Assembly (NCBI RefSeq): GCF_036924645.1 | Contig: NZ_JAZHRX010000001.1 | Coordinates: 1,550,001 to 1,614,000 of the forward strand | Source of the DNA: Bradyrhizobium sp. AZCC 2176 | Lineage (GTDB): Bacteria > Pseudomonadota > Alphaproteobacteria > Rhizobiales > Xanthobacteraceae | Direction of reading: 5' to 3' | Length of the DNA: 64,000 nucleotides | In this document: one piece after another, positions 1 through 64,000 of the stretch | Position numbering within the stretch: position 1 is the stretch's first letter | Layout: each line of letters opens with the position of its first letter | Program-made: the position numbers and the translations under genes | Notes under the pieces: model-generated | What the model saw: the letters and a program-made list of their open reading frames with translations, nothing else | What the model was told of the DNA's origin: nothing | Databases searched by the model: none

Positions 1-145
1 CATGACATTAAGGGAACTGGGAACGGCCGGTTGGTCGCGAGTATTTGAAAGACTGAGATCGGCCAGGATGCTGTTATCGCGCGCTAGAGACATTCGACAC
101 CTCTCGACCGCGGGAATGGCTAAATGGACAGATAGCTGTCGCGGG

Positions 146-802
146 CTAGTCGCCGGCTATTCGCGAGAGCCCCGGCAAGTTGACGAATCGAATTGTCTTG
201 CGGTTCGGCAAGTCAATGAGCCCCTTCATCTTGAACTCGGCCAGAGTACGGCAAACGGTTTCGAGCGACGTACCCAGATGATCCGCGATATCGGCTCTCG
301 GAAGCAGGAGTGTAAGCGCGAACGGGCGTGTCGGGTCCGCAGGCAAGTGACTTCGAATGCGTAAGAGGAAGCTCGCAATGCGGGCCATGCTGGTTTTCTG
401 GCTCATGGTAACGAGAAGAGACAATGTCTCAGCAAGGACCTGATGAGCGCCGCAGGGTTCGTCCTGTTGGCAGATGCCGGAAGCGAGGGTACGCTGCACC
501 CGACAATTGGTTACGGCTTCAGCCGTTATCCGCTGACATGATGATTGAGTGGGCATGACCACGTCGCCGGGCCAATAAAACACCACAATCTGACGGTTAC
601 CGTTTTCGAGCAGTCGAACAGCCCGGACAACGCCCTCGACGATTGTGATTTTCTGAGCTTGATGCTCGCCCTCCCAAAAGAGCGCGCGTCCACGCGGTAT
701 AAGCGATGTTGTGGATTGGCGACGTTGCTCGACGCATTCTGCTCGTCGCAAGCCGTATGGAAATGGCGTAGCGCGCCCAGTACCGATCGGTTGAATACTC
801 AT
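146..802 (-). CDS. Crp/Fnr-family transcriptional regulator
   Basis: Predicted 218-residue DNA-binding regulator. Residues about 35-125 fit a cyclic-nucleotide-binding-type sensor fold and about 150-200 a winged HTH. The recognition helix reads S-L-E-T-V-C-R (E181, C184, R185), the FNR/FixK pattern ExxSR with Ser replaced by Cys; it lacks the extra Arg of CRP, so it should read TTGA-type half-sites. The N-terminal Cys cluster that binds 4Fe-4S in FNR is absent (one Cys there). The ATG at 802 is preferred because GAGGG lies about 12 bases upstream; a TTG at 811 is the alternative. Its likely targets are the TTGAY-N4-RTCAA boxes of the neighbouring EPS cluster (inference). Confidence 0.9.
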   Translation of the reverse strand: MSIQPIGTGRATPFPYGLRRAECVEQRRQSTTSLIPRGRALFWEGEHQAQKITIVEGVVRAVRLLENGNRQIVVFYWPGDVVMPTQSSCQRITAEAVTNCRVQRTLASGICQQDEPCGAHQVLAETLSLLVTMSQKTSMARIASFLLRIRSHLPADPTRPFALTLLLPRADIADHLGTSLETVCRTLAEFKMKGLIDLPNRKTIRFVNLPGLSRIAGD

Positions 803-1203
803 TTCGCCCAACCCTCATTGCGCAATACGCATCGGAAGGTTGCACATAGATATATTTAAGAAAATTCGACTACATGCACTAGACATTCGGCGGTGCCTGC
901 TTAGGCCATCTGGCTTAGACCCAAAAGGTGGAAAAATTGCGTGTGGTCAGCCTTCATGCTGTCGATGATCTCTGGTTGGGCATTCCGGGGCATCTCTGGC
1001 TGAAATTTTGAGCGCAACGGAGATGTGCCCAATCGCGGTTTTGGGACCACGCGCTTCGATCATCTTAACCGTTGCGGCTCTTGCCGGATCATGCCGCGCC
1101 GGCGCCGCGATCGCCTTCATCTCTTCAGCAATGCCATTTTGGCGATACCAGCTTCTGTTCTGCCGCTCAGCTGCCGAAGCGAAATCCAGTCAACGACTGT
1201 AGC
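803..1203. other. intergenic, no supported gene
   Basis: About 400 bases between the Fnr-type gene and the end of the response-regulator gene. Both neighbours read leftward, so this holds the promoter of the Fnr-type gene. Short open frames exist but none has a family signature. I see no clear operator or terminator. Confidence 0.4.
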
Positions 1204-1944
1204 TTATCGAGCGCCGTGCCGCAGCGATCTGTCAAAAACCGAGCTCCACCCCTTGTTGGACGTGCTCAAATCCTTCACGAGCTTTTTTTGCTTGACTCGA
1301 ACCTCAGCGCGAACCGTCGATCCGACCAATTTCGCAGCCATGAAAGCTGCTTCTGTTCGGTTTCGGGCACCGAGGGCACGCAGCAGCGCAGCTGTGTGAC
1401 TTTTAGTTGTCGCTTCGGCTATGCCCAACTGAACCGCAATTTCCTTGGTAGACATTCCTTGCGCGATCATCGGCAGAATCTCCTTTTGCCGAGGCGTTAG
1501 CTGAGGCATTTGCATCCGCGGGTTAACTGACGAGGGAATCTCAGGTGTGTCACCATCACCATCGGCGATCCACCCTGGAACGTATATTCGCCCGGACAGC
1601 AAATCTTTGATCGCCGAGAGAAATCCTTCGTCCGACTGAAGCTTGTAGATGAAGCCATGAAAGCCGACGGAAAGACAGTTCAATACGTCAGCTCTCGTGT
1701 TCGAGGCCGACATGACCGCAAAGCGCGTCCCCGGATAAAGTTCGTGTGCTTCCTTCAGCAAATCAAGCAAGTGATGGCTGAGGGATCCCGAGTCGATCAG
1801 AACCAGGTCAGGGTACTGGCTCTCTGCCAACAATTCGAGTCCCGTGGCCTCGAGCACCTGTGTATGCTGAATTCTCGCCTCGAGTAATTCCCGGACACCA
1901 TTCCGGTAAACGCTGTGCTCGTCGATCACCAGGATCACAGACAC
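1204..1944 (-). CDS. NarL/LuxR-type response regulator (copy 1)
   Basis: 246-residue two-domain response regulator. The receiver has the acid pair D8/E9, phospho-acceptor D51 in L-I-D-S-G-S, S79 and K101; the LuxR HTH spans about 148-207 (LTPRQKEILPMIAQGMSTKEIA). The start is GTG, as in its paralogue at 18813-19532, with which it shares the D51/K101 spacing, the D-S-G-S-L-S motif and G-F-H-G-F. The basic tail after the HTH (KQKKLVKDL) differs from the paralogue. No histidine kinase is adjacent, so it is an orphan here. The two copies bracket the EPS genes, suggesting a role in EPS or biofilm control (inference). Confidence 0.9.
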   Translation of the reverse strand: MSVILVIDEHSVYRNGVRELLEARIQHTQVLEATGLELLAESQYPDLVLIDSGSLSHHLLDLLKEAHELYPGTRFAVMSASNTRADVLNCLSVGFHGFIYKLQSDEGFLSAIKDLLSGRIYVPGWIADGDGDTPEIPSSVNPRMQMPQLTPRQKEILPMIAQGMSTKEIAVQLGIAEATTKSHTAALLRALGARNRTEAAFMAAKLVGSTVRAEVRVKQKKLVKDLSTSNKGWSSVFDRSLRHGAR

Positions 1945-2298
1945 AGTTACGATCCTTCAAGTAGAAAATGCCCGCTCTCGAATGTGCCCCCCGTCCCACA
2001 ATTAATTATGCAAGTTCTTTGGACGCGTCTCAAGGATATTTATCGCCGCCCCTGGTCGCGTCTCGGCTGAAACGTCCGCTATCCGACTCACGCAGCAACC
2101 CTGCCGGTGGAACTCCAAAAATAGGCAAAGCTCGACACCTTCTTCATCGGCGGAGAAGTAGTCCCCTCTCGGATATCAGTCACTTAGCAAAAGCTAGGCA
2201 CCACTGAAATCGTTGCTCGAAGACTCATGACGCGTTGTTCGATACCGGACATTAGATCGAACCAGGTCACTGTCTGAAGCAGTGGCGCGCGAAAAGCC

Positions 2299-2324
2299 GG
2301 CCCCAGCGGGGACCGGCTGGGGCC
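2299..2324. repeat. GC-rich stem-loop
   Basis: GGCCCCAGC and GCTGGGGCC form a perfect 9-bp stem with an 8-base loop. There is no T-run after it, so a Rho-independent terminator is not convincing. Possibly a repeat or mobile-element remnant. Confidence 0.5.
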
Positions 2325-2689
2325 GTAAAGGGCTGTGCGCCTGTGCCGAGGAACAAACTGGCTTCGGCACATCCATTTGATAGCCTCATATTGTTGAGCG
2401 AAATTGACGCCTATCAATTCCTGCTCGAAGACAAGCGCCCTTCTTAAAGAATAGGGACCCCGTAGCGTGAACCCGCGGGCCGTGTCATATCCACATGGCA
2501 TTGGCATTGCAGTCTAGTAGATTACTGGAATTTGGACCCCAGCTTGATACAGGGCGCTGCCGGGGCAGCATATTGCGACCCCCGGCCACATATTGCGAAC
2601 CCGGCAACGTATCTTTTTGAGACTTATCCGCAAACGTGAACCGGTGGACTCTTTTCATTCCTTACCAGATGATTTTTGCGTGGGTGTAT

Positions 2690-2828
2690 CAGGAACCCGT
2701 TTGGCAACGGGAGACACGGCGGCTTCAAACCCCGTGGAAAGATTATCCAGGACAACGGTTTCCCGGCCTCAATCAACTCGAGGACTGTGTGACTGCCGAT
2801 GTCGCCCGCACCACCTGGTGACCAAGAC
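2690..2828 (-). pseudogene. UDP-glucose 4-epimerase (galE) N-terminal fragment
   Basis: Read leftward, pieces of three frames join into a GalE N-terminus: L-V-T, then G-G-A-G-D-I-G-S-H-T-V-L-E-L-I-E-A-G (the Rossmann GGAGxIGSH motif), then V-V-L-D-N-L-S-T-G-F-E-A-A-V. One extra base after LVT and another indel after EAG break the frame, and the match ends after about 45 residues. It is a remnant beside the EPS sugar genes. Confidence 0.6.
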
Positions 2829-2977
2829 GGGCATGCGTCGCTTTCCATTGCTCGTTAGGCAGACCGCCGGATCCAAGCAATCGCAGTCTGATGAGTTCTA
2901 CCGTTCGCCATCTCCGACTCGTTCCGTAGCAGCACCAGACGCGCGCACTCGACGCCACAAAGATCGAGCCTCAACTC

Positions 2978-4036
2978 TCAATAGTTTGCCGCGGCGGGAA
3001 GCTGTTCCTCGATCGGCGTCCACAGAAGTCGTGGATCGAGCTGCTCCGTATGTCGGAGGTGACGCAATTCAGACAAGCGTGTGAACGGCGCGGAGTTGAA
3101 CATCGCCTCATCGAGCTGAATCCGCTGGAAAACCGTCCTCAATTGCAACGCTCCCCTCTCCGCGCTCCACTGACATTTGAACTTCGGCAGTCGCTCCTTG
3201 ATCTTCGCGAACGATACCCGATAGCTGCGGTTGTCCGGACCGCTTGGGCCATATGTAACCGCGCAGCCTGGAAACGTGTTACGGACGATTTCCGCAATCT
3301 CGCGCACAGTGTAGTTTTGTGTTTCGGTGCCGACGTTGAATGCTTCGCTGCATACGGCCTCTCTCGGGGCTTCGAGCGCGCACAGGATCGCCTGGCAAAT
3401 GTCGTCGACGTGGACCAGTGGACGGCATGGTGACCCGTCGCTCATCACGCGAACCATACCCGTCGTAAACGCAAACCCCGCCAGATTGTTGAGGACAAGG
3501 TCAAAGCGCTGCCGCGGCGACGCTCCGAACGCAGTCGCGTTGCGTAGGAAGACCGGCGTGAAGCGTGTGTCCGCCATTGAGGTCAGTTCGCGCTCGACCA
3601 GCACCTTGCAGTGCGCATAGGCGGTCTGCGGATCGACCGTAGAGGTTTCGGATTTTAGTTCGGAGCCGGCCGCTCCATAGATACTGCAGGACGAGGCGTA
3701 CACAAACCGGGCAACGCCGGCGGCTTTGCATTTTTTTGCAAACTCGACTGACCCACGATGATTGATTTCCATTGTAATTTCGGGATCGTTTTCTCCCAGG
3801 GGGTCGTTCGAAAGCTCGGCGAGATGAACTACCGCGTCCAGTCCCGCGAGTTCCGGCTGCGATATTTGACGGACGTCTTTGGAGATGACCATTGGCCGGG
3901 TACGGCCATCATCAAACAACCAACCGCGCCTATAGAGCCCGGTATCGATGCCCGTTGCCTCATGACCACGATCGAGCAACTTGGGACCCAGGACTGCGCC
4001 GATATAACCGTCAGCTCCCGTATAAAGAACGCGCAT
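2978..4036 (-). CDS. NAD-dependent epimerase/dehydratase (extended SDR)
   Basis: 352-residue nucleotide-sugar-modifying enzyme. The Rossmann motif G7-A-D-G10-Y-I-G13 binds NAD(P), the catalytic pair is Y140-x-x-x-K144, and Ser/Thr-rich strand A-S-S-C-S-I-Y-G lies at about 114-121. It follows rfbF by 21 bases on the same strand, so both are probably one operon and it may act on a CDP-sugar or on a related EPS precursor; the exact substrate cannot be read from sequence. The ATG has GGAA about 8 bases upstream. Confidence 0.88.
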   Translation of the reverse strand: MRVLYTGADGYIGAVLGPKLLDRGHEATGIDTGLYRRGWLFDDGRTRPMVISKDVRQISQPELAGLDAVVHLAELSNDPLGENDPEITMEINHRGSVEFAKKCKAAGVARFVYASSCSIYGAAGSELKSETSTVDPQTAYAHCKVLVERELTSMADTRFTPVFLRNATAFGASPRQRFDLVLNNLAGFAFTTGMVRVMSDGSPCRPLVHVDDICQAILCALEAPREAVCSEAFNVGTETQNYTVREIAEIVRNTFPGCAVTYGPSGPDNRSYRVSFAKIKERLPKFKCQWSAERGALQLRTVFQRIQLDEAMFNSAPFTRLSELRHLRHTEQLDPRLLWTPIEEQLPAAANY

Positions 4037-4057
4037 GAGTGTTCCTTCGTACGTGGC

Positions 4058-4894
4058 CTAAGCAGCCGTCAGAGGTTGGGGAGCATGGGAATTGTCTTTC
4101 GGAGAGATCGCTGGTTCGTTGTCCCATACGCGCCAGGGTGGCTTTCCGCTGTCCCACTGCTCCTGCAGGACCGTTTTGTCCCGAAGCGTGTCCATGTTCT
4201 GCCAGTAACCGTGATGCCGATAGACCGCCAATTGATCTCGCTCACTCAACCGATTGAGCGGCTCGTTCTCCCAACTCGTGCTATCATCATCGATGAGATC
4301 GAGCGCCTCTGGTTCCACAACGAAGAAGCCGCCATTGATCACCTGTCCGTCCCGCGCATCCTTTTCGCGGAAGCGGGAGGCCCGCGGGCGATCGGAAGAC
4401 AGGTTGATCGCGCCGAAGCGGCCTGGTAGCTGGACGGCTGTGACCGTCGCAAGCGCGCCTTGCAGATGATGAAAACTGATCAGCTCTCGGATGTTAACAT
4501 CGCTCACCCCGTCGCCATAGGTGAGGCAAAACGTCGAGTTCCCAAGATAGTCCCTAACCCGCTTGATCCTTCCGCCGGTCATCGTCTTTTCGCCGGTATC
4601 AACCAGCGTGACCTTCCAAGGCTCGGCTCCGTTTCGGTGAGTCTCAATCCGGTTGCGTTGGAGATCGACCGTAAAGTCGCCTTGGTGAGCCATGTAATCA
4701 AGAAAGTAGTCTTTGATGATCGCGCCCTTGTAACCGCAGCAAATAACGAATTCGTTGAGACCGTGATGTGAATAGAGCCGCATAATGTGCCAGAGGATCG
4801 GCCGGCCGCCGATCTCAACCAATGGCTTCGGGACTACAGACGTATGTTCGCTAAGCCGCGTTCCATAGCCTCCGGCAAGAATGACTACCTTCAT
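4058..4894 (-). CDS. rfbF: glucose-1-phosphate cytidylyltransferase
   Basis: 278-residue nucleotidyltransferase making CDP-glucose from CTP and glucose-1-phosphate. The N-terminus carries the pyrophosphorylase signature L-A-G-G-Y-G-T-R-L with K23 of the VPKP motif; Y-G-D-G-V-S-D (126-132) supplies metal-binding D128 and D132. The ATG at 4894 is fixed by AGGAG 8 bases upstream, although the frame stays open for another 128 codons. An FNR-type box lies 100 bases upstream (4994-5007). CDP-glucose would feed a 4,6-dehydratase; the only such gene seen nearby (10179-11189) is broken. Confidence 0.93.
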   Translation of the reverse strand: MKVVILAGGYGTRLSEHTSVVPKPLVEIGGRPILWHIMRLYSHHGLNEFVICCGYKGAIIKDYFLDYMAHQGDFTVDLQRNRIETHRNGAEPWKVTLVDTGEKTMTGGRIKRVRDYLGNSTFCLTYGDGVSDVNIRELISFHHLQGALATVTAVQLPGRFGAINLSSDRPRASRFREKDARDGQVINGGFFVVEPEALDLIDDDSTSWENEPLNRLSERDQLAVYRHHGYWQNMDTLRDKTVLQEQWDSGKPPWRVWDNEPAISPKDNSHAPQPLTAA

Positions 4895-4993
4895 CCGGTT
4901 CTCCTGCCTGTTCGTTGTTGGTTTGGCGTTGACCCGGATTGCTGCTGGCCGACGCTTCGGAGGAAGGTCTAGGCGAAGCCGCGAAAAACCGAC

Positions 4994-5007
4994 TTGATAA
5001 CCGTCAA
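4994..5007. promoter_or_regulatory. FNR/FixK-type box 1
   Basis: TTGATAACCGTCAA, followed by CTC. It lies 100 bases upstream of the rfbF start. Half-sites are TTGAT and GTCAA, spacer 4. Confidence 0.65.
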
Positions 5008-5430
5008 CTCCAAGCCCAGTGGCCCGACGTGTCGAGCCCTTGATCTTCAACCGTGGACAAATCGGCTTGCCGCTCTTCATTGCGCTCGCGTTCCCGACTG
5101 CCAAAAGAACGGCAGGAGTAAGCTCGCCGTTTCGGCATGTACAAGTAACGGAACCGAAAGGCTCGAACGGAGCCAATGCCGGCGAGACCTGCGGCGGTCT
5201 TGACCAGAAAATCAGCCAAATGAGCGTGACGCTGGAGAACCTCAGTTTGGCCGAGTTCGCATAAACCCACCGCGCCAACCACAGCAGGGGCAGCAGAAGC
5301 GAGCGGTGCCGTTCTCCACGAATCTGGTATCTGTGCGACTCTTTTTGGGTTGAGATCTTCCGTGAAGACCGGGAATTGGCGGCAGACTACCGAAGTTTAA
5401 CCTCGCGATTGGGAGCGGCGAGAGGGGAAG

Positions 5431-5444
5431 TTGACAACCGTCAA
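5431..5444. promoter_or_regulatory. FNR/FixK-type box 2
   Basis: TTGACAACCGTCAA, followed by CTC: perfect half-sites TTGAC/GTCAA with spacer 4. It lies 217 bases upstream of the glycosyltransferase start at 5661. Confidence 0.65.
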
Positions 5445-5660
5445 CTCGGGCGCGCGCGAAGTTCGCATTACTTGCACACGTGGCGCCTTGAATGACGCTG
5501 TCCGTCATCCAGACTTCGCACCTCGGAGGATTGACAGTGGAATGGAGAATGGTCGTGCAAGTCAGCAGGTCTAGCTACGATCACATACTCACTGGTAATC
5601 TGCCGATCATTTGGCGCCGGCGGGGATTAATGTTGCATTGCGTGCGGCATTCCCTGACCC

Positions 5661-6692
5661 ATGGGTGATGCAATGACCGATTCAGCCCGGGCCGACCCCT
5701 CCTATCCGTTCATCACGATCGCCATTCCGACGTTTAACCGGGCGGCGCTCTTGAAGGGGTGCGTCGCTGCAGCGCTCTCGCAAACCTATCGGCATTTTGA
5801 AGTCGTCGTGTCGAACAACGCCTCGCCGGACGATACCAGAAACGTCCTGAGCCGATTCAGCGACGCCAGATTGCGCGTCATCAATCAGGACGCGAATATC
5901 GGCATGATCCCGAACTGGAACGCTTGCCTTGCGAATGCGAAAGGCGACTACATCGTCTTTCTGTCCGACGACGACAGGATCGCGCCAGAGATGCTCAGGC
6001 GATGCGCTCACCTCATCAGGCAGCAGCCGCAACTTTCGACCGTCATTGCGCTCAGCAACATTCATGCAGCCTCGCTCGGACGAACGAAGCCAGCGCACGC
6101 CAGCCGATTCCACGACACCGGCATCTGGGACGGCACCGAGATCCTGATGGACTACTTGACCGATCAGATCACGGTGACGATGTGCAGCGTCTTGATGCGG
6201 ACCGAACTCTTGCGCGCGCACGGCGGTCTCCCGCTCAACCCGGGGAACACCGCCGATGTCGCCGCCTGGGCGCCGCTGCTGTTGCTCGGCAAGTCGGGCT
6301 TAGTCAACGAGGCCTGCGCGACGTACACATGTCACCACGATTCCGCGACGGCACGATCGGGCGTCGAACAGCTTCTGCACGATGGACGGAAGGTGCGCGA
6401 CCTCATCGCGCACGCGGCGGAGATCCACGTCACTGACCCGCAGCAGCGCAAGGCGATCCAGATCGAGGCCCAGCGCCATTTCGCGCGCCGAGGGCTTATC
6501 GTCTTGTCCGACTTTCGCAGGGGCGGCGGTGAGGTTCAGGTGCTGTTGAACGTCCTGTGGCGGTTCCGCCACGACTTGCACAGTGCCAATTTGAAGGCCA
6601 TCTTGCGCTCTACCGCCGTTGCCTTTTGTCCGCACCCGCTCGCCGCGCGGCTGCGCCAGTTCAGGTATAGTATATCGGAGCGCATAGCCTGA
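5661..6692 (+). CDS. family-2 glycosyltransferase
   Basis: 343-residue GT-A-fold enzyme that would transfer a sugar from a nucleotide donor onto the growing EPS repeat unit on the cytoplasmic face. I-A-I-P-T-F-N-R (about 20-27) is the donor-binding start of the family, S-N-N-A-S-P-D-D follows at 51-58, and S-D-D-D at 102-105 is the metal-binding motif. The N-terminus is uncertain: ATG at 5661 and at 5673 are both possible, neither with a strong ribosome-binding site. The 3' end of this gene is repeated in decayed form at about 7040-7215. Confidence 0.88.
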   Translation: MGDAMTDSARADPSYPFITIAIPTFNRAALLKGCVAAALSQTYRHFEVVVSNNASPDDTRNVLSRFSDARLRVINQDANIGMIPNWNACLANAKGDYIVFLSDDDRIAPEMLRRCAHLIRQQPQLSTVIALSNIHAASLGRTKPAHASRFHDTGIWDGTEILMDYLTDQITVTMCSVLMRTELLRAHGGLPLNPGNTADVAAWAPLLLLGKSGLVNEACATYTCHHDSATARSGVEQLLHDGRKVRDLIAHAAEIHVTDPQQRKAIQIEAQRHFARRGLIVLSDFRRGGGEVQVLLNVLWRFRHDLHSANLKAILRSTAVAFCPHPLAARLRQFRYSISERIA

Positions 6693-7039
6693 CGACGCAT
6701 CGCCCCTGCGGGCGTACCGCCCCCGCACGGGGCGCATGCGTAGAGCTGCGATTGCATGGTTGATCTTACGAGTTCATATTCAATTTCGTGCCGGCTGAAC
6801 AGCGTGGTCAGCGGCGGCGCATGATCCTTCTAGACGGATTTCAGCGCGTCGCCACCGAGCTGATTACCGGCCCGCTTCTGCGGGCCGCCCGGCAGATTAC
6901 CGGGTAGGCGTCGACCTCGCCGATGGCTGTGGCGACCCGAAGTCAGGGCCTGTGTGACGTTCATGCCCAGCGGTACCGAACTGTCGGAACGGGACCGGTT
7001 CGCATGCGCAGTTTGTATTTGATCTACGACGAAGTACGC

Positions 7040-7215
7040 CCGTAGCTTTGAGAGGCCGGATTGCTCAACGGCGGCGGACTTGGGGCGCGGTTGAACGTCT
7101 GATACTAGTTCCGCCTCGACCTGTGCGGCGTCAGTACGGCGGTCCTGCGCTTCATGGCGGTCATCTTGTTCCGCAAACGCTCGCCGCCCAGCTGCGCCAG
7201 CATCCGTTCCGCTTC
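7040..7215 (+). pseudogene. degenerate copy of the glycosyltransferase 3' end
   Basis: Aligns by eye with 6520-6665 of the upstream glycosyltransferase gene, with indels that destroy the frame. It is a remnant of a tandem duplication. Confidence 0.5.
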
Positions 7216-7230
7216 TGACCCTTGCTCTTA

Positions 7231-7244
7231 TTGATAACCATCAA
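7231..7244. promoter_or_regulatory. FNR/FixK-type box 3
   Basis: TTGATAACCATCAA, then CTC: the textbook FNR palindrome TTGAT-N4-ATCAA. Both half-sites changed together relative to the TTGAC/GTCAA boxes. It lies 146 bases upstream of the flippase start. Confidence 0.7.
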
Positions 7245-7389
7245 CTCGCCCGCAAGCCGTATCCGTATAGCTTCAGTTGCGGGAGCGATTGCATGGTCTT
7301 CGGCTCATACGAGTTCATCTTCAATCTGTCACTAACTGAACAGGGTGGACGGTTCGGAGGCGTAATCGCACGACGAGATTGGAACATGC

Positions 7390-8688
7390 ATGCGCTTCGC
7401 TCACTCTGATTCGTCGACGCCCGCTTCGGTTAGCAAGCTCCTCGTCCTTTTGATGACCATGGCCATGCGGGCCAGCGTAATGGGTTCAAGGTTTGCCCTT
7501 GCCATCTTCATTGCACGCTATCTCGATTTATCATCACTGGGCGTATACGGGCTCGCCACCGGCGCGATCGCAATTCTGCCGGTGGCGGTCAATCTCGGGA
7601 TGAACCACCTGCTGATGCGCGATGCGGTCACTGCCTCCACCGCTGAGTTGACCTATAGCTTGCGCCACTATTGGACCTTCGTAGCGACGACTTACATCAT
7701 CCTGCTGACGCTTTCTGTTTTGCTCACGATTTTGTTCGAAACCCCCGCTCTATGGATCCTTATCGTCGCCGTCATGTGGTTTGAGCATGTCGGCAACGAT
7801 GTTTTCTATCTTCTCTCCAGCATAAAGCACCACCTTTCGGCGAATACGAACGCCTTCCTTCGCGGCGCGGCATGGATTCTCGTTTATGTCCCGCTCGCCA
7901 TCTGGGAGCCAAACCTCAGAACGCTTCAGCACCTATTCGGTTTCTGGCTGGTGGGAGGGGTGCTCTCGTTTGTGCTTTTCGTCTGCATGAGCTGGTCGTG
8001 GCCGTGGAGGGCATCCCTTACCCTCCCATTCAAGCTGTCCATGATTACAACGACTGCCCGGCAATCCTTTCATCTTTGCGTCAGCGACGTAAGCTTTTTT
8101 GCGAGCCAGTACCTCGATCGCTACCTTGTAACATTGTTTCTAGGGATAAAAGCCGCTGGCATTTACTTTCTTTTCTGGACTGTGGCGAGCGCGGCGGGCA
8201 ACTTCCTCGCATTGGTCGTCCAGCAGCAGCAGCGCCCTCACCTCATCCACGCTCATAGGGTCGGAGGGTTGTCCGCGCACTGTCAGCTCGCCTGGCGTTT
8301 TATGCAGACAACGGCCTTGACCACCGCGGCGCTCAGCATTGCGGTTGGTTTTGCTTTCCAAATTTGCTCGCCCTGGCTGGGTCAGCCCGCACTTGCTGAC
8401 CATTTGCCAGCGTTCTGGTTGATAGTTGCCGGAATGGCCGTCCGCTGCTTGGCGGATTTTGCGGCGATGGGCCTGTTTACTGCAAACCGCGATCGCATCA
8501 TGGCTCTGACCAACGTAGTATCGGTAGGTGTATTGGCCATTGCCCAGATATTACTCCTGCCGTTAGCGGGACTTTACGGTGCTGGTGGCGCGATCCTGAT
8601 CACGTTTCTCGGAGCAATGCTTTGGCGTTACCGACTGTTGTTCGGTTTCTCACTCGCGAGCCCCGAGCCGCGGCAAGTCGGAGCCTAG
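7390..8688 (+). CDS. polysaccharide flippase (Wzx-type)
   Basis: 432-residue integral membrane protein with about 12 hydrophobic segments spread along its length and few soluble stretches, matching the MVF/PST oligosaccharide flippase family in size and layout. It would move undecaprenyl-linked repeat units across the inner membrane. The N-terminal helix carries R-A-S-V-M-G-S-R-F-A-L-A, and a conserved-looking S-L-G-V-Y-G-L follows the first helix. It sits between two glycosyltransferases and is preceded by an FNR-type box. The assignment to Wzx rests on topology and context rather than a catalytic motif. Confidence 0.85.
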   Translation: MRFAHSDSSTPASVSKLLVLLMTMAMRASVMGSRFALAIFIARYLDLSSLGVYGLATGAIAILPVAVNLGMNHLLMRDAVTASTAELTYSLRHYWTFVATTYIILLTLSVLLTILFETPALWILIVAVMWFEHVGNDVFYLLSSIKHHLSANTNAFLRGAAWILVYVPLAIWEPNLRTLQHLFGFWLVGGVLSFVLFVCMSWSWPWRASLTLPFKLSMITTTARQSFHLCVSDVSFFASQYLDRYLVTLFLGIKAAGIYFLFWTVASAAGNFLALVVQQQQRPHLIHAHRVGGLSAHCQLAWRFMQTTALTTAALSIAVGFAFQICSPWLGQPALADHLPAFWLIVAGMAVRCLADFAAMGLFTANRDRIMALTNVVSVGVLAIAQILLLPLAGLYGAGGAILITFLGAMLWRYRLLFGFSLASPEPRQVGA

Positions 8689-8750
8689 TGGGGGAGGTTA
8701 CCGGCGATCCGTTCTACCTCGAGCTCGCCACAAACAAGTGAAATGGCGTC

Positions 8751-9683
8751 ATGAAGATACTCAGCATTTGTTGCGTTCGGGACGAGGATGACATTGTTGG
8801 GGAGACGCTGGAGGATGCTCTAGGCTGGAGCGACAGAATATTCGTGTTTGACAATGGCAGCGTCGATGGAACGTGGGAGACGGTACAAGACGTTGCGAGA
8901 AGCAATTCGAAGATCGAGATCGTCGGCCACGATGACCGCACTTTCACCGACGAGCTGCTCGGGGAAATATTCGAATCCTATAGGAGCGTAGCGTCTCCTG
9001 GAGACTGGTGGTGCAGACTCGACTCTGACGAAATATATATTGATGACCCTGCGCGCTTTCTTGCGGGCGTTCCCGACAAATACGGCCTTGTGCTCTCCGC
9101 TTCATTTAACTTCTATTTCACTGACATTGATCTTCGGAGCTATGAACAGAGCCCGTCGGAATGGCTCGCGCGACCAGTTCGCGAAAGGCTCAGGTTCTAT
9201 CAAAACAACTGGAGCGAGCCCCGATTTGTCCGCCATCGGAACGACCTCCTTTGGGCCGGCCTGGTTTGGCCCGACAACCGCGGCCGGACGTTTCCTTCCC
9301 GGATTCGGCTCAAGCACTTTCCGTACCGATCCCCAGCGCAAATAGCCAGCCGACTTGCGTTACGCCAGAGGCAACCGGCACTGTTCAAACATGAGGCCAA
9401 TCGATCCCTTGCGGTGCCAAAATTCATGCGGCCGGATTGGTCGGACCAATATCTCAAGACGGCCGCGTTTGAAGCAGCTTCCTGGCGAGATCGAGTGAGG
9501 AAAGCTGATGAATGCGATGTAGATCTTGGAGATGGTGCTCTTATCACTCGCAACGAGCTGATGCCGCCGCTCCCGTCGCCAGCCGTCGACCTGGTTAAAG
9601 CCAGCTTGCGGGAAACTCATATTGGGCGAGCCATATTGTCACCTATTATAAAATTGCGTCGAAACCAACAAAGTCGCCAGTGA
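8751..9683 (+). CDS. family-2-like glycosyltransferase
   Basis: 310-residue cytosolic glycosyltransferase. The N-terminus I-L-S-I-C-C-V-R-D-E-D-D and F-D-N-G-S-V-D-G (33-40) are typical of the Glyco_tranf_2_4 group; R-L-D-S-D-E (89-94) is the DxD metal site. It starts 62 bases after the flippase on the same strand, so both are probably co-transcribed. Acceptor and donor sugars are unknown. Confidence 0.87.
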   Translation: MKILSICCVRDEDDIVGETLEDALGWSDRIFVFDNGSVDGTWETVQDVARSNSKIEIVGHDDRTFTDELLGEIFESYRSVASPGDWWCRLDSDEIYIDDPARFLAGVPDKYGLVLSASFNFYFTDIDLRSYEQSPSEWLARPVRERLRFYQNNWSEPRFVRHRNDLLWAGLVWPDNRGRTFPSRIRLKHFPYRSPAQIASRLALRQRQPALFKHEANRSLAVPKFMRPDWSDQYLKTAAFEAASWRDRVRKADECDVDLGDGALITRNELMPPLPSPAVDLVKASLRETHIGRAILSPIIKLRRNQQSRQ

Positions 9684-10178
9684 TCAAAAGGTCAGAGAGC
9701 TCCCGAGGAGACGTCCGCACTTCGCTCGCCCGCGCACACCCAACAGCCGAGCCGCGCCATCATCGTGGAGTCTTTCGGCGCCATCAAGCGCGAGCCGGCT
9801 TGTAGAGCTGGGGCTGGCCTAACGGCAGTGACGCCCTTTTTGGCGATCCTGTTAGTTGTTGTTTGCTAGGCCTCACGTGTTTCTTCTTCCCGCCCGTCTC
9901 ATTCCACGCCGTAAAGGCCACCGTTTTCAAACTCCTGTTGTGGACCAAACTTGACGATCCTCAAAAACGCCAAGCGTGACCCGGGCTCAACTGCGCCCCC
10001 ACGCAAGCAGGACTCACCGCGTGGCCTCTAAGCTTTATAGGCCCCTCAGCCTGGTGCAACCTGGCGGCGCTCCGGTGGTGTTTACCCTGATAATAGAACC
10101 GACTGCAGAAGTTGCGTAAATTTCCAACGCCCGATGCAAGACGCGCACTTCCTGTCCATTTGAAAGCGTCGAGGGAGT
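9684..10178. other. intergenic, degraded
   Basis: About 500 bases with no supported gene. A weak FNR-like palindrome, TTGACGATCCTCAA, lies at 9951-9964. Low coding character and several stop-dense frames suggest decayed sequence. Confidence 0.4.
9951..9964. promoter_or_regulatory. degenerate FNR-like box
   Basis: TTGACGATCCTCAA keeps only the TTGA-N6-TCAA core. It is 215 bases upstream of the broken dehydratase gene. Possibly chance. Confidence 0.25.
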
Positions 10179-11189
10179 ATGCAAATGAGTATGTTCTGGC
10201 AAGACAAGTCGGTTTTGGTGACTGGCGCCACTGGTTTTCTGGGCGGCTGGCTTATTCATCATCTGCTTGAACACGGTGCCAACGTCACGGCGCTCGTGCG
10301 GCGCAATAGACCGGACTCTCAGTTGTTCCTTTCTGGGCTTGCCCAGCGGGCTAAGCTTATTAACGGCAATGTATGGGACAGGGAACTGCTCGAGCACACC
10401 CTCAATCACTATGACATCGACGTGATCTTTCATACCGCCATGGCAAGTGGACGAGTGCAGGCAACACTCGCTGATCCGATTGGATGTCTGCGCTCGACCG
10501 TCGAGAGCACATGGCATCTGCTCGACATAATCCGGCAACATCGTCCGGAGTGAGCAATGGTCGTGTCCTCATCCGACAACGCTTACGGCGCCCAACAACT
10601 GCCCTACCGCGAGACTCAACCGCTTATGCCTCGGCATCCTCAGGAGGTAGCCAAAGCCTCGCAGGATATGCTGACCCAAAGCTTCGGCAAGATCTATGGT
10701 TTGAATGTTGCGGTAACACGCTGCGGAAATTTTTTCAGCCCCTACGATTTCAATTTTGCCCGCATTATTCCATATGTGGCAAAATGCTGTGCCTTTGGAG
10801 TACAACCGGAACTACGTTCCGACGGGCGGTTCGTGCGAGATTTTCTGGCTGTCGAAGAGGCCGCGCATGCGCACCTCATGCTGGCGGTGCAGCTTTCAAG
10901 CGGGCCGGAACTGCGGGGTGAGGTTTTCAATTTCTCTCATGAGGTTCGAATGTCAGTCATCGACCTCGTTGACAACATTCTTGAAATCGCACGGTCCAAC
11001 CAAACGCCTACGATCGTCAACACCGTCACCCACGAGATACCATCTATGTCGCTGTCTTGCGACAAGGCCCGGAAGATCCTGGGTTGGGAGCCTCAACGGA
11101 GCTTTGAAAGCAAACTAGCTGATACTGTGAACTGGTATTTGCAATGGTTCCGCGCGGCCGGGCGTGGATGTCAAGCAGGTGCGAGTTGA
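10179..11189 (+). pseudogene. CDP-glucose 4,6-dehydratase-like SDR, interrupted by in-frame TGA
   Basis: Two open segments (10179-10553 and 10557-11189) are in the same frame and are separated only by a TGA at 10551-10553, inside R-P-E-stop-A-M-V-V-S-S-S-D-N-A-Y-G. Together they give a full-length SDR of about 336 residues: V-T-G-A-T-G-F-L-G-G binds NAD, and T-R-C-G-N-F is a family motif. The expected Y-x-x-x-K is H-P-Q-E-V-A-K here, with Gln in place of the catalytic Tyr. CGA (Arg) to TGA is a one-base change. The double loss argues for a real pseudogene rather than a sequencing error. Confidence 0.75.
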
Positions 11190-11374
11190 TCCGGCCCATG
11201 ACCGCCTGGGTGAGAAAATGCAGGCGATGTGCTTGACGAATATGATCCAATAGTGTGCCCTGTTCACGATCGCCTCGACTGGAAGCCACTGCAGCCAACG
11301 AAGCGACAATGCTGCCAACAACTAGATACTGGCGGGACTGAACGTCACAACGGCTTGCAGCCTTTGACCGGAGG

Positions 11375-12100
11375 TCAAAGAGACTTGCTGCCATCGGCAT
11401 AATCGGTTCGCCTGAATACGCAATCGACTTCGAGCAGGGATACCGGATCCTCCGAATAGTAAGTCACCGGGCGCATCTGGCTTAACGTAAATCCGGCTTC
11501 CCGCATGAAGCGCAGCGCCTCATCGAAGTTCCAGGTCTCCTGATAGAGATGGACAAGAGGCAATTCCAGTTGCACGCCAAGCAGACGCGGAACGGAGTTC
11601 CTGCCGCCCTTGAGTACATTCTGCTCGAAACCTTGCGTATCGACCTTCAAGAACACACGGTTGTCGGTGAACTCCGAGAATATGGTGTCAAGCGTCACAA
11701 TCTGAACCGTGTCAATACGGATCACATCGGTCTCATAGATACTGTTTCGGCCAATGTCTGTCTGATCGGCAATCGAACTCATTGCCGTGTTCTTGCTGAC
11801 GTTGATTTCTATGGTGCCGGTGAAATCGCCAAGTGCCATGTTTCGGCAATGCCAATTTTTGTCCGATGCGCAATTCTGTTGAAGCCGACCGAAGACCTCA
11901 GCGACGGGTTCGAAGGATACGATCTTCCCCTTGTAGCCGCGCAACCTGAGTTCTTGTGCGAACTGGCCCTCGTTGGCGCCAACGTCCAGAACGAGATTAA
12001 CAGAACGAGATTTGAGGAACTGCATCAGGTCCGGGTGCCGGTGACGAATTTCGTAGCCAGTCGACCTGACAATGTACTTTAGCCGCTCTTTCACTGTCAT
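11375..12100 (-). CDS. FkbM-family methyltransferase
   Basis: 241-residue SAM-dependent methyltransferase. D39-V-G-A-N-E-G45 is the SAM-binding motif I, S-F-E-P-V follows as motif II, and V-D-T-Q-G-F-E fits the FkbM signature. Members often O-methylate sugars of surface glycans. Its start overlaps the stop of the chain-length gene by 4 bases (12097-12100), so the two are translationally coupled. Confidence 0.9.
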   Translation of the reverse strand: MTVKERLKYIVRSTGYEIRHRHPDLMQFLKSRSVNLVLDVGANEGQFAQELRLRGYKGKIVSFEPVAEVFGRLQQNCASDKNWHCRNMALGDFTGTIEINVSKNTAMSSIADQTDIGRNSIYETDVIRIDTVQIVTLDTIFSEFTDNRVFLKVDTQGFEQNVLKGGRNSVPRLLGVQLELPLVHLYQETWNFDEALRFMREAGFTLSQMRPVTYYSEDPVSLLEVDCVFRRTDYADGSKSL

Positions 12101-13623
12101 ATCGCTGCTCTAGTGTTTCCCTCACCCAACGTACCTGCGGTCGACATCTCGGCGGATTGGGGATCCTTCGATCCTCCCCGTTTTCGCCGGGCGACCAAAA
12201 GGTCCACGAGGTCATCGGTCCCGACGTCAAGTCCGGCGTTCCGGTAGGCGTGGGCGTGCGTCGCCCCTCTCGCGAGCTCCGGCCCAACGATGAGCGCAAA
12301 GCCAAGCAAAATGCCACCGGCTAACGCCAAGCCAATGAGATGCGGGAACTGCGGAAACACAGGCCGCGTTGGAGTAACCGCCTTCTGAACGACTCTTAGG
12401 CTTGAGAGTTGGCTCTTCTTGGCGACCTCGGAACTGATCTCTTCCTCGAGGATCCGAGTTGCATAGTGCGCGGCGGCTGCCGATGCTGTCGTTAGGTTAC
12501 GCTTCAACCTGCCATATTCTGCCTCGTTCGCAGAGAGCAACGCCAGCTCCTTGTTCACCTGATCGAGCTCCGTGCCGAGCCCCTTCAACAGCTCCGTAGA
12601 CCCATTGAGATCAGCGTTGACCTTCATGAGTGCAGCCATGTTGTCCTGATAGACCTTCACCAGAAGCAAAGGAGGAATTTCGTCAGCCTGTTCCTGCTCC
12701 TTCGCGGCGCTTTCCGCAGCTTTTCGGGGATCCTGCCCTCCGAGCGTCTTCACCATCCGGCTTACAGTTTTCGACTGCGTAACCGGCCGCAGCACCTGCA
12801 ATTGCTCCACGATCGACTGTTTCTGCCCCTTTTTGTCTTCGACTGTTGCGCGCGTCGTGGAGATGGACGTGGCCAGGTCATTCGCCCGCTTGAGCAGAAG
12901 CGCCCGCTGCTCGTCAACCGAATAGATCGATGCGTTGACGGAGAAGCTCTTTAGGTTAGCAGCCGCCGCCTGGGCCTCTTCCTCAAGGCGTGTCGTCTGT
13001 TGCTGGAAAAATTCTTGCGCTCCCGGCATTTGAACCTCAGTACCCTGAACAGCGACCAGTGCGTTTGCAAGCTCGTTCAGGTAACTTGCCGCGATCGCCG
13101 CATCCCTGTGACGGAAGGTTACTCTCAACAGGTCTGATCTGCCTTCTTGCTTCGCAGCGACACGGTCCCGCAAGCCGAGAATGCGCGCCTCATTGCGCTC
13201 TATTTCGTCCTCCGGCTCAAGCCCTTGCGTTGCTGGCTCGCCAACGAAAGCGTGCGCAAGGTTGATTTCCTTCGCCCACGCCCAAAACCTGTTCATGAGC
13301 GTCGGGTTCGTATTAGCGGATAATCGATCGTACCCAACCGCCCTTCCCGCCTCTAGAACTACCTGATCGATTTTAGCAATGCGCGACAGCGACTCCATCC
13401 GGCTTTGAAGATCAAGGCCTTCCCCAAGAGGCGCGCTTGAATTGCCTGAACGCTCCTTAATGCCCTGCCCCGCGCGCAAGATAGTATACGCCTCGTAGCG
13501 GTCCCCGACCGCTGCGTAATATAGGAAGGCCACGCCGGACGTCAGAAGCAGGCACAGATACAGGATCCATTGGCGGCGCCAGAAAAAACGGAAGGAGAAT
13601 ATTGCACTTATGCTGCGTTCCAC
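12097..13623 (-). CDS. Wzz/GumC-type chain-length determinant (no kinase domain)
   Basis: 508-residue inner-membrane protein: short cytoplasmic N-terminus, membrane helix at about 17-37, a long periplasmic coiled-coil-rich part (about 180-390), and a second helix near 425-447 after a P-x-x-P-xx-P stretch (T-P-T-R-P-V-F-P-Q-F-P). This is the layout of polysaccharide co-polymerases that set EPS chain length. The C-terminus (about 60 residues) has no BY-kinase domain. FNR-type box 4 lies 64 bases upstream of the start and FkbM overlaps its end. Confidence 0.88.
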   Translation of the reverse strand: MERSISAIFSFRFFWRRQWILYLCLLLTSGVAFLYYAAVGDRYEAYTILRAGQGIKERSGNSSAPLGEGLDLQSRMESLSRIAKIDQVVLEAGRAVGYDRLSANTNPTLMNRFWAWAKEINLAHAFVGEPATQGLEPEDEIERNEARILGLRDRVAAKQEGRSDLLRVTFRHRDAAIAASYLNELANALVAVQGTEVQMPGAQEFFQQQTTRLEEEAQAAAANLKSFSVNASIYSVDEQRALLLKRANDLATSISTTRATVEDKKGQKQSIVEQLQVLRPVTQSKTVSRMVKTLGGQDPRKAAESAAKEQEQADEIPPLLLVKVYQDNMAALMKVNADLNGSTELLKGLGTELDQVNKELALLSANEAEYGRLKRNLTTASAAAAHYATRILEEEISSEVAKKSQLSSLRVVQKAVTPTRPVFPQFPHLIGLALAGGILLGFALIVGPELARGATHAHAYRNAGLDVGTDDLVDLLVARRKRGGSKDPQSAEMSTAGTLGEGNTRAAI

Positions 13624-13686
13624 TGTGGACTCGCTTGTTCCTGTACCTACCCGCTATAGCCTCTACGCGAAGCGCCCGGAACGATA

Positions 13687-13700
13687 TTGACAACCGTCAA
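13687..13700. promoter_or_regulatory. FNR/FixK-type box 4
   Basis: TTGACAACCGTCAA, followed by CTCGG exactly as at box 2. It lies between divergent genes: 64 bases before the chain-length gene and 128 before the polymerase gene. Confidence 0.7.
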
Positions 13701-13827
13701 CTCGGATTTTGACCGTGCATCTATATGCTTGTCACGGCTGCTACTCTTGGCACCAGATCTACCAGGTTACTGAGATATCCCGGCCTAGGCAGGAACCTGC
13801 GACTACGAGAGGTGGGGTTACTTCGTT

Positions 13828-15051
13828 GTGCAAAGTCTGACTGTAAGCAGAGAAAGACCGCCATACATCCTTCCCGCGTCGGTGGCGATCACGAACCAGT
13901 TTTTCCTGGTGACCTGCCTGGGCCTCGTGTTGCTCAATTTTCTGACGTTCGCTTATCACCTTACTGGCTCGACTCTATTCAACGCGCTTAGCAACGCCGT
14001 GAGCCTGTTGCTTATTTCGTGTTCAGTCTATGTTGCGCTTGTAGGCAGGGAAGAAGCCGGTTTTTACAAGATCTTTTTGGTACTGGCCTGTGTTTTCGTC
14101 GGCGCGAGCTATTTGGCCAACTATGGGAGTTTCGAGATAGCAGATGCCCTGAAGTTCTTGTCGCTCTACACATTCTATATAGCTGGCCGAAGCGCGCCGG
14201 GGCATTGGCGGCCAGCTGAGAAGTGGTGCATCTACGCGCTCGCCGCGTTGCCTTTGATCTTCAAGTTGGCCGGCGACACAAAAGTCTACGTGGGCGCCGA
14301 GTTTCCTGACGTGTTCGCCTACTTTCCCAATACAAATACCGCGGCGCTGTATTTTGCTGCTTTGTGCTTTTCCCTATCGCATTGGTTCGGAAACAAGATG
14401 CTGGTAGTGCAGTTCATCAATGCCGCGGTGATGAATAGAGTCGGCGCAGCATTGGCCACCATTCTTGCCATCGTCATGTGGTCTTTCTTTCCACTGAGAC
14501 CACAAGTATTAGTCGCTTTCTTTATAGGGGGGATAGCTGGCTGTATTGCCTACGCTTTTGGAGCAATGGATCGGTTGCTGACGGGTCTTGATAGCATGGC
14601 TTTGATTTGGAGCTTGAACCCCGGCACGGTCGCACGCATGACCTACAAGCAACTGATCGACTTGACGGGCACGACCGACCTGTCAGCATTTTTTCGCATC
14701 ATCCATTGGACAAACATATTTGAATACTATTCGACGCAAGGCCTCGGCGTGATCTTGTTTGGTTACGGCGCAGGTCAGAGCGGCATCATAGCGGTCATGC
14801 CCATGCCGCCGCACAACGATTACCTTCGTGTCCTGGCGGAATATGGATTGCTCAACTTCCTGGTATTTGCCTTTTTTGTCGTCAGCATCCTGCTTTCGCT
14901 GAAGCTGCAGGCGGCGAAGATTCTCTTCACTGTGCTGCTCATATATTTCTTCTCCGAAAATCTGCTGGACAACTTTACATCGATGGCACTGTTTTTCTCG
15001 TTTGCTGGCAGGCTTACATCCCAGCAGTCGTCTGGCAGCAGTCACGCGTAG
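13828..15051 (+). CDS. O-antigen ligase/polymerase-like membrane protein (Wzy-type)
   Basis: 407-residue polytopic protein with about 10 hydrophobic segments and one larger loop at about 245-330. That loop contains G-L-G-V-I-L-F-G-Y-G-A-G-Q-S-G and P-P-H-N-D-Y-L-R-V-L-A-E-Y-G. The PHNxYL...EYG pattern near the last loop is typical of Wzy/WaaL-type EPS polymerases and ligases. GTG start with GAGAGGTGGGG upstream. Divergent from the chain-length gene and sharing its box region. Confidence 0.88.
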   Translation: MQSLTVSRERPPYILPASVAITNQFFLVTCLGLVLLNFLTFAYHLTGSTLFNALSNAVSLLLISCSVYVALVGREEAGFYKIFLVLACVFVGASYLANYGSFEIADALKFLSLYTFYIAGRSAPGHWRPAEKWCIYALAALPLIFKLAGDTKVYVGAEFPDVFAYFPNTNTAALYFAALCFSLSHWFGNKMLVVQFINAAVMNRVGAALATILAIVMWSFFPLRPQVLVAFFIGGIAGCIAYAFGAMDRLLTGLDSMALIWSLNPGTVARMTYKQLIDLTGTTDLSAFFRIIHWTNIFEYYSTQGLGVILFGYGAGQSGIIAVMPMPPHNDYLRVLAEYGLLNFLVFAFFVVSILLSLKLQAAKILFTVLLIYFFSENLLDNFTSMALFFSFAGRLTSQQSSGSSHA

Positions 15052-15089
15052 CTGGCGTATCGCCGGCTGGTTGAACACGGGATCAACCG

Positions 15090-16409
15090 ATGGACTTCTC
15101 GATTTCCGAAGCAATCAGACAGAACACGCTTGGACGAAGCGAAGGATTTCCCGCCGGAGTGCCTAAGAGCTACGATTGGTACAAAGGCTGGAACGACGAT
15201 GGGTTGCATACGCCGCCAGCAAATTTCACCGCCCTCACGGGTTGGGGCCAAGTCTATCAGAAGGTGGGGGCTCCCGCGTCCTCGAATGCAGCTGCAGATG
15301 TCGAAGTTGCCAACGCGAAGACCTATGTCCGTCTCAGGGAAACGGGCCAATGGGTCTTGGCCCAAGATCAGTCAAGAACCCCAATAGTGGGGGGGCATTT
15401 CGTCACTGACTTCGCTGGAAATGCAGGATACCCGATGGTCGTGACCCCTCTGGCGGGCGGGGGCACGTCTTTCAGTGCCCCTTCGGCCGGGCATAATGAT
15501 CATTTTTGGCACAAGGCGCGAGGCACCTACGCGGCTGGAACGGTCGACGCCGTCTATGTCCAGATGGATATGAGGGTTACGGATCCGAACTTGAAGCTGG
15601 TCGCCATGGTGGGCGCCGACTGGTGGCGCGACGCAGACGCCCCTTTTCTTGCAGACCACAGCAACAATCCGGGCATCGGCGGCAGCAACTGGATTGAACT
15701 TTCGACGCAATGGAGGACGATTGCCTACTACTCCCTGAGCACCGCGGAGTTTCAGAGCAATCTGCCGCCTCCGTTCCGCGGAACTGTCGACACGGCCCCG
15801 GTCACCAATCCGGACATCACGCCTCCCGCCGCGCCCACGATTGCCTCGTTCACGCCGGACACCGGCACCATTGGCGACCAGATCACGGGCGCGAGCGTTC
15901 TGACATTGTCTGGCACGGCAGAGGCCGCCAGCATCGTCAAGCTGTTCGATGGGGCAACGCAGATCGGTACGGCAAGTGCGAATTCGAGTGGCGCCTGGAG
16001 TACCGAGACCAGCCAATTGGCGGCGGGCACACACAACTTTACGGCGACGGCCACGGACGCGGCCGGCAACACCAGTTCGGCATCATCGCTGTTGAATGTA
16101 ATGGTGGACGCGGCGGGAGCATCCCCGCCGGCGGCGTCACCAAGGGCGACGCCGAGTGGCGAAAACCTCTTGGAGATGTTTGACGCAACGTCCGTGGGAG
16201 TAGACGAGTGGGCGGGCCTCACCGACAATGACGGATCCTATCGGACCCTGCAGACCGTTGCACGGCAGGGCCACAACCTATCCCTTGATGCGCGTTCCCT
16301 TCCTGGATTCACCGACACGACCACAACGATCGAGGCCTTGTCGAATGATTCGTTCATTTTGATCGCCTTGCTTTTCGCGACCATAGTCAAGATTGGTCGA
16401 AATAGCTGA
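15090..16409 (+). CDS. Ig-like-domain protein of a three-member EPS-linked family (truncated copy)
   Basis: 439 residues, no signal peptide. Residues 1-230 are a conserved domain shared with the proteins at 22346-24055 and 20911-21885 (S-E-G-F-P-A-G-V-P, Y-K-G-W-N-D-D-G-L-H-T-P-P, A-V-Y-V-Q-M-D-M-R, G-A-D-W-W-R-D). Residues about 240-335 form a bacterial Ig-like domain. The C-terminus after S-G-E-N-L-L is a scrambled, shortened version of the carbohydrate-binding-like domain in the 569-residue paralogue: several internal deletions and a shifted end. It starts 39 bases after the polymerase gene. The function is unknown; an extracellular polysaccharide-binding role is inferred. Confidence 0.8.
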   Translation: MDFSISEAIRQNTLGRSEGFPAGVPKSYDWYKGWNDDGLHTPPANFTALTGWGQVYQKVGAPASSNAAADVEVANAKTYVRLRETGQWVLAQDQSRTPIVGGHFVTDFAGNAGYPMVVTPLAGGGTSFSAPSAGHNDHFWHKARGTYAAGTVDAVYVQMDMRVTDPNLKLVAMVGADWWRDADAPFLADHSNNPGIGGSNWIELSTQWRTIAYYSLSTAEFQSNLPPPFRGTVDTAPVTNPDITPPAAPTIASFTPDTGTIGDQITGASVLTLSGTAEAASIVKLFDGATQIGTASANSSGAWSTETSQLAAGTHNFTATATDAAGNTSSASSLLNVMVDAAGASPPAASPRATPSGENLLEMFDATSVGVDEWAGLTDNDGSYRTLQTVARQGHNLSLDARSLPGFTDTTTTIEALSNDSFILIALLFATIVKIGRNS

Positions 16410-16410
16410 T

Positions 16411-16690
16411 CGACCGCAGGATGCGAGATCTTCTCAAGCCAAAGGGAACGTTGTTCCTGGAGTATCCCAACGCGTGGGGCTCTTCCAGATGTCCAAATCG
16501 ATCTTCATGCCCCGATTCGTCTACAGATCGCTGCGATCCGCCAATCATTGCTCAAAGGCTCACCTCATCGCCCCGCCGACTACGAATTTCCTACAAGCGT
16601 GTGGCGTGTGATGACAATCCTTCGCGAGCTGGGTTTTGAGAACATAAAATGCTATCCGCACACACGGCATATCCGACAATCAGTGAGCGC
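16411..16690 (+). pseudogene. methyltransferase-like remnant
   Basis: Pieces of frames give M-R-D-L-L-K-P-K-G-T-L-F-L-E-Y-P-N-A-W-G, close to the post-motif region of class-I methyltransferases (LKPGGxLFLxxPN), then after frame changes M-T-I-L-R-E-L-G-F-E-N-I-K-C-Y-P. No complete frame exists. Likely the tail of a decayed EPS methyltransferase gene. Confidence 0.4.
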
Positions 16691-17073
16691 AAGCATCGGA
16701 TTTACTGCTCGCTGAGCGGCTCCAAATACGCAAATATCACGACTATCATTATATGCTAAGCGCCGTGCGGGCCTGAAATACCCTACACCGGAGCGCTTCG
16801 AGAAAGCGGCACTTACCACGTTCAGCACGTGACTGGCGATCAACGTTCGCCCTCGGGCTGCAAGGGGCGCGCAATCTCCGGCCTGTATTTGTCGCGAGAT
16901 GGAACGTCAGGAATATCCTCCGTTACAGCGAGGAGAAACGACGCCTGATATCAGGGCTCTTGGAAGCGGAAATCTGGCTGCGCGCCTCGATCCAGCACCC
17001 GTGGCGGCCGCCTACAAGGCTTTTCGACCTGGCTTAGGAGAATGAAGGCCAATCATTCTAGCTTTGGTCGCAA

Positions 17074-17244
17074 CTAGTCGGTCCAACTGCGATCCCCACA
17101 CTCGCATTTGAACATATGGATGACATCCCCGTTTTCGGAATCTATGACTGTTCGGACTAGTTCTAGCTTTTTCTTGCAGAAACGACACCTTCGGTCGGAT
17201 GCATCTGGCAGATGTGCAATCGTCTTGGCCTTCAACAGATCCAT
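17074..17244 (-). CDS. 56-residue zinc-ribbon-like protein
   Basis: Small protein M-D-L-L-K-A-K-T-I-A-H-L-P-D-A-S... with C20-x-x-C23 and, about 25 residues later, K-C-E-C (C47, C49), consistent with a four-Cys zinc site. The ATG is well supported by GGAGGG 7 bases upstream. An FNR-type box (17420-17433) lies 176 bases upstream. I do not recognise a named family. Small zinc ribbons often act as nucleic-acid or protein-binding regulators, but no function can be assigned. Confidence 0.75.
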   Translation of the reverse strand: MDLLKAKTIAHLPDASDRRCRFCKKKLELVRTVIDSENGDVIHMFKCECGDRSWTD

Positions 17245-17419
17245 TGTTCACCCTCCGCGAGAGGCAATACAGATAGACCGTTGGGCGGTCGGGACACGGC
17301 CTCAGCACGGGAGAGCATCGAGCCGATATTATCGGCTAAAGCTGGGAGCTCTGTAGCCGAGCTTAGCTAGGTGCATGTGGCTGCCGGTCCCTAGGAAAAC
17401 ACCAAGTATCCAGCCTGTA

Positions 17420-17433
17420 TTGACGACCGTCAA
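17420..17433. promoter_or_regulatory. FNR/FixK-type box 5
   Basis: TTGACGACCGTCAA, followed by CTTACGG. Half-sites are perfect. It lies 176 bases upstream of the zinc-ribbon gene. Confidence 0.65.
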
Positions 17434-17660
17434 CTTACGGTGCCTAAACGAAGTTTCGCATCAGCTCCTGCGTTCGAACGGCAGAACGCAAGAACAGTTC
17501 GCTCTACTCGATCTTGCAGTATCTCATTACGGCTCTGGTGACTGGCCAGAATGAAGCGCGCCGGTTTGCTGATAGCCAGTGGCGGCATTGGCGACGAGTA
17601 GCATCCAGCCGGCGTAGCTGCGGCTGATGTGTGGCCGACGCTTCTCTGACGATTCAATTA

Positions 17661-17674
17661 TTGACGGCCGTCAA
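17661..17674. promoter_or_regulatory. FNR/FixK-type box 6 (perfect palindrome)
   Basis: TTGACGGCCGTCAA is symmetric over all 14 bases. It lies 127 bases upstream of the 84-residue protein gene. Confidence 0.7.
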
Positions 17675-17800
17675 TTCAATGACGAGCAACACATTTATTC
17701 TACAGGCGGGCGAGGCCTTTCCGCGGCGTGAAACTGCCGTCAAAGAGTCGGCCCCACGAATGAGGAAAGAGCGGCACTTGTTTCAAGAGGAGAGCGTGTT

Positions 17801-18055
17801 TTGCAATCCGACGCTTACATCCTCGATAAGTATCGGCGGCGGGTTCTTGCCGGTCTGACGCCGGAGGAAACGAGTGAGTTCGAAATTCTAGACGCACAGC
17901 TTCCGTTCGATGGAAAGCCAGTCTCGACTCCCACCCCATCACCTCTTTCTCCAAAAGAGCAGCGATGGCTGGAACTGCACGAAAAGATGGAAACAGCTCG
18001 CGAGAATAATCTTGCGCGTGGATACTGGCGTTGTCTGACGAAGGTTGGCGGATGA
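17801..18055 (+). CDS. 84-residue hypothetical protein
   Basis: Charged, probably helical cytosolic protein (L-D-K-Y-R-R-R-V-L-A-G-L-T-P-E-E-T-S-E-F-E-I-L-D at the N-terminus; a second helical stretch P-K-E-Q-R-W-L-E-L-H-E-K-M after a Pro/Ser/Thr linker). Start TTG, chosen because AGAGGAG lies 9-15 bases upstream. FNR-type box 6 is 127 bases upstream. Family not recognised. Confidence 0.65.
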   Translation: MQSDAYILDKYRRRVLAGLTPEETSEFEILDAQLPFDGKPVSTPTPSPLSPKEQRWLELHEKMETARENNLARGYWRCLTKVGG

Positions 18056-18812
18056 GATATATCGAATGATATATCGCCGAACTTGGATGGGCATAATGCC
18101 CGCGCCGGCTCGAAACCTGTTCTCTGGTCAATCGAAGGAGCGAGGGAGAGATAGTTCCGAATCTCATTCTTGCGATGGAACTACCATTTGCGGCAAGGAC
18201 CGCCATCTCGCGCCTGCTCGGGCGTGGGCGCATGTAAGGTCAAATGCCGGCGCCTGGAATCGTTCACGGCGGAACCGACGGCGGAGGCATTCGTGATCAG
18301 GCCGCGATCTGCAGCCGGCGCGTCTATGAAGGAAGCCGACTGAATGCGGAGCGCGACGGAGCAAGCAAACCTTTGCGGTTGGCTCATTGCGACTGAGCGC
18401 ATTGGAAAAAAGACATGCCAGGTCAAACTCAGCGATGTGGACCAACGTTGCGATGCAAATCGCAGCAGTAGCGAGTGCGATCAATCGGCACGTTTTTTGC
18501 TCATCCTGGTCATCTGATGCGCTCCTTCGAGGCCGGCCTACCTTTTTAGGGGTGCCGGTCAAGAGCTGCCCGCGACCCTTCACGCTGGCGGTCAACTGGG
18601 GCAGCGACGGCTGTAGGTGCCTTTATGCATGGTACTGGGTGGATGGGGCTGCACGATCATTGAGGAACTAAGTGATCGGATCAGAATTGAAAACTGCTTG
18701 TGAAAACGCTGGATAACACGGTGTGCGGCTTACCATCAAACTGAAACGTCCGCCTGGATCCAGCGAAAGGGAGTGTTGAGACTGCGAGTGGTATCCGTAG
18801 AGGACGAGTGCC
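18056..18812. other. intergenic, no supported gene
   Basis: About 755 bases. Open frames of 80-145 codons occur on both strands, but they overlap one another and none has a recognisable motif or ribosome-binding site. Holds the promoter of the response-regulator gene at 18813. Confidence 0.4.
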
Positions 18813-19532
18813 GTGTCAGTAATTCTCGTGGTCGACGAACACAGCATCTATCGAAGTGGACTCAGGAAGGTCATAGAAACGCGTTTTCCGCATTTTCGTG
18901 TCGTTGAGGCGTCAAGGCTCCCCCACTCAGACATCAGCGAAGCTTTCAACTTGATTCTGATCGATTCCGGCAGCCTGAGCTACGGCACCATGGAGCTGCT
19001 AGCTGAATGGCATGAGGTGAGGCCGAAGGCACGTATTGCCGTTCTTTCTGGAGCCAAGAGCAGGGTCGAAGCACTGCACTATCTTTCAGTTGGCTTTCAC
19101 GGCTTTTTGCACAAGCTTCAGTCAGAGGAGGAGTTGCTTGACGCCATCCACGATTTGCTCTCGGGTCGCATTTACATTCCGATCTGGGTTGTCGAAGGCG
19201 ATGCGGACGACGATGATGACATTTCATTTCGCGAAGATGTTGAGCAGGAAACCCTAAAATTGACGCGCCGCCAGAATGAAGTCCTGACCCTGCTTGCTCG
19301 GGGGATGTCCAATAAGGAGATCGCGCGAGAACTAAATATTGCCGAAGGCACGAGCAAGATTCATACTGCCGCGCTACTGCGCGTCCTTGGCGCACGAAAT
19401 CGGACCGAAGCGGCTTTCAAGGCAGCGAAGATCGTAAGATCAAGAGGGCATGACAAGAGCCTCCAGAACGGGACCCCTGCAATCCACAGGTCGTGGCTTG
19501 ATTGGGGAAAAGCTCGCAAATTCTCCGCCTAA
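18813..19532 (+). CDS. NarL/LuxR-type response regulator (copy 2)
   Basis: 239-residue paralogue of the regulator at 1204-1944: the first seven residues differ at one position, and D8/E9, D51 (L-I-D-S-G-S), K101 and the LuxR HTH (L-T-R-R-Q-N-E-V-L) are collinear. GTG start with GAGGA upstream. An acidic linker (G-D-A-D-D-D-D-D) separates receiver and HTH. Transcribed outward from the EPS genes in mirror orientation to copy 1. No partner kinase is nearby. Confidence 0.9.
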   Translation: MSVILVVDEHSIYRSGLRKVIETRFPHFRVVEASRLPHSDISEAFNLILIDSGSLSYGTMELLAEWHEVRPKARIAVLSGAKSRVEALHYLSVGFHGFLHKLQSEEELLDAIHDLLSGRIYIPIWVVEGDADDDDDISFREDVEQETLKLTRRQNEVLTLLARGMSNKEIARELNIAEGTSKIHTAALLRVLGARNRTEAAFKAAKIVRSRGHDKSLQNGTPAIHRSWLDWGKARKFSA

Positions 19533-19806
19533 TCGAGAAGCCACGGGAATCGCTCAAGACCGAATGCGGGACCGGTCCGGCCTCCGCGTTGTCGCCGAGG
19601 CTTGCGTCCCGATTATCCATTAACTGACAATCCCTGCCGCGGCGATCCGACAGCCCTTCTCTCGTTGTTCGATAACCACCCCTGCCTCAACGAGCGGCTC
19701 GAGGTGGCATTTCGGGATCGAAGGTCGAGTAAGGGTTGTTTTGCCGGCATCGGCGCTCTGAGGTGAAACCGGTATGGCCGCAAAATTCCCGCCGGTTTCA
19801 TTGTCC

Positions 19807-20226
19807 TCAAGCAGATTCCTGAAGTCCTGCAATTAACTGGCGGATCCGGGCCACCACCGCTTTCGCAGAGGCTTCGCCTTCAGTTACTTCGTAGGAGTGC
19901 TCGGCGAACAAGCTAACAGCCTGAGCTTGGTCGAGTTCGAAGAAAGTCTTCACTGCACTCCAACCTTCCAGATCACGGAACGTCGGAGTGAGTTCGCCAT
20001 TTTGCTTGCCCACCTCCCATGACAAACCATCTTCTGCGAAGATGCCTGAGCAGCACGCAAGACCAATAGCGCACGCCGCTGTGTTGCACGACCGCTCGCC
20101 AAGCCAGAGAAATCCGCCTCGTTGAATCTTGGATTTGCCCCAACCTTGAAGGTTGAAGCGAGGGGAGTTACCGTCGCGGTAGTCCTCCAAGAGTGCCGCC
20201 AGGCGTGTCAGGCGTTCGCGGTTCAT
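19807..20226 (-). CDS. 139-residue hypothetical protein (CNTAACAIG motif)
   Basis: Cytosolic protein. It starts with an R-L-x-x-L-A-A-L-L helix and has the central motif C-N-T-A-A-C-A-I-G-L-A at about 46-56. I recall a similar C-G-T-A-A-C-A-x-G motif in phage and plasmid-borne uncharacterised proteins. ATG with GGACGGAAA just upstream. No function can be given; the motif hints at mobile-element origin. Confidence 0.65.
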   Translation of the reverse strand: MNRERLTRLAALLEDYRDGNSPRFNLQGWGKSKIQRGGFLWLGERSCNTAACAIGLACCSGIFAEDGLSWEVGKQNGELTPTFRDLEGWSAVKTFFELDQAQAVSLFAEHSYEVTEGEASAKAVVARIRQLIAGLQESA

Positions 20227-20910
20227 TTTCCGTCCGTAGCCTCTTTCCGGAATCGAAGCAATTCGCTAGCTAAAAATGCGCTGGCGGTGTCCACACCGTA
20301 TCGTCATGATCGTGCGGCTCCTCGCCCGCTACCAGATCAAGCGCGCAACTCTAGAATTTCAAGCCTTGGTCGATCGATGTATCAACGCAAGGGATGTCAC
20401 ATTGATACATGCCGCCGCGCATCCGATCAATCCATGACTGCGCCGAACCCTTCCTTGTCAGCTCAGCGCGGTCTCATGGGCGAGAATGTTCCTCCTACAG
20501 CACCATGCCGTATTTGATGCCATGTTCCTCCAACTGGACCAGGAACGATTGGAACCGCTCGGGCGGGCGGCGATGACCATCTCGTTGACCGCTAGTGTCC
20601 TAGAGCCTCCGCCTTCTGGCGAACCAAGATTTGTTCGCTGGCCCGCTTCAACATCTGCATGCGCTGATGCGGCTGCTCTGTTCGCGTGACAGGCCGGAGA
20701 CGCTCGAAATGCTGTCGCGTAGCCCTTCCAGTACGATGCGGATCTTCTCTTTGGCCGAGTACTGCCGACATGTCTGGCGCCGAATGTCCTTCAGCACTTT
20801 GTTCTGCCGGTGCTTTATCCTTTATCCGGGCCGGATTTCTGTTTCATCTTCGCTCCTTGCGGCTACGATGATCTAGGAATTCCTCCCTCCGTGAAGCCCC
20901 TCAGTTTATC
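20227..20910. other. intergenic, degraded
   Basis: About 680 bases. On the minus strand, short coding-like pieces such as Q-M-L-K-R-A-S-E-Q-I-L-V and V-Q-L-E-E-H-G-I-K-Y-G-M-V-L appear in different frames, suggesting a decayed gene of unknown type. Nothing intact. Confidence 0.35.
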
Positions 20911-21885
20911 TCATGGGCGCTGACGGGGAACAGGGCGCAGGCAAGGTGATGGCATGTTCGCAGTGCGTCGCGCGCTGGTCGGCTTTACGGAATTGGCAGC
21001 TTCGGCAAGTGGCGGAGGCGGATCTGCCCGAAGCTCCGAAGGGTCGCCGGAAAAGAAGATTAGGATGGACCAATCCGTCGATAGCTCAAGCCAGTTGCTG
21101 TTGCCGGCTCCTTGATTGCTACCTGAGCCTGGCTCAACTGCGGCGTCCGGGTCGCGCCACCAGACCGCTCCAACGTTGGCTACGAGTCTCAGTTTCGGAT
21201 CGGTCGTTTTCATGTCCATTTGGACGTACACGGCGTCCACGCTTCCGGCTGCATAGGCGCCTCGCTTCGCTATCCATAACACTCGATTGCGGCCAGGCGA
21301 GGGGGTGTCGATGACGATTACCCCGTTCGGTTGGGTCTCAATTTTCATTTCGGTGGCAGTATTTCTGGCACTGGTAGCGGCGAACTGGGCTCCCGTGATT
21401 TCGTCTTGGCTCTGGTCCTGTACTAGGTTCCATTCCTTGCTGCCGCGGAGGTGCACGTACGTTTTTGCGTTTGCGACAATGATTTTTGCATCGGGGCTGG
21501 AATAGGCGGGCGCACCAAACATTGGATAGATCGTTCCCAAAGCTGTAACGGCCGTAAAATTCGAAGGCGGGGCACTGCCTTGGGGTGGCTTGTACGCGCC
21601 GCTGCACCAGGAGTAGGTGCTGGGCACTCCAGCGGGAAATGCTTCACTGCCGCCCGGGGTGTTTTGCGCGATGGCATCCAGCGTAGGTGCGGTCTCTGTA
21701 GCTCCGCTCGAAGGCCTCATCGGTTCGTTTGCCGAAACGGGGCCCCTCGCCGCAACACCAAGAATCACCGCCACTCCGACCCGCAAGAACAAGGTCGGCA
21801 GCTTCCGCAGGAAGCGGACGGCGCCATCTCCAAACATTGCAAGCCGCGAGAGCAAAGAGGCAAATTCACTAGAATTGGACAGCAT
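20911..21885 (-). CDS. secreted member of the EPS-linked three-paralogue family
   Basis: 324 residues. Unlike its paralogues it has an N-terminal export signal: basic start, hydrophobic helix L-F-L-R-V-G-V-A-V-I-L-G-V-A-A, then P-V-S-A-N-E. The family domain follows (about 70-290): S-E-A-F-P-A-G-V-P-S-T-Y, V-A-N-A-K-T-Y-V-H-L-R, A-V-Y-V-Q-M-D-M-K, N-V-G-A-V-W-W-R-D. The Ig-like and C-terminal domains are missing, and the last 30 residues are low-complexity and may be a frameshifted end. A degenerate FNR-like box lies 69 bases upstream. Confidence 0.8.
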   Translation of the reverse strand: MLSNSSEFASLLSRLAMFGDGAVRFLRKLPTLFLRVGVAVILGVAARGPVSANEPMRPSSGATETAPTLDAIAQNTPGGSEAFPAGVPSTYSWCSGAYKPPQGSAPPSNFTAVTALGTIYPMFGAPAYSSPDAKIIVANAKTYVHLRGSKEWNLVQDQSQDEITGAQFAATSARNTATEMKIETQPNGVIVIDTPSPGRNRVLWIAKRGAYAAGSVDAVYVQMDMKTTDPKLRLVANVGAVWWRDPDAAVEPGSGSNQGAGNSNWLELSTDWSILIFFSGDPSELRADPPPPLAEAANSVKPTSARRTANMPSPCLRPVPRQRP

Positions 21886-22345
21886 GAGAATGATCCTTCA
21901 CGCTGGATAGGCCACTTTGCATATAGGTTAGGCACAGGATCAGTAGCCCCGACTTGACCAATCTCAAAAGCAGCTGGTTTTGTTCGCGTAAGTCCATGCG
22001 GACAGCTGAGTGCTCTCCTTGCTATGGCCAGCTGGACGACCCGGTCGGACGGGCACATGGGCCGAAGGATGCCCGCTACCCGAAAGAAAGGCACATCGGA
22101 CGGACGTATACCCCGCAAAGGGGCTGTGCGGTCGTGTCCCGGTCCGCTCTTAATTGATCATGGCTGATCGCTCAGGGGCAAGCGTGAGACATCCGGGTGG
22201 GATGCAACACCGTCACTTCCGCTACTCAACCCAGCGAAAGAATGGAGGAATTTCGATTGTGATCTGGACTTGGCAGCGTGTCCTCCCGCCAGCGAAGCCG
22301 AACCGTGGCCGTGCTGACGGGAGAAACGGTACGCTACCGGTTCGG
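21886..22345. promoter_or_regulatory. intergenic with degenerate FNR-like box
   Basis: About 460 bases between two leftward family genes, with the promoter of 20911-21885. No supported gene. Confidence 0.4.
21954..21967. promoter_or_regulatory. degenerate FNR-like box
   Basis: TTGACCAATCTCAA has the TTGA-N6-TCAA core but only one full half-site. It lies 69 bases upstream of the secreted family member, a plausible spacing. Confidence 0.3.
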
Positions 22346-24055
22346 CTAGCTCGCTTTAGCCAATGTCTGAGCCAATGTTGCCGACAAGTCGGTCCGATTT
22401 AACCCTCCGCTGAGACCAGCTCCAGTGTCGGCAAAACTTGTCGCCGCAAACTGGTTCACCAAATTCATCGGCTGTAGGCTGATGGCACTTTGCTGGACTG
22501 CGCTGGGTTTGCTGACCAGGCTGACGTTGTCATAGAGCGCGCCGTGGCCGTCGGCACCTTGGCCTGCGGCCTCGCGGAAGGTGAGGCGGTCTTGACCGCC
22601 GGTGCCGGTCACCGAGAAGTGGTGGGTTTGCCAGTTGCTGCCGGGCGGGACAGTGGCGACTACCTTATCGTTCCACAAAACTTCGATCGTGTTGGTGCTC
22701 AGGCCGGAGTCGGACCGCGACCGCGCATCGAAAGAGAGATCGTAGCTCTGCCCCGCAGTGGTCTTCACGGCTTGGTAGAGACCGTCACGAGCGCCTTGAT
22801 AATCGAGTTCCCCAAAGTTCGACCCGTTGGTGGCCTTGACGTTGTTGAGATTGTTCCACAACTCGATCGTCCCGCCGCTTATCGCCGTCCAGCCCGGTAT
22901 CGAACTGAATCCGGCCCAGCGGCCCGCAGCCAGGGATGAGGCTTCGAAGGATCCGTTCACCAGGAGGTTCTCGCCACTTGGCGCTGGCGTCTGCGTTGGG
23001 GGTGTTGGCGACGACGGAGATGAAGGAGCTCCCGCGCCGTCCACCTTCACACTTAACAGCGACGACGCCGAACTGGTGTTGCCGGCTGTGTCAGTGGCCT
23101 TCGCAGTAAAGTTGTGCGAGCCGGTCGCCAAGTTGCTCGTCGCGACGCTCCAGGTGCCGCTCGCGTTCGCCTTTGCCGTGCCGATCTGCGTCGACCCATC
23201 GAACAGTTTGACGGTGCTGCCGGCCTCTGCCGTGCCAGATAACGTCAGAACGCTCGCGGTTGTGATCTTATCCCCGACCGCGCCGGTATCCGGCGTAAAC
23301 GCTGCAATCTTGGGCGCTGCGGGAGCCGTGGTGTCCGGATTGGTTGTGACCGGAGGCGTGTTCACAGCTCCGCGCAACGGAGGAGGCAGATTGCCCTGAA
23401 ACTCCGCTGTGGTCGTGGAATAGTAGCCAAGCGTCTTCCATTGCGTCGAGAGCTCAACCCAGTTGGTGCCACCGATGCCTGGATTGTTGCTGTGGTCCTG
23501 AAGATAAGGGGCGTTCGCGTCGCGCCACCAGTCGGCGCCCACCATGGCAACCAGGTTTGCGTTCGCATCCGTTGTCCTCATGTCCATTTGGACATAGACG
23601 GCGTCAATCGTTCCGGCCTGGTAGGTGCCTCGCGACTGAAACCAGAAGTGATCATTGTACCCGTTCGGCGGGGCATCGAAAGATGCGCCTCCGCCCGACA
23701 GGGGGCTCACGTTCATCGCGTATCCACCGTTATTAGTGAAGTCGGTGACGAAATGACCGCCGGTTATTGGAAGTTTTGACTGGTCCTGGACCAAGACCCA
23801 TTCGCCCGTTTGTTTGATGCGGACATAGGTCTTCGAATTGGCAACCTCGACGTTTGCGTTTGGATTTGTGAGGGGTTGTCCCTCCTGGTGATAGACCTGT
23901 CCCCACCCTTCAACTGCGGTGAAGCCTGCGGGCGGCGTATGCAGCCCGTCGTCGTTCCAGCCTTTGTACCAGTTCCAGCTGTGCGGTACGCCCTGTGGAA
24001 AGCCTTCGCTCATGTTGAGCGTGTTTTGCGTGACGATGTCCGATAGTGATGCCAT
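22346..24055 (-). CDS. full-length EPS-linked family protein: novel domain + Ig-like + CBM-like
   Basis: 569 residues, best-preserved family member. Residues 1-235 are the conserved domain (W-Y-K-G-W-N-D-D-G-L-H, A-V-Y-V-Q-M-D-M-R, G-A-D-W-W-R-D, N-P-G-I-G-G-T-N-W-V-E-L-S-T-Q-W). Residues about 250-345 are an Ig-like domain (A-S-V-L-T-L-S-G-T-A-E-A, T-A-G-N-T-S-S-A-S-S-L-L). About 370-510 is a jelly-roll/CBM-like domain beginning G-E-N-L-L-V-N-G-S-F-E. There is no N-terminal signal, so type I secretion is possible; no export genes are nearby. ATG with AGGGAA upstream. Role unknown; EPS binding or modification is inferred from location. Confidence 0.85.
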   Translation of the reverse strand: MASLSDIVTQNTLNMSEGFPQGVPHSWNWYKGWNDDGLHTPPAGFTAVEGWGQVYHQEGQPLTNPNANVEVANSKTYVRIKQTGEWVLVQDQSKLPITGGHFVTDFTNNGGYAMNVSPLSGGGASFDAPPNGYNDHFWFQSRGTYQAGTIDAVYVQMDMRTTDANANLVAMVGADWWRDANAPYLQDHSNNPGIGGTNWVELSTQWKTLGYYSTTTAEFQGNLPPPLRGAVNTPPVTTNPDTTAPAAPKIAAFTPDTGAVGDKITTASVLTLSGTAEAGSTVKLFDGSTQIGTAKANASGTWSVATSNLATGSHNFTAKATDTAGNTSSASSLLSVKVDGAGAPSSPSSPTPPTQTPAPSGENLLVNGSFEASSLAAGRWAGFSSIPGWTAISGGTIELWNNLNNVKATNGSNFGELDYQGARDGLYQAVKTTAGQSYDLSFDARSRSDSGLSTNTIEVLWNDKVVATVPPGSNWQTHHFSVTGTGGQDRLTFREAAGQGADGHGALYDNVSLVSKPSAVQQSAISLQPMNLVNQFAATSFADTGAGLSGGLNRTDLSATLAQTLAKAS

Positions 24056-24633
24056 TTAGAAATATTCCCTTGTTATTTTGCATTCCCCCAAGTTCTGAGC
24101 ATTGCCTGCACATTGTTCATGTGTGCAGCGAAAGCGGCCGGACGCTGGCAACACAATTTGTCGCGAATGTGTTGGATATCTCATACACGTGTATAGCCGA
24201 AAATGCAGGCAGCGCGCCTCGCCAATATCCTTTGAGTTCAAAGCATGTTGCATTGGCCGCGGCAAAACGTCCGTAGCGGTTTTCAAACCCGAGACAGCGC
24301 TCACCGCGGTCAAGCGAGAATGGGTATTTGCAGATTTTTGGGCCGGTCCGCGCAGCGAGCCATAACGACGGCGATAGTTGGGCCAATATTAGCCACTCTG
24401 TGTTGGCGAGAGGCCTCAATCATGATCGTTTGCGGCGAGTCGGAGGCATCTCATTCCGGATGGATCATCATCCGACGTAACGCCTGAAGGGGGCGATGAG
24501 TGCCGTCGGCGCCGATGCACCGCTTCGTCGCAGCGACGAGGATGACGCTTCGGATTCAATTTTCATGTGTTGACGGCCCCGGCGGATCAAGATGTTTTTG
24601 ACGGTTTGAAAGTGAGGGGACGGTAGCGGTCAT
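24056..24633. other. intergenic before a transposase remnant
   Basis: About 580 bases. Holds the promoter of the 22346-24055 gene. No box of the FNR type and no supported gene. Confidence 0.4.
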
Positions 24634-25385
24634 GTGTCCGGCCGCCGCCGTACCAAGCACCATCTGATTGTGACGCATGAGGTGACGAACAGCGGCTCAC
24701 ATCGGGCTCAACCGGCCAATATGGCCAAGCAGGCCAAGGCTGTTCTCAAGACCGAGACGCTCGATGCCGTGGCCGATCGCGGCTACTTCAGCAGCCTGGA
24801 GATCCTCGGGTGTCACGAGGCCGGCATCACAGTGACTCTGCCCAAGCCGATGACGTCGGGTGCCAAATCGGAGGGGCGCTTCGGCAAGCAGGACTTTGCC
24901 GATTTGCGAGAGGAGGACGCCTATCGCTGTCCAGCCGGAGAGCAACTGCCATATCGCTTTACGAGCGAGGAGGACGGCAAGCGGCTACGGCGCTACTGGA
25001 CCACAGCTTGTCAAGTTTGTTCGCTCAAATCGCAGTGCACGACAGGGCCAGAGCGGCGGATTCCGCGATGGGAGCATGAGCATCTGCTCGAAGCTGTGCA
25101 GCAGCGCCTCAATGCAAACCCACAAGCCATGCGCCAGCGTCGCGAGACGGTCGAGCATCCGTTCGGCACGATGAAGGCCCGCATGGGAGCGACACACTTC
25201 CTCACCAAAACGCTTCCAAAAGTAGCCGCCGAGATGGCTCTCTCGGTCCTCGCCTATAACCTGACACAAGTGATGAACATCGTCGGGACCAGGCCGCTAA
25301 TAGCTGCAATCGTGGCCTGAGACCGAACCGGTCTTGGCTTCTCACCGACTCCCTGGAAAAGGTGTTTTTACACGGCCAAGACCCA
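24630..25385 (+). mobile_element. IS1182-type transposase, 5'-truncated
   Basis: A 228-codon frame (24634-25320) gives only the C-terminal half of an IS1182-family DDE transposase: H-H-L-I-V-T-H-E-V-T-N, A-V-A-D-R-G-Y-F-S, a Cys-rich zinc-type stretch (A-C-Q-V-C-S-L-K-S-Q-C) and E-H-P-F-G-T-M-K with the catalytic Glu region. The N-terminal half with the first catalytic Asp is missing, so it cannot transpose by itself. Confidence 0.85.
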
Positions 25386-25577
25386 TCTCCGACATCACCC
25401 CGCCCGCAGGCCCTCACAGAACCGCTCCTGCCCTTTGGTGGCGCCGCGGGTTTTGGTTCGGGCTGCGCAAAGCACTCCTTTGCAAGACGAGAAACGGCAG
25501 ACGCGCTTCAAGACCATGAGTTACGACGTCAGGGGTGGTGTTGAGGGTGACGCAAAACTTTCGGTGATGACAGGCCT

Positions 25578-25718
25578 TTAACCGCCATACTTCAAAATCA
25601 TGCCCATAATGCCGACGAGCAGCAAAGGCACGACGAGCCACAGCGGCTCGCTTCTCAACTTCGCGATTGGGCCAAACACCACAATACAGACGGCCAGGCT
25701 GATCCAAAACAACGCCAT
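25578..25718 (-). CDS. 46-residue membrane protein
   Basis: Small protein with two hydrophobic segments, M-A-L-F-W-I-S-L-A-V-C-I-V-V-F and L-W-L-V-V-P-L-L-L-V-G-I-M-G-M-I, separated by a charged turn (K-L-R-S-E). AAGG lies 9 bases before the ATG. It lies between the IS1182 remnant and the nuclease pseudogene. Family not recognised. Confidence 0.55.
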   Translation of the reverse strand: MALFWISLAVCIVVFGPIAKLRSEPLWLVVPLLLVGIMGMILKYGG

Positions 25719-25799
25719 TCCTGGGAACCTTTTTTCGCTCCGAAGGGTCCTTAACCAGCTCTCACCTTCGCAGCAATCACCATTTGCCCCGTTGGAAAA

Positions 25800-26232
25800 T
25801 CACTGCACCGAAAACCCGCCGCGCAGGATGCTGTGCTGCTTCAGCCAGTCGATTCCTCGGCGGTCGAGCTCGTGACCAAAAACGGAAAGCCACAGCGCTC
25901 GAGGTGGTCGCGCATCGCTTCCTGCGACGACGACAACCGGCCAGAGCCGCGCCGTTTCAATTCGAGGAAAACCATCTGCCGCCCAGGTCCGGCAAATTGC
26001 AAGTCAGGCCAGCCGGCGACGACGCCGAGCCGCCTGCACCGGTTCGCCTTCACCGGTATTGCCGCTGGTGGTATGGATGCACCGCAAGCGCGGACTAAGC
26101 TAGCGGCGGGTCACGTCGAGCAAAAACGCATGGCTCTGGAATTCGGTCGGGTGCCGGCGCGATCCGGCCGCGCTGCCGTTTGCCATGAAACAGGTGCAAT
26201 TGCCGCGCTGGCGCCGCCGTCACGACGCTCAC
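25800..26232 (-). pseudogene. VRR-NUC-domain nuclease pseudogene
   Basis: Read leftward across at least three frame changes: R-Q-L-H-L-F-H-G-K-R-Q-R-G, E-F-Q-S-H-A-F-L, then G-W-P-D-L-Q-F-A-G-P-G...V-F-L-E-L-K-R-R-G (the PD-(D/E)xK nuclease core), ending W-L-K-Q-H-S-I-L-R-G-G-F-S-V-Q. Such nucleases come mostly from phages. The GTG start overlaps the stop of the next gene upstream (GTGA), so both were one operon. Confidence 0.65.
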
Positions 26233-26402
26233 CCGATGATCGCCCGCAGCCTGGCCGGCGTTGATGCCGCCGCCGCCGCACTGCTGCGCTCGGCCAGCCG
26301 GCCGCGAAGCTCGGCAAGTTCGAGCCGGAGCGCATCGACCTCGGCCCGCAGTTGCTCTCGTGCCTGCCGCTCCTCGCCAATGAGGGTACCGGCCGCCGAC
26401 AT
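26229..26402 (-). CDS. small coiled-coil protein, phage-like
   Basis: About 57 residues: S-A-A-G-T-L-I-G-E-E-R-Q-A-R-E-Q-L-R-A-E-V followed by leucine/alanine heptads (L-R-L-E-L-A-E-L-R-G-R-L-A-E-R). The frame is open to 26498, so the start is uncertain. It overlaps the nuclease pseudogene start. Probably part of a prophage remnant. Confidence 0.45.
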   Translation of the reverse strand: MSAAGTLIGEERQAREQLRAEVDALRLELAELRGRLAERSSAAAAASTPARLRAIIG

Positions 26403-26565
26403 GGCCGCTTTCAGGCTTGTCGTGAACGATGAACACCATCTCCCCCACAACCGCGAATGCCTCCAACGGTGCGCAATTCTTATATTGACGAGCATCAAGT
26501 CAGAGGCGCCGCTCCCAGCGGAGTATCCAGCTCCGTGCTACTCGCAGAATAGGCGTCTTTTTACC

Positions 26566-29475
26566 ATGCGCCACGCGATTGAGACCGCACCGAGAGATGG
26601 GAAAGTCGTCATTCTCGAAGATGACGCGAGGGAGAACTGCTGCGTCGCCTACTGGTCGCTTGAGGCGGGTGAATGGGTCGGGGGAGACGGCAAAACCAGC
26701 AAGATCACGCCGACCCATTGGCATCCAATACCGCGCGACAATGGATCGAGCACCTTCTTTCAGGTCGGGCCATCGACGCGGCGCCGTCTTAACTACTTCG
26801 TCGCGGCCATGGCGGCGGCGGTCATCGGCCTGTTTCTCTCTGCGACCTTGGACACCCGTCAGCCGGGTATCATTAGGATCAGCGCAATCGAGCAGGTCGT
26901 CGCGCAAGGCAGCCAATTGCCGAGCCAGAACCCGAAGATTGCGCTCCCGGCGTCTGACCCCATCGAGGCCGATCACGCCAACGCGTCCGAGAAAACGCAG
27001 CAGGTCTGGCAAGTTTCAGTTGGGGCCGAACCGGAAGCCGAACAATCCTTAAAGCGGGATCCTGCCAAAGCCTTGGCGCAAGAGCTGACCGAAGCCCGGC
27101 GTATCATCGAGGAACGCGATGCGCAGCTGCGGGCGGAAACCGCGAAGAGCGCACAATTGCTCGAACAGGAGCGAGAGAAAACGACAGCTCTCGCGCAGGA
27201 GGCCGCGGTCGCGCGACAAAAGCTGACCACAAGCACAGCGCAACATCAACGAGCGCTCGCCGAGGCACGGCGCGAAATTGACATGCAAGCGGCGCAATTG
27301 CGCAAGGCAAGCGAACTCGCCGCGGCGCGGGAACAAATTGAGATGCAGGCGTCGCAATTGCGCAAAGCGAGCGAACTCGCCGCGGCGCGGCGCGAAATTG
27401 AGATGCAGAAACAATCGGTGCAATTGCGCCAGGCGAGCGAAACCGTGCAGCTCAAGCAGGCAGAAGCCACAGAGAGCGCAACATTGCTCAAACAGGAGCG
27501 CGAGAAAACGGCGGCCCTCGCGCAGGAAGTCGCAGTCGCACGCCAAGAGCTGACCACGAGCACGGCGAAACAGCATCAAGCGTTGGATGAGGAACGCCAG
27601 CGCCGCGCCGCACTATGGAGCGAACTCGCTGCGGCAGAGCGCAAAGTTGAGACGCAGTCGGCGCAATTGCGCCAGGCGAGCGAAACCGTGCAGCTCAAGC
27701 AGGCAGAAGCCACAGAGAGCGCAACATTGCTCGAACAGGAGCGCGAGAAAACGGCGGCCCTCGCGCAGGAAGTCGCGGTCGTGCGGCAAGAGCTGACCAC
27801 GAGCACGGCGAAACAGCATCAAGCGTTGGATGAGGAACGCCAGCGCCGCGCCGCACTATGGAGCGAACTCGCTGCGGCAGGGCGCGAAGTTGAGACGCAG
27901 TCGGCGCAATTGCGCCAGGCGAGCGAAACCGTGCAGCTCAAGCAGGCAGAAGCCACAGAGAGCGCAACATTGCTCAAACAGGAGCGCGAGAAAACGGCGG
28001 CCCTCGCGCAGGAAGTCGCAGTCGCACGCCAAGAGCTGACCACGAGCACGGCGAAACAGCATCAAGCGTTGGATGAGGAACGCCAGCGCCGCGCCGCACT
28101 ATGGAGCGAACTCGCTGCGGCAGAGCGCAAAGTTGAGACGCAGTCGGCGCAATTGCGCCAGGCGAGCGAAACCGTGCAGCTCAAGCAGGCAGAAGCCACA
28201 GAGAGCGCAACATTGCTCAAACAGGAGCGCGAAAAAACGGCGGCCCTCGCGCAGGAAGTCGCGGTCGTGCGACAAGAGCTGACCACGAGCACGGCGAAAC
28301 AGCATCAAGCGTTGGATGAGGAACGCCAGCGCCGCGCCGCAGCGGCGAGCGAACTCGCGACCGCGCAGCGCGAAATTGAGATGCAAGCGACGCAGTTGCG
28401 CAAGGCAAGCGAGGAAACAGGGCAGCCCGAGCAGGCAGAAGCCACAGAAAGCGCAACATTGCTCAAACAGGGACGCGAGAAAACGGCGGCCCGCGCGCAG
28501 GAAGTCGCGGTCGCGCGGCAAGAGCTGACCACGAGCACGGCGAAACAGCATCAAGCGTGGGATGAGGAACGCCAGCGCCGCGCCGCACTATGGAGCGAAC
28601 TCGCTGCGGCGCAGCGGGACGTTGAGACGCAATCGGCGCAATTGCGCCAGGCGAGCGAAACCGTGCAGCTCAAGCAGGCAGAAGCCACAGAGAGCGCAAC
28701 ATTGCTCAAACAGGAGCGCGAGAAAACGGCGGCCCTCGCGCACGAAGTCGCAGTCGCACGCCAAGAGCTGACCACGAGCACGGCGAAACAGCAACGAGAG
28801 CTCGCCGAGGCACGGCGCGAAATTGAAATGCAAGCGGCGCAATTGGGCAAGGCGAGCGAAACCGTGCAGTTCAAGCAAGCGGAAGCCACGGAGAGCGCAA
28901 CATTGCTCAAACAGGAGCGCGAGAAAACGGCGGCCCTCGCGCAGGAAGTCGCAGTCGCACGCCAAGAGCTGACCACAAGCACGGCGCAACAGCAACGAGC
29001 GCTCGCCGAGGCACGGCGCGAAATTGACATGCAAGCGGCGCAATTGCGCAAGGCGAGCGAACTCGCCGCGGCGCGGAAACAAATTGAGATGCAGGCGACG
29101 CAATTGCGCAAGGCAAGCGAGGAAACAGGGCAGCCCGAGCAGGCAGAAGCCGCGGAAAGCGCACGATTGCTCGAAGAGGAGCGCGAGAAAACGGCGGCCT
29201 TCGCGCAGGAAGTCGCGGTCGCGCGACAAAAGCTGACCACGAGCACGGCGAAACAGCATCAAGCGTTGGATGAGGAACGTGCGCGCCGTCCCGCAGTGGG
29301 GAGCGAGCTTGCGACGCAGCGCTCGTCCCCAATCCCAAGAAAGCCGCCAAGGCTCAATAGAGGACACAACGCAAGACAAAGCTGGGGGCCAGTGCTCTGG
29401 CTATGGGGCCTTGATCCTGGCGCTGCCTCCCGGTGGCAAAGAACAACCCGCTCGAGACGGCAGCCGGCTGGCTAA
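26566..29475 (+). CDS. long membrane-anchored coiled-coil repeat protein
   Basis: 969 residues. Residues 1-60 are a conserved-looking domain (R-H-A-I-E-T-A-P-R-D-G-K-V-V-I-L-E-D-D, then T-P-T-H-W-H-P-I). A membrane helix follows at about 80-97, then about 800 residues of Ala/Glu/Gln/Lys-rich coiled coil, much of it an 81-residue unit (E-T-V-Q-L-K-Q-A-E-A-T-E-S-A-T-L-L...). ATG at 26566 is chosen because the longer frame runs over the opposing small gene and the conserved domain starts here. The last 60 residues look shifted out of frame, close to an IS91 remnant, so the native C-terminus is probably lost. Function unknown. Confidence 0.75.
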   Translation: MRHAIETAPRDGKVVILEDDARENCCVAYWSLEAGEWVGGDGKTSKITPTHWHPIPRDNGSSTFFQVGPSTRRRLNYFVAAMAAAVIGLFLSATLDTRQPGIIRISAIEQVVAQGSQLPSQNPKIALPASDPIEADHANASEKTQQVWQVSVGAEPEAEQSLKRDPAKALAQELTEARRIIEERDAQLRAETAKSAQLLEQEREKTTALAQEAAVARQKLTTSTAQHQRALAEARREIDMQAAQLRKASELAAAREQIEMQASQLRKASELAAARREIEMQKQSVQLRQASETVQLKQAEATESATLLKQEREKTAALAQEVAVARQELTTSTAKQHQALDEERQRRAALWSELAAAERKVETQSAQLRQASETVQLKQAEATESATLLEQEREKTAALAQEVAVVRQELTTSTAKQHQALDEERQRRAALWSELAAAGREVETQSAQLRQASETVQLKQAEATESATLLKQEREKTAALAQEVAVARQELTTSTAKQHQALDEERQRRAALWSELAAAERKVETQSAQLRQASETVQLKQAEATESATLLKQEREKTAALAQEVAVVRQELTTSTAKQHQALDEERQRRAAAASELATAQREIEMQATQLRKASEETGQPEQAEATESATLLKQGREKTAARAQEVAVARQELTTSTAKQHQAWDEERQRRAALWSELAAAQRDVETQSAQLRQASETVQLKQAEATESATLLKQEREKTAALAHEVAVARQELTTSTAKQQRELAEARREIEMQAAQLGKASETVQFKQAEATESATLLKQEREKTAALAQEVAVARQELTTSTAQQQRALAEARREIDMQAAQLRKASELAAARKQIEMQATQLRKASEETGQPEQAEAAESARLLEEEREKTAAFAQEVAVARQKLTTSTAKQHQALDEERARRPAVGSELATQRSSPIPRKPPRLNRGHNARQSWGPVLWLWGLDPGAASRWQRTTRSRRQPAG
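27421..28392 (+). repeat. four tandem 243-bp repeats inside the coiled-coil gene
   Basis: The block CAATTGCGCCAGGCGAGCG recurs at 27421, 27664, 27907 and 28150, each exactly 243 bases apart. Copies are nearly identical in DNA. More divergent units continue to about 29300, one lengthened by a codon. The near-identity implies recent expansion or gene conversion. Confidence 0.9.
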
Positions 29476-29479
29476 CCGC

Positions 29480-29985
29480 CGACGTGACGCGGGCGACCGA
29501 AGTCGACTTCGGATCAATGCGGTCCACAACGCCGGCCACCCGAAGTTCTTCGGCGATCATGCCGCTCTCGCCGACGCGCAGGCGTTCGCGGCCTATCTGG
29601 CACCGCTACGCTGAGCCGAATGGGTGGTCTATGCCAAGCGCCCGTTCGGCGGGCCACAGGCCGTGCTGGCCTATCTGGCGCGCTATACCCATCGCGTCGC
29701 CATCGCCAACAGCCGACTGATCGCCTGCGATCGCACCAGTGTCACCTTCCGGTGGAAAGACGATCGTGCCGATGGTCGCGATCGCCAGAAGCTCATGACA
29801 CTCTCAACCGGCGAGTTTATCCGCCGCTTCCTCATCCACATCCTGCCGCACGGCTTCCACCGCATCCGCCACTATGGCCTGTTGGCCAGCGGCACGCGCG
29901 TCGACAACATCGCCCGAGCCCGCCGCTTGAATAGTCTGCTAATGTCGGCAGCAAATTCCCCAAGCGTGCGATGGCGCTGATACAC
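29480..29985 (+). mobile_element. IS91-type transposase remnant
   Basis: One frame gives A-V-H-N-A-G-H-P-K-F-F-G-D-H...F-A-A-Y-L-A-P-L-R, a TGA at 29612-29614, then W-V-V-Y-A-K-R-P-F-G-G-P...Y-T-H-R-V-A-I-A-N-S-R and F-L-I-H-I-L-P-H-G-F-H-R-I-R-H-Y-G, hallmarks of the IS91 rolling-circle transposase. It is 5'-truncated, has an in-frame stop, and loses the family end after A-R-R-L-N. Confidence 0.8.
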
Positions 29986-30317
29986 CGCAAGTTGCCCAAC
30001 GGGGCCAAGTGAGCGCGGGGGCGGCAGGCTACGAGCTTGACAACAGCGCTTCGGTCCGTTCGATTTGCACGCTACAGCGCGCAGGAGTTAGCGGCGGCAT
30101 CAGAGAGCCTTTTATTTGGCACCGTAGGCGATATAGATCACGGATCTCCGGCAAATGAGCTACGCGTAGGTGGCGTCGAACAAGTTAGCAGGAGCCTCGT
30201 CAGCTACCACTAAGGCAGCGCCTCCTTGTAAGCCCGCGTCGACGGCAACGTCGCGGCATGAAATGCCCATCTCGCTCAGCGGAGCTTGATTCGATCGTGG
30301 GGGGTTCATCGAAGCAC

Positions 30318-30539
30318 ATGCAGAATCCCATGGTTGACAATGATAACAACAAACGGCGCCGGCTCGTCGAGTTCAAGGACGGTTGCCGCTATGGTAAATT
30401 CGGAAGGACTAAGGCTTATGAGTTGATCGCCCACGAGAGGATCAGGGCCTACAAGATGGGAGGCAAGACGATGATCGACCTCGATAGCGTTGATGAATAT
30501 CACACTTCGCTGCCCAGGGTCGAAACGAAGGCAAGCTAG
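30318..30539 (+). CDS. excisionase-like HTH protein
   Basis: 73 residues. Y-G-K-F-G-R-T-K-A-Y-E-L-I-A-H-E-R-I-R-A-Y-K-M-G-G-K matches the winged-HTH layout of excisionase/AlpA proteins (HTH, turn, G-G-K hairpin, then I-D-L-D-S-V-D-E-Y). ATG at 30318 is preferred; the frame is open from 30258. It converges on an integrase remnant, the classical integrase-excisionase pairing of an integrated element. Confidence 0.7.
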   Translation: MQNPMVDNDNNKRRRLVEFKDGCRYGKFGRTKAYELIAHERIRAYKMGGKTMIDLDSVDEYHTSLPRVETKAS

Positions 30540-30540
30540 G

Positions 30541-30905
30541 CCGCCGATCTGCGCAGCGAGACGGCGGTGCGCAGGCTATCGAGGCGATCAGACTAATGCT
30601 GCATTAAACGCACGCGTTCGGCCCAAAAGGGCACGGCTATAGATGCCGGGATCTTGTTCTTGTCGCCCTTGCCAAGCTGACGCCGTACCATCTCGTCGCG
30701 CCGCGGCGTTTTTTTCTCCGTTTCGTGGGCGAGTTAGGCTTCCACTACATCGTCGTTGAACGCGCCTACTCGTTGAGCGAGGTCGACGCGGTCGAGCGGA
30801 AGCCGTGCGCGCAGTCGTCGCCGCCAGGGGCTATCGCAGCCCATGATCCCCAGCGCCTTGTTCAGCGTGTTGTCGGACATTGGCATGCCATTTTCTTTGG
30901 ACGTC
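30541..30905 (-). pseudogene. tyrosine recombinase (integrase) C-terminal remnant
   Basis: Read leftward through several frames: M-P-M-S-D-N-T-L-N-K-A-L, then A-H-G-F-R-S-T-A-S-T-S-L-N-E (the HxxR box), then F-N-D-D-V-V-E-A-stop-L-A-H, then E-R-V-R-L-M-Q-H-stop-S-D-R-L-D-S-L. The last stop sits where integrases of this group have a Tyr (TAY to TAG). Dead by several stops and shifts. Confidence 0.7.
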
Positions 30906-31030
30906 CAGCAGATCGCGGATCAGCGGCGCGCGATCGGCGCTTTCGGCGCCGGCGTTGCGTGCGCATGACAAAGACCCGCCCTTGACCTCGCAATATCATG
31001 TTAGGTCGATCCCGCCTGGATTTCGAGTCA

Positions 31031-31057
31031 GAGCCGGGTTCGATTCCGGTCGGGGCG
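31031..31057 (+). other. tRNA 3'-end-like sequence (possible attachment-site relic)
   Basis: GAGCCGGGTTCGATTCCGGT resembles a tRNA T-arm with its invariant GTTCGATTC loop, but one base short of a proper 5-bp stem, and no full tRNA is present. About 130 bases from the integrase remnant. Possibly the copied tRNA end left by integration. Confidence 0.25.
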
Positions 31058-31283
31058 ATTGTGCAGACCGGATCGGCATGGAGCGTGACTGCTGCCGTGG
31101 CGGCCTCCCATTTTATTTTTTGCCAGCTAATGGCGCGCGTCATCTTGTTGGTATTTCTGTTGGTATCGGCAGCCATCGACGATGAAAATTACTGCAAATT
31201 CAGATTGTTATGGTATTAGGCAATTGCCGGCCAGGGGCACCAAGCGGGCATCCGCCCTCATCCGCCAACGTTCATTTTCATTG

Positions 31284-32165
31284 TTAAGAGGCTCGCAGCG
31301 CGTTCGTCAGTGCAGACAGCGCAGCCGGCTGATGCTGACGACTTGGGTAATACATGAAGAATCCGGGAATTGGTGGCGTCCAGTCTTCCAGCACACGAAT
31401 AAGGCGACGCTTGGCAACATACTCTGAGACCTGCTCTTCGAATGCGAGCCCCAGGCCGGCGCCAGCGAGTGCCGCCTGAATCACCAGATGGGTATCATCG
31501 ATGATAAGCGGGCCATTCACGCCGACCGTGACCGCCTTTCGTCCTTTCTCGAATTCCCACCGATATGGACCGCCCGGAAGACGCAGGCCTATGCATCGAT
31601 GGTCATTTAGATCCTTGGGCTTCCGAGGAATGTTTCGTGATGAAAAATAGCTGGGCGATCCGACCACCGCCAATCGCAGCTCCTGGGTGACCCGCACTGC
31701 GATCATGTCCTTTTGAATGTACTCACCGAGTTGAATACCGGCGTCGAACTCGCCCGCAACGAGGTCTACAGGGCCAGTGACAGTAACAACGTCAAGAACG
31801 ATGTCAGGGTAGGCCTCCGCGAATGCGGTGAGCCGCGGCAACAATACCATCACAGCAGCCGACCGGGACATTACAATTCGAAGGCGTCCTGCAGGTCGGT
31901 GCCGAACGTTTCGGGCTTCATTGATAGCACGAGCAATTTGCTCAAGTGCCGGAGCCAATTCTTTCAAGAGAGCTGCCCCTGCAGCTGTTGGTGCGACGCT
32001 CTTGGTTGTTCGAGCAAGAAGCTGCAGCTCAAGCCGCTGCTCAAGTCCCCGGATCGTGTGGCTCAGGGCAGACTGAGACACACCAATCTTTGCCGCCGCC
32101 CGCGTAAAGCTTCGTTCTCTGGCGACGATTGCAAACGTAGCGAGTTCGTTCAGTTCGTTTCTCAT
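31284..32165 (-). CDS. LysR-family transcriptional regulator
   Basis: 293 residues: N-terminal winged HTH (F-A-I-V-A-R-E-R-S-F-T-R-A-A-A-K-I-G-V-S-Q-S-A-L-S-H, about 11-36), linker helix, and a periplasmic-binding-like effector domain (about 90-290). A perfect inverted repeat (32169-32187) lies immediately before its start, suggesting autoregulation and control of the divergent NTF2/metallo-hydrolase genes. The effector is unknown. Confidence 0.92.
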   Translation of the reverse strand: MRNELNELATFAIVARERSFTRAAAKIGVSQSALSHTIRGLEQRLELQLLARTTKSVAPTAAGAALLKELAPALEQIARAINEARNVRHRPAGRLRIVMSRSAAVMVLLPRLTAFAEAYPDIVLDVVTVTGPVDLVAGEFDAGIQLGEYIQKDMIAVRVTQELRLAVVGSPSYFSSRNIPRKPKDLNDHRCIGLRLPGGPYRWEFEKGRKAVTVGVNGPLIIDDTHLVIQAALAGAGLGLAFEEQVSEYVAKRRLIRVLEDWTPPIPGFFMYYPSRQHQPAALSALTNALRAS

Positions 32166-32168
32166 GAT

Positions 32169-32187
32169 TTATGAATATCATTCATAA
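32169..32187. promoter_or_regulatory. perfect inverted repeat, LysR operator candidate
   Basis: TTATGAAT-ATC-ATTCATAA, 8-bp arms, 4 bases upstream of the LysR start and 229 bases upstream of the divergent gene. It contains LysR-type symmetry (AT-rich arms). Confidence 0.55.
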
Positions 32188-32415
32188 CCCCATGTTGTCC
32201 AACGCGGCTAGTTTCATAAGCTACTTTGTCCTAGGTTTGGGCAACAAGGAGACTTGAGGCAACTTTCCGCGCGTTTTGGCCGGCTTGGCGCTCGGCACAG
32301 GTAGCTGGGGCTATGAGCTGTTCGTTGTAACAACTTGGGACGGATATACCCGGCAATTTCAGCCTTTATCTGAAGAACGCAACTTAAGTTCACGGGGACT
32401 TTTTGGAAAAGCAAA

Positions 32416-32934
32416 ATGGATCGACGAGCATTTTTGAGCCGATCTGCCAGCGTGACTTTTGGAGCTACGCTCGTCAGCGCTCCTGGTTTGATGCTTGGAG
32501 ACCGGACTTTCAGCCATGCGCAGTCTCCTCCCGTTCCAAACAACAACCTCATGGATAGCAAGCTTATGGATACCGATGCTCGTGCCTTGCGCTCTTTAGC
32601 GCAGACCTATTTCGACGGTGCCTACGAAATGGATGCTGACAAGTTTGCGTCCATATTTCACCCCTCGAGTTCCGTGACCAAGGTCGGCGACGACGGCAAC
32701 GTGAGCGTGACGCCAATTGCGACGTGGCTAGCAGCCGTCCGCAACTTGAAAGCTCCGAAACAACAGGGCCTGGAGCGCCACGATCAGGTCCTATCGATAG
32801 ACGTTGAAGGAGAGCTCGCGCTTGTGAAGTTGAAATTGCAGATTCCGCCGCGTTACTTCACGGACATGTTGTCATGCTTGAAGGTCAACGGAACCTGGAA
32901 GATCGCTCAGAAAGTGATGACTTCGAAAACCTAA
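32416..32934 (+). CDS. NTF2-like (lumazine-binding type) secreted protein
   Basis: 172 residues. The N-terminus M-D-R-R-A-F-L-S-R-S-A followed by a hydrophobic stretch and A-Q resembles a Tat signal. Residues 55-170 fit the NTF2 fold of putative lumazine-binding proteins (Y-F-D-G-A-Y-E-M-D-A-D-K-F, F-H-P-S-S, and C-terminal G-T-W-K-I-A-Q-K-V). Followed by a metallo-hydrolase on the same strand and divergent from a LysR regulator. Confidence 0.75.
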   Translation: MDRRAFLSRSASVTFGATLVSAPGLMLGDRTFSHAQSPPVPNNNLMDSKLMDTDARALRSLAQTYFDGAYEMDADKFASIFHPSSSVTKVGDDGNVSVTPIATWLAAVRNLKAPKQQGLERHDQVLSIDVEGELALVKLKLQIPPRYFTDMLSCLKVNGTWKIAQKVMTSKT

Positions 32935-32984
32935 CGGTTCAGTGCTACTTTACAAAATTTCATCACACGCTTGGCAGGTTGTCC

Positions 32985-33818
32985 GTGGAATTTCTGTCAC
33001 AAGGCGCCAATACCTTCGGCTGCGCTTCGGGATCGTGGAAGATTTGGTCACTCTCTGACGGATATGTCGACCTGCCCGCAGAATCTCTCAGGCATCCCAA
33101 CAACAAAATGTGCAAGCCGGCCGAATCGCCACAGCAGGACGATTCGCTGGTTCGATTGTCGGTCAACTGCTTCCTATTCGATCGCTCTGGCATCGACCGC
33201 GTATTGATTGATTGTGGAGCGGGTGGGAGTTGGGACCCGTCCATGGGTCACCTCGTGGAGGCGATGGCGGAGGCAGGCGTCGAAACGTCATCGATCACTG
33301 TGATCGCCCTCACTCATGCTCATGGCGACCACATCAATGGTCTCCTAATGCCTGACGGTCGACGAGCATTTAACAGCCTGAGGAAGATTATGATAGGGCA
33401 AGACGCCGTTGAGGAGTTTCTTGCCGAGCCAAAGCTAGAGGAGTTTCGTCCTCTCCTTGCCCCCATTAACGGAGGAGACCGGCTGGCCGATCATTTACTG
33501 GCGGTGGCAATACCTGGCCATGCTCCGGGCCATATGGGTTATCTCCTCAGCGCTGGCGACGACGATATCTTATTCTGCGGCGACCTGATCCACGTTCCTG
33601 CTGCACAGTTTGCCCGTCCCGAGCTTACTTGGGCCCATGACGATGACGAGTCCATAGCGAGGGCTAACCGGATCAAGTTGCTTCAAGGTGCAGCGGATAC
33701 ACATATTTGGCTAGCCGGCGCTCACCTAGGTCGACCAGGTATCGGTAGAGTAGTTGAAGAGGGGGAAGGATTTGCGTTTATTCCGGCCGCGAAGCCGCCG
33801 ACTACCGAATTATCTTGA
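32985..33818 (+). CDS. metallo-beta-lactamase-fold hydrolase
   Basis: 277 residues. T-H-A-H-G-D-H (H111, H113, D115, H116) is the two-metal site; G-H-A-P-G-H-M-G supplies the third His, C-G-D-L-I the bridging Asp and G-A-H-L the last His. The frame is open back to 32874, overlapping the preceding gene; GTG at 32985 with GGCAGG upstream is preferred because the fold begins just after it. No signal peptide in this form. The substrate is unknown. Confidence 0.82.
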   Translation: MEFLSQGANTFGCASGSWKIWSLSDGYVDLPAESLRHPNNKMCKPAESPQQDDSLVRLSVNCFLFDRSGIDRVLIDCGAGGSWDPSMGHLVEAMAEAGVETSSITVIALTHAHGDHINGLLMPDGRRAFNSLRKIMIGQDAVEEFLAEPKLEEFRPLLAPINGGDRLADHLLAVAIPGHAPGHMGYLLSAGDDDILFCGDLIHVPAAQFARPELTWAHDDDESIARANRIKLLQGAADTHIWLAGAHLGRPGIGRVVEEGEGFAFIPAAKPPTTELS

Positions 33819-34084
33819 TACTGGTGCGTTTGCGCAGCCGCGCGATCGTCAAGACGGTGGCGACGGGCTATCTTCTGATGTGCGAAATTCCTTGCCGATT
33901 TCCTGCCATCGCTTCGATCCCTTGGCGCGGCTGCGATCGCCGCCAGCGCCGAAGCTGAAAGCCAGGCCGTAACTTCACCTGCAATTGAGTGCATCGGCGC
34001 GGCAGTTCCCGCCGTTGTCGTCTTGACCGCGATCGCCTTTGTTACGACCATTGATGATCCAGCCACGCCAGCTCAGGAGTTCTC

Positions 34085-35251
34085 ATGTCGTCGACTTCCG
34101 ATCTGCCGCGTCTGAACAGGAGGGCTTTCGTTGCCGGCGCTGCGAGCGCAACCATCTGCTGCACGCCGGCACTGGCTCAGCATTCCGGCCATGGCACGCC
34201 GCCAGGCGCGGCGCTACCTGAAGCAGCACCCGCGTCCGACCCATTCGCCAGACTGCAGGGAGGCACGCCGCATCACCTCACGACCGAGCAGATGGCTCAG
34301 CGAAAGATCGAAAGCCCCGCGCCGAAGGGCCCGCCGGGACACTGGATGCCCAAGGCGGCGTTGCCGCTGCCGCGAAGTGAAATGGCCTGGGCCACAGCCT
34401 GGGCGGGGCGGATGCATATTGTCGGCGGCTATGGCGAAGGACGCGTCGACCGCGCCTATCATCATGTTTACGATCCCCGTGATGACCGATGGTTCAACGC
34501 CGCGCCATTGCCGCGCGGCGCCAACCACGTCGCTGTCGTGGCGGATGCCGGCCGGGTCTACGCGCTTGGCGGCTTCATCGAACAGAATCGCAATCCGGAT
34601 CCGAATGCGTATGCCTACGATGTGGCTGCCGACAAGTGGACGACCATCGCGCCCCTCTCGCGTTCGCGCGGCGCTGCCGCAGCGCTCGCGCTTGACGGAA
34701 AGATACATCTGATCGGCGGCGCCGGGGCTCCCACCAATGAGCGAGCGAGCGTCGGTTGGCATGAGGTCTATGATCCGCAAGCCGACAAGTGGGAAATCCG
34801 AAAAGCGCTGCCGGCGGCGCGCGACCATGTCGGAGCCGTTGCTTACAACGGCATGATCCATATCATCGGCGGCCGCTTCAACACCTTTGAATACAACACC
34901 GATCTTCACCACGCTTACCTGCCGTCACTCGACACATGGAAGGAGCGCGCGCCGCTACCTACGGCGCGTTCCGGCCACGGCCTCGTTGTCTACCGCGACC
35001 GCTTCTTCGCGATGGGCGGCGAATACGGCGTGCAGGACAGAGGTCAGATTACGCAAGCCGCCGTATTCGGGCAGATGGAGAGTTACGATCCCCAGACGAA
35101 CACCTGGCAGTCTCATGCACCGATGACGACGCCGAGGCATGCGGTGGGCGCTACCACCATTGGCGATGCGATCTACGTTGCCGGCGGCGGAGCGGTGACA
35201 GGCGGCTCGGTCCAGTCGTCCGTGCACGAAGCTTTTACGCTGGCGGCTTGA
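34085..35251 (+). CDS. secreted kelch-repeat protein
   Basis: 388 residues. Tat-like signal (L-N-R-R-A-F-V-A-G-A-A-S-A, then hydrophobic, C-T-P-A-L-A-Q). From about 100 on there are five to six kelch units with G-G and W residues: I-V-G-G-Y-G-E-G, A-L-G-G-F, L-I-G-G-A, I-I-G-G-R, A-M-G-G-E, V-A-G-G-G. They form a beta-propeller that binds proteins or sugars. AGGAG lies 5 bases before the ATG. Confidence 0.87.
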   Translation: MSSTSDLPRLNRRAFVAGAASATICCTPALAQHSGHGTPPGAALPEAAPASDPFARLQGGTPHHLTTEQMAQRKIESPAPKGPPGHWMPKAALPLPRSEMAWATAWAGRMHIVGGYGEGRVDRAYHHVYDPRDDRWFNAAPLPRGANHVAVVADAGRVYALGGFIEQNRNPDPNAYAYDVAADKWTTIAPLSRSRGAAAALALDGKIHLIGGAGAPTNERASVGWHEVYDPQADKWEIRKALPAARDHVGAVAYNGMIHIIGGRFNTFEYNTDLHHAYLPSLDTWKERAPLPTARSGHGLVVYRDRFFAMGGEYGVQDRGQITQAAVFGQMESYDPQTNTWQSHAPMTTPRHAVGATTIGDAIYVAGGGAVTGGSVQSSVHEAFTLAA

Positions 35252-35284
35252 CTGCGGCCGGACCGCGTTGACTTAAGGCAACCG

Positions 35285-36592
35285 TCATCGAGTTGCGGTC
35301 GTATCGCGGCGGCGCAAGGGTGCTGGTTCCCGCGCGTCGGTAAAGCCAAACCAGACAAGCGGCACGGCGATGCCGCAGAGAATGGCCATCACGACGAAGG
35401 CCCCGCCACCATAGCTGGCATAGAAAAAACCTGAAAACAGCGTCAGGGCCGCGGTCACCGCGCCTGCCCCAAAGGCGTAAAGCGCCTGTGCCGTCGCAGC
35501 CAGGTGAGTGGGAACGAGCGCGGCCATCATGCGCATGCAGGCGAGATGGAGCAGCGCGAAGGTCAATCCGTGCAGCGGCTGCAGAAGCGCGAGCACCGTG
35601 ACCGAATTCGTTACGCCGGCGATCGACCAACGCAAGATTCCGGCCGCGGCGGCGAGCGCAGCCGCATTACGCGCCCCGAACCGCCTGAGCAACGCCGGAC
35701 CGGCCAGAAAGAACACGATGACTTCTGCGGCAACCGCTTCCGACCACAACAAGCTGATGACGGACGTGTCTATTCCAGCATTGCTCCACCGGATCACGGC
35801 AAATGCATCATGCGTGGCGTGGCTGCCATAGATCAGCGCCGAGACGAGAAGCAGAATTCGAAACCGCGCGATCGCAACAAGCCCGCGAACCGCGCGCGCA
35901 ATCTGCGATGTACCGCCATGCCGCGCCAGTTGATTGGGGACCTTGGGAACCAACGCGGTTGCGCCGGCGGCGGCGATCAGCAGCGCAGCGTTCAGCCAGA
36001 TCACCCGCGTGAGGTCGGTTGGGCTTATGAGCTGCCCGACGAGCAGCGTGCCGCAAACGAAAGCCGCGGACGCCGAACCGCGAATCCAGCCGTATTCAAA
36101 CGGCCTCCCCGCCCTCTGTGGCCTGGCTGCGTTGACCGACAACGCGTCGGCGATCGATGTCGTCGGCGCCAGCGCTGCTGCTTGAACCAACGCCACCAGA
36201 AGCAACAGCCAGAAGCCATCGGCCCACAGCAATGCAACGGCTGTTGCGGCCGCTAAGCCAATGCAGGATGCGAGCACAAGGCGCAACGATTGCACGACAT
36301 CGGCGAAGATTCCGACAAGGGGACCGGCGACAAGCCGCATCAACAATGCAGCCGCCAGGATGATGCCGATCTGCTCAGGCGCCAGCGCTCTGGTCTCGAA
36401 AAATTTCGGCCAGAACGGCGAGGCCACGCCAAACGCACCATACAGCGCCGCGTAAAGAGCGATGTAGGCAATCGGCCCACGAGAACCTGTTCCGTTCCGA
36501 TTACATCGGAACGGGTCTCTCGATTCTTGATTTAACGCGTTTTCTTTACGCGAACCGGCTTCCACTTCGCTTGAAAACGCTCTCACGCGCAT
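35285..36592 (-). CDS. MFS transporter (MFS_1-like)
   Basis: About 435 residues with 12 hydrophobic segments. The first helix contains Y-I-A-L-Y-A-A-L-Y-G-A-F-G and the loop after helix 2 F-E-T-R-A-L-A-P-E-Q-I-G-I-I-L, a layout of the phenylpropionate-transporter-like MFS group. The first ~35 residues (R-A-F-S-S-E-V-E-A-G-S-R-K-E-N...) are encoded by an interspersed palindromic repeat (36481-36590). The native start is unclear because no ATG lies between the repeat and helix 1. The substrate is unknown. Confidence 0.8.
   Translation of the reverse strand: MRVRAFSSEVEAGSRKENALNQESRDPFRCNRNGTGSRGPIAYIALYAALYGAFGVASPFWPKFFETRALAPEQIGIILAAALLMRLVAGPLVGIFADVVQSLRLVLASCIGLAAATAVALLWADGFWLLLLVALVQAAALAPTTSIADALSVNAARPQRAGRPFEYGWIRGSASAAFVCGTLLVGQLISPTDLTRVIWLNAALLIAAAGATALVPKVPNQLARHGGTSQIARAVRGLVAIARFRILLLVSALIYGSHATHDAFAVIRWSNAGIDTSVISLLWSEAVAAEVIVFFLAGPALLRRFGARNAAALAAAAGILRWSIAGVTNSVTVLALLQPLHGLTFALLHLACMRMMAALVPTHLAATAQALYAFGAGAVTAALTLFSGFFYASYGGGAFVVMAILCGIAVPLVWFGFTDAREPAPLRRRDTTATR
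36481..36590. repeat. interspersed palindromic repeat element (copy A)
   Basis: Contains the stem CGTTCCGAT-TAC-ATCGGAACG and, to its right, GCGAACCGGCTTCCACTTCGC, which in reverse matches the core of copies B and C (GTGGATACCGGCTTTCC...). It overlaps the start of the MFS gene. Confidence 0.6.
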
Positions 36593-36713
36593 TGCCAAGT
36601 TCCCTCGGTAGAATTACGGGCACGAAAGCCATCGCTCTGCCGCAGTTCATCCGCGAAATGTCCACATCCAACTTCTATCCGGCCGGCCATCACCCACCAT
36701 GGATGGAAAGTTG

Positions 36714-37748
36714 ATGCGATATCTTTTCGCCGCTGTGATTGCTGCGTTTGCAGTCGCCGCGGATTTTGAAAGTTCCAATATCAAGTCAGTATGGACGGAA
36801 CCATCTTTCGTCGTCGCCGAAGCGGAACCCGCCGCACCATCGAACTCCCAAGCCGGAACTGTGACTGCGTCGGCTGAATCTTCGCAAGGAGAGAAGCCAA
36901 CAAGTGTTGCCGCGTCATCCGAGACGATGATGGCGGCCGATGCCGCAGTTCATGCCGCTGCGTCGATCAACGAGGAACCCGCGCCATCGAATGTGATCTG
37001 CGAAGCGGTCAGGACTGCCGCTGAGGAAAACGAGATCCCGATCGGATTTCTCGTGCGCTTGCTGTGGCAGGAAAGCAGGTTTCGTTCCGAAGAAGTCAGT
37101 CATGCAGGCGCGCAGGGCATTGCGCAATTCATGCCGCAAACGGCGGTCGAAATGGGCTTGAAAAACCCGTTCGATCCGCTGCAGGCGATTCCTGCATCGG
37201 CAAAATTTCTTCGCAAGCTTTACAATCAGTTCGGAAATCTTGGGCTTGCGGCGGCCGCCTACAATGCGGGCGGCGGCAGGATCGAGAGGTGGCTTTCGCG
37301 ACGCGGCGCGCTCCCGAAGGAAACGCGCGCTTACGTCAAGATCATCACCGGCCACAAGGCCGAAGCCTGGACCGACGAAGAGAGCACCGTCCACATGCCG
37401 ACCGATCTGCCGCAGAAGGCGCCATGCGAGGGCGTCGGCGGCCTGTCACGACAGGACCAGATCGCGGCTGTGAATGTCGACCTGACGCCTTCCGCCAGCG
37501 CGCTGTTGCGCAAGGCAGAGGCTGACGAGGCCGAGGAGAAGAGGAACGCGGCTGCGAGGAAGCTGCGCGTTGCCGCTAGTTCGGCGGCCGGACGTGGCGG
37601 CGTGGCATCCCGAAAGACAAATGCCCGCGCGGTCCTGCTGGCGGCCAAGGCATCGGCGCGCAAGCCGGGAAAACAAGCCGTGCGTCTCGCGTCGGCTTCT
37701 TCTACCGCTGGCCGCACGAAGTCATCGAGGGCCGCGCGGGAATTGTAG
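36714..37748 (+). CDS. lytic transglycosylase (SLT domain)
   Basis: 344 residues. N-terminal export signal (M-R-Y-L-F-A-A-V-I-A-A-F-A-V-A-A). SLT domain at about 95-210: W-Q-E-S-R-F with catalytic E120, A-G-A-Q-G-I-A-Q-F-M-P and A-A-A-Y-N-A-G-G-G-R-I. It would cleave peptidoglycan to anhydromuramic products in the periplasm. The Lys/Arg/Ala-rich C-terminus (about 255-344) is low-complexity. ATG at 36714 is preferred (GGAAAG upstream); 36699 is in frame too. Confidence 0.88.
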   Translation: MRYLFAAVIAAFAVAADFESSNIKSVWTEPSFVVAEAEPAAPSNSQAGTVTASAESSQGEKPTSVAASSETMMAADAAVHAAASINEEPAPSNVICEAVRTAAEENEIPIGFLVRLLWQESRFRSEEVSHAGAQGIAQFMPQTAVEMGLKNPFDPLQAIPASAKFLRKLYNQFGNLGLAAAAYNAGGGRIERWLSRRGALPKETRAYVKIITGHKAEAWTDEESTVHMPTDLPQKAPCEGVGGLSRQDQIAAVNVDLTPSASALLRKAEADEAEEKRNAAARKLRVAASSAAGRGGVASRKTNARAVLLAAKASARKPGKQAVRLASASSTAGRTKSSRAAREL

Positions 37749-37773
37749 CTATCGATCTATCGCCAAATGAAAA

Positions 37774-37804
37774 GAAGCCCGCGTCGCCCGCGGGCTTCTT
37801 TTTG
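37774..37804. terminator. bidirectional Rho-independent terminator
   Basis: GAAGCCCGC and GCGGGCTTC form a 9-bp stem with a short loop, followed by T5; an A-rich stretch on the other side serves the leftward gene. It lies between the convergent transglycosylase and binding-protein genes. Confidence 0.85.
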
Positions 37805-37867
37805 TGGACTTGCGGTGACGGTGCACGCGATCGACACGTGACGCCCGCCACATCCGAAGGCCTGATC

Positions 37868-39658
37868 TCACGCGTCCCGGTACCAGCTCGCGAGCTGCCA
37901 CAGATCGTTGTCCCAGCCCGAGATATGCGCGGTCAGCTTGGCGCCGAGCGCAGCGACCCGGGTGCGGGAGATGATGGGCTGGATGTAATTGTCTGTTACG
38001 ACGAGGTCGTTGAGCTTGATGAACAAAGCCGCGCGCTTCACCGCGTCGAGCTCCCGTTCGACCTGCTTGTAGATCTCGTCGTATTCCTTGCTTTGCCAGC
38101 GCGAGACATTGCGCCCCTGCCACTTGTTTTCCTTATTCGCCACCTGCCACGACACATACTGGTTCATGAAGAACTGCGGATCGGCCTGCGGCATGGTGGT
38201 GTTGTACATCTGCGCGTCGCAATAGAAATGCGTGTAGGTGTCGGGATTGGCAGTATCGGAGGAGAAGAACACCGATCCCACCACCGACTTCAGTTCGACG
38301 TCGATGCCCGCTTTCTGGCACGCCTGCTTGAAGATGGCCTGGGTCTTCTGCCTGGGCGCATTGATCGAGGTCTGGAACACGAACTTCAGCGGCTTGCCGT
38401 CCTTGGCGCGAATGCCGTCGCCGCCCTTTTTCCAGCCGGCGGCCTCGAGGATCTGGTTGGCCTTCTCGATGTTGAATTCGAACTTGGTGTTTTTCGATCG
38501 GAAGCGCTCCGGATTGTTGAGGAAGTTGGCGGTGGCCAGGGCCGTTCTGCCATAGATGAATTTCTCGATCGAGGCGCGATCGATCAGGAGATTGATGGCC
38601 TGGCGCACGGCCGGATCGCTGAACAGCGGATGTTTGGTCTTGATGCTGGCGCGCTCGCCGTCGACTTCGACCGCAGGATCGGTCGAGTTGAGCGACATGA
38701 ATTCGACATTGCCTGACGGCGTGATGCTCACCTTGCCCTTGCCGACGGCTTCCAGCTTCTGCAGGATCTCGTCTTCGACCAGCATATTCCAGGCATAGTC
38801 ATATTCGCCGGTCTGCAGCACCGCGCGCGCCGCCGACACCGCGTCGCCGCCGCCCTTGACCTCCACCTCATCGAAATGCGGCCGGTTGGCGACGTGGTAG
38901 TTGGGATTGATCTTGCCGCGGAGCATGTCGCCCGGCTTGAAATCCACGAACATATAAGGGCCGGTACCGACCGGCTTCAGATTGTGCGGCGCCTCGCGCG
39001 ACCTGGCGCCGACGTAATCCTTGAACAGGTGTTTCGGGATGATCATGCCGTAGTTGCCGACAAAGGCATCGGCCCAGAACGGCGTCGGCTTGGCAAAAAT
39101 CAGGCGGACGGTGAAGTCGTCGATCTTCTCGACCGTGATGTCCTTGTAGTTGGCGATCGAGACCGCCGCGGTCTCCGGCGTTCTGGCATATTCCCAGTTG
39201 AAGACGACATCATCTGATGTGAACGGCATGCCGTCATGCCATTTGACGCCGCGTTTCAGCTTCCAGATCACCGAGCGACCGTCCTCGGCCAATCCGTCAT
39301 TCTCCTTGCTCGGTATCTCGGCAGCGAGCATCGGAACCAGATTGCCGTCGCCATCCCATCCCGCCAGCGGCTCGTAAAAGAGCCGGCAGCCTTCCTGGTC
39401 CTTGGTGCCGACGGCGAAGTGCGGATTGAGCAGGGTCACGGCCTGCCAATACATCAGTTTCAAGACGCCGCCGCCGCCGGCCTTGGTCGGCTTGTAGGGC
39501 AGTGCGGTCGCAGCCATCGCGACCCCGGACTGGCTCAGCATCATCCCGGCCATCGGCGCCGAAAGGCCTACGGCAATCATTCGCTGGACAAAGGCCCGCC
39601 GCGACAACCGGCCGGTCTTGACGTCTGCAATCAGGTCTCGAAGTTCCCGCTCTTTCAT
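37868..39658 (-). CDS. peptide-type ABC transporter substrate-binding protein (SBP_bac_5)
   Basis: 596 residues. Tat-like signal: L-S-R20-R21-A-F-V-Q-R-M, hydrophobic G-L-S-A-P-M-A-G-M-M, cleavage after A-M-A-A. The mature part has the family 5 hallmarks W-K-L-K-R-G-V-K-W-H-D-G-M-P-F-T-S-D-D-V and V-G-T-G-P-Y. It would deliver peptides or similar solutes to an ABC permease. ATG at 39658 has GGGAG 9 bases upstream; a GTG at 39697 is in frame. No permease or ATPase genes follow in this window, so it is isolated. Confidence 0.9.
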   Translation of the reverse strand: MKERELRDLIADVKTGRLSRRAFVQRMIAVGLSAPMAGMMLSQSGVAMAATALPYKPTKAGGGGVLKLMYWQAVTLLNPHFAVGTKDQEGCRLFYEPLAGWDGDGNLVPMLAAEIPSKENDGLAEDGRSVIWKLKRGVKWHDGMPFTSDDVVFNWEYARTPETAAVSIANYKDITVEKIDDFTVRLIFAKPTPFWADAFVGNYGMIIPKHLFKDYVGARSREAPHNLKPVGTGPYMFVDFKPGDMLRGKINPNYHVANRPHFDEVEVKGGGDAVSAARAVLQTGEYDYAWNMLVEDEILQKLEAVGKGKVSITPSGNVEFMSLNSTDPAVEVDGERASIKTKHPLFSDPAVRQAINLLIDRASIEKFIYGRTALATANFLNNPERFRSKNTKFEFNIEKANQILEAAGWKKGGDGIRAKDGKPLKFVFQTSINAPRQKTQAIFKQACQKAGIDVELKSVVGSVFFSSDTANPDTYTHFYCDAQMYNTTMPQADPQFFMNQYVSWQVANKENKWQGRNVSRWQSKEYDEIYKQVERELDAVKRAALFIKLNDLVVTDNYIQPIISRTRVAALGAKLTAHISGWDNDLWQLASWYRDA

Positions 39659-39850
39659 GGGGCCGGCTCCCTCACTGGTGGTGACTGCCTGGGTCACGCT
39701 CGACGATGGAAATGGATCAGGTCAGCGCGAACCTGTCAAAGCAGGATACGGGCCATCCCGTCACGTCAGGTCGATTTTTCCAAGTCGATTTTTGCCAGAT
39801 CCGACCGAGGCAAGATGACGCGGCGTCAGCCGGCAATGGGGAGCGCCCAT

Positions 39851-39885
39851 AAAAAAGCCCGCGTAGCTCGCGGGCTTTTTGTTTG
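39851..39885. terminator. Rho-independent terminator
   Basis: AAAAAGCCCGCG-TAGCT-CGCGGGCTTTTT. Directly after the repaired stop of the leftward small gene (39900), with T-runs in both directions. Confidence 0.85.
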
Positions 39886-39899
39886 ACCTCCTGGTCTTC

Positions 39900-40227
39900 T
39901 TACCAGCCGCGATAGCCGCCGCCGAAGCTGAAGGTGACACCGGGGCCGCCGCCGTAGTAGCGGGGACCGTAATAGCCGTACCGGCGCGGGGCATAGTAGT
40001 TGTACGCTCCCGTAGTACGGCCGGTAATGATGGTGGCGCCAGTGGTGATGGTGATGGCCATGCCAATGGCGATAGCGGTATTGCGCGCTGATGTCGGTCG
40101 AGGATTGCCGGGATTGCGCCGTATCCGTCGAGGGCTTCGACTTCACCGCGTTGTCGGCAGCGTAGGCGGAGCCTCCCATCACGGCGGCAGCACCAACGGC
40201 AAACACGATAGCTAGCTTCTTCATCAT
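39900..40227 (-). pseudogene. His/Tyr/Gly-rich secreted protein with an apparent frameshift
   Basis: Signal peptide M-M-K-K-L-A-I-V-F-A-V-G-A-A-A-V...A-Y-A-A-D, then a His-rich tract (H-W-H-G-H-H-H-H-H-W-R-H-H-H-Y). After P-Y-Y-G the frame drifts into Leu/Arg-rich sequence, while a one-base shift near 40005 gives N-Y-Y-A-P-R-R-Y-G-Y-Y-G-P...F-S-F-G-G-G-Y-R-G-W-stop, ending just before the terminator. This repaired form (about 105 residues) looks native; a mutation or a sequencing error cannot be told apart. GGAG before the ATG. Confidence 0.7.
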
Positions 40228-40493
40228 CGAACTCCAGTGAACGTGTCGTGGCTAACCGGCCGGCACGCGTGACGTTCCGGCGTGCGACATAAAGCCCGAG
40301 ACTGCTTGCTTAAACGGATGTTCATGTAGATTAACGCGAGAGCGTCTGCGACGAGAGTGCCGACCTATCGACCGTGCAGAGCGGTGATTGCAACGCTATC
40401 GCGCCGGAGCGAGCGAGCGTGACCGCGATGGTGTCCGGCGCCACGCCGCTCACCTGCAGCACGACCGGGCTCGCGTCGAAATCCGCATCGCCA

Positions 40494-41324
40494 TCACGCG
40501 CCGGAATCGCCGGCGTTGGGATAGAACAACTGCTCACCGTTGACCTTGTAGTCGGCGATCGCCTTCTGGCCCTCCGCCGATACCAGCCAGTCGATGAACT
40601 GCTGGCCGAGATCCTTGTTGACGCTCGGATGTTTTTCCGGGTTCACCAGCATGACGCCATACTGGTTGAACAGGCGCTTGTCGCCTGCGACCGCGATTGC
40701 GAGGTCGCCGCGGTTCTTGAACGACAGCCAGCTGCCGCGATCGGCGAGCACATAGGCGTTGGAGGCGGAGGCTGTATTCAGCGCCGCGCCCATGCCCTGC
40801 CCGATCTCCTTGTACCAGGGACCCTTGTCCTTGGCGATGTCGATGCCGGCGACCTTCCAGAGGTTGAGCTCGGCCTGATGGGTGCCGGACTTGTCGCCGC
40901 GTGAGATGAAGTCGGCGCCCTTGGCCTTGATCGCGGTGAGCGCTGCAACGATGTCCTTCGTTCCCTTGAGGCCGGCCGGATCGCTCTTCGGGCCGACCAG
41001 GATGAAGTCGTTGTACATCACGGGGTGGCGCTTGACGCCAAAACTCTCGGCGACGAATTTTTCTTCGGCCGGTTTGGCGTGGACGAACACGACATCGGCA
41101 TCGCCGCGGCGCGCGGTATCGAGCGCCTGTCCGGTGCCCTGCGCCACCACCTTGACGTCGATGCCGGTCTTGGCCTTGAACATCGGAAGTAAGTGGCCGA
41201 ACAGGCCGGAATCCTGCGTCGAGGTGGTGGAGGCCACCACGATCGATTTATCCTGTGCGAAGGCGTGGCCTGCGAATACGAGGGCGGCCGCTGCGATCAC
41301 CAGACGGCGGGTGAGCATCTTCAT
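40494..41324 (-). CDS. tupA: tungstate ABC transporter substrate-binding protein
   Basis: 276 residues. Signal peptide at 1-23. The tungstate-binding motif T33-T-S-T-Q-D-S-G-L and the downstream S141-R-G-D-K-S-G-T-H149 are typical of TupA rather than ModA. It captures tungstate in the periplasm for TupBC. ATG supported by GGAAGGAAG upstream. It is the last gene of tupBCA read leftward, 16 bases after tupC. Confidence 0.92.
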   Translation of the reverse strand: MKMLTRRLVIAAAALVFAGHAFAQDKSIVVASTTSTQDSGLFGHLLPMFKAKTGIDVKVVAQGTGQALDTARRGDADVVFVHAKPAEEKFVAESFGVKRHPVMYNDFILVGPKSDPAGLKGTKDIVAALTAIKAKGADFISRGDKSGTHQAELNLWKVAGIDIAKDKGPWYKEIGQGMGAALNTASASNAYVLADRGSWLSFKNRGDLAIAVAGDKRLFNQYGVMLVNPEKHPSVNKDLGQQFIDWLVSAEGQKAIADYKVNGEQLFYPNAGDSGA

Positions 41325-41340
41325 GGGTATCTTCCTTCCA

Positions 41341-42069
41341 TCAAACCAGTAGCTCGCCTGCGAGGAACGTTTTGGCCTCGGCGGTTTGCGGCCTATCGAA
41401 GAACGGCGCGCCGGCGCCGGTCTCCACGATGCGGCCGCGGTGAAGCATGACGATGTCGCCGGCGAGCCTGCGCGCCTCGCCGAGATCATGGGTCGCCATC
41501 ACGACCTTGATGTTACGTTCGCTCACAGTGCGGATGATGTCCTCCACCGCCTTGGTGGCTACCGGATCGAGGCTGGCGGTCGGCTCATCGAGAAACAGCA
41601 CGGCGGGATCGCGCGCGAGCGCCCGCGCCAGCGCCAGCCGCTGCTGCTCGCCGCCGGATAGCCTTCGCGCGGCGCGGTCGGCCAGGTGTCCGAGGCCGAC
41701 CAGTTCGAGCAGTTCACTGACGCGGCGCGCATGCTCCGCGCGCGGCACACCGGCGGCGCGCAGCGCAAAGCGGATGTTGGCGGCGGCGCTGCGCCGGAGC
41801 ATCGCCGGGCGCTGAAACACGATCGCGCGCTTGAGCGGCGGGACATGTTCCAGGCCGCCCCAGGTGATGCGGCCGCGCGAAGGCGCGAGTAGCCCCATCG
41901 CGACGCGCAGCAGCGTGGATTTGCCCGAGCCGTTGGGACCGATCAGCATGGTGGGTGGGCCCGGCAGCAGCGTCAGCGCGATATCGTCGAGGATGGTAAC
42001 GGGACCTGCCGCAACCGTGACGCCATCGAATTCAATCGGCAGTTCGCTCGAAGGTGCGCGCATGGTCAT
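41341..42069 (-). CDS. tupC: tungstate ABC transporter ATP-binding protein
   Basis: 242 residues. Walker A G44-P-N-G-S-G-K-S-T52, signature L137-S-G-G-E, Walker B L-F-L-D161-E162-P, and an H-loop in M-A-T-H-D. The start ATG overlaps the TupB stop (ATGA, 42066-42069), so translation is coupled. Longer upstream frame belongs to the tupB shadow and is excluded. Confidence 0.93.
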   Translation of the reverse strand: MTMRAPSSELPIEFDGVTVAAGPVTILDDIALTLLPGPPTMLIGPNGSGKSTLLRVAMGLLAPSRGRITWGGLEHVPPLKRAIVFQRPAMLRRSAAANIRFALRAAGVPRAEHARRVSELLELVGLGHLADRAARRLSGGEQQRLALARALARDPAVLFLDEPTASLDPVATKAVEDIIRTVSERNIKVVMATHDLGEARRLAGDIVMLHRGRIVETGAGAPFFDRPQTAEAKTFLAGELLV

Positions 42070-42758
42070 CCCGCCAGTCGTTCGCCGGCGCGGCGGGCAG
42101 TCCAGGCCAGCGCGTTGACGGCGATCACGATCGCGATCAGCACGAGGCCGAGGCCGACCGCGAGCGGCAGGTCGCCCTTGGACGTTTCCAGCGCAATCGC
42201 CGTCGTCATGGTGCGGGTAAAGCCTTCGATATTGCCGCCGACGATGATGATGGCGCCGACTTCCGCCGCCGCACGGCCGAAGCCGGCGAGCAGCGCGGTG
42301 ACCAGGCTGAAGCGCGCGTCCCAGATCAGTGCCGTGACGCGGCCCACGGGACCGAGATTCATCGCGGTGAGTTCGTCGCGGTATTCGATCCAGAGATCCT
42401 CGATGGTCTGCCGCGTCAGCGCGGCGATGATCGGCGTGACCAGCACGGTCTGCGCGATGATCATCGCGCCCGCCGTGAACAGCAGGCCGAACGCGCCGAG
42501 CGGCCCGGAGCGCGACAGCGCCAGATAGACCGCGAGACCGACGACGACCGGCGGCAGGCCCATCAAGGCGTTGAGCAGGACGATGACGCCCTGGCGCCCG
42601 GGAAATCGCGTCAGCGCGATCCAGGCGCCCAGGGGAATGCCGATCAGCGCGGCCAGTACCACCGCGGACAGGCTCACGTAGAGCGACAGCCGCACGATGG
42701 CAAACAGCGCGGGATCGCCGCTGAGCACGAGTTGAATAGCAGAAACATCGTTGGGCAT
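42066..42758 (-). CDS. tupB: tungstate ABC transporter permease
   Basis: 230 residues with five to six membrane segments and the BPD-type loop E-Y-R-D-E-L-T-A-M-N-L-G followed by A-A-E-V-G-A. ATG at 42758 has GGAG 6 bases upstream. First gene of the operon; 88 bases separate it from the divergent regulator. Confidence 0.92.
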   Translation of the reverse strand: MPNDVSAIQLVLSGDPALFAIVRLSLYVSLSAVVLAALIGIPLGAWIALTRFPGRQGVIVLLNALMGLPPVVVGLAVYLALSRSGPLGAFGLLFTAGAMIIAQTVLVTPIIAALTRQTIEDLWIEYRDELTAMNLGPVGRVTALIWDARFSLVTALLAGFGRAAAEVGAIIIVGGNIEGFTRTMTTAIALETSKGDLPLAVGLGLVLIAIVIAVNALAWTARRAGERLAG

Positions 42759-42819
42759 GGAAACTCCGTTCGGCGGGCATCTTGCGCAGATGGTACTGAT
42801 ATGGTCAATTTTCGTATCA

Positions 42820-42841
42820 CCTGCATTCATATGCATACAGG
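42820..42841. promoter_or_regulatory. imperfect palindrome in the tup intergenic region
   Basis: CCTGCATTCATATGCATACAGG is symmetric at 18 of 22 positions. It overlaps the region just before the regulator start and the tupB promoter side, so it could be the operator for both directions. Confidence 0.45.
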
Positions 42842-42846
42842 TTCCT

Positions 42847-43734
42847 ATGCCGGAATTGTTCACCACGGACGAAGCGGCCGAGTATTTGCGGCTCTCCGAG
42901 CGCAAGCTCTACGAGCTGGTGGCGAACCGCGCCGTGCCCTGCAGCAAGGTGACCGGGCGCTGGCTATTTCCGCGCACCGCGCTGGACCGCTGGGTGTCCG
43001 CCGGCCTGCTCGCGCCCGCCGCGCTGGCGCAGGTCGCAGCACCCCCGATCATCGGCGGCAGCCACGATCCGCTGCTGGAATGGGCGCTGCGCGAAAGCAA
43101 TTCCGGCCTCGCCAGCCTGCCCGAAGGCAGCGAGGAAGGCCTGCGGCGGCTGACGCGTGGTGAGGTGATGGTCGCGGCGATCCATCTGCATCGCCTGGAT
43201 GGCGACGACGAAACGGCCAATCTCGACGCGGTCGCCGATGCGGCGGGATTGCACGACGCCGTGGTGCTGAGTTTTGCACGGCGCGAACAGGGCATTCTCG
43301 TTGCGCCGGGCAATCCGCTGGACTTGAGCGACATGGCCTCGATCGCGACAACGCGCGTGCGCATGGCGCAGCGCCCCGCCGGCGCCGGCGCGCAATTGCT
43401 GTTGCTCGCGCTATTGGCGCGCGCCGGCATCAGCCTCGACGATTTGAAACTGGCAAAACCCGCCTTTCCGACCGGCCCCGACATCGCCCAGGCGATCCGG
43501 GCCGGTCGCATCGATTGCGGCATCGCCACGCGATCGGTCGCGCGTTCGGCCGGGCTCGATTTCCTGCCGCTCGCCTGGGAGCGCTTTGATCTGGTGCTGC
43601 GGCAGCGCGACTACTTCATGAAGGGACCGCAGGCACTGTTCGACTTCATGCGCCAGCCGAGCTTCCGCGATCGCGCCGCCGAGCTCGGCGGCTACGATGT
43701 CAGCGACACAGGCGCGGTGCGGCTGGTGAATTAG
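42847..43734 (+). CDS. HTH-plus-binding-protein fusion regulator (tungstate/molybdate)
   Basis: 295 residues. Residues 1-55 are an excisionase-type HTH (T-T-D-E-A-A-E-Y-L-R-L-S-E-R-K-L-Y-E-L-V...G-R-W-L-F-P-R). Residues 80-290 are a PBP-like domain (S-H-D-P-L-L-E-W-A-L-R, R-P-A-G-A-G-A-Q-L). One-component regulators of this build sit beside oxyanion transporters and sense the ligand directly. Divergent from tupBCA. A piece of its 3' end is duplicated at 44285-44397. Confidence 0.88.
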   Translation: MPELFTTDEAAEYLRLSERKLYELVANRAVPCSKVTGRWLFPRTALDRWVSAGLLAPAALAQVAAPPIIGGSHDPLLEWALRESNSGLASLPEGSEEGLRRLTRGEVMVAAIHLHRLDGDDETANLDAVADAAGLHDAVVLSFARREQGILVAPGNPLDLSDMASIATTRVRMAQRPAGAGAQLLLLALLARAGISLDDLKLAKPAFPTGPDIAQAIRAGRIDCGIATRSVARSAGLDFLPLAWERFDLVLRQRDYFMKGPQALFDFMRQPSFRDRAAELGGYDVSDTGAVRLVN

Positions 43735-43891
43735 GGCGTGGCATTCTTAGTGCGCATATGACAGTCGAAGTTTAACCGGGGTAGACCGGAAACTCGAGCC
43801 TGACCATGGATCGCCACCGCCACGCCACCAAATCGCCTAACGACTCAACGACGACTATTGCAGCGGGCCGGGGGCACGAAGGGAGAAGCTG

Positions 43892-44284
43892 ATGGATACC
43901 CCAACGTCTGCCGCACCCGACGAGAAAACGCCTCCGCCGGAGGAGACGCTGGCGACACAACCCGGCAAAGAGAAATCGAATCCCGCTGGTCCGTTGGAGA
44001 TCAGCACCGAGCGATTCAACTCGTCCGTCGCCCGGTTGACCTCAAATTCGATAGACGAACTTCACAAGCTGGCTTCCGAACTCCAGAAAATGCAGGAATT
44101 CCTGAAGTCCGAGGTCGACAGCGTGCAGCGCCAGATCGAAAGCGCGGTGGCCGGAATTAATATCATCGTCGAAACGATTGGTCCGTGGAAAAGCTTCGCG
44201 GGCTCACAAGCCCATCCATCAGGCACTCGCAACGTGCGCGCGGGGGGACCGGCCGCCAACATCGAGCAACGCATTCGCGGATAG
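43892..44284 (+). CDS. 130-residue hypothetical coiled-coil protein
   Basis: Pro/Glu/Thr-rich N-terminus, then a helical region L-T-S-N-S-I-D-E-L-H-K-L-A-S-E-L-Q-K-M-Q-E-F-L-K-S-E-V (50-75) predicted as coiled coil, then a Gly-rich tail. GGGAG 8 bases before the ATG. The family is not recognised. Confidence 0.6.
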   Translation: MDTPTSAAPDEKTPPPEETLATQPGKEKSNPAGPLEISTERFNSSVARLTSNSIDELHKLASELQKMQEFLKSEVDSVQRQIESAVAGINIIVETIGPWKSFAGSQAHPSGTRNVRAGGPAANIEQRIRG

Positions 44285-44397
44285 CAAGGCGCCGCAGTCA
44301 CTGTTCGGCTTCATGCGCCAGGCAGGTTTCCGCGATCGCGCCGCCGAGCTTGGTGACTATGAAGTCAGCAACACTTGCGGTGCGACTCGTAAACTGA
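44285..44397 (+). pseudogene. duplicated 3' tail of the tup regulator
   Basis: DNA here closely matches 43622-43734: CTTCATGCGCCAG, then TTCCGCGATCGCGCCGCC (18 identical bases), and a common end giving A-V-R-L-V-N-stop in a shifted frame. It is the end of a second, lost copy of the regulator gene. Confidence 0.75.
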
Positions 44398-44400
44398 GGA

Positions 44401-45666
44401 CTATCGCCGCCCCGGCAACCACGCGATAAATCCGGCCTCTTCGAGCCGTTTCATCACCTCGTCGAGATGCACCCGATCCCTCGTTTCGATCACGACTTCG
44501 AGCAGGGTGCCCTTGGCGGGAAGATCCGAGAACGTGCGCTGATGCGAGACCTCGATGATGTTGGCGCCGGCTTCGGCGAGTAACGCCGAAACGGCGGCGA
44601 GCTGTCCGGGCCGGTCGACGATGTCGATCGCGATCTGCGTCAGCCGTCCCTCGCGCGCGAGTTCGCGGGTCAGCACCGAGGCGATCAGCCGGGTATCGAT
44701 GTTGCCGCCGGTCAGGACGAGGCCGACGTTGCGCCCTGCAAAACGCTCCGGCGCTGCAAGGATCGCGGCAAGGCCGGCCGCGCCGGCACCCTCGACCACG
44801 GTCTTCTCGATCGCGATCAGCATCGCCACCGCGCGCTCGATCTGGTCTTCGGTGACGAGAACGATGTCGTCGACGAGACGGCGGATGATCTCGGTGGTGA
44901 TCCGGCCCGGCGTCTTGACGGCGATGCCTTCGGCGAGCGTATCGCCGCGCATCGGCAGGCGCTCGTCCTTGATGGCATTGTACATCGAAGGATAGAGCTC
45001 GGCCTGCACGCCTATGATCTGCAACTCCGGCTTCAGCGATTTGGCGGCGACCGCCATGCCGGAGATCAGCCCGCCGCCGCCGATCGGAACCACCAGCGTA
45101 TCGAGCTGCGGCACGGAAGCGAGCATTTCGAGCGCGATGGTGCCCTGCCCCGCGATGATCAGGGGATCGTCATAGGGGTGGATCATGGTGAGGTTCTGCG
45201 CCTTGCCATGCGCGCGCGCAAATTCCGCGGCCTCTTCCAGCGTCTTGCCGGAAATGATCGTCTCCGCGCCGTGGCGCCTGGTGTTCTCGATCTTCACCAT
45301 CGGCGTCCCGACCGGCATCACGATCGCGGCGGGAATGCCGAGCCGGTGCGCATGATAGGCCACGCCCTGCGCGTGATTGCCGGCCGACATCGCGATCACG
45401 CCGCCCCGCCGCTCGTCCGGCGACAGCGCCAGCAGCCGATTGAGCGCGCCCCGCTCCTTGAAGGTCGAGGTGAACTGCAGGTTCTCGAATTTGAGCCAGA
45501 GATTGCAGCCGCAGATCTCGCCCAGCGTCCGGCTCTGGTCGCATTCGGTGACCATGACCGAACCGCGGATCGCGGCCGCCGCGGCTGTGACGTCGCTGGG
45601 CGTGACGGCAAGGCCGGGCTGTGAAGCGTGCGGGTCCGGCGGGGCGTTCTTGGGGGCTTTCGGCAT
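44401..45666 (-). CDS. ilvA: threonine ammonia-lyase
   Basis: 421 residues. PLP-binding Lys70 in S-T-F-K-E-R-G-A; S-A-G-N-H-A-Q-G and G-G-G-G-L-I-S-G bind substrate and phosphate. A C-terminal ACT domain (about 330-418) points to allosteric control. Converts threonine to 2-oxobutyrate for isoleucine synthesis. ATG at 45666 with GAGG upstream preferred to a TTG at 45690. Confidence 0.93.
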   Translation of the reverse strand: MPKAPKNAPPDPHASQPGLAVTPSDVTAAAAAIRGSVMVTECDQSRTLGEICGCNLWLKFENLQFTSTFKERGALNRLLALSPDERRGGVIAMSAGNHAQGVAYHAHRLGIPAAIVMPVGTPMVKIENTRRHGAETIISGKTLEEAAEFARAHGKAQNLTMIHPYDDPLIIAGQGTIALEMLASVPQLDTLVVPIGGGGLISGMAVAAKSLKPELQIIGVQAELYPSMYNAIKDERLPMRGDTLAEGIAVKTPGRITTEIIRRLVDDIVLVTEDQIERAVAMLIAIEKTVVEGAGAAGLAAILAAPERFAGRNVGLVLTGGNIDTRLIASVLTRELAREGRLTQIAIDIVDRPGQLAAVSALLAEAGANIIEVSHQRTFSDLPAKGTLLEVVIETRDRVHLDEVMKRLEEAGFIAWLPGRR

Positions 45667-45825
45667 TTCGGGGGCCTCGTTGGGAGGCAATCGTATAAGC
45701 CTTTTCTGCCGGACGCGCCTCCTCCGAATCTCGTAAAATCCCGCCCCATGAACATGGGTGTCGCAAAAAGCCGCCGCGGCGTTACACTTGCGCGGGCTGC
45801 AGGGACAGGCGGCCGGAGTCTTCAG

Positions 45826-46503
45826 ATGAATTCATTGAGCGATGGACCGAAGGCGGAGGCTATTACGGTCGTGCTGGTCGAGGACGACGCGCCGACGCTT
45901 TGGCGGCTGCAGGACGCGCTGGCCAAGGCCGGGTATCAGGTCAGGGCCGCCGGCACACTCACCGAAGCCCGCGCCTGTCTCGCGCAAGGCGCACCAAAAG
46001 TTCTGCTGACCGACCTTCAACTGCCGGACGGCCATGGCGTCGACCTGATCCGCGAAACCCGGCAGCGCTTTCCCGACACCGAGATCATGGTGATTTCGAT
46101 TCTCGGCGACGAGGAAAGCGTGATCTCGGCGATCACCGTCGGCGCGACAGGTTATCTGCTCAAGGACGCCTTCCCGACCGATATCGCCGCCACCGTGCGC
46201 GACCTCGTCGCCGGGCACTCGCCGATCTCGGCCTCGATCGCGCGCTTCATCGTGCGGCGGACCCAGACCACGCCCGAGCCGCCGCCCGGTCCCGCGCTCA
46301 ACACCGCCAAGCTGACGCCGCGCGAAATCGACATCCTCTGGGGCATCGCCAAGGGTTTCAGCTATGCCGAGATCGCCAGCCATCTCGGCCTGTCGCGCCA
46401 GACGGTGCCCGGGCATATCAAGAACATCTACCGCAAGCTCGAGGTCCACACCCGGGGCGAAGCGGTGTTCGAGGCGGTCCAGCAAGGCCTGATAAAGTTG
46501 TGA
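45826..46503 (+). CDS. LuxR-type response regulator
   Basis: 225 residues. Receiver with D20/D21, phospho-acceptor D63 (L-L-T-D-L-Q-L-P-D-G) and K113 (G-Y-L-L-K-D); LuxR HTH at about 160-220 (L-T-P-R-E-I-D-I-L...S-R-Q-T-V-P-G-H-I-K). GGAG 8 bases before the ATG at 45826. Its stop overlaps the kinase start by 4 bases (GTGA), making a coupled pair. Confidence 0.92.
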   Translation: MNSLSDGPKAEAITVVLVEDDAPTLWRLQDALAKAGYQVRAAGTLTEARACLAQGAPKVLLTDLQLPDGHGVDLIRETRQRFPDTEIMVISILGDEESVISAITVGATGYLLKDAFPTDIAATVRDLVAGHSPISASIARFIVRRTQTTPEPPPGPALNTAKLTPREIDILWGIAKGFSYAEIASHLGLSRQTVPGHIKNIYRKLEVHTRGEAVFEAVQQGLIKL

Positions 46504-48449
46504 ACGACCACGACGAGGACGCGACGGCGGAACAACTGCCCGTCCGCGAACGGCGGCGGCTGCAGACGTCCCGCCTCGTCCAATACCTGTTGCTGCAGGC
46601 GCTGATCGTGGCCGCATGCATTTTCGCGTTGCGACAGTCGCTGCCGCAGCCTCCGGCCGAATATCTCGTCGCAACGTTTGGGCTCTCCGAGCGCGGCGCC
46701 GAGCGCGCGGTGACGCTTCCGCATTTTTCTTCCCTGCGCCATGCCATGGACGACCCGCCGCGCTTCACCGCACAATTCAACCGGCCGGCCGGCGAAGCCG
46801 GGCGCGCCTGGTCGGTGTTTCTGCCGCGCTTCACCAATGGCGTCGAGGTTGCCGTCAACGGCGCCGTGATCCTCGACAGCCGGCGCAATCCCACCGCCAA
46901 CCGGCCCGACCGCAACACGCCGGAGATCGCGGTGATCCCGGCGTCGGTGCTGCGCGACGGCACCAACACGGTTTCGATCCGGTTGTTCATCTGGGGCCCA
47001 ATCACCGGCTTCCTCGACCGTGTCTGGGTCGGCCCCGACGAATTGCTGCGCCCGAGCTACGATCTGAGAACATTGATCTTCGTCACGCTGCCGGTGGTAT
47101 TCTCGTCGTGGCAGGCGATCCTCGCGGTCATTCTCGGTATCATGTGGGTGATGCGGCGCCATGAGCCGGCCTATGGCGTTCTGGCCGCGGCAATGGCGGT
47201 GGGTGTCGGCCAGGCGTTCCTGCAAACGCCGATGGGCGAGACGCCATTTTCCCGGCTCAACGTAATCCTGATTTCCTCCGCACCGATCGAAAGCGCGCTG
47301 GTGCTGACATTCGCGTTGTTGTTCGCGGGCTGGAAGTGGCAGCGCTATGGCTGGATCCTTTTCATTCCCGGCGTGCTGCTGGCGCTGGCCGGCGTGTTCG
47401 GAAATCAGGCGATGGTGCGTGCGCTGTTCCTGATTCTCGCCGTTCCGATGGTTGGCATCTCGCTGGTCATCATGGCGATCGTGACCGCACGCTCGGTTCT
47501 GAAACGGCAGAATGTCGCGAGCCTCCTGCTCGGATGCGCGGTCACGATCATGCTGACCTGCTGGATTGCCGACCTGCTCTCGGTATTCCAGATGACGCCG
47601 AACCGCATCTTCACCGCGCGGCTGTCCTATTCGGTGATGCTCGTGGCAATCGGCGCGGGGCTGACCTGGCGGTTCGCACGCGCGCTGAACGAGGTTGACG
47701 GCTTTGCCGGCCGCCTGGTTACCCAGGTGCGCGAGGCGGAGGAAAAGCTGAAGGCCAGCTTCGTGCGCGAGGAGGAACGCGCCCGCGCCGCGGCGCTGGC
47801 GCGGGAACGCACGCGGCTGATGCGCGACCTGCATGACGGGCTCGGCGGCCAGCTCGTCAGCATCGTGGCCTTGAGCGAGCGCGGCAACGGCAGCGCGGGA
47901 ATCGGCGATGCGGCGCGCGCGGCGCTGAAGGATCTGCGTCTCGTCATCGATTCCATGGACGACATCGGCGGCGATCTGATGCTTGCGCTCGGCTCGTGGC
48001 GCGAACGCGCCATGGCGCAGTTGCGTCCGCACGACATCGCGCTCGACTGGCGCGCGGGCACGGCGCAGGGCCTGCCGGTGCATCCCGAACTGCGGCCATG
48101 GCACGTCATCCAGATCGTTCGGCTGCTGGATGAAGCCGTGACCAATGCCGTCAAGCATGCCAATGCGCGGCGTATCACGGTGAGGATAGAAACGCTCGCA
48201 GGCGCCGACGGCTTCGATCGCGGCTGCATCACCGTCGAGGACGACGGCAAGGGCTTTGAGATCACGTCGGATGGCGCGGCGGCAGGCGCGATAAAAGCGG
48301 CACGCGGCTTGCGCAACATGCGAAGCCGCGCTGCGCGCTGTGGCGCGGAGCTGGAACTGAGCTCCTGCGCCCAAGGGACGGACCAAGGGACTCACGTCAG
48401 ACTAACATTGCCCCATCGCTTTCCCGACAGCGACGGCGCTGCCGGTTGA
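46500..48449 (+). CDS. membrane sensor histidine kinase (HisKA_3)
   Basis: 649 residues. One membrane helix at about 28-46, an extracytoplasmic part at about 50-185 (beta-rich, 7TMR-DISM-like), then about seven helices at 190-395, a coiled linker, the HisKA_3 motif R-D-L-H445-D-G-L-G-G, and the ATPase domain (N-box L-D-E-A-V-T-N549, D-D-G-K-G-F). GTG start overlapping the regulator stop. The signal is unknown. Confidence 0.92.
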   Translation: MNDHDEDATAEQLPVRERRRLQTSRLVQYLLLQALIVAACIFALRQSLPQPPAEYLVATFGLSERGAERAVTLPHFSSLRHAMDDPPRFTAQFNRPAGEAGRAWSVFLPRFTNGVEVAVNGAVILDSRRNPTANRPDRNTPEIAVIPASVLRDGTNTVSIRLFIWGPITGFLDRVWVGPDELLRPSYDLRTLIFVTLPVVFSSWQAILAVILGIMWVMRRHEPAYGVLAAAMAVGVGQAFLQTPMGETPFSRLNVILISSAPIESALVLTFALLFAGWKWQRYGWILFIPGVLLALAGVFGNQAMVRALFLILAVPMVGISLVIMAIVTARSVLKRQNVASLLLGCAVTIMLTCWIADLLSVFQMTPNRIFTARLSYSVMLVAIGAGLTWRFARALNEVDGFAGRLVTQVREAEEKLKASFVREEERARAAALARERTRLMRDLHDGLGGQLVSIVALSERGNGSAGIGDAARAALKDLRLVIDSMDDIGGDLMLALGSWRERAMAQLRPHDIALDWRAGTAQGLPVHPELRPWHVIQIVRLLDEAVTNAVKHANARRITVRIETLAGADGFDRGCITVEDDGKGFEITSDGAAAGAIKAARGLRNMRSRAARCGAELELSSCAQGTDQGTHVRLTLPHRFPDSDGAAG

Positions 48450-48464
48450 CCTGCGCGTTGCGCC

Positions 48465-48755
48465 TCAGCGGCGGCCGACGCGATTGACCGGGCCACCGCG
48501 GTTCATGGGGGTGCCGGCACGAACACCGACGCCGGGAGCGCCGACGCCGACACGGGCGACGCCGACGGCCGGTGTAGCGACCACCGCTGCCGCGACTGGC
48601 GTCGGTCGCGCCACGCAGCCCTTCGGCACGCCGACCGTCTTGCAGTAAACCACCGCGGCCTGGGCCGAACCCACACCGCCCACCGCAAACGAAGCCACGG
48701 CCGAGAACGCCGCAAGCGCCAGACCAGCGCTCAGCCAACCTGTCTTCTTCAACAT
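48465..48755 (-). CDS. 96-residue secreted hypothetical protein
   Basis: Signal peptide L-S-A-G-L-A-L-A-A-F-S-A-V-A-S...A-Q-A-A, two Cys (V-Y-C-K-T-V-G-V-P-K-G-C), then a Val/Gly/Ala/Pro repeat-rich tail. Family not recognised. Confidence 0.65.
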   Translation of the reverse strand: MLKKTGWLSAGLALAAFSAVASFAVGGVGSAQAAVVYCKTVGVPKGCVARPTPVAAAVVATPAVGVARVGVGAPGVGVRAGTPMNRGGPVNRVGRR

Positions 48756-49000
48756 CTGTCATCTCTCCCGAATTGGGCGTGCAGCTCCTTGCGATGTGCC
48801 GATTGGTCACCGCAGCCGACGCGAGATGTACATGGTCCATTGAGGGGCGCGGCAACATCCCATGAAAATGGTGTGACGCGCGCGCTGGCGATTGGAGCGC
48901 CGATTTCCGACGCCATGAACATGGCATGGACCAGGAGCGCAACCTCGACGAGCTTCCGCGCGCTTTCAACCCTCACATTCCCATCGAAAGGTGATCCACG

Positions 49001-49243
49001 ATGAAATCGATCCACGTCCCGGCCGCAGCAGTCGCCGCGCTGATCCTGTCGCTCGCCGCCGGCTCGCTGGCTCAGGCGCAATCCGGACCCTCCCCGCAGG
49101 AGCAGATGGCCTGCCGTTCGGATGCCGGAAAATTCTGCGCCGAACATATTGGCAAACCGCCGCAGATGAATGCCTGCCTGAAGGCGAACAAGGCGAAGCT
49201 GTCGGATGGCTGCCGCAAGGTGGTGGAATCGCGCGGCGGCTAA
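49001..49243 (+). CDS. 80-residue secreted Cys-rich protein
   Basis: Signal peptide (A-A-A-V-A-A-L-I-L-S-L-A-A-G-S-L-A-Q-A-Q), then four Cys spaced C-x7-C-x12-C-x11-C with K-F-C-A-E-H and D-G-C-R-K-V, resembling a single Cys-rich repeat unit as found in secreted alphaproteobacterial proteins. AAAGGTGATCC precedes the ATG. Confidence 0.75.
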   Translation: MKSIHVPAAAVAALILSLAAGSLAQAQSGPSPQEQMACRSDAGKFCAEHIGKPPQMNACLKANKAKLSDGCRKVVESRGG

Positions 49244-49257
49244 CGCCTCATCCGATA

Positions 49258-49358
49258 AGTCGTTACCGGCTTTCTCTCGGGACAACACGAAGCGGCTGCC
49301 CGGAGATCATGCTCAAACAGAAGGAGCGCGATGACGTTTCAAAGTCATCACGCTCCAA
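49258..49358. repeat. interspersed palindromic repeat element (copy B)
   Basis: ACCGGCTTTCTCTCG...GATCATGCTCAA, then the stem GGAGCG-C-GATGAC...GTCATC-A-CGCTCC (49323-49356). Matches copy C at 54620-54750 in opposite orientation. The hairpin may also terminate transcription. Confidence 0.75.
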
Positions 49359-49396
49359 TATGCCGGGCCCAAGATGCCGGCGCGATCGCCGAAAAA

Positions 49397-50137
49397 TCAA
49401 TCATCCTGATCGAACAACCTGATCCGGGGCATTTCGCCTCTCGCCGGCTCGGCGAACATGTCCCTTCTCCTGGGCTCGACGAACACGTCCCTCGGCTCGC
49501 CTTCTTCCCGGATTCTAATTCGCCGTGGCTCGGTCACTTCCCGGACTCTCTCTTCGACCGCCTCGAGCTCCTGATCACGGGGCTGCTTCAATCGGCGCTT
49601 GTCGACCCATTGCTGCCGCCGTTCCGCGCGCCGTTTTTCGGCGTCCGCCCGTTTGATGTCGGCGTCGCGGGCCCTGGCGAAGGCATCGCGCGGCGCGGCG
49701 GCCTTTTCCTCGGCCTGCTCGGGAGGCTTTGAAGATTGCGGTGGTGGCTGCACGGGCTGCGCGGCCGCTACGTTGCTGATGGGCTTTTCTTCGGCGCGGG
49801 CAGAATTGGCGGACGGAGCCGTCGCCCCTGTTTGCGGCTGTGGCTGCTGCTGCGTGTTCGGCTGCTGCTGGTTTTGTGTTTGCGGCTGTTGCTGCGTTTG
49901 TGGCTGTTGCTGGGTCTGCTCCTGGGCAGCGGGATTCGTCGCGGCCATATGCGGCACCGGCTCCGCTGGTGCTGTCGAGACAGTTATCGGTTCCGCCGAC
50001 ATTCTGCGTTCCAGCTTGGAAACCGTCTGCGAGGGCGGGCTGGTAATGTTCGCAGCCAGATAGCCACCGCCAAGACCGGCGCCGAGCGCCACGACCACGG
50101 TTCCCACCCCTGCAAAATAAGCCGTCGATGTCCGCAT
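49397..50137 (-). CDS. membrane-anchored Gln/Pro-rich protein
   Basis: 246 residues. N-terminal membrane helix (G-V-G-T-V-V-V-A-L-G-A-G-L-G-G-G-Y-L-A-A), a Gln/Pro/Thr tract at about 73-105, and a basic/acidic C-terminal part rich in Arg and Glu (R-V-R-E-V-T-E-P-R-R-I-R-I). Low complexity throughout; function unknown. Confidence 0.65.
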   Translation of the reverse strand: MRTSTAYFAGVGTVVVALGAGLGGGYLAANITSPPSQTVSKLERRMSAEPITVSTAPAEPVPHMAATNPAAQEQTQQQPQTQQQPQTQNQQQPNTQQQPQPQTGATAPSANSARAEEKPISNVAAAQPVQPPPQSSKPPEQAEEKAAAPRDAFARARDADIKRADAEKRRAERRQQWVDKRRLKQPRDQELEAVEERVREVTEPRRIRIREEGEPRDVFVEPRRRDMFAEPARGEMPRIRLFDQDD

Positions 50138-50245
50138 GATTCGGCTCCATCATCCACGCGGGAAACGCGTGGCATGGGCCGATGTTCCGGCGGGCCATGG
50201 TGAGGGAATCGGAACCGGCGGCGCTGCAATCGCAGCGCGCGCCGC

Positions 50246-50971
50246 TCAAATCATCGCGGCGACTTTTTCCAGGCCGATGATGCGCGCGAGCGAACGGACC
50301 TCGCTCTTCTGGTCTTCACGCAACTGGAACAACAGCGGCATCGCAGCCGATTTCAACTGCTGGACTTCTGCGGATTCGGGATCGATCGGCACGCCTGAAG
50401 CGTTCGGGTTGGCCTGCCGGCCCGCATGAATCTTGCGGGCGACGGCGCGCAGTGCGGTTTCCACCGGCGGCCAGTAGGACTCCTGCGACGCCGACAGTTT
50501 CAGGCGGTCCTTGATTCCGGCGATCTGGACGTCGCTCAGCAGCGCGTAGTTTTTCTGCGGCTGCGGCTGCGGCTTGGCGACGGCCTTGGGCTTCGGTGGC
50601 GCGACAGGCGATGATGCGGCGGGCGCCATCGGCGCGGTAGGCGCAACTTCCTTCGGCAGCCCGATATCGGCGGGCGCGGTCGAGGCATAGGCCTGGCGCA
50701 ACGGCTCGCTCAGCGCCGCGGTGGTCTGCGGCGGCTCATAGGCCGCCAGCGCGTAGCTCACGACGGCAAGCCGGTCCTTCTTGCTTTCCTTGTTCGACAC
50801 CGGCGTCTGGACAGAAGCGGGCGTTTGAACGGTAGCAACGGACGCAGAAGCCAGTTGGGGCAGCGCCGCAGGTATGCTGTCCCGGCCGAGAATGGCGGTG
50901 GCGGCGGCGCCGACCACGAGAAAGCAGATCAGCGCGACGATTGTCAGGGTTTTGGTCAAAAAGGTCTCCAT
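50246..50971 (-). CDS. hypothetical membrane-anchored protein
   Basis: 241 residues from ATG 50971 (TTG at 51013 also possible). Membrane helix I-V-A-L-I-C-F-L-V-V-G-A-A-A-T-A-I-L, a Pro/Ala linker, and a helical C-terminal domain (about 135-240) with L-S-A-S-Q-E-S-Y-W-P-P-V-E-T-A-L-R, similar to LTXXQ-like periplasmic modules. Same orientation as the Gln-rich protein, 108 bases away. Confidence 0.7.
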   Translation of the reverse strand: METFLTKTLTIVALICFLVVGAAATAILGRDSIPAALPQLASASVATVQTPASVQTPVSNKESKKDRLAVVSYALAAYEPPQTTAALSEPLRQAYASTAPADIGLPKEVAPTAPMAPAASSPVAPPKPKAVAKPQPQPQKNYALLSDVQIAGIKDRLKLSASQESYWPPVETALRAVARKIHAGRQANPNASGVPIDPESAEVQQLKSAAMPLLFQLREDQKSEVRSLARIIGLEKVAAMI

Positions 50972-51088
50972 TCCCGCCGATGTGTGGCCCTTTTGCCGAA
51001 AACTGGACGACAATTGAGGCTTTACGATGCCAACGGGAGGCCTAACGCGATCGAAAAGCTGGGGAAATCGTCCCGAAACAGCCGGAAA

Positions 51089-51337
51089 TCAGGCCGCCGC
51101 GGCCAGTTCGTAGGCGTCCTGGATATCGGCCACGATATCGGACGCCTCCCACAGGGCGTCGGGAGCGACCGACTGCAGGGTGACGGTCCAGTTGCTCTTG
51201 CGGCTGCGGGGCAGGCTGACGACCTCGAATTCGATGCCGCGGCACAGCGGATGCCGATCGAGCGCAAACATCACCCGCCGCGTGATCTCGTGGAGGGTCG
51301 CCGGGGTTTTGGCGGTAAGATATTGATCGAGATCCAT
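51089..51337 (-). CDS. 82-residue hypothetical protein
   Basis: Compact alpha/beta protein with no signal or helix: L-H-E-I-T-R-R-V-M-F-A-L-D-R-H-P, G-I-E-F-E-V-V, N-W-T-V-T-L-Q-S-V and A-S-D-I-V-A-D-I-Q-D-A-Y-E-L-A. Family not recognised. Confidence 0.6.
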   Translation of the reverse strand: MDLDQYLTAKTPATLHEITRRVMFALDRHPLCRGIEFEVVSLPRSRKSNWTVTLQSVAPDALWEASDIVADIQDAYELAAAA

Positions 51338-51412
51338 TCCTTTACCCCTTCGATTTGCCGTCCGTCGCGCCGTGGCGGCGGACCATCCTCTGGGGCTATT
51401 GTTGGGGCTGAT

Positions 51413-52138
51413 ATGGTTAACGGCGCGTTAAGGGCGACAGGGCAAGGGCTGCCGCAGCAGACGGCGGAAGCGGAACACGGGGCGATGGCGGGACCGACAC
51501 CAGCGACGACGATGACCGCGGACGGCCCGCCGGTCCGCGCCCCGCTGGTGGCGGCCGCGCTGGTCTCGGCGGTCACGCTGTCGGTCGCGACCTTCGAACT
51601 GGCGATGGCGGACTGGCCTTCCGGCTTCGTGCTGCTCGTGGTCATGCCGCTGATGGCGCTGATCTACTGCGGCTGCGCGCTGTGGTCGGCGACGCTGCTG
51701 CTCCGTATCCGAAAAGGCGGGCTGAAATTCGCCCTGCCCTTCCTGATCTGCGCGCTGACGCTCGCCGTCCTCGTTTATGCGCCGCTGCACCAGATCGCCC
51801 TGCAGCAGAATTTCCACTGGCACCGGCAGGCTCGCGAGCGGATCGTGGCGCGGGTCGAGGCCGGCGAACTCAAGCCGAACGTCAGCCACAACGAAAACCT
51901 GATCGCGCTCGGCGACCGCGAGCCCAACGTTTCCGCTGCTGGTAACGACATCGTGGTCGATCAGGCTGACGAAGGCACCTATGTGCTGTTTTTGACTTCG
52001 CGCGGCCTAAAACACCATTTCACCGGCTTCCTGCACGTGCCGCCGGGCGGCGACCCCAACAAATTCTTCGAGTTCGAGGACAAGCCACCAAGCCAGCTCG
52101 TCCGCTACGACAAGGACTGGTATTTCGTGGCGAATTAG
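51413..52138 (+). CDS. hypothetical membrane protein
   Basis: 241 residues. Three hydrophobic segments at about 44-65, 70-100 and 108-125, then a soluble domain (about 130-241) with N-D-I-V-V-D-Q-A-D-E-G-T-Y-V-L-F-L-T-S-R-G and Y-D-K-D-W-Y-F-V-A-N. ATG at 51413 with GGGG upstream; the longer frame is rejected. Function unknown. Confidence 0.7.
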   Translation: MVNGALRATGQGLPQQTAEAEHGAMAGPTPATTMTADGPPVRAPLVAAALVSAVTLSVATFELAMADWPSGFVLLVVMPLMALIYCGCALWSATLLLRIRKGGLKFALPFLICALTLAVLVYAPLHQIALQQNFHWHRQARERIVARVEAGELKPNVSHNENLIALGDREPNVSAAGNDIVVDQADEGTYVLFLTSRGLKHHFTGFLHVPPGGDPNKFFEFEDKPPSQLVRYDKDWYFVAN

Positions 52139-53058
52139 GATGACGGCTTGACGAGCATCGCCGCTCGCGGCCATCCGCCCGCGACGGTGCCGAGCGCGAT
52201 CCCGCCGATGATCAACGTCATCGCCAGAAACAGCGACGGCTCCAGCGGCTCGTTCAGCATCAAGGTCGCGCTGATGATCCCGAGCAGCGGCGTCGCAAGC
52301 AGGCACAGCGACGTGGTGACGGCGGGCAGGCTCCGGTTCACCATCGTCATCGCCCAGTTGGCGAACGCCGTGCAGATGATTCCGCCATAGAGCATCAAAG
52401 CCGCAAGACGCGCCGTCCACACAATATGCGGCGCGCCTTCGGTAATCCAGGCGATGGCCGAGAGCAGCGTGGCCGCCAGCAAGACCTGCCAGAATACCAG
52501 TTGGAAGGGCGTCGAAATCCATTTGTGCGCCCTGACATAGACGATGTTGCCGGCCCAGCAGAATGCTGCGAGCAGAATCAGGCCGCTGCCGAACAGCGCG
52601 TTGCGGTCACCCCAGTTCAGCGTCTGCGGATTGAAGATCACCGCAAGCCCCGCCAGGCCGCAGCCGATCCCGATCGCCCGCCTTCGCGTGATGGGCTCCG
52701 ACAGCAACATGGCGGCTCCCATCGCGACCCATAGCGGCGTGGTGTAGCCGAGCACGATCGCCCTGCCCGCCGGCACGAATTGCAGCCCGGCCGCGACGAG
52801 CGCCGAAAACGCCACCAGATGCAGAATCGACGTGCAGAACACGACCGGCAGGTCGCCACGCTTCGGGACGATGAAAGTCCGTTGCGCCCACAACATCGGC
52901 GCCAGCGTCGCGGCGGCGATCATGCAGCGCAGTGCCGTCGCCCACAGCGGCGGCACGTCCTGCACGATCATCTTCGTCACCGGCCAGTTGGTCCCCCACG
53001 CCAGCACGACGCCCGCGAGGAGCACCGCCGCGCTGCGGGTTGAAAGTCCACTGGCCAT
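52135..53058 (-). CDS. EamA/DMT-family exporter
   Basis: 307 residues with about ten hydrophobic segments in two EamA halves (W-G-T-N-W-P-V-T-K early; Y-G-G-I-I-C-T-A in the second half, ending G-G-W-P-R). Likely exports a small metabolite such as an amino acid. Divergent from a MocR regulator 95 bases away that probably controls it. Confidence 0.9.
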   Translation of the reverse strand: MASGLSTRSAAVLLAGVVLAWGTNWPVTKMIVQDVPPLWATALRCMIAAATLAPMLWAQRTFIVPKRGDLPVVFCTSILHLVAFSALVAAGLQFVPAGRAIVLGYTTPLWVAMGAAMLLSEPITRRRAIGIGCGLAGLAVIFNPQTLNWGDRNALFGSGLILLAAFCWAGNIVYVRAHKWISTPFQLVFWQVLLAATLLSAIAWITEGAPHIVWTARLAALMLYGGIICTAFANWAMTMVNRSLPAVTTSLCLLATPLLGIISATLMLNEPLEPSLFLAMTLIIGGIALGTVAGGWPRAAMLVKPSS

Positions 53059-53105
53059 CTCGAACGTGTCCTGTCATGAGCCGATCCGCATTGCCTAGCC
53101 TTCCA

Positions 53106-53129
53106 ACTGGCTCTAATGAAAGAACCAGT
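53106..53129. promoter_or_regulatory. inverted repeat, MocR/EamA operator candidate
   Basis: ACTGG-C-TCT-N6-AGA-A-CCAGT: matching 5- and 3-base arms. It lies in the divergent intergenic region, 48 bases before the exporter start and 25 bases before the regulator start. Confidence 0.5.
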
Positions 53130-53153
53130 CTTGGCAAATTTGCGGTGCCAGTT

Positions 53154-54590
53154 ATGGACGACCTGTTGCCCGGAATGCTCGGCCTCGCCCGTGACGGCGG
53201 CGAAACGCTGACGCGCCAACTGACCGATCAGTTGCGAGAGCTCATCGCCAGGGGACGCCTTGCGCCCGGCCAGCGCCTGCCGTCGAGCCGGCAGCTCGCC
53301 CAATCGCTCGATGTGTCGCGGAACACCGTTTCGTTTGCGATCGAGCAATTGGCCGCGGAAGGTTACCTCGCCCTTTCCGCCGGACGCCGTCCAGAAGTGG
53401 CTGCAGGCCTGTCGCTCGATCGCCGCAGGATTTCACCGCGAAGCACCCGCGCCGGGCTCGTGCAGATAAGCCTGTCGGCCTGGGCAGGCAGCCTGCACCG
53501 GGCAGGCTGGCCGCCCGTTCATGACGGACGGCCGCGGCCGTTTCAGCCCGGGCTCGCGGATGAACGCGAGTTTCCGCACGACGTCTGGAGCCGTTGCCTG
53601 CGGCGCGCGGCGCGAAATGCGCCGCTGCGCCGCGACCGGCCGATCAACCATCCAGCACTGCAGGAAGCCCTCCTCAGGCATCTCGTGGTTCATCGCGGGA
53701 TCAAGGCCAAAGCCGGCCAGATCCTGATCCTCCCGACGGCACAAGCCGGCCTGACGCTGGCCGCCAATGCGCTGCTCGCGCGCGGCGATCATGCCTGGAT
53801 CGAAAGCCCGGGCTATGGCGGCGCCAACGTCGCATTGCATGCCGCCGGCGCCATCGTTTCCGCGATAGCGCTCGACGCGCAAGGCATCGCCATCGCCTCG
53901 GCCAAGGATACGCCACGGCTGATCTTCGTCACCCCCTCGCATCAGTATCCGACCGGGCGATTGATGCCGATCGGCCGCCGCCTCGAACTGCTTCGCTTTG
54001 CCGAAGCGGCGGGCGCCTGCATCATCGAGGACGACTATGACGGCGAATTCCACTATGAGGCGCGTCCGGTGGCCGCGCTGCAGGGGCTCGCGGCGTCACC
54101 GCGCGTGTTCTATCTCGGCACCTTCTCGAAATCGACCTATGCGGACATCCGCATCGGCTACCTCGTGGTGCCCGAGGCGCTGATCGACGTTTTCGAAGTC
54201 GCGCAGCGCCACATGGGAATGTTGACGTCGATCACGATGCAGGATGCGCTGGCCGATTTCATCAGCTCAGGCGCCTATCTCGGCCACATCAGAAGGATGA
54301 CGCGGCTCTACAAGGGCCGCCGCGACCGCATGCTGCGGGCGCTTGCCGCTGAGGCCGGCGACAAGCTCGGCATCGAAGCGCCGGCCGGCGGGATGCAATT
54401 GCTGGCAAAGTGCCAGGCTAACGACCGGCAATTGTCGGCGCGGCTGCTCGAGGCCGGCGTCGTCAGCCGGCCGCTGTCGGGCATGCTGTATCACAAGACC
54501 GGTGAGCAGGGCCTGTTTCTCGGCTTCGCGGCGTGGAATGAAAAGGAGATCGACCGCGCCGCGCGCATCCTCGGCCGGATTGTCCACTGA
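53154..54590 (+). CDS. MocR/GabR-type regulator (GntR HTH fused to aminotransferase)
   Basis: 478 residues. GntR winged HTH at about 15-80 (L-R-E-L-I-A-R-G-R-L-A-P-G-Q-R-L-P-S-S-R-Q-L-A). Fold-type-I aminotransferase domain from about 115, with the D-D-Y-D-G-E-F motif and the PLP-binding Lys in T-F-S-K-S. Regulators of this class sense PLP-amine adducts. ATG at 53154; no strong ribosome-binding site seen. Confidence 0.9.
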   Translation: MDDLLPGMLGLARDGGETLTRQLTDQLRELIARGRLAPGQRLPSSRQLAQSLDVSRNTVSFAIEQLAAEGYLALSAGRRPEVAAGLSLDRRRISPRSTRAGLVQISLSAWAGSLHRAGWPPVHDGRPRPFQPGLADEREFPHDVWSRCLRRAARNAPLRRDRPINHPALQEALLRHLVVHRGIKAKAGQILILPTAQAGLTLAANALLARGDHAWIESPGYGGANVALHAAGAIVSAIALDAQGIAIASAKDTPRLIFVTPSHQYPTGRLMPIGRRLELLRFAEAAGACIIEDDYDGEFHYEARPVAALQGLAASPRVFYLGTFSKSTYADIRIGYLVVPEALIDVFEVAQRHMGMLTSITMQDALADFISSGAYLGHIRRMTRLYKGRRDRMLRALAAEAGDKLGIEAPAGGMQLLAKCQANDRQLSARLLEAGVVSRPLSGMLYHKTGEQGLFLGFAAWNEKEIDRAARILGRIVH

Positions 54591-54619
54591 GATTCGCGGA
54601 TGGCATTTCGTGGCGAACT

Positions 54620-54750
54620 AGAGCGGGATGACGTTTCTTCGAATCGTCATCCCGCTCTATCTCTTTGACTTGAGCATGATTTCCGCGCAAACGCGTTTCG
54701 CGTTTGTCGCGAGGGAAAGCCGGTATCCACTTTTCCGGATCATGCTCTAG
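54620..54750. repeat. interspersed palindromic repeat element (copy C)
   Basis: A 14-bp perfect stem AGAGCGGGATGACG/CGTCATCCCGCTCT (54620-54658) followed by GAGCATGATTTCCGCGC...GCCGGTATCCACTTTTCCGGATCATGCTC. Lies between convergent genes and may terminate both. Confidence 0.8.
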
Positions 54751-57107
54751 CTGGCCGCGCGCCTCGGCGTTGCATTCTCGGTCATTTCGGCGGGCGCAGG
54801 AACCTGCATCAGAATGGTTTGGGCTGCGGGTGCGATTTCCATGCCGCATTCCTGGAATCGCCGCTTCATGCGGCGGTTGAATTCCCGCTGCACCGGCCAG
54901 CGGCCGGCATCACTGCAGCGGATCTGGCCGACGATCGAGGCCATCGAGCCGTCCACCTTGTCGACGCCCCACAATTCGAGGTCGCCGCGGATCAGGTGCT
55001 GGAATTCCGGCTCGCGGCGCATCTCGGCGACGATGTCCTTGAGGATCTGGCCGGCGCGGTCGGTATCTTCCTTGTAGGACACGTTGACGCTGACGGCCGC
55101 ATTGCCGGCGCCGCGGCTTGAATTGGTGATCGTCGTCACCGCGCTGAACGGCACGATGTGCACCGAGCCGTCGCCGGAGCGCAGGCGAAGGGTGCGAATC
55201 GAGACGTTTTCCACCACGCCTGACAGGCCTGATAGCGTGACGTTGTCGCCCACCTGGACGGTATTTTCGAGCAACAGAAACAGCCCGGTGATGAGGTCCT
55301 GCACCAGCTTCTGCGAGCCGAAGCCGATGGCGATGCCGACGATGCCGGCGCCGGCGAGCAATGGCGCGACGTTGACGCCGATTTCGCTCAGCGCGGTGAG
55401 GCCAACGACGATGACGATCACGCACAACAGCGCCGTTCGCAGCATCGGCTGAAAGGTGCGCAGCCGCGCCGCGCGCGCGTAATGGCCCTCGCGCGAAAGC
55501 GTATTGATCTTGCGATCCAGCAGCGCGTTGCTGATTTCCCAGATCGCCGCCGCAGCCAGAGCGGCAATGCCGACGGTCACCACCGCCGACAGCAACCGGC
55601 TGCCGATCTGGCCGCCATAGAACCAGACGATGGCGTCGACGCCCCAGACCTCCAGCAACGCAACAAAGCCGATGAAGGCGATCACCGCCGAGACGATGTT
55701 GCGCAACAACGGCAGATAGCGGTTGGCGCGGGTCTCCAGGCCGGGGAAGCGGCGCAAGAGATCCGGGCTGATACGAAAGCCGCGGTCGATCAGGCTCAAT
55801 ACCACGATGGTGGCGAGACGCATGATCAGCGCAACCGCGATGGTGCCGACGAAATACTGCAGCAGCAGCGCGTAGCCGTTGCGGATGTTCAGGGCCCATA
55901 CCGCCCACAAGGCGAGATCGAGTGCGATAGCCAAATAGTGCCAGAGGCCGGCGACGCGATTGCGTATCCTGGCCGCGGCACCGTCGCGACCGGCCGGCGC
56001 GCGAATGGTGTCGGCGACGGGCCTTCGGCACTGCAGGATGACGACGACGACAAAGAGATGCACGACCAGCATCACCAGGCGAAGCAACGCGGCGTAGCCG
56101 GCGCGATGCAGGCCCAGCAGCAACGCCACATTGGCGAAGGCGATGCCTGAGACGGCGACGGTGACGATGCGCCGCGCCCATATCTCGATATAGGCGGCGG
56201 TCTCGGCGCGAACGCGAAACAGGCCGAACGGCCCGGCCAGCGCGCGCACGACGCAGATCAGCGCACGCGACAGCGCATAGGCATTGACGACCGCAAGGAT
56301 CACGAGCCGGGTGGTTGAGAGATCGCCGATCCCGGTGCCCAGCAACATCGTGGCGACCCCGATGAAGACAAGCACCGGAAGCAGTTCGAGCGCGAGACGT
56401 CCGAGGACGAAGGGCAGCCTGACCAGGGACTGCCAGGTGCGCGCCAGGCTGAGTCGCCGCTGCTGCAGCTTGGGTTCCGCGACGACATCAGCCGCCGACG
56501 ATGGCGGATCGGCCACGGCCAGCGTCTGCACCGGGGCGCGCGCGGTTTGCGGAAGCCGCGCTTCCAATAGCGCCACCGGCCGCTTGATGAGGCGGAACAC
56601 CAGCCACTCGGCAGCGAAGGCGCAGAGGAACACCAGCGCCAGTTTCCACGCAATATCGAACAACTGATGATAGGCGGACGGATCGTTGGCGGTCCGCACG
56701 AACCAATAATAAAACGCCCGAAAATGCGTCAGTGTCCGCACGACGTCCGCGACCTCGCGCGAGATCTCGCCGACCTGCTCGGACACCGTCAGCAGGAGCT
56801 GCGCGCCAAGGCTGTCCGCCGTGAGCGGGATTGCAGATTTCGTCTCCGGCGCGGCGCCTTGCGGTGGCTGTGAGGCGTTGGAGATCGCGCGCAGCGTCTC
56901 GATGACCTGCGCGCGCTTCTTGTCGTCGGAAAGCGTATCAAGCGCCCGCTTCGCCTGATCGGGCGAAAGCACGTCAGCCTTGTCGGCGGCAGGGGCAACC
57001 GGCGCCGCGCCGGGCTGAGCGAAAGCCGGAAGAATGAATAAGGCGCTGGCGAAGAGGATCGACGGCAGGAGTCTGAGCGACACGAAGACCTCTTTGAAAA
57101 AATGCAC
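54747..57107 (-). CDS. MscS-family mechanosensitive channel (large)
   Basis: 786 residues. Signal peptide (L-L-P-S-I-L-F-A-S-A-L-F-I-L-P-A-F-A), a periplasmic part to about 140, then about ten membrane helices. The pore helix region is P-L-L-A-G-A-G-I-V-G-I-A-I-G-F-G-S-Q-K-L and the following beta domain has V-Q-V-G-D-N-V. Larger than E. coli MscS, as in the multi-helix members. Opens under osmotic downshock. Confidence 0.9.
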   Translation of the reverse strand: MHFFKEVFVSLRLLPSILFASALFILPAFAQPGAAPVAPAADKADVLSPDQAKRALDTLSDDKKRAQVIETLRAISNASQPPQGAAPETKSAIPLTADSLGAQLLLTVSEQVGEISREVADVVRTLTHFRAFYYWFVRTANDPSAYHQLFDIAWKLALVFLCAFAAEWLVFRLIKRPVALLEARLPQTARAPVQTLAVADPPSSAADVVAEPKLQQRRLSLARTWQSLVRLPFVLGRLALELLPVLVFIGVATMLLGTGIGDLSTTRLVILAVVNAYALSRALICVVRALAGPFGLFRVRAETAAYIEIWARRIVTVAVSGIAFANVALLLGLHRAGYAALLRLVMLVVHLFVVVVILQCRRPVADTIRAPAGRDGAAARIRNRVAGLWHYLAIALDLALWAVWALNIRNGYALLLQYFVGTIAVALIMRLATIVVLSLIDRGFRISPDLLRRFPGLETRANRYLPLLRNIVSAVIAFIGFVALLEVWGVDAIVWFYGGQIGSRLLSAVVTVGIAALAAAAIWEISNALLDRKINTLSREGHYARAARLRTFQPMLRTALLCVIVIVVGLTALSEIGVNVAPLLAGAGIVGIAIGFGSQKLVQDLITGLFLLLENTVQVGDNVTLSGLSGVVENVSIRTLRLRSGDGSVHIVPFSAVTTITNSSRGAGNAAVSVNVSYKEDTDRAGQILKDIVAEMRREPEFQHLIRGDLELWGVDKVDGSMASIVGQIRCSDAGRWPVQREFNRRMKRRFQECGMEIAPAAQTILMQVPAPAEMTENATPRRAAS

Positions 57108-57318
57108 CCCGACGGCGAAACCGGGATCGGCCTCGCCCTCGTGCGTGTGTCATGTCGGATTGCCTGTTTTCGCCGTCATCCTGTGTCGGAAGTTTGCCAT
57201 AGCGACGGTTTTCTTTTGGCATTTCGCCTTGGCATACCGCATCACAAAAATGCCGCAGCGCTTAATCGCCGGGAACTTTTGCAATCGCCACAAAATGCGG
57301 GGACGAGAGCGCAGCGCC

Positions 57319-58299
57319 TTAATCAGGCCTGACGCGTGCGGCGGCGTCGCGATATTCCGCAAGCGTGCGCGCCACCAGCTCGTCGACCGAAAGCACTTCC
57401 GTCACACCCGAAACGGAATGCCCCGCACTCCAGATATCCTTCCAGCGCTTGGGGCGGTTTTCGCGCGCGCCGATGTCGATGTCCTTGCCGATATCGATTG
57501 CGCCGCGCAGCGGCAAATTATCCGGATCAAGGCCGGCCGCCTCGATCGACGGCCGGAGCATGTTGGTCTGCAATCCCGTGAATGCGGTGGTCAGCAGAAT
57601 ATCGTCGGCGCTACTCATGACCAGCAACTTCTTATAGCGCACATCCGCCGTGCTCTCGCGCGTGGCGATGAATTTTGTGCCCATATACGCGAGGTCGCAG
57701 CCCAACGCCTGCGCGGCGCGAAGGGCGTGGCCGTCGACGATACCGCCCGCCAGGACCAATGGCCCATCGAAGAAGGCCCGCACCGCGCGCACGAACACGA
57801 AGGGGTTGAGCCAGCCGGTCTGGCCACCGGCGCCGGCCGTCAACAGCACCAGCCCGTCGGCGCCCGCAGCAACGGCCCGCTCGGCGTGGCGGATCGAGGC
57901 AACGTCGGCAAACACCAGCGCGCCGGCCTGATGCAGCGGCCCGATCACCGGCGCCGGCGATCCGACCGAGGTGATCACCATTTCGGGGCTGTGCCGCAGC
58001 AGCACCTGCAAATCCTGCTCCAGCCGCGCATTGGAGCGATGCACGATCAGGTTGGCGCAGACCGGCGCTGACGGTTTGCCGCTGGCATCCGCATGCGCCT
58101 TCAACCTGATATCGATATCCCTCAGCCATTCGTCCAGTTGTTCGGAGCCGCGGCAATTCACCGTGGGAAACGAACCGATCACGCCGTTGCGGCAGGCGGC
58201 CACCACCAGTTCAACACCCGAGACGAGAAACATCGGCGCCGCGATCAGCGGCAAATTGAGGCGATCGCGAAAGCGCGAGAGGAGGTCGATTGTTGGCAA
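57319..58299 (-). CDS. nitronate monooxygenase (NPD-type flavoprotein)
   Basis: 326 residues. TIM-barrel flavoenzyme: P-L-I-A-A-P-M-F-L-V-S at the N-terminus, G-A-D-G-L-V-L-L-T-A-G-A-G-G-Q-T-G (FMN phosphate region), A-G-G-I-V-D-G, Y-M-G-T-K-F-I-A-T-R-E-S. TTG start at 58299 with GGAAG 7 bases upstream. Divergent from the acyl-CoA synthetase gene (97 bases). Confidence 0.9.
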   Translation of the reverse strand: MPTIDLLSRFRDRLNLPLIAAPMFLVSGVELVVAACRNGVIGSFPTVNCRGSEQLDEWLRDIDIRLKAHADASGKPSAPVCANLIVHRSNARLEQDLQVLLRHSPEMVITSVGSPAPVIGPLHQAGALVFADVASIRHAERAVAAGADGLVLLTAGAGGQTGWLNPFVFVRAVRAFFDGPLVLAGGIVDGHALRAAQALGCDLAYMGTKFIATRESTADVRYKKLLVMSSADDILLTTAFTGLQTNMLRPSIEAAGLDPDNLPLRGAIDIGKDIDIGARENRPKRWKDIWSAGHSVSGVTEVLSVDELVARTLAEYRDAAARVRPD

Positions 58300-58396
58300 A
58301 GTGTTTCTTCCCGGCTTGAGCAGACTTCTTGTTGTGCTAGCGTTACCGGAATATTGGCACGGGCGAATGCCAATTACAAAACAGCGGGAGAAAAGA

Positions 58397-59959
58397 ATGA
58401 GCAATCCGCTCTATGCGTTTCCGGCGGTATGCGAGCAGACCTTGCGGGCGCTGGCACGCTACCCTGAGCGCACGGCGTTCAGTTGGCCGGGCGGATCGCT
58501 CACCTACCGCGGCGCGACCGACCTGATCGGACGCATGCAAAGCGTCTTCATGCAACTGGGCTTTGCGCCCGGCACCCGCGTCGCGTTTCTCACCGCCAAC
58601 CGCGCCGACGCCTGGTGCGCCGGCTGCGCCGCGCAATTGTCGCGGTTTGCGATCACCTGGCTGCATCCATTGGGTTCGCTGGACGATCAACTGTTTCAAC
58701 TGGAAGATTCCGAAGCGCAGATGCTGGTGGTCGACGGTGTCACCTTCCGCGATCGTGGCGGCGAACTCGCGGCGCGTGCCACCGGTTTGAGAACCGTTTT
58801 CACGCTCGGTCCCGCCGGTTACGGCGCCGATCTGCTGCGGGCGATCGAAGCGGCCGGCAGCGCCACGGCGCGCAGCTTTGCCGGACCCGACGATATCGCC
58901 GCGCTCAATTACACCGGCGGCACGACCGGCAAATCCAAGGGCGCGCTGCGGCACCACCGCGAATATGGCGGCTTTGCCAACGCGATCCTCGCCGATTTCG
59001 AAATTCCGGAAACGCCGCGTTATCTCACCGTCGCGCCGATCAGCCACGTCGCGGGAACAAAAGTACTGCCGACGCTGATGCGCGGCGGCACCGTGCACAT
59101 GCTGAAAGGCTTTGACCCCGAAGCGGTGTTCAAGACCATCGAACGCGAGCGTATCAATTTTACCCTGTTCGTGCCGACCATGATCTACGTGATGCTGGAT
59201 CATCCATCACTCGACAAAACCGACCTCTCCTCGCTCGAACTTCTGCTGTATGGCGCGTCCGCGATGTCGCCGAGCCGGCTGGTCGAGGGCATCGAGCGGA
59301 TCGGGCCGGTGTTCTCGCAGCTCTACGGCCAGACCGAATGCTATCCGATATCGGTGCTGCGCAAGAAAGACCACGATTCCAGGACGCCGGAACTGTTTTT
59401 ATCCTGCGGATTCCCGATCGCCGCGTGTCGGGTCGAAATTCTCGACAATGACGACCAGGAAGTCGCCACCGGCGAGGCCGGCGAGATCTGCGTGCGCGCA
59501 AGCCACGTGATGGCCGGATACTGGCAGCGGCCGGACACCACGGCGGAGACGCTGAGGAGCGGCTGGCTGCACACCGGCGACATCGCGCGCGCCGATGAGC
59601 GCGGCTACATGTTCATCCTCGACCGCAAGAACGACATGATCGTCTCCGGCGGCTTCAACATTTTTCCGCGCGAGATCGAGGATGTGTTGTCGCAGCATGC
59701 CGACGTCGCGATGGTCGCCGTGGTCGGCGTGCCCGACGACAAATGGGGCGAGGCCGTCACCGCCGTTATCGTGGCGCGCGAAGGCGCCAAGCCGAACGAG
59801 GACGAGCTGATCAACCTGGTGAAGGCCAAGAAGGGCTCGGCGCACGCGCCAAAACACATCAAGTTCGTTACCGAGCTGCCGATGACCGGCGTCGGCAAGG
59901 TCGACAAGAAGGTGCTGAAGGCCGGCTTCTGGACCGGCCGCGACCGGATGGTGGGGTAG
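58397..59959 (+). CDS. AMP-binding acyl-CoA synthetase
   Basis: 520 residues. P-loop motif Y172-T-G-G-T-T-G-K-S-K-G, Y-G-Q-T-E adenylation motif, G-W-L-H-T-G-D and the C-terminal G-K-V-D-K-K with the catalytic Lys. Activates a carboxylic acid to its CoA thioester via an acyl-AMP. GGGAG before the ATG. Substrate chain not deducible; a role beside the NPD flavoprotein suggests catabolism. Confidence 0.92.
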   Translation: MSNPLYAFPAVCEQTLRALARYPERTAFSWPGGSLTYRGATDLIGRMQSVFMQLGFAPGTRVAFLTANRADAWCAGCAAQLSRFAITWLHPLGSLDDQLFQLEDSEAQMLVVDGVTFRDRGGELAARATGLRTVFTLGPAGYGADLLRAIEAAGSATARSFAGPDDIAALNYTGGTTGKSKGALRHHREYGGFANAILADFEIPETPRYLTVAPISHVAGTKVLPTLMRGGTVHMLKGFDPEAVFKTIERERINFTLFVPTMIYVMLDHPSLDKTDLSSLELLLYGASAMSPSRLVEGIERIGPVFSQLYGQTECYPISVLRKKDHDSRTPELFLSCGFPIAACRVEILDNDDQEVATGEAGEICVRASHVMAGYWQRPDTTAETLRSGWLHTGDIARADERGYMFILDRKNDMIVSGGFNIFPREIEDVLSQHADVAMVAVVGVPDDKWGEAVTAVIVAREGAKPNEDELINLVKAKKGSAHAPKHIKFVTELPMTGVGKVDKKVLKAGFWTGRDRMVG

Positions 59960-59969
59960 ACACAGTTTC

Positions 59970-60140
59970 GTGTCCCGGACGCGGTGCAGCGCGCCATCAG
60001 CGCGTTTACGCGCGTCTTCGACGTGCTAAGGCTGCTCCGCAGAGCCGGGATCTATACCCACGACCGAGCTGCTTGCTTGGTCGCGACCAGCGGCGCATCA
60101 CGCCGTAAGAACGGCGTGCTGCGCAGCGTCCGGGACACCG
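59970..60140. repeat. ~170-bp inverted-repeat element
   Basis: GTGTCCCGGACGC at 59970 and GCGTCCGGGACACC at about 60127-60140 are inverted ends of a stretch with internal GC-rich palindromes (GACGTGC, CTGCTCCGCAG). It resembles a non-autonomous (MITE/REP-like) repeat between convergent genes. No gene inside. Confidence 0.6.
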
Positions 60141-60298
60141 GCGAAGTGCAAACCGACCTGTTCAGCGCAAACGCGCCGCCGGACGCCGCCTGGCAATCCG
60201 TACAATTGCAGATGTAGCCCGGGGCGAGACGATCTTGGAGCGGATCGCGATACGAACGTCCATCCGTCGTGGAAGCACGGGCGGGACAGCGTCCACGA

Positions 60299-60595
60299 TC
60301 AGCCCGCCATGCGCCTTTCGGCCTGCGCTTTCGCCTTGTCGAAGTTGTTGGGCACTTCGATGTCGACTTCCAGCGTCGAGACGGTCTTGCCCCGCTCCAG
60401 CTTGACGATGACCTTGTCGGGATCGAGCACCACGTGTTTCGCCACCACGGCGAGAATTTCCTCCCGCAGGGTGGCCAGCAAGTCGGACTGGCCGAGCAGC
60501 CCGCGCTCGTGCGACAGCAGAATCTGCAGCCGCTCCCGCGCAACCGGGGCGGATGCGTTGCGGCTGCCGAACAGCCGCAGCAGGTTCATGCTCAT
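60299..60595 (-). CDS. minE: cell-division topological specificity factor MinE
   Basis: 98 residues with the N-terminal membrane/MinD-binding helix (L-L-R-L-F-G...A-P-V-A-R-E-R-L-Q-I-L-L-S-H-E-R) and a C-terminal beta dimerisation part (V-S-T-L-E-V-D-I-E-V-P). Start overlaps the minD stop (ATGA). Stimulates MinD ATPase to drive pole-to-pole oscillation. Confidence 0.95.
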   Translation of the reverse strand: MSMNLLRLFGSRNASAPVARERLQILLSHERGLLGQSDLLATLREEILAVVAKHVVLDPDKVIVKLERGKTVSTLEVDIEVPNNFDKAKAQAERRMAG

Positions 60596-61407
60596 GCAGC
60601 TCTCCGTCCCAACAGCCGGTTCATGAAGCCCTTGCGCTCCAACGGCACGACCATGGCGACTTCCTCGCCCATCAGGCGGCGCGAGGCATCGATATAGGCG
60701 CGCGCTGGCGCGCTCTCGGCATTGTTGAGCGTCACTGGCGTGCCGACGTTTGACGCTTTCAGCACTTCCTGGCTTTCGGGAATGATGCCGAGCAGCGGAG
60801 TTGCGAGGATTTCGAGGATGTCGTCGATCGTGAGCATCTCGCCGCGCGCGGCGCGCGCCGGATCGTAACGGCTGATCAGCACGTGCTTTTCCACGCGTTC
60901 GCCGCGTTCCGCCCTCACCGTCTTCGAATCGAGCATGCCGATGATGCGGTCGGAATCGCGCACCGAGGAAACTTCGGGATTGGTGACGATGACGGCCTCG
61001 TCGGCGTAGCGCATGGCGAGCGTCGCGCCGCGCTCGATACCGGCGGGGCTGTCGCACAGGATCCAGTCGAACCGGCTCTTGAGCTCGGCGATAACGCGGC
61101 CGACGCCCTCGTCGGTGAGCGCATCCTTGTCCCTCGTCTGGGAGGCCGGCAGCAGCCAGAGATTTTCGAGGCGCTTGTCGCGGATCAAGGCCTGCGGCAG
61201 CTTGGCGACGCCTTGCACCACGTTGATGAGGTCGAACACCACGCGGCGTTCGGCGCCCATCACGAGGTCGAGGTTGCGCAGCCCGACGTCGAAATCCACC
61301 ACCACGACGCTTTGCCCGCTTTGCGCAAGCGCCGCGCCGAGCGCGGCCGTCGAGGTGGTCTTTCCAACGCCTCCCTTGCCTGAGGTAACGACCAGGACCT
61401 TGGCCAT
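60592..61407 (-). CDS. minD: septum-site-determining ATPase MinD
   Basis: 271 residues. Deviant Walker A K11-G-G-V-G-K16-T-T, D-F-D-V-G-L-R-N-L-D, and a basic amphipathic C-terminal helix (G-F-M-N-R-L-L-G-R-R) for membrane binding. Recruits MinC; 19 bases after minC. Confidence 0.96.
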   Translation of the reverse strand: MAKVLVVTSGKGGVGKTTSTAALGAALAQSGQSVVVVDFDVGLRNLDLVMGAERRVVFDLINVVQGVAKLPQALIRDKRLENLWLLPASQTRDKDALTDEGVGRVIAELKSRFDWILCDSPAGIERGATLAMRYADEAVIVTNPEVSSVRDSDRIIGMLDSKTVRAERGERVEKHVLISRYDPARAARGEMLTIDDILEILATPLLGIIPESQEVLKASNVGTPVTLNNAESAPARAYIDASRRLMGEEVAMVVPLERKGFMNRLLGRRAA

Positions 61408-61426
61408 ACGTGATCTCCTTAGCCGG

Positions 61427-62128
61427 TTAATTCAGCGGGGTAATTTTCATGGTATCGCCTTCCAGCCAGGCCTGCGCCGGGCGGTTGCGAAGCGAGACGT
61501 CGATTTCTTCTGCAGTCTGGTAGTAGCCGTCGATCGCAAGCAACTCGGCCTCGATTTTCTGGCAGTAGATCCGCGCATTGGAATTGCCGTTGACGCCCGC
61601 CATCGCGCGGCCGCGCAGCGTCCCGTAGATGTGAATCGATCCGCCGGCGACGATCTCCGCACCGGAGCCAACCGAGCCAAGCACGGTGACATCGCCCTCC
61701 ATGAAGACGATCGACTGCCCCGAACGCACCGGGCTTTCGAGCAACAGCGAGGTCGGCTTCGGCTTGGCTTCCGGTTCGGATTTCTGCACCGGCTCGTTTC
61801 GCGTGATCACGCAGGCGCGGCCGCCGGTCAGCAAGGGCGGCATGTTCGCCGCGAGGCGCTCTTCGTCCACGCCCTCGATGCCGAGAACGCGAATGCTGCG
61901 CTCGTTGAGGCTGCAGACGAGATGAGCGATGGCAGCGCTGGAAAGGTCGACGGCCGCGAGATCGAGCACGATCGGCTTGCCGACGAAGTAGCCCGGCGAG
62001 CGCGCGAGCGTAGCGTCGATCTCGGCGAGCCATTCCACGATCGGCACGACAGGGCTGAATACGAACGCGACATAGGAACGGCCGCGCAGCCGGACCAGTT
62101 GACGCGTGGGATCCGCTCGGACGTCCAT
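61427..62128 (-). CDS. minC: septum-site-determining protein MinC
   Basis: 233 residues: N-terminal FtsZ-inhibiting domain and C-terminal right-handed beta-helix (S-I-V-F-M-E-G-D-V-T-V-L-G-S-V-G-S-G-A-E, G-G-S-I-H-I-Y-G-T-L-R-G-R-A). First gene of minCDE. A CtrA-type box lies 51 bases upstream. Confidence 0.94.
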   Translation of the reverse strand: MDVRADPTRQLVRLRGRSYVAFVFSPVVPIVEWLAEIDATLARSPGYFVGKPIVLDLAAVDLSSAAIAHLVCSLNERSIRVLGIEGVDEERLAANMPPLLTGGRACVITRNEPVQKSEPEAKPKPTSLLLESPVRSGQSIVFMEGDVTVLGSVGSGAEIVAGGSIHIYGTLRGRAMAGVNGNSNARIYCQKIEAELLAIDGYYQTAEEIDVSLRNRPAQAWLEGDTMKITPLN

Positions 62129-62768
62129 GATGTTCGACTCGCCTTTCTTATTGAATGGTTAACAATCGGCGAACTTGGTTAACGAGTAATTAATGCGACA
62201 ACGCGCGCTGCGCGCAGAAAAGCGCGCAACGGACGGCAAATCCGGCGCATTTGTGGCCGATTCTTGCTGCGGAGCGCGGGCAATGCGCTGCAAAGCCTTT
62301 GCAAACAAGGGTCTCGCGAGTTGTAGTTAACAAGAGCTCAACTTACTTTCGTCACGTTTCCGACCTAAATTAGTCCTCGCGCGGATCCAACAAACTTATG
62401 TGTGGCTGACGGGCTCCCTGAGTCTGGCGGCTCATTCCGTCGGGCAGACGGACATTTGCCGGCAGGGGACTAAGGCAGTGGAAGCCGTGGGGATGGTGTG
62501 GTCGCGAGACAGTATCTCGCAGACAGGTGTCGTCGAACGCACGGACGACGCCGAACATTTTGATTCAAATTTTCTAACCAAACTTAGCGGTGGGTGGAGA
62601 GCGGACGTGGATTCCTCCGCACACCTCCTGCATGAGCTGGAGCTCCTGTCCGATACGCCCGAAGCCGTTTCGCCGCCAACCAATCCGCCGGGTAATCCGT
62701 CAAGTACCAACCCGCCAAGTGCTAATTCGCCGAATGCTAATCCGCCAAGTGTCATGAGGAGTAAGCGT
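62129..62768. promoter_or_regulatory. intergenic region with minCDE promoter and NPP repeats
   Basis: About 640 bases between divergent units. Holds the CtrA-type box, then an AT-richer stretch. From 62400 a frame stays open into the next gene and contains a degenerate N-P-P-(S/G)-x repeat (about 62680-62750); coding status is undecided. Confidence 0.5.
62179..62193. promoter_or_regulatory. CtrA-type box upstream of minC
   Basis: TTAACGAGTAATTAA is exactly TTAA-N7-TTAA, the CtrA consensus of alphaproteobacteria. It ends 51 bases upstream of the minC start. Confidence 0.6.
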
Positions 62769-63320
62769 ATGAGTAGTGTGAGTGAGCAGGAGCATCTCAA
62801 TCCCCGCGATCCGCTGTACTACGCGCCGCGCTGGCTACGTGAACGGTCGGCTCTGCGCGGCGCGGGCCCCGAGACGCCGTTTTCTCCGGCGTCGTTCGAC
62901 TCCCAACTCGAGAGCGCAGTATCCGACGCGCTGCGCCATCCCCTCGATCCCGAGGTGATGCACGAACCCGACCTGGAGTCGAAGAAGGCATTGTGGACCG
63001 TTGCGGCACGCTTCGCCGGCGCCATCGGCGTCGCCGCCCTCGTGGCGCTGTTCTTCGTCGTCGCCGTGCCCGGCTCGCGGCAGAGCGACGGCGAGCCGTC
63101 GACGTCGACGTTCTCCAACGTCGCGCAGTCGATCAAGACCACTTTGTTCCAGTCCAGCGAGGCTTCGCCAAAGGCTGCGATCAACGAATTCCAAGCCCTG
63201 CTCGCCTCCACGCCGCCGAGCGCTCCGGCGGCGTCCGAGCAGGACAGCCAATTGCTCAAGCAGTTCATGCAGTGGCGCGAGAGGCCGGATCCGGCCACGC
63301 CGCAACGTACCAACCCATAA
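62769..63320 (+). CDS. hypothetical single-helix membrane protein
   Basis: 183 residues from ATG 62769 (GAGGAG 9-14 bases upstream). Soluble N-terminal part (S-V-S-E-Q-E-H-L-N-P-R-D-P-L-Y-Y-A-P-R), membrane helix at about 80-100 (A-G-A-I-G-V-A-A-L-V-A-L-F-F-V-V-A-V), then a helical tail. The frame is open 123 codons further upstream. Followed by an ABC binding-protein gene. Confidence 0.7.
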   Translation: MSSVSEQEHLNPRDPLYYAPRWLRERSALRGAGPETPFSPASFDSQLESAVSDALRHPLDPEVMHEPDLESKKALWTVAARFAGAIGVAALVALFFVVAVPGSRQSDGEPSTSTFSNVAQSIKTTLFQSSEASPKAAINEFQALLASTPPSAPAASEQDSQLLKQFMQWRERPDPATPQRTNP

Positions 63321-63386
63321 TCCAGACGGAGGGCTGACCATGCCCGAGAACCGACTTACGGCGATCTTGTTCTCAAGGAGTCTGCC

Positions 63387-64000
63387 ATGACCTCGCACCG
63401 GATGACCTTGCTGGTCGGGGCTGTGCTCATCGGCATTGCAGGCAGCGCCCAGGCTGCCGGCGACATTGGGATCGTGCGCGACCTTGCAGGCCGCGTCGGC
63501 CCCGTAATCGGTTCGGCGCAGGCCTGCCGCGACATTGCGCGTCCCCGCATCCAGACCATCGCCGACAAATTTTCGCAGGTGATCCGGGAAGCTTCGTCGA
63601 ACGAGGCAGAGCGTTCCGATCTCACGCAGGTGTTCGATCGCAGCGTGGCTGAGGGACGTACCGCCGTTACCTCAGGCAAGATCGACTGCATCCGGGCCGA
63701 CCGCCAGTTGGCCGATCTCGAACGCTCGATCTCCGGACCGAGCCTCTCCAGCGTGATCGGCCCGTCGCCAGCGGCCGCCGCGACCGCAGCGAATGCCGCA
63801 ACCGCGCCGACGGCCAATGTGCCGGCAGGCCCGCTGCCGCGCGGCATCGGCGAAAAGGAAATCCGCTTCGGCATCGCCGCCCCCTTCTCCGGCTCGGCCC
63901 GCGAGTTGGGCCGGCAGATGAAGCTCGGTATCGAGACCGCCTTCAACCGGATCAACGATTCCGGCGGCGTCGACGGGCGAATGCTCAAATTGTTCGCTGC
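63387..64000 (+). CDS. branched-chain amino-acid-type ABC substrate-binding protein (partial)
   Basis: The first 204 residues, cut by the window edge. Signal peptide (L-L-V-G-A-V-L-I-G-I-A-G-S-A-Q-A-A), a helical region of about 120 residues, then the receptor-family start K-E-I-R-F-G-I-A-A-P-F-S-G-S-A-R-E-L-G-R-Q and F-N-R-I-N-D-S-G-G-V-D-G-R typical of Peripla_BP_6. The ~120-residue helical insert before the receptor domain is unusual. AGGAG 7 bases before the ATG. Confidence 0.85.
   Translation, partial: MTSHRMTLLVGAVLIGIAGSAQAAGDIGIVRDLAGRVGPVIGSAQACRDIARPRIQTIADKFSQVIREASSNEAERSDLTQVFDRSVAEGRTAVTSGKIDCIRADRQLADLERSISGPSLSSVIGPSPAAAATAANAATAPTANVPAGPLPRGIGEKEIRFGIAAPFSGSARELGRQMKLGIETAFNRINDSGGVDGRMLKLFA

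Follow-up and report, generated by a model that had tools for sequence, protein, structure and literature searches.

A predicted FixK-like regulon in a polysaccharide and type I secretion cluster of Bradyrhizobium

FixK- and FNR-type precedents

In Bradyrhizobium diazoefficiens, FixLJ induces fixK2, and the FixK2 box is given, in the accessible part of the source, as TTG(A/C)-N6-(T/G)CAA, with a C-first spacer in 11 of the 14 sites tabulated there (PMC9104804). HcpR provides a further precedent, its predicted operator being written as wyTTGACnnnnGTCAArw (PMC1274295). The locus described here lies in a window of 64,000 nucleotides from Bradyrhizobium sp. AZCC 2176 and resembles FixLJ–FixK2 in that it combines a FixK-type protein with an L-E-x-x-x-R helix, a NarL-type response regulator nearby (RR1) and a 14-bp palindrome. 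It differs in being local instead of global and associated with polysaccharide and secretion genes, in reading ETVCR instead of ETVSR in the recognition helix, in having a purine-first spacer where the tabulated FixK2 sites are mostly C-first, and in that RR1 scores nearer to NarL (102 bits) than to FixJ (23 bits); the cluster proteins that were scanned include no kinase. The operator form is shared with HcpR regulons, whose regulator has the hybrid cluster protein and redox genes as its targets; the likeness is one of operators. With FNR and FnrL the local system has in common the fold family, an E-x-x-(S/C)-R helix, the TTGAY half-site and the predicted class II geometry. FNR proper carries an N-terminal cysteine motif for [4Fe-4S], whereas the local protein lacks an FNR-type Fe–S cysteine motif and scores 54.2 bits against the FnrL cut-off of 300.

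We consider it probable (roughly 0.8) that the locus encodes a FixK-like activator dedicated to a cluster of polysaccharide and type I secretion genes, with the palindromes, hereafter boxes, as predicted operators and RR1 as its likely input. This reading predicts cis-regulatory wiring for such a cluster in Bradyrhizobium, Rhodopseudomonas and Tardiphaga and singles out one regulator gene for its control. In the accessible content of open-licence PMC papers we found no published description of this regulon.

Palindromic boxes in the window and the genome

All six boxes listed by the initial annotation are present, at 4994, 5431, 7231, 13687, 17420 and 17661, and none of the six lies inside a homology-mapped gene, in keeping with their description as intergenic. 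As also described, the box at 7231 is altered in both half-sites together, and the spacer AACC and a trailing CTC are each found in four boxes. The set is nevertheless larger than six, since relaxed full matches also lie at 2404 and 26485 in the window, where the initial reading by eye had found no further one. Genes were placed by homology mapping, which replaced codon-usage calling; the latter, trained on long flanking open reading frames, scored the cluster genes poorly and had been retrained on cluster genes.

Read from the left, box TTGACGCCTATCAA (2404–2417), absent from the initial list, is oriented towards RR1 at a distance of 460 bp, and TATCAA follows 21 nt beyond it. The minus-strand genes for an rfbG-like sugar epimerase (2978–4036, domain search) and the glucose-1-phosphate cytidylyltransferase rfbF (4058–4897, TIGR02623 above cut-off) come next, and box TTGATAACCGTCAA (4994–5007) lies in the rfbF promoter; on the minus strand, TAGACC follows it at 22 nt. 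Box TTGACAACCGTCAA occurs with the same 14 bases at two places: at 5431–5444 it stands 216 bp before a plus-strand family 2 glycosyltransferase gene (5661–6692, domain search) and has no TA at 20–22 nt, and at 13687–13700 it lies between the divergent genes for a Wzz-like chain-length protein (12097–13623, minus; GNVR and Wzz, below cut-off) and a Wzy-like polymerase (13828–15051, plus; Wzy_C, below cut-off), with TAGAGG and TATATG 21 nt beyond, one per side. Box TTGATAACCATCAA (7231–7244), with TATAGC 21 nt beyond, occupies the promoter of a plus-strand Wzx-like flippase gene (7390–8688; Polysacc_synt, below cut-off), which is followed by a plus-strand glycosyltransferase gene (8751–9683, domain search). 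Further right, box TTGACGACCGTCAA (17420–17433) has no clear target and no TA at 20–22 nt on either side, and box TTGACGGCCGTCAA (17661–17674), with TATTCT 21 nt beyond, faces right towards an 84-aa open reading frame (17801–18055) and then RR2, a second NarL/FixJ-type response regulator (18813–19532, plus, domain search). The weak box TTGACCAATCTCAA (21954–21967), with one mismatch, lies 69 bp before a secreted-protein gene (20911–21885), the homologue of which carries boxes in four relatives. Box TTGACGAGCATCAA (26485–26498), also absent from the initial list, lies 67 nt before an ATG at 26566, has no TA at 20–22 nt and falls inside the longest open frame, which starts at 26185.

With at most one mismatch allowed, TTGAYNNNNRTCAA occurs 18 times in the window, whereas shuffled sequences average 4.51 and none of 100 shuffles reaches 18; a chance origin of the boxes is excluded. 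A scan of the whole genome, proposed in the initial annotation as a check for random scatter, returned clustered matches. The strict form TTGAYRRCCRTCAA, which is the consensus of the initial annotation, occurs at nine places in the 7.15-Mb genome, eight of them within 34 kb (Poisson 3e-16). For this strict form and this genome the earlier claim of restriction to the exopolysaccharide (EPS) cluster holds, the ninth match, at genome position 4295720, lying inside a 560-aa open reading frame. The relaxed form TTGAY-N4-RTCAA has 39 places in the genome, 12 of which fall inside a 43-kb cluster where 0.24 would be expected. This boxed cluster starts upstream of the window, with relaxed full matches at genome positions 1533286, 1536251, 1543392 and 1546179; site 1543392, which has the spacer CTAG and overlaps a convergent 3' end, is probably a chance match, and the sites at 26485 and 1546179 are extragenic only if the gene starts fall downstream of the longest open frames. 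An origin of the boxes as a dispersed repeat or as chance palindromes is exceedingly improbable: the identity of the boxes at 5431 and 13687 would fit a repeat, but what the boxes have in common is confined to the palindrome with a few bases on its flanks, a longer repeat unit is not seen within 60 bases either side, control spacings are almost empty, and orthologous promoters retain boxes with differing spacers.

The local regulator and its relatives

The Fnr-type gene that had been placed at 146–802 is confirmed when read from its ATG at 802 on the minus strand, and a longer form, 146–811, starts at an upstream TTG. The 146–811 protein matches the Pfam models cNMP_binding (PF00027) and HTH_Crp_2 (PF13545) above cut-off and thereby belongs to the CRP/FNR superfamily, its closest solved structure being FixK2 (4i2o, E 3e-15). 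Its score against the FixK equivalog NF050806, 75.3 bits, falls short of the cut-off of 300. The recognition helix is LETVCR, against LETVSR in FixK2, and has the E-x-x-(S/C)-R form of the FNR/FixK class. The genome contains 29 HTH_Crp_2 matches, of which the 20 above cut-off were read and the nine below left out, and among these 20 helices the local protein alone has E-x-x-(S/C)-R. This bears on the view that the boxes are read by a different FixK/FNR protein of the cell. In favour of that view, the FixK2 box (PMC9104804) covers their form, and another protein of the genome, L133, has a D-T-L-S-R helix. Since ETVSR-type regulators are also common in the sampled relatives, and the majority of these relatives carry strict boxes in small numbers or not at all, we regard such a reader as very unlikely; the local Fnr-type gene most likely reads the boxes, as judged from the helix and from the co-occurrence described below. 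The oxygen or redox link proposed initially finds no support: the cysteines invariant in nine orthologues are 103, 114, 120 and 187, with no others, and do not form the N-terminal Fe–S motif of FNR.

Close orthologues of the regulator were found in 14 of 265 genomes of the genus. Boxes are present in all 14 orthologue-bearing clusters, with 93 sites against 24 summed over eight control spacings (3.0 per spacing), and this co-occurrence, together with the one helix of this class among the 20 read in the genome, supports the initial proposal of a local FNR/FixK-type regulon. The boxes frequently stand at the same genes although gene order is reshuffled: at rfbF and GT4b in 14/14 clusters, at wzz in 13/14 (the fourteenth stretch stops short of wzz) and at GT2, the glycosyltransferase of 5661–6692, in 12/14. 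In three promoter alignments, which have 9, 10 and 10 rows from at most ten representative genomes, the best-conserved 14-column block is the box or overlaps it. Boxes and regulator recur outside the genus, in two Rhodopseudomonas and one Tardiphaga. Kept together in this way with a neighbouring FixK/FNR-like gene, the boxes look like the cluster's private on-switch.

Strict counts, tallied by eye on forward and reverse strands such that a fully palindromic site gives two counts, reach at least four in 12 of 14 CRP-plus and 14 of 251 CRP-minus genomes (Fisher 4e-12). The CRP-plus genomes G105 and G226 have just three and two strict matches, yet six relaxed boxes each. Nine of the 14 box-rich CRP-minus genomes have a second CRP and five do not (G048, G061, G106, G156 and G214). 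G173 has cluster and boxes without a CRP orthologue and was dropped as a counter-example, being uninformative because the stretch that holds the CRP gene in relatives is flanked by contig ends there.

Promoter geometry and upstream wiring

The asymmetric AACC and CTC elements, initially taken to extend the site, are oriented independently of gene direction; comparison of relatives shows a symmetric purine..pyrimidine spacer within a slightly longer palindrome. Of 89 oriented promoters, 41 have a TAnnnT that begins 20–24 nt past the box; many of the 89 come from close relatives, and a shared box is counted once per direction. Other 5-nt bins hold 0–3 up to offset 74, and the last (75–79) holds seven. 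The 89 remain of 101 promoter pairs after restriction to box-to-start distances of 30 to 330 nt, a limit that also removed the CMT promoters, where box and longest frame overlap; the base-frequency list covers 54 promoters from nine genomes. This spacing would place the box near −41, a class II activator position, and the tally over relatives supports the spacing of a predicted geometry in which the site overlaps the −35 region and is followed by a −10. The −10-like signal is weaker in the window's own genome, where TA stands at 20–22 nt on 9 of 22 box sides and full TAnnnT on just two, and where four of 11 scanned boxes (1533286 in genome coordinates, and 5431, 17420 and 26485) have neither.

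Repression as the main effect of the local protein, bound at the boxes, would fit the overlap of the boxes with the expected −35 position. If the −10 lies 21 nt past the box and is separated from the −35 by 17 nt, however, the −35 would consist of AA and the four bases after it, which does not resemble TTGACA, and the promoters therefore look activator-dependent, so that we hold repression to be quite unlikely. Under the preferred reading of class II activation, the 146–811 protein would bind TTGAY-R-N-N-Y-RTCAA as a dimer and activate transcription from boxes centred near −41 of many promoters in the 43-kb Wzx/Wzy/Wzz and type I secretion cluster, with divergent pairs such as wzz/wzy using one common box.

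RR1 (1204–1944, minus; Pfam Response_reg and GerE), to which RR2 is 55% identical, is represented in 14/14 clusters by a homologue no more than 1.9 kb from the CRP gene and may serve as input to it as FixJ does for fixK2. No box stands directly before the CRP gene, and in the aligned upstream regions of CRP and RR1 nothing could be assigned as an RR1 site. The genes for rfbF, RR1 and CRP are co-directional downstream of the boxed rfbF promoter in 13 of 14 clusters (with an opposite-strand gene between RR1 and CRP in two of the 13), an arrangement that makes positive feedback through this promoter into RR1 and the CRP gene possible. The constant presence of RR1 also means that co-occurrence cannot separate it from CRP, and we dropped co-occurrence as proof of CRP over RR1. 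It is still unlikely that the boxes are bound by RR1 (or RR2) while the CRP protein has another role: the box is of FNR/FixK form and the CRP protein has the matching helix, and elsewhere boxes of this class occur together with a second CRP that has the same type of helix. Furthermore, G025, G050 and G052, which have RR1 homologues (47–50% identity) and no CRP orthologue, show no box in the 40 kb around these homologues, a soft test because the homologues are rather distant.

The second CRP, found in some Bradyrhizobium genomes such as G001, is 28% identical to the local CRP and shares its ETVCR helix, but lies on a separate tree branch and has other neighbour genes. In G001 the stretch around it contains 30 TTGAY-N4-RTCAA sites; the idea that this box-rich stretch is another copy of the cluster was rejected, since the region is a different one and has a CRP of its own. 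The tree is unrooted and compatible with both a single and a double origin of ETVCR. A lead from these comparisons is that ETVCR-type regulators may go with purine-first boxes, and FixK2-type (ETVSR) regulators mostly with C-first ones. More tentatively, and with somewhat less than even confidence, we suggest that the change from ETVSR to ETVCR, beside the DNA-reading arginine, goes with the shift from C-first to purine-first and insulates private regulons (the polysaccharide/secretion cluster here, a stress island elsewhere) from the global FixK2 network, and that the cysteine could make DNA binding redox-switchable. Such a recognition code would give the cell a way to separate several FixK-type regulons. 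There are 13 second-CRP matches, 12 of them given as loci and all 12 reading ETVCR; the 33 other CRP/FNR loci comprise 31 with ETVSR, one with ETVAR and one outside the search expression.

Box distribution in the genome and in relatives

The six FNR/FixK-type 14-base palindromes (boxes) reported in the initial annotation, at 4994, 5431, 7231, 13687, 17420 and 17661, were found at those positions and with the details it described, but its by-eye reading, which had met no further full match in the window, did not stand, two more being located at 2404 and 26485. The 7,146,351-base genome, of which the window comprises bases 1550001–1614000, was then searched with the annotation's consensus minus the trailing YT (strict form), which gave nine places, eight between 1533286 and 1567674 and the ninth (4295720) within an ORF of 560 amino acids. 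The relaxed form TTGAYNNNNRTCAA yielded 39 places, 12 of which fall in 1533286–1576485 against 0.24 expected. Both forms thus group at the cluster and are not randomly scattered, and the box cluster extends some 17 kb upstream of the window. Spacers with a purine first and a pyrimidine last are found in 11/12 relaxed sites within the cluster versus 6/27 outside it.

A close orthologue (E 1e-35 or better) of the CRP/FNR protein encoded at 146–811 (−), the proposed box-binding activator, occurs in 14 of 265 genus genomes. Boxes are present in the 30–80 kb fetched around it in all 14 clusters (4–13 each, 93 in total), whereas eight control spacings gave 24 sites together, or 3.0 each. Gene order varies among species, yet boxes stay at the same genes: rfbF (glucose-1-phosphate cytidylyltransferase) and GT4b in 14/14 clusters, wzz in 13/14, the remaining stretch stopping short of this gene, and GT2 in 12/14. 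Each of three promoter alignments has its best-conserved block of 14 columns at the box or overlapping it, a result partly built in, as the alignments were cut around boxes. Tallied by eye, strict-form counts over both strands reach four or more in 12/14 genomes with the orthologue versus 14/251 without (Fisher 4e-12). Outside the genus, Rhodopseudomonas palustris JSC-3b, R. faecalis and Tardiphaga robiniae carry the regulator gene and boxes, which precede rfbF and a C-methyltransferase gene; one of the two Tardiphaga boxes has a spacer of a different type. Six distant relatives of the regulator in the same scan have no box within 14–21 kb.

Promoter geometry

Across 89 box–gene pairs surveyed for a −10 element, with boxes oriented towards their genes, TAnnnT lies 20–24 nt beyond the box in 41. 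Bins of 5 nt elsewhere contain 0–3 up to offset 74, and the last (75–79) contains 7. If the −10 element is there, the box would be centred near −41, a class II position, the term applied to an Fnr site centred at −42 in PMC5934665. Divergent pairs such as wzz/wzy have one box in common. The window's own genome fits more loosely: TA is found at offset 20–22 on 9 of the 22 sides of the 11 boxes scanned, with full TAnnnT on two of these nine, and four boxes have neither.

The probable protein reading the boxes

The nearest solved structure to the window's regulator is FixK2 (4i2o, E 3e-15), from which its recognition helix differs in reading LETVCR, unchanged across nine orthologues, instead of LETVSR. 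Among 20 helices read above cut-off (29 HTH_Crp_2 hits in the genome), the E-x-x-(S/C)-R pattern is confined to this protein, while a DTLSR helix occurs in one other. A homologue of RR1, the NarL/FixJ-type response regulator at 1204–1944 (−), lies at most 1.9 kb from the CRP gene in 14/14 clusters, so co-occurrence cannot tell the two apart. In three genomes that lack the CRP orthologue but have more distant RR1 homologues (47–50%), 40 kb contained no box. A fourth genome, G173, has part of the cluster and boxes without the orthologue, but its contigs end on either side of the stretch where relatives carry that gene. Since rfbF, RR1 and CRP share a direction in 13/14 clusters (11 without a mapped opposite-strand gene between), the boxed rfbF promoter could provide feedback. 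In ten clusters, however, the RR1 homologue also seems to be served by a separate, ordinary promoter: upstream of it, TTGACT is followed some 16–17 nt on by a TA-rich hexamer, a sigma-70-like arrangement with no box. The window's own genome did not show this arrangement.

Nine of the 14 box-rich exceptions without the orthologue (G001, G085, G109, G119, G123, G139, G209, G253 and G259) encode a second CRP protein, which in G001 shares 28% identity with the window's regulator and which is absent from 14/14 zero-box genomes and from the 3/3 orthologue-bearing genomes checked. It reads ETVCR at all 12 loci inspected, and 31 of 33 other CRP/FNR loci of the relatives read ETVSR. Around it in G001 (L049–L054, C102:35001–155000) lie 30 TTGAY-N4-RTCAA sites, and proteins whose N-termini, by eye, resemble those of DnaK, Lon and ClpB. 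With 18 of these 30 boxes having a purine..pyrimidine spacer, the suggested link of the ETVCR helix with a purine-first spacer is not absolute; FixK2 boxes begin their spacer with C in 11 of 14 tabulated in PMC9104804. In an unrooted tree the two ETVCR groups and the remaining proteins each occupy one side of a branch, which fits one or two origins of ETVCR.

FNR carries an N-terminal cysteine motif. This motif is not present in the window's regulator, whose invariant cysteines in nine orthologues are 103, 114, 120 and 187, leaving the oxygen link of the initial annotation unsupported. Cysteine 187 lies within the recognition helix, and FixK2 is controlled through oxidation of C183, a residue near DNA (PMC9104804), so that by analogy thiol control is conceivable. 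Regulons of the CRP/FNR family are well established as a kind, and HcpR has a predicted operator of the form TTGACnnnnGTCAA (PMC1274295); searches of open-licence PMC papers, at the level of listings and abstract openings, yielded no description of this regulator, regulon or operator subclass.

Gene content of the cluster

Weak Pfam matches mark Wzx-, Wzy- and Wzz-like proteins among the products of the cluster, which also include glycosyltransferases, an undecaprenyl-phosphate glucose phosphotransferase and nucleotide-sugar enzymes including the glucose-1-phosphate cytidylyltransferase, together with a radical SAM/SPASM protein, an HlyB/HlyD type I secretion pair, Ig-domain proteins, and, as regulators, one CRP/FNR protein and two NarL/FixJ-type response regulators. 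The ORF at 26566–29475 (969 amino acids from the ATG at 26566, with a box 67 nt upstream) has no match in Pfam or NCBIfam. Related proteins at 15090–16409, 20911–21885 and 22346–24055 share roughly 230 N-terminal residues, a part with no Pfam match; they sit in the cluster with the type I secretion pair, and there are several matches in relatives too. An HlyD-type adaptor (L011:9763–11778) has an N-terminal peptidase-C39-like domain, as does the adjoining HlyB-type protein. ORFs 10179–10553 and 10557–11189 each match one half of a single epimerase family, the former the first half and the latter the second, and share a frame with a stop separating them; a transposase ORF (DDE_Tnp_1_6, 24634–25320) lies close to the cluster's right end.
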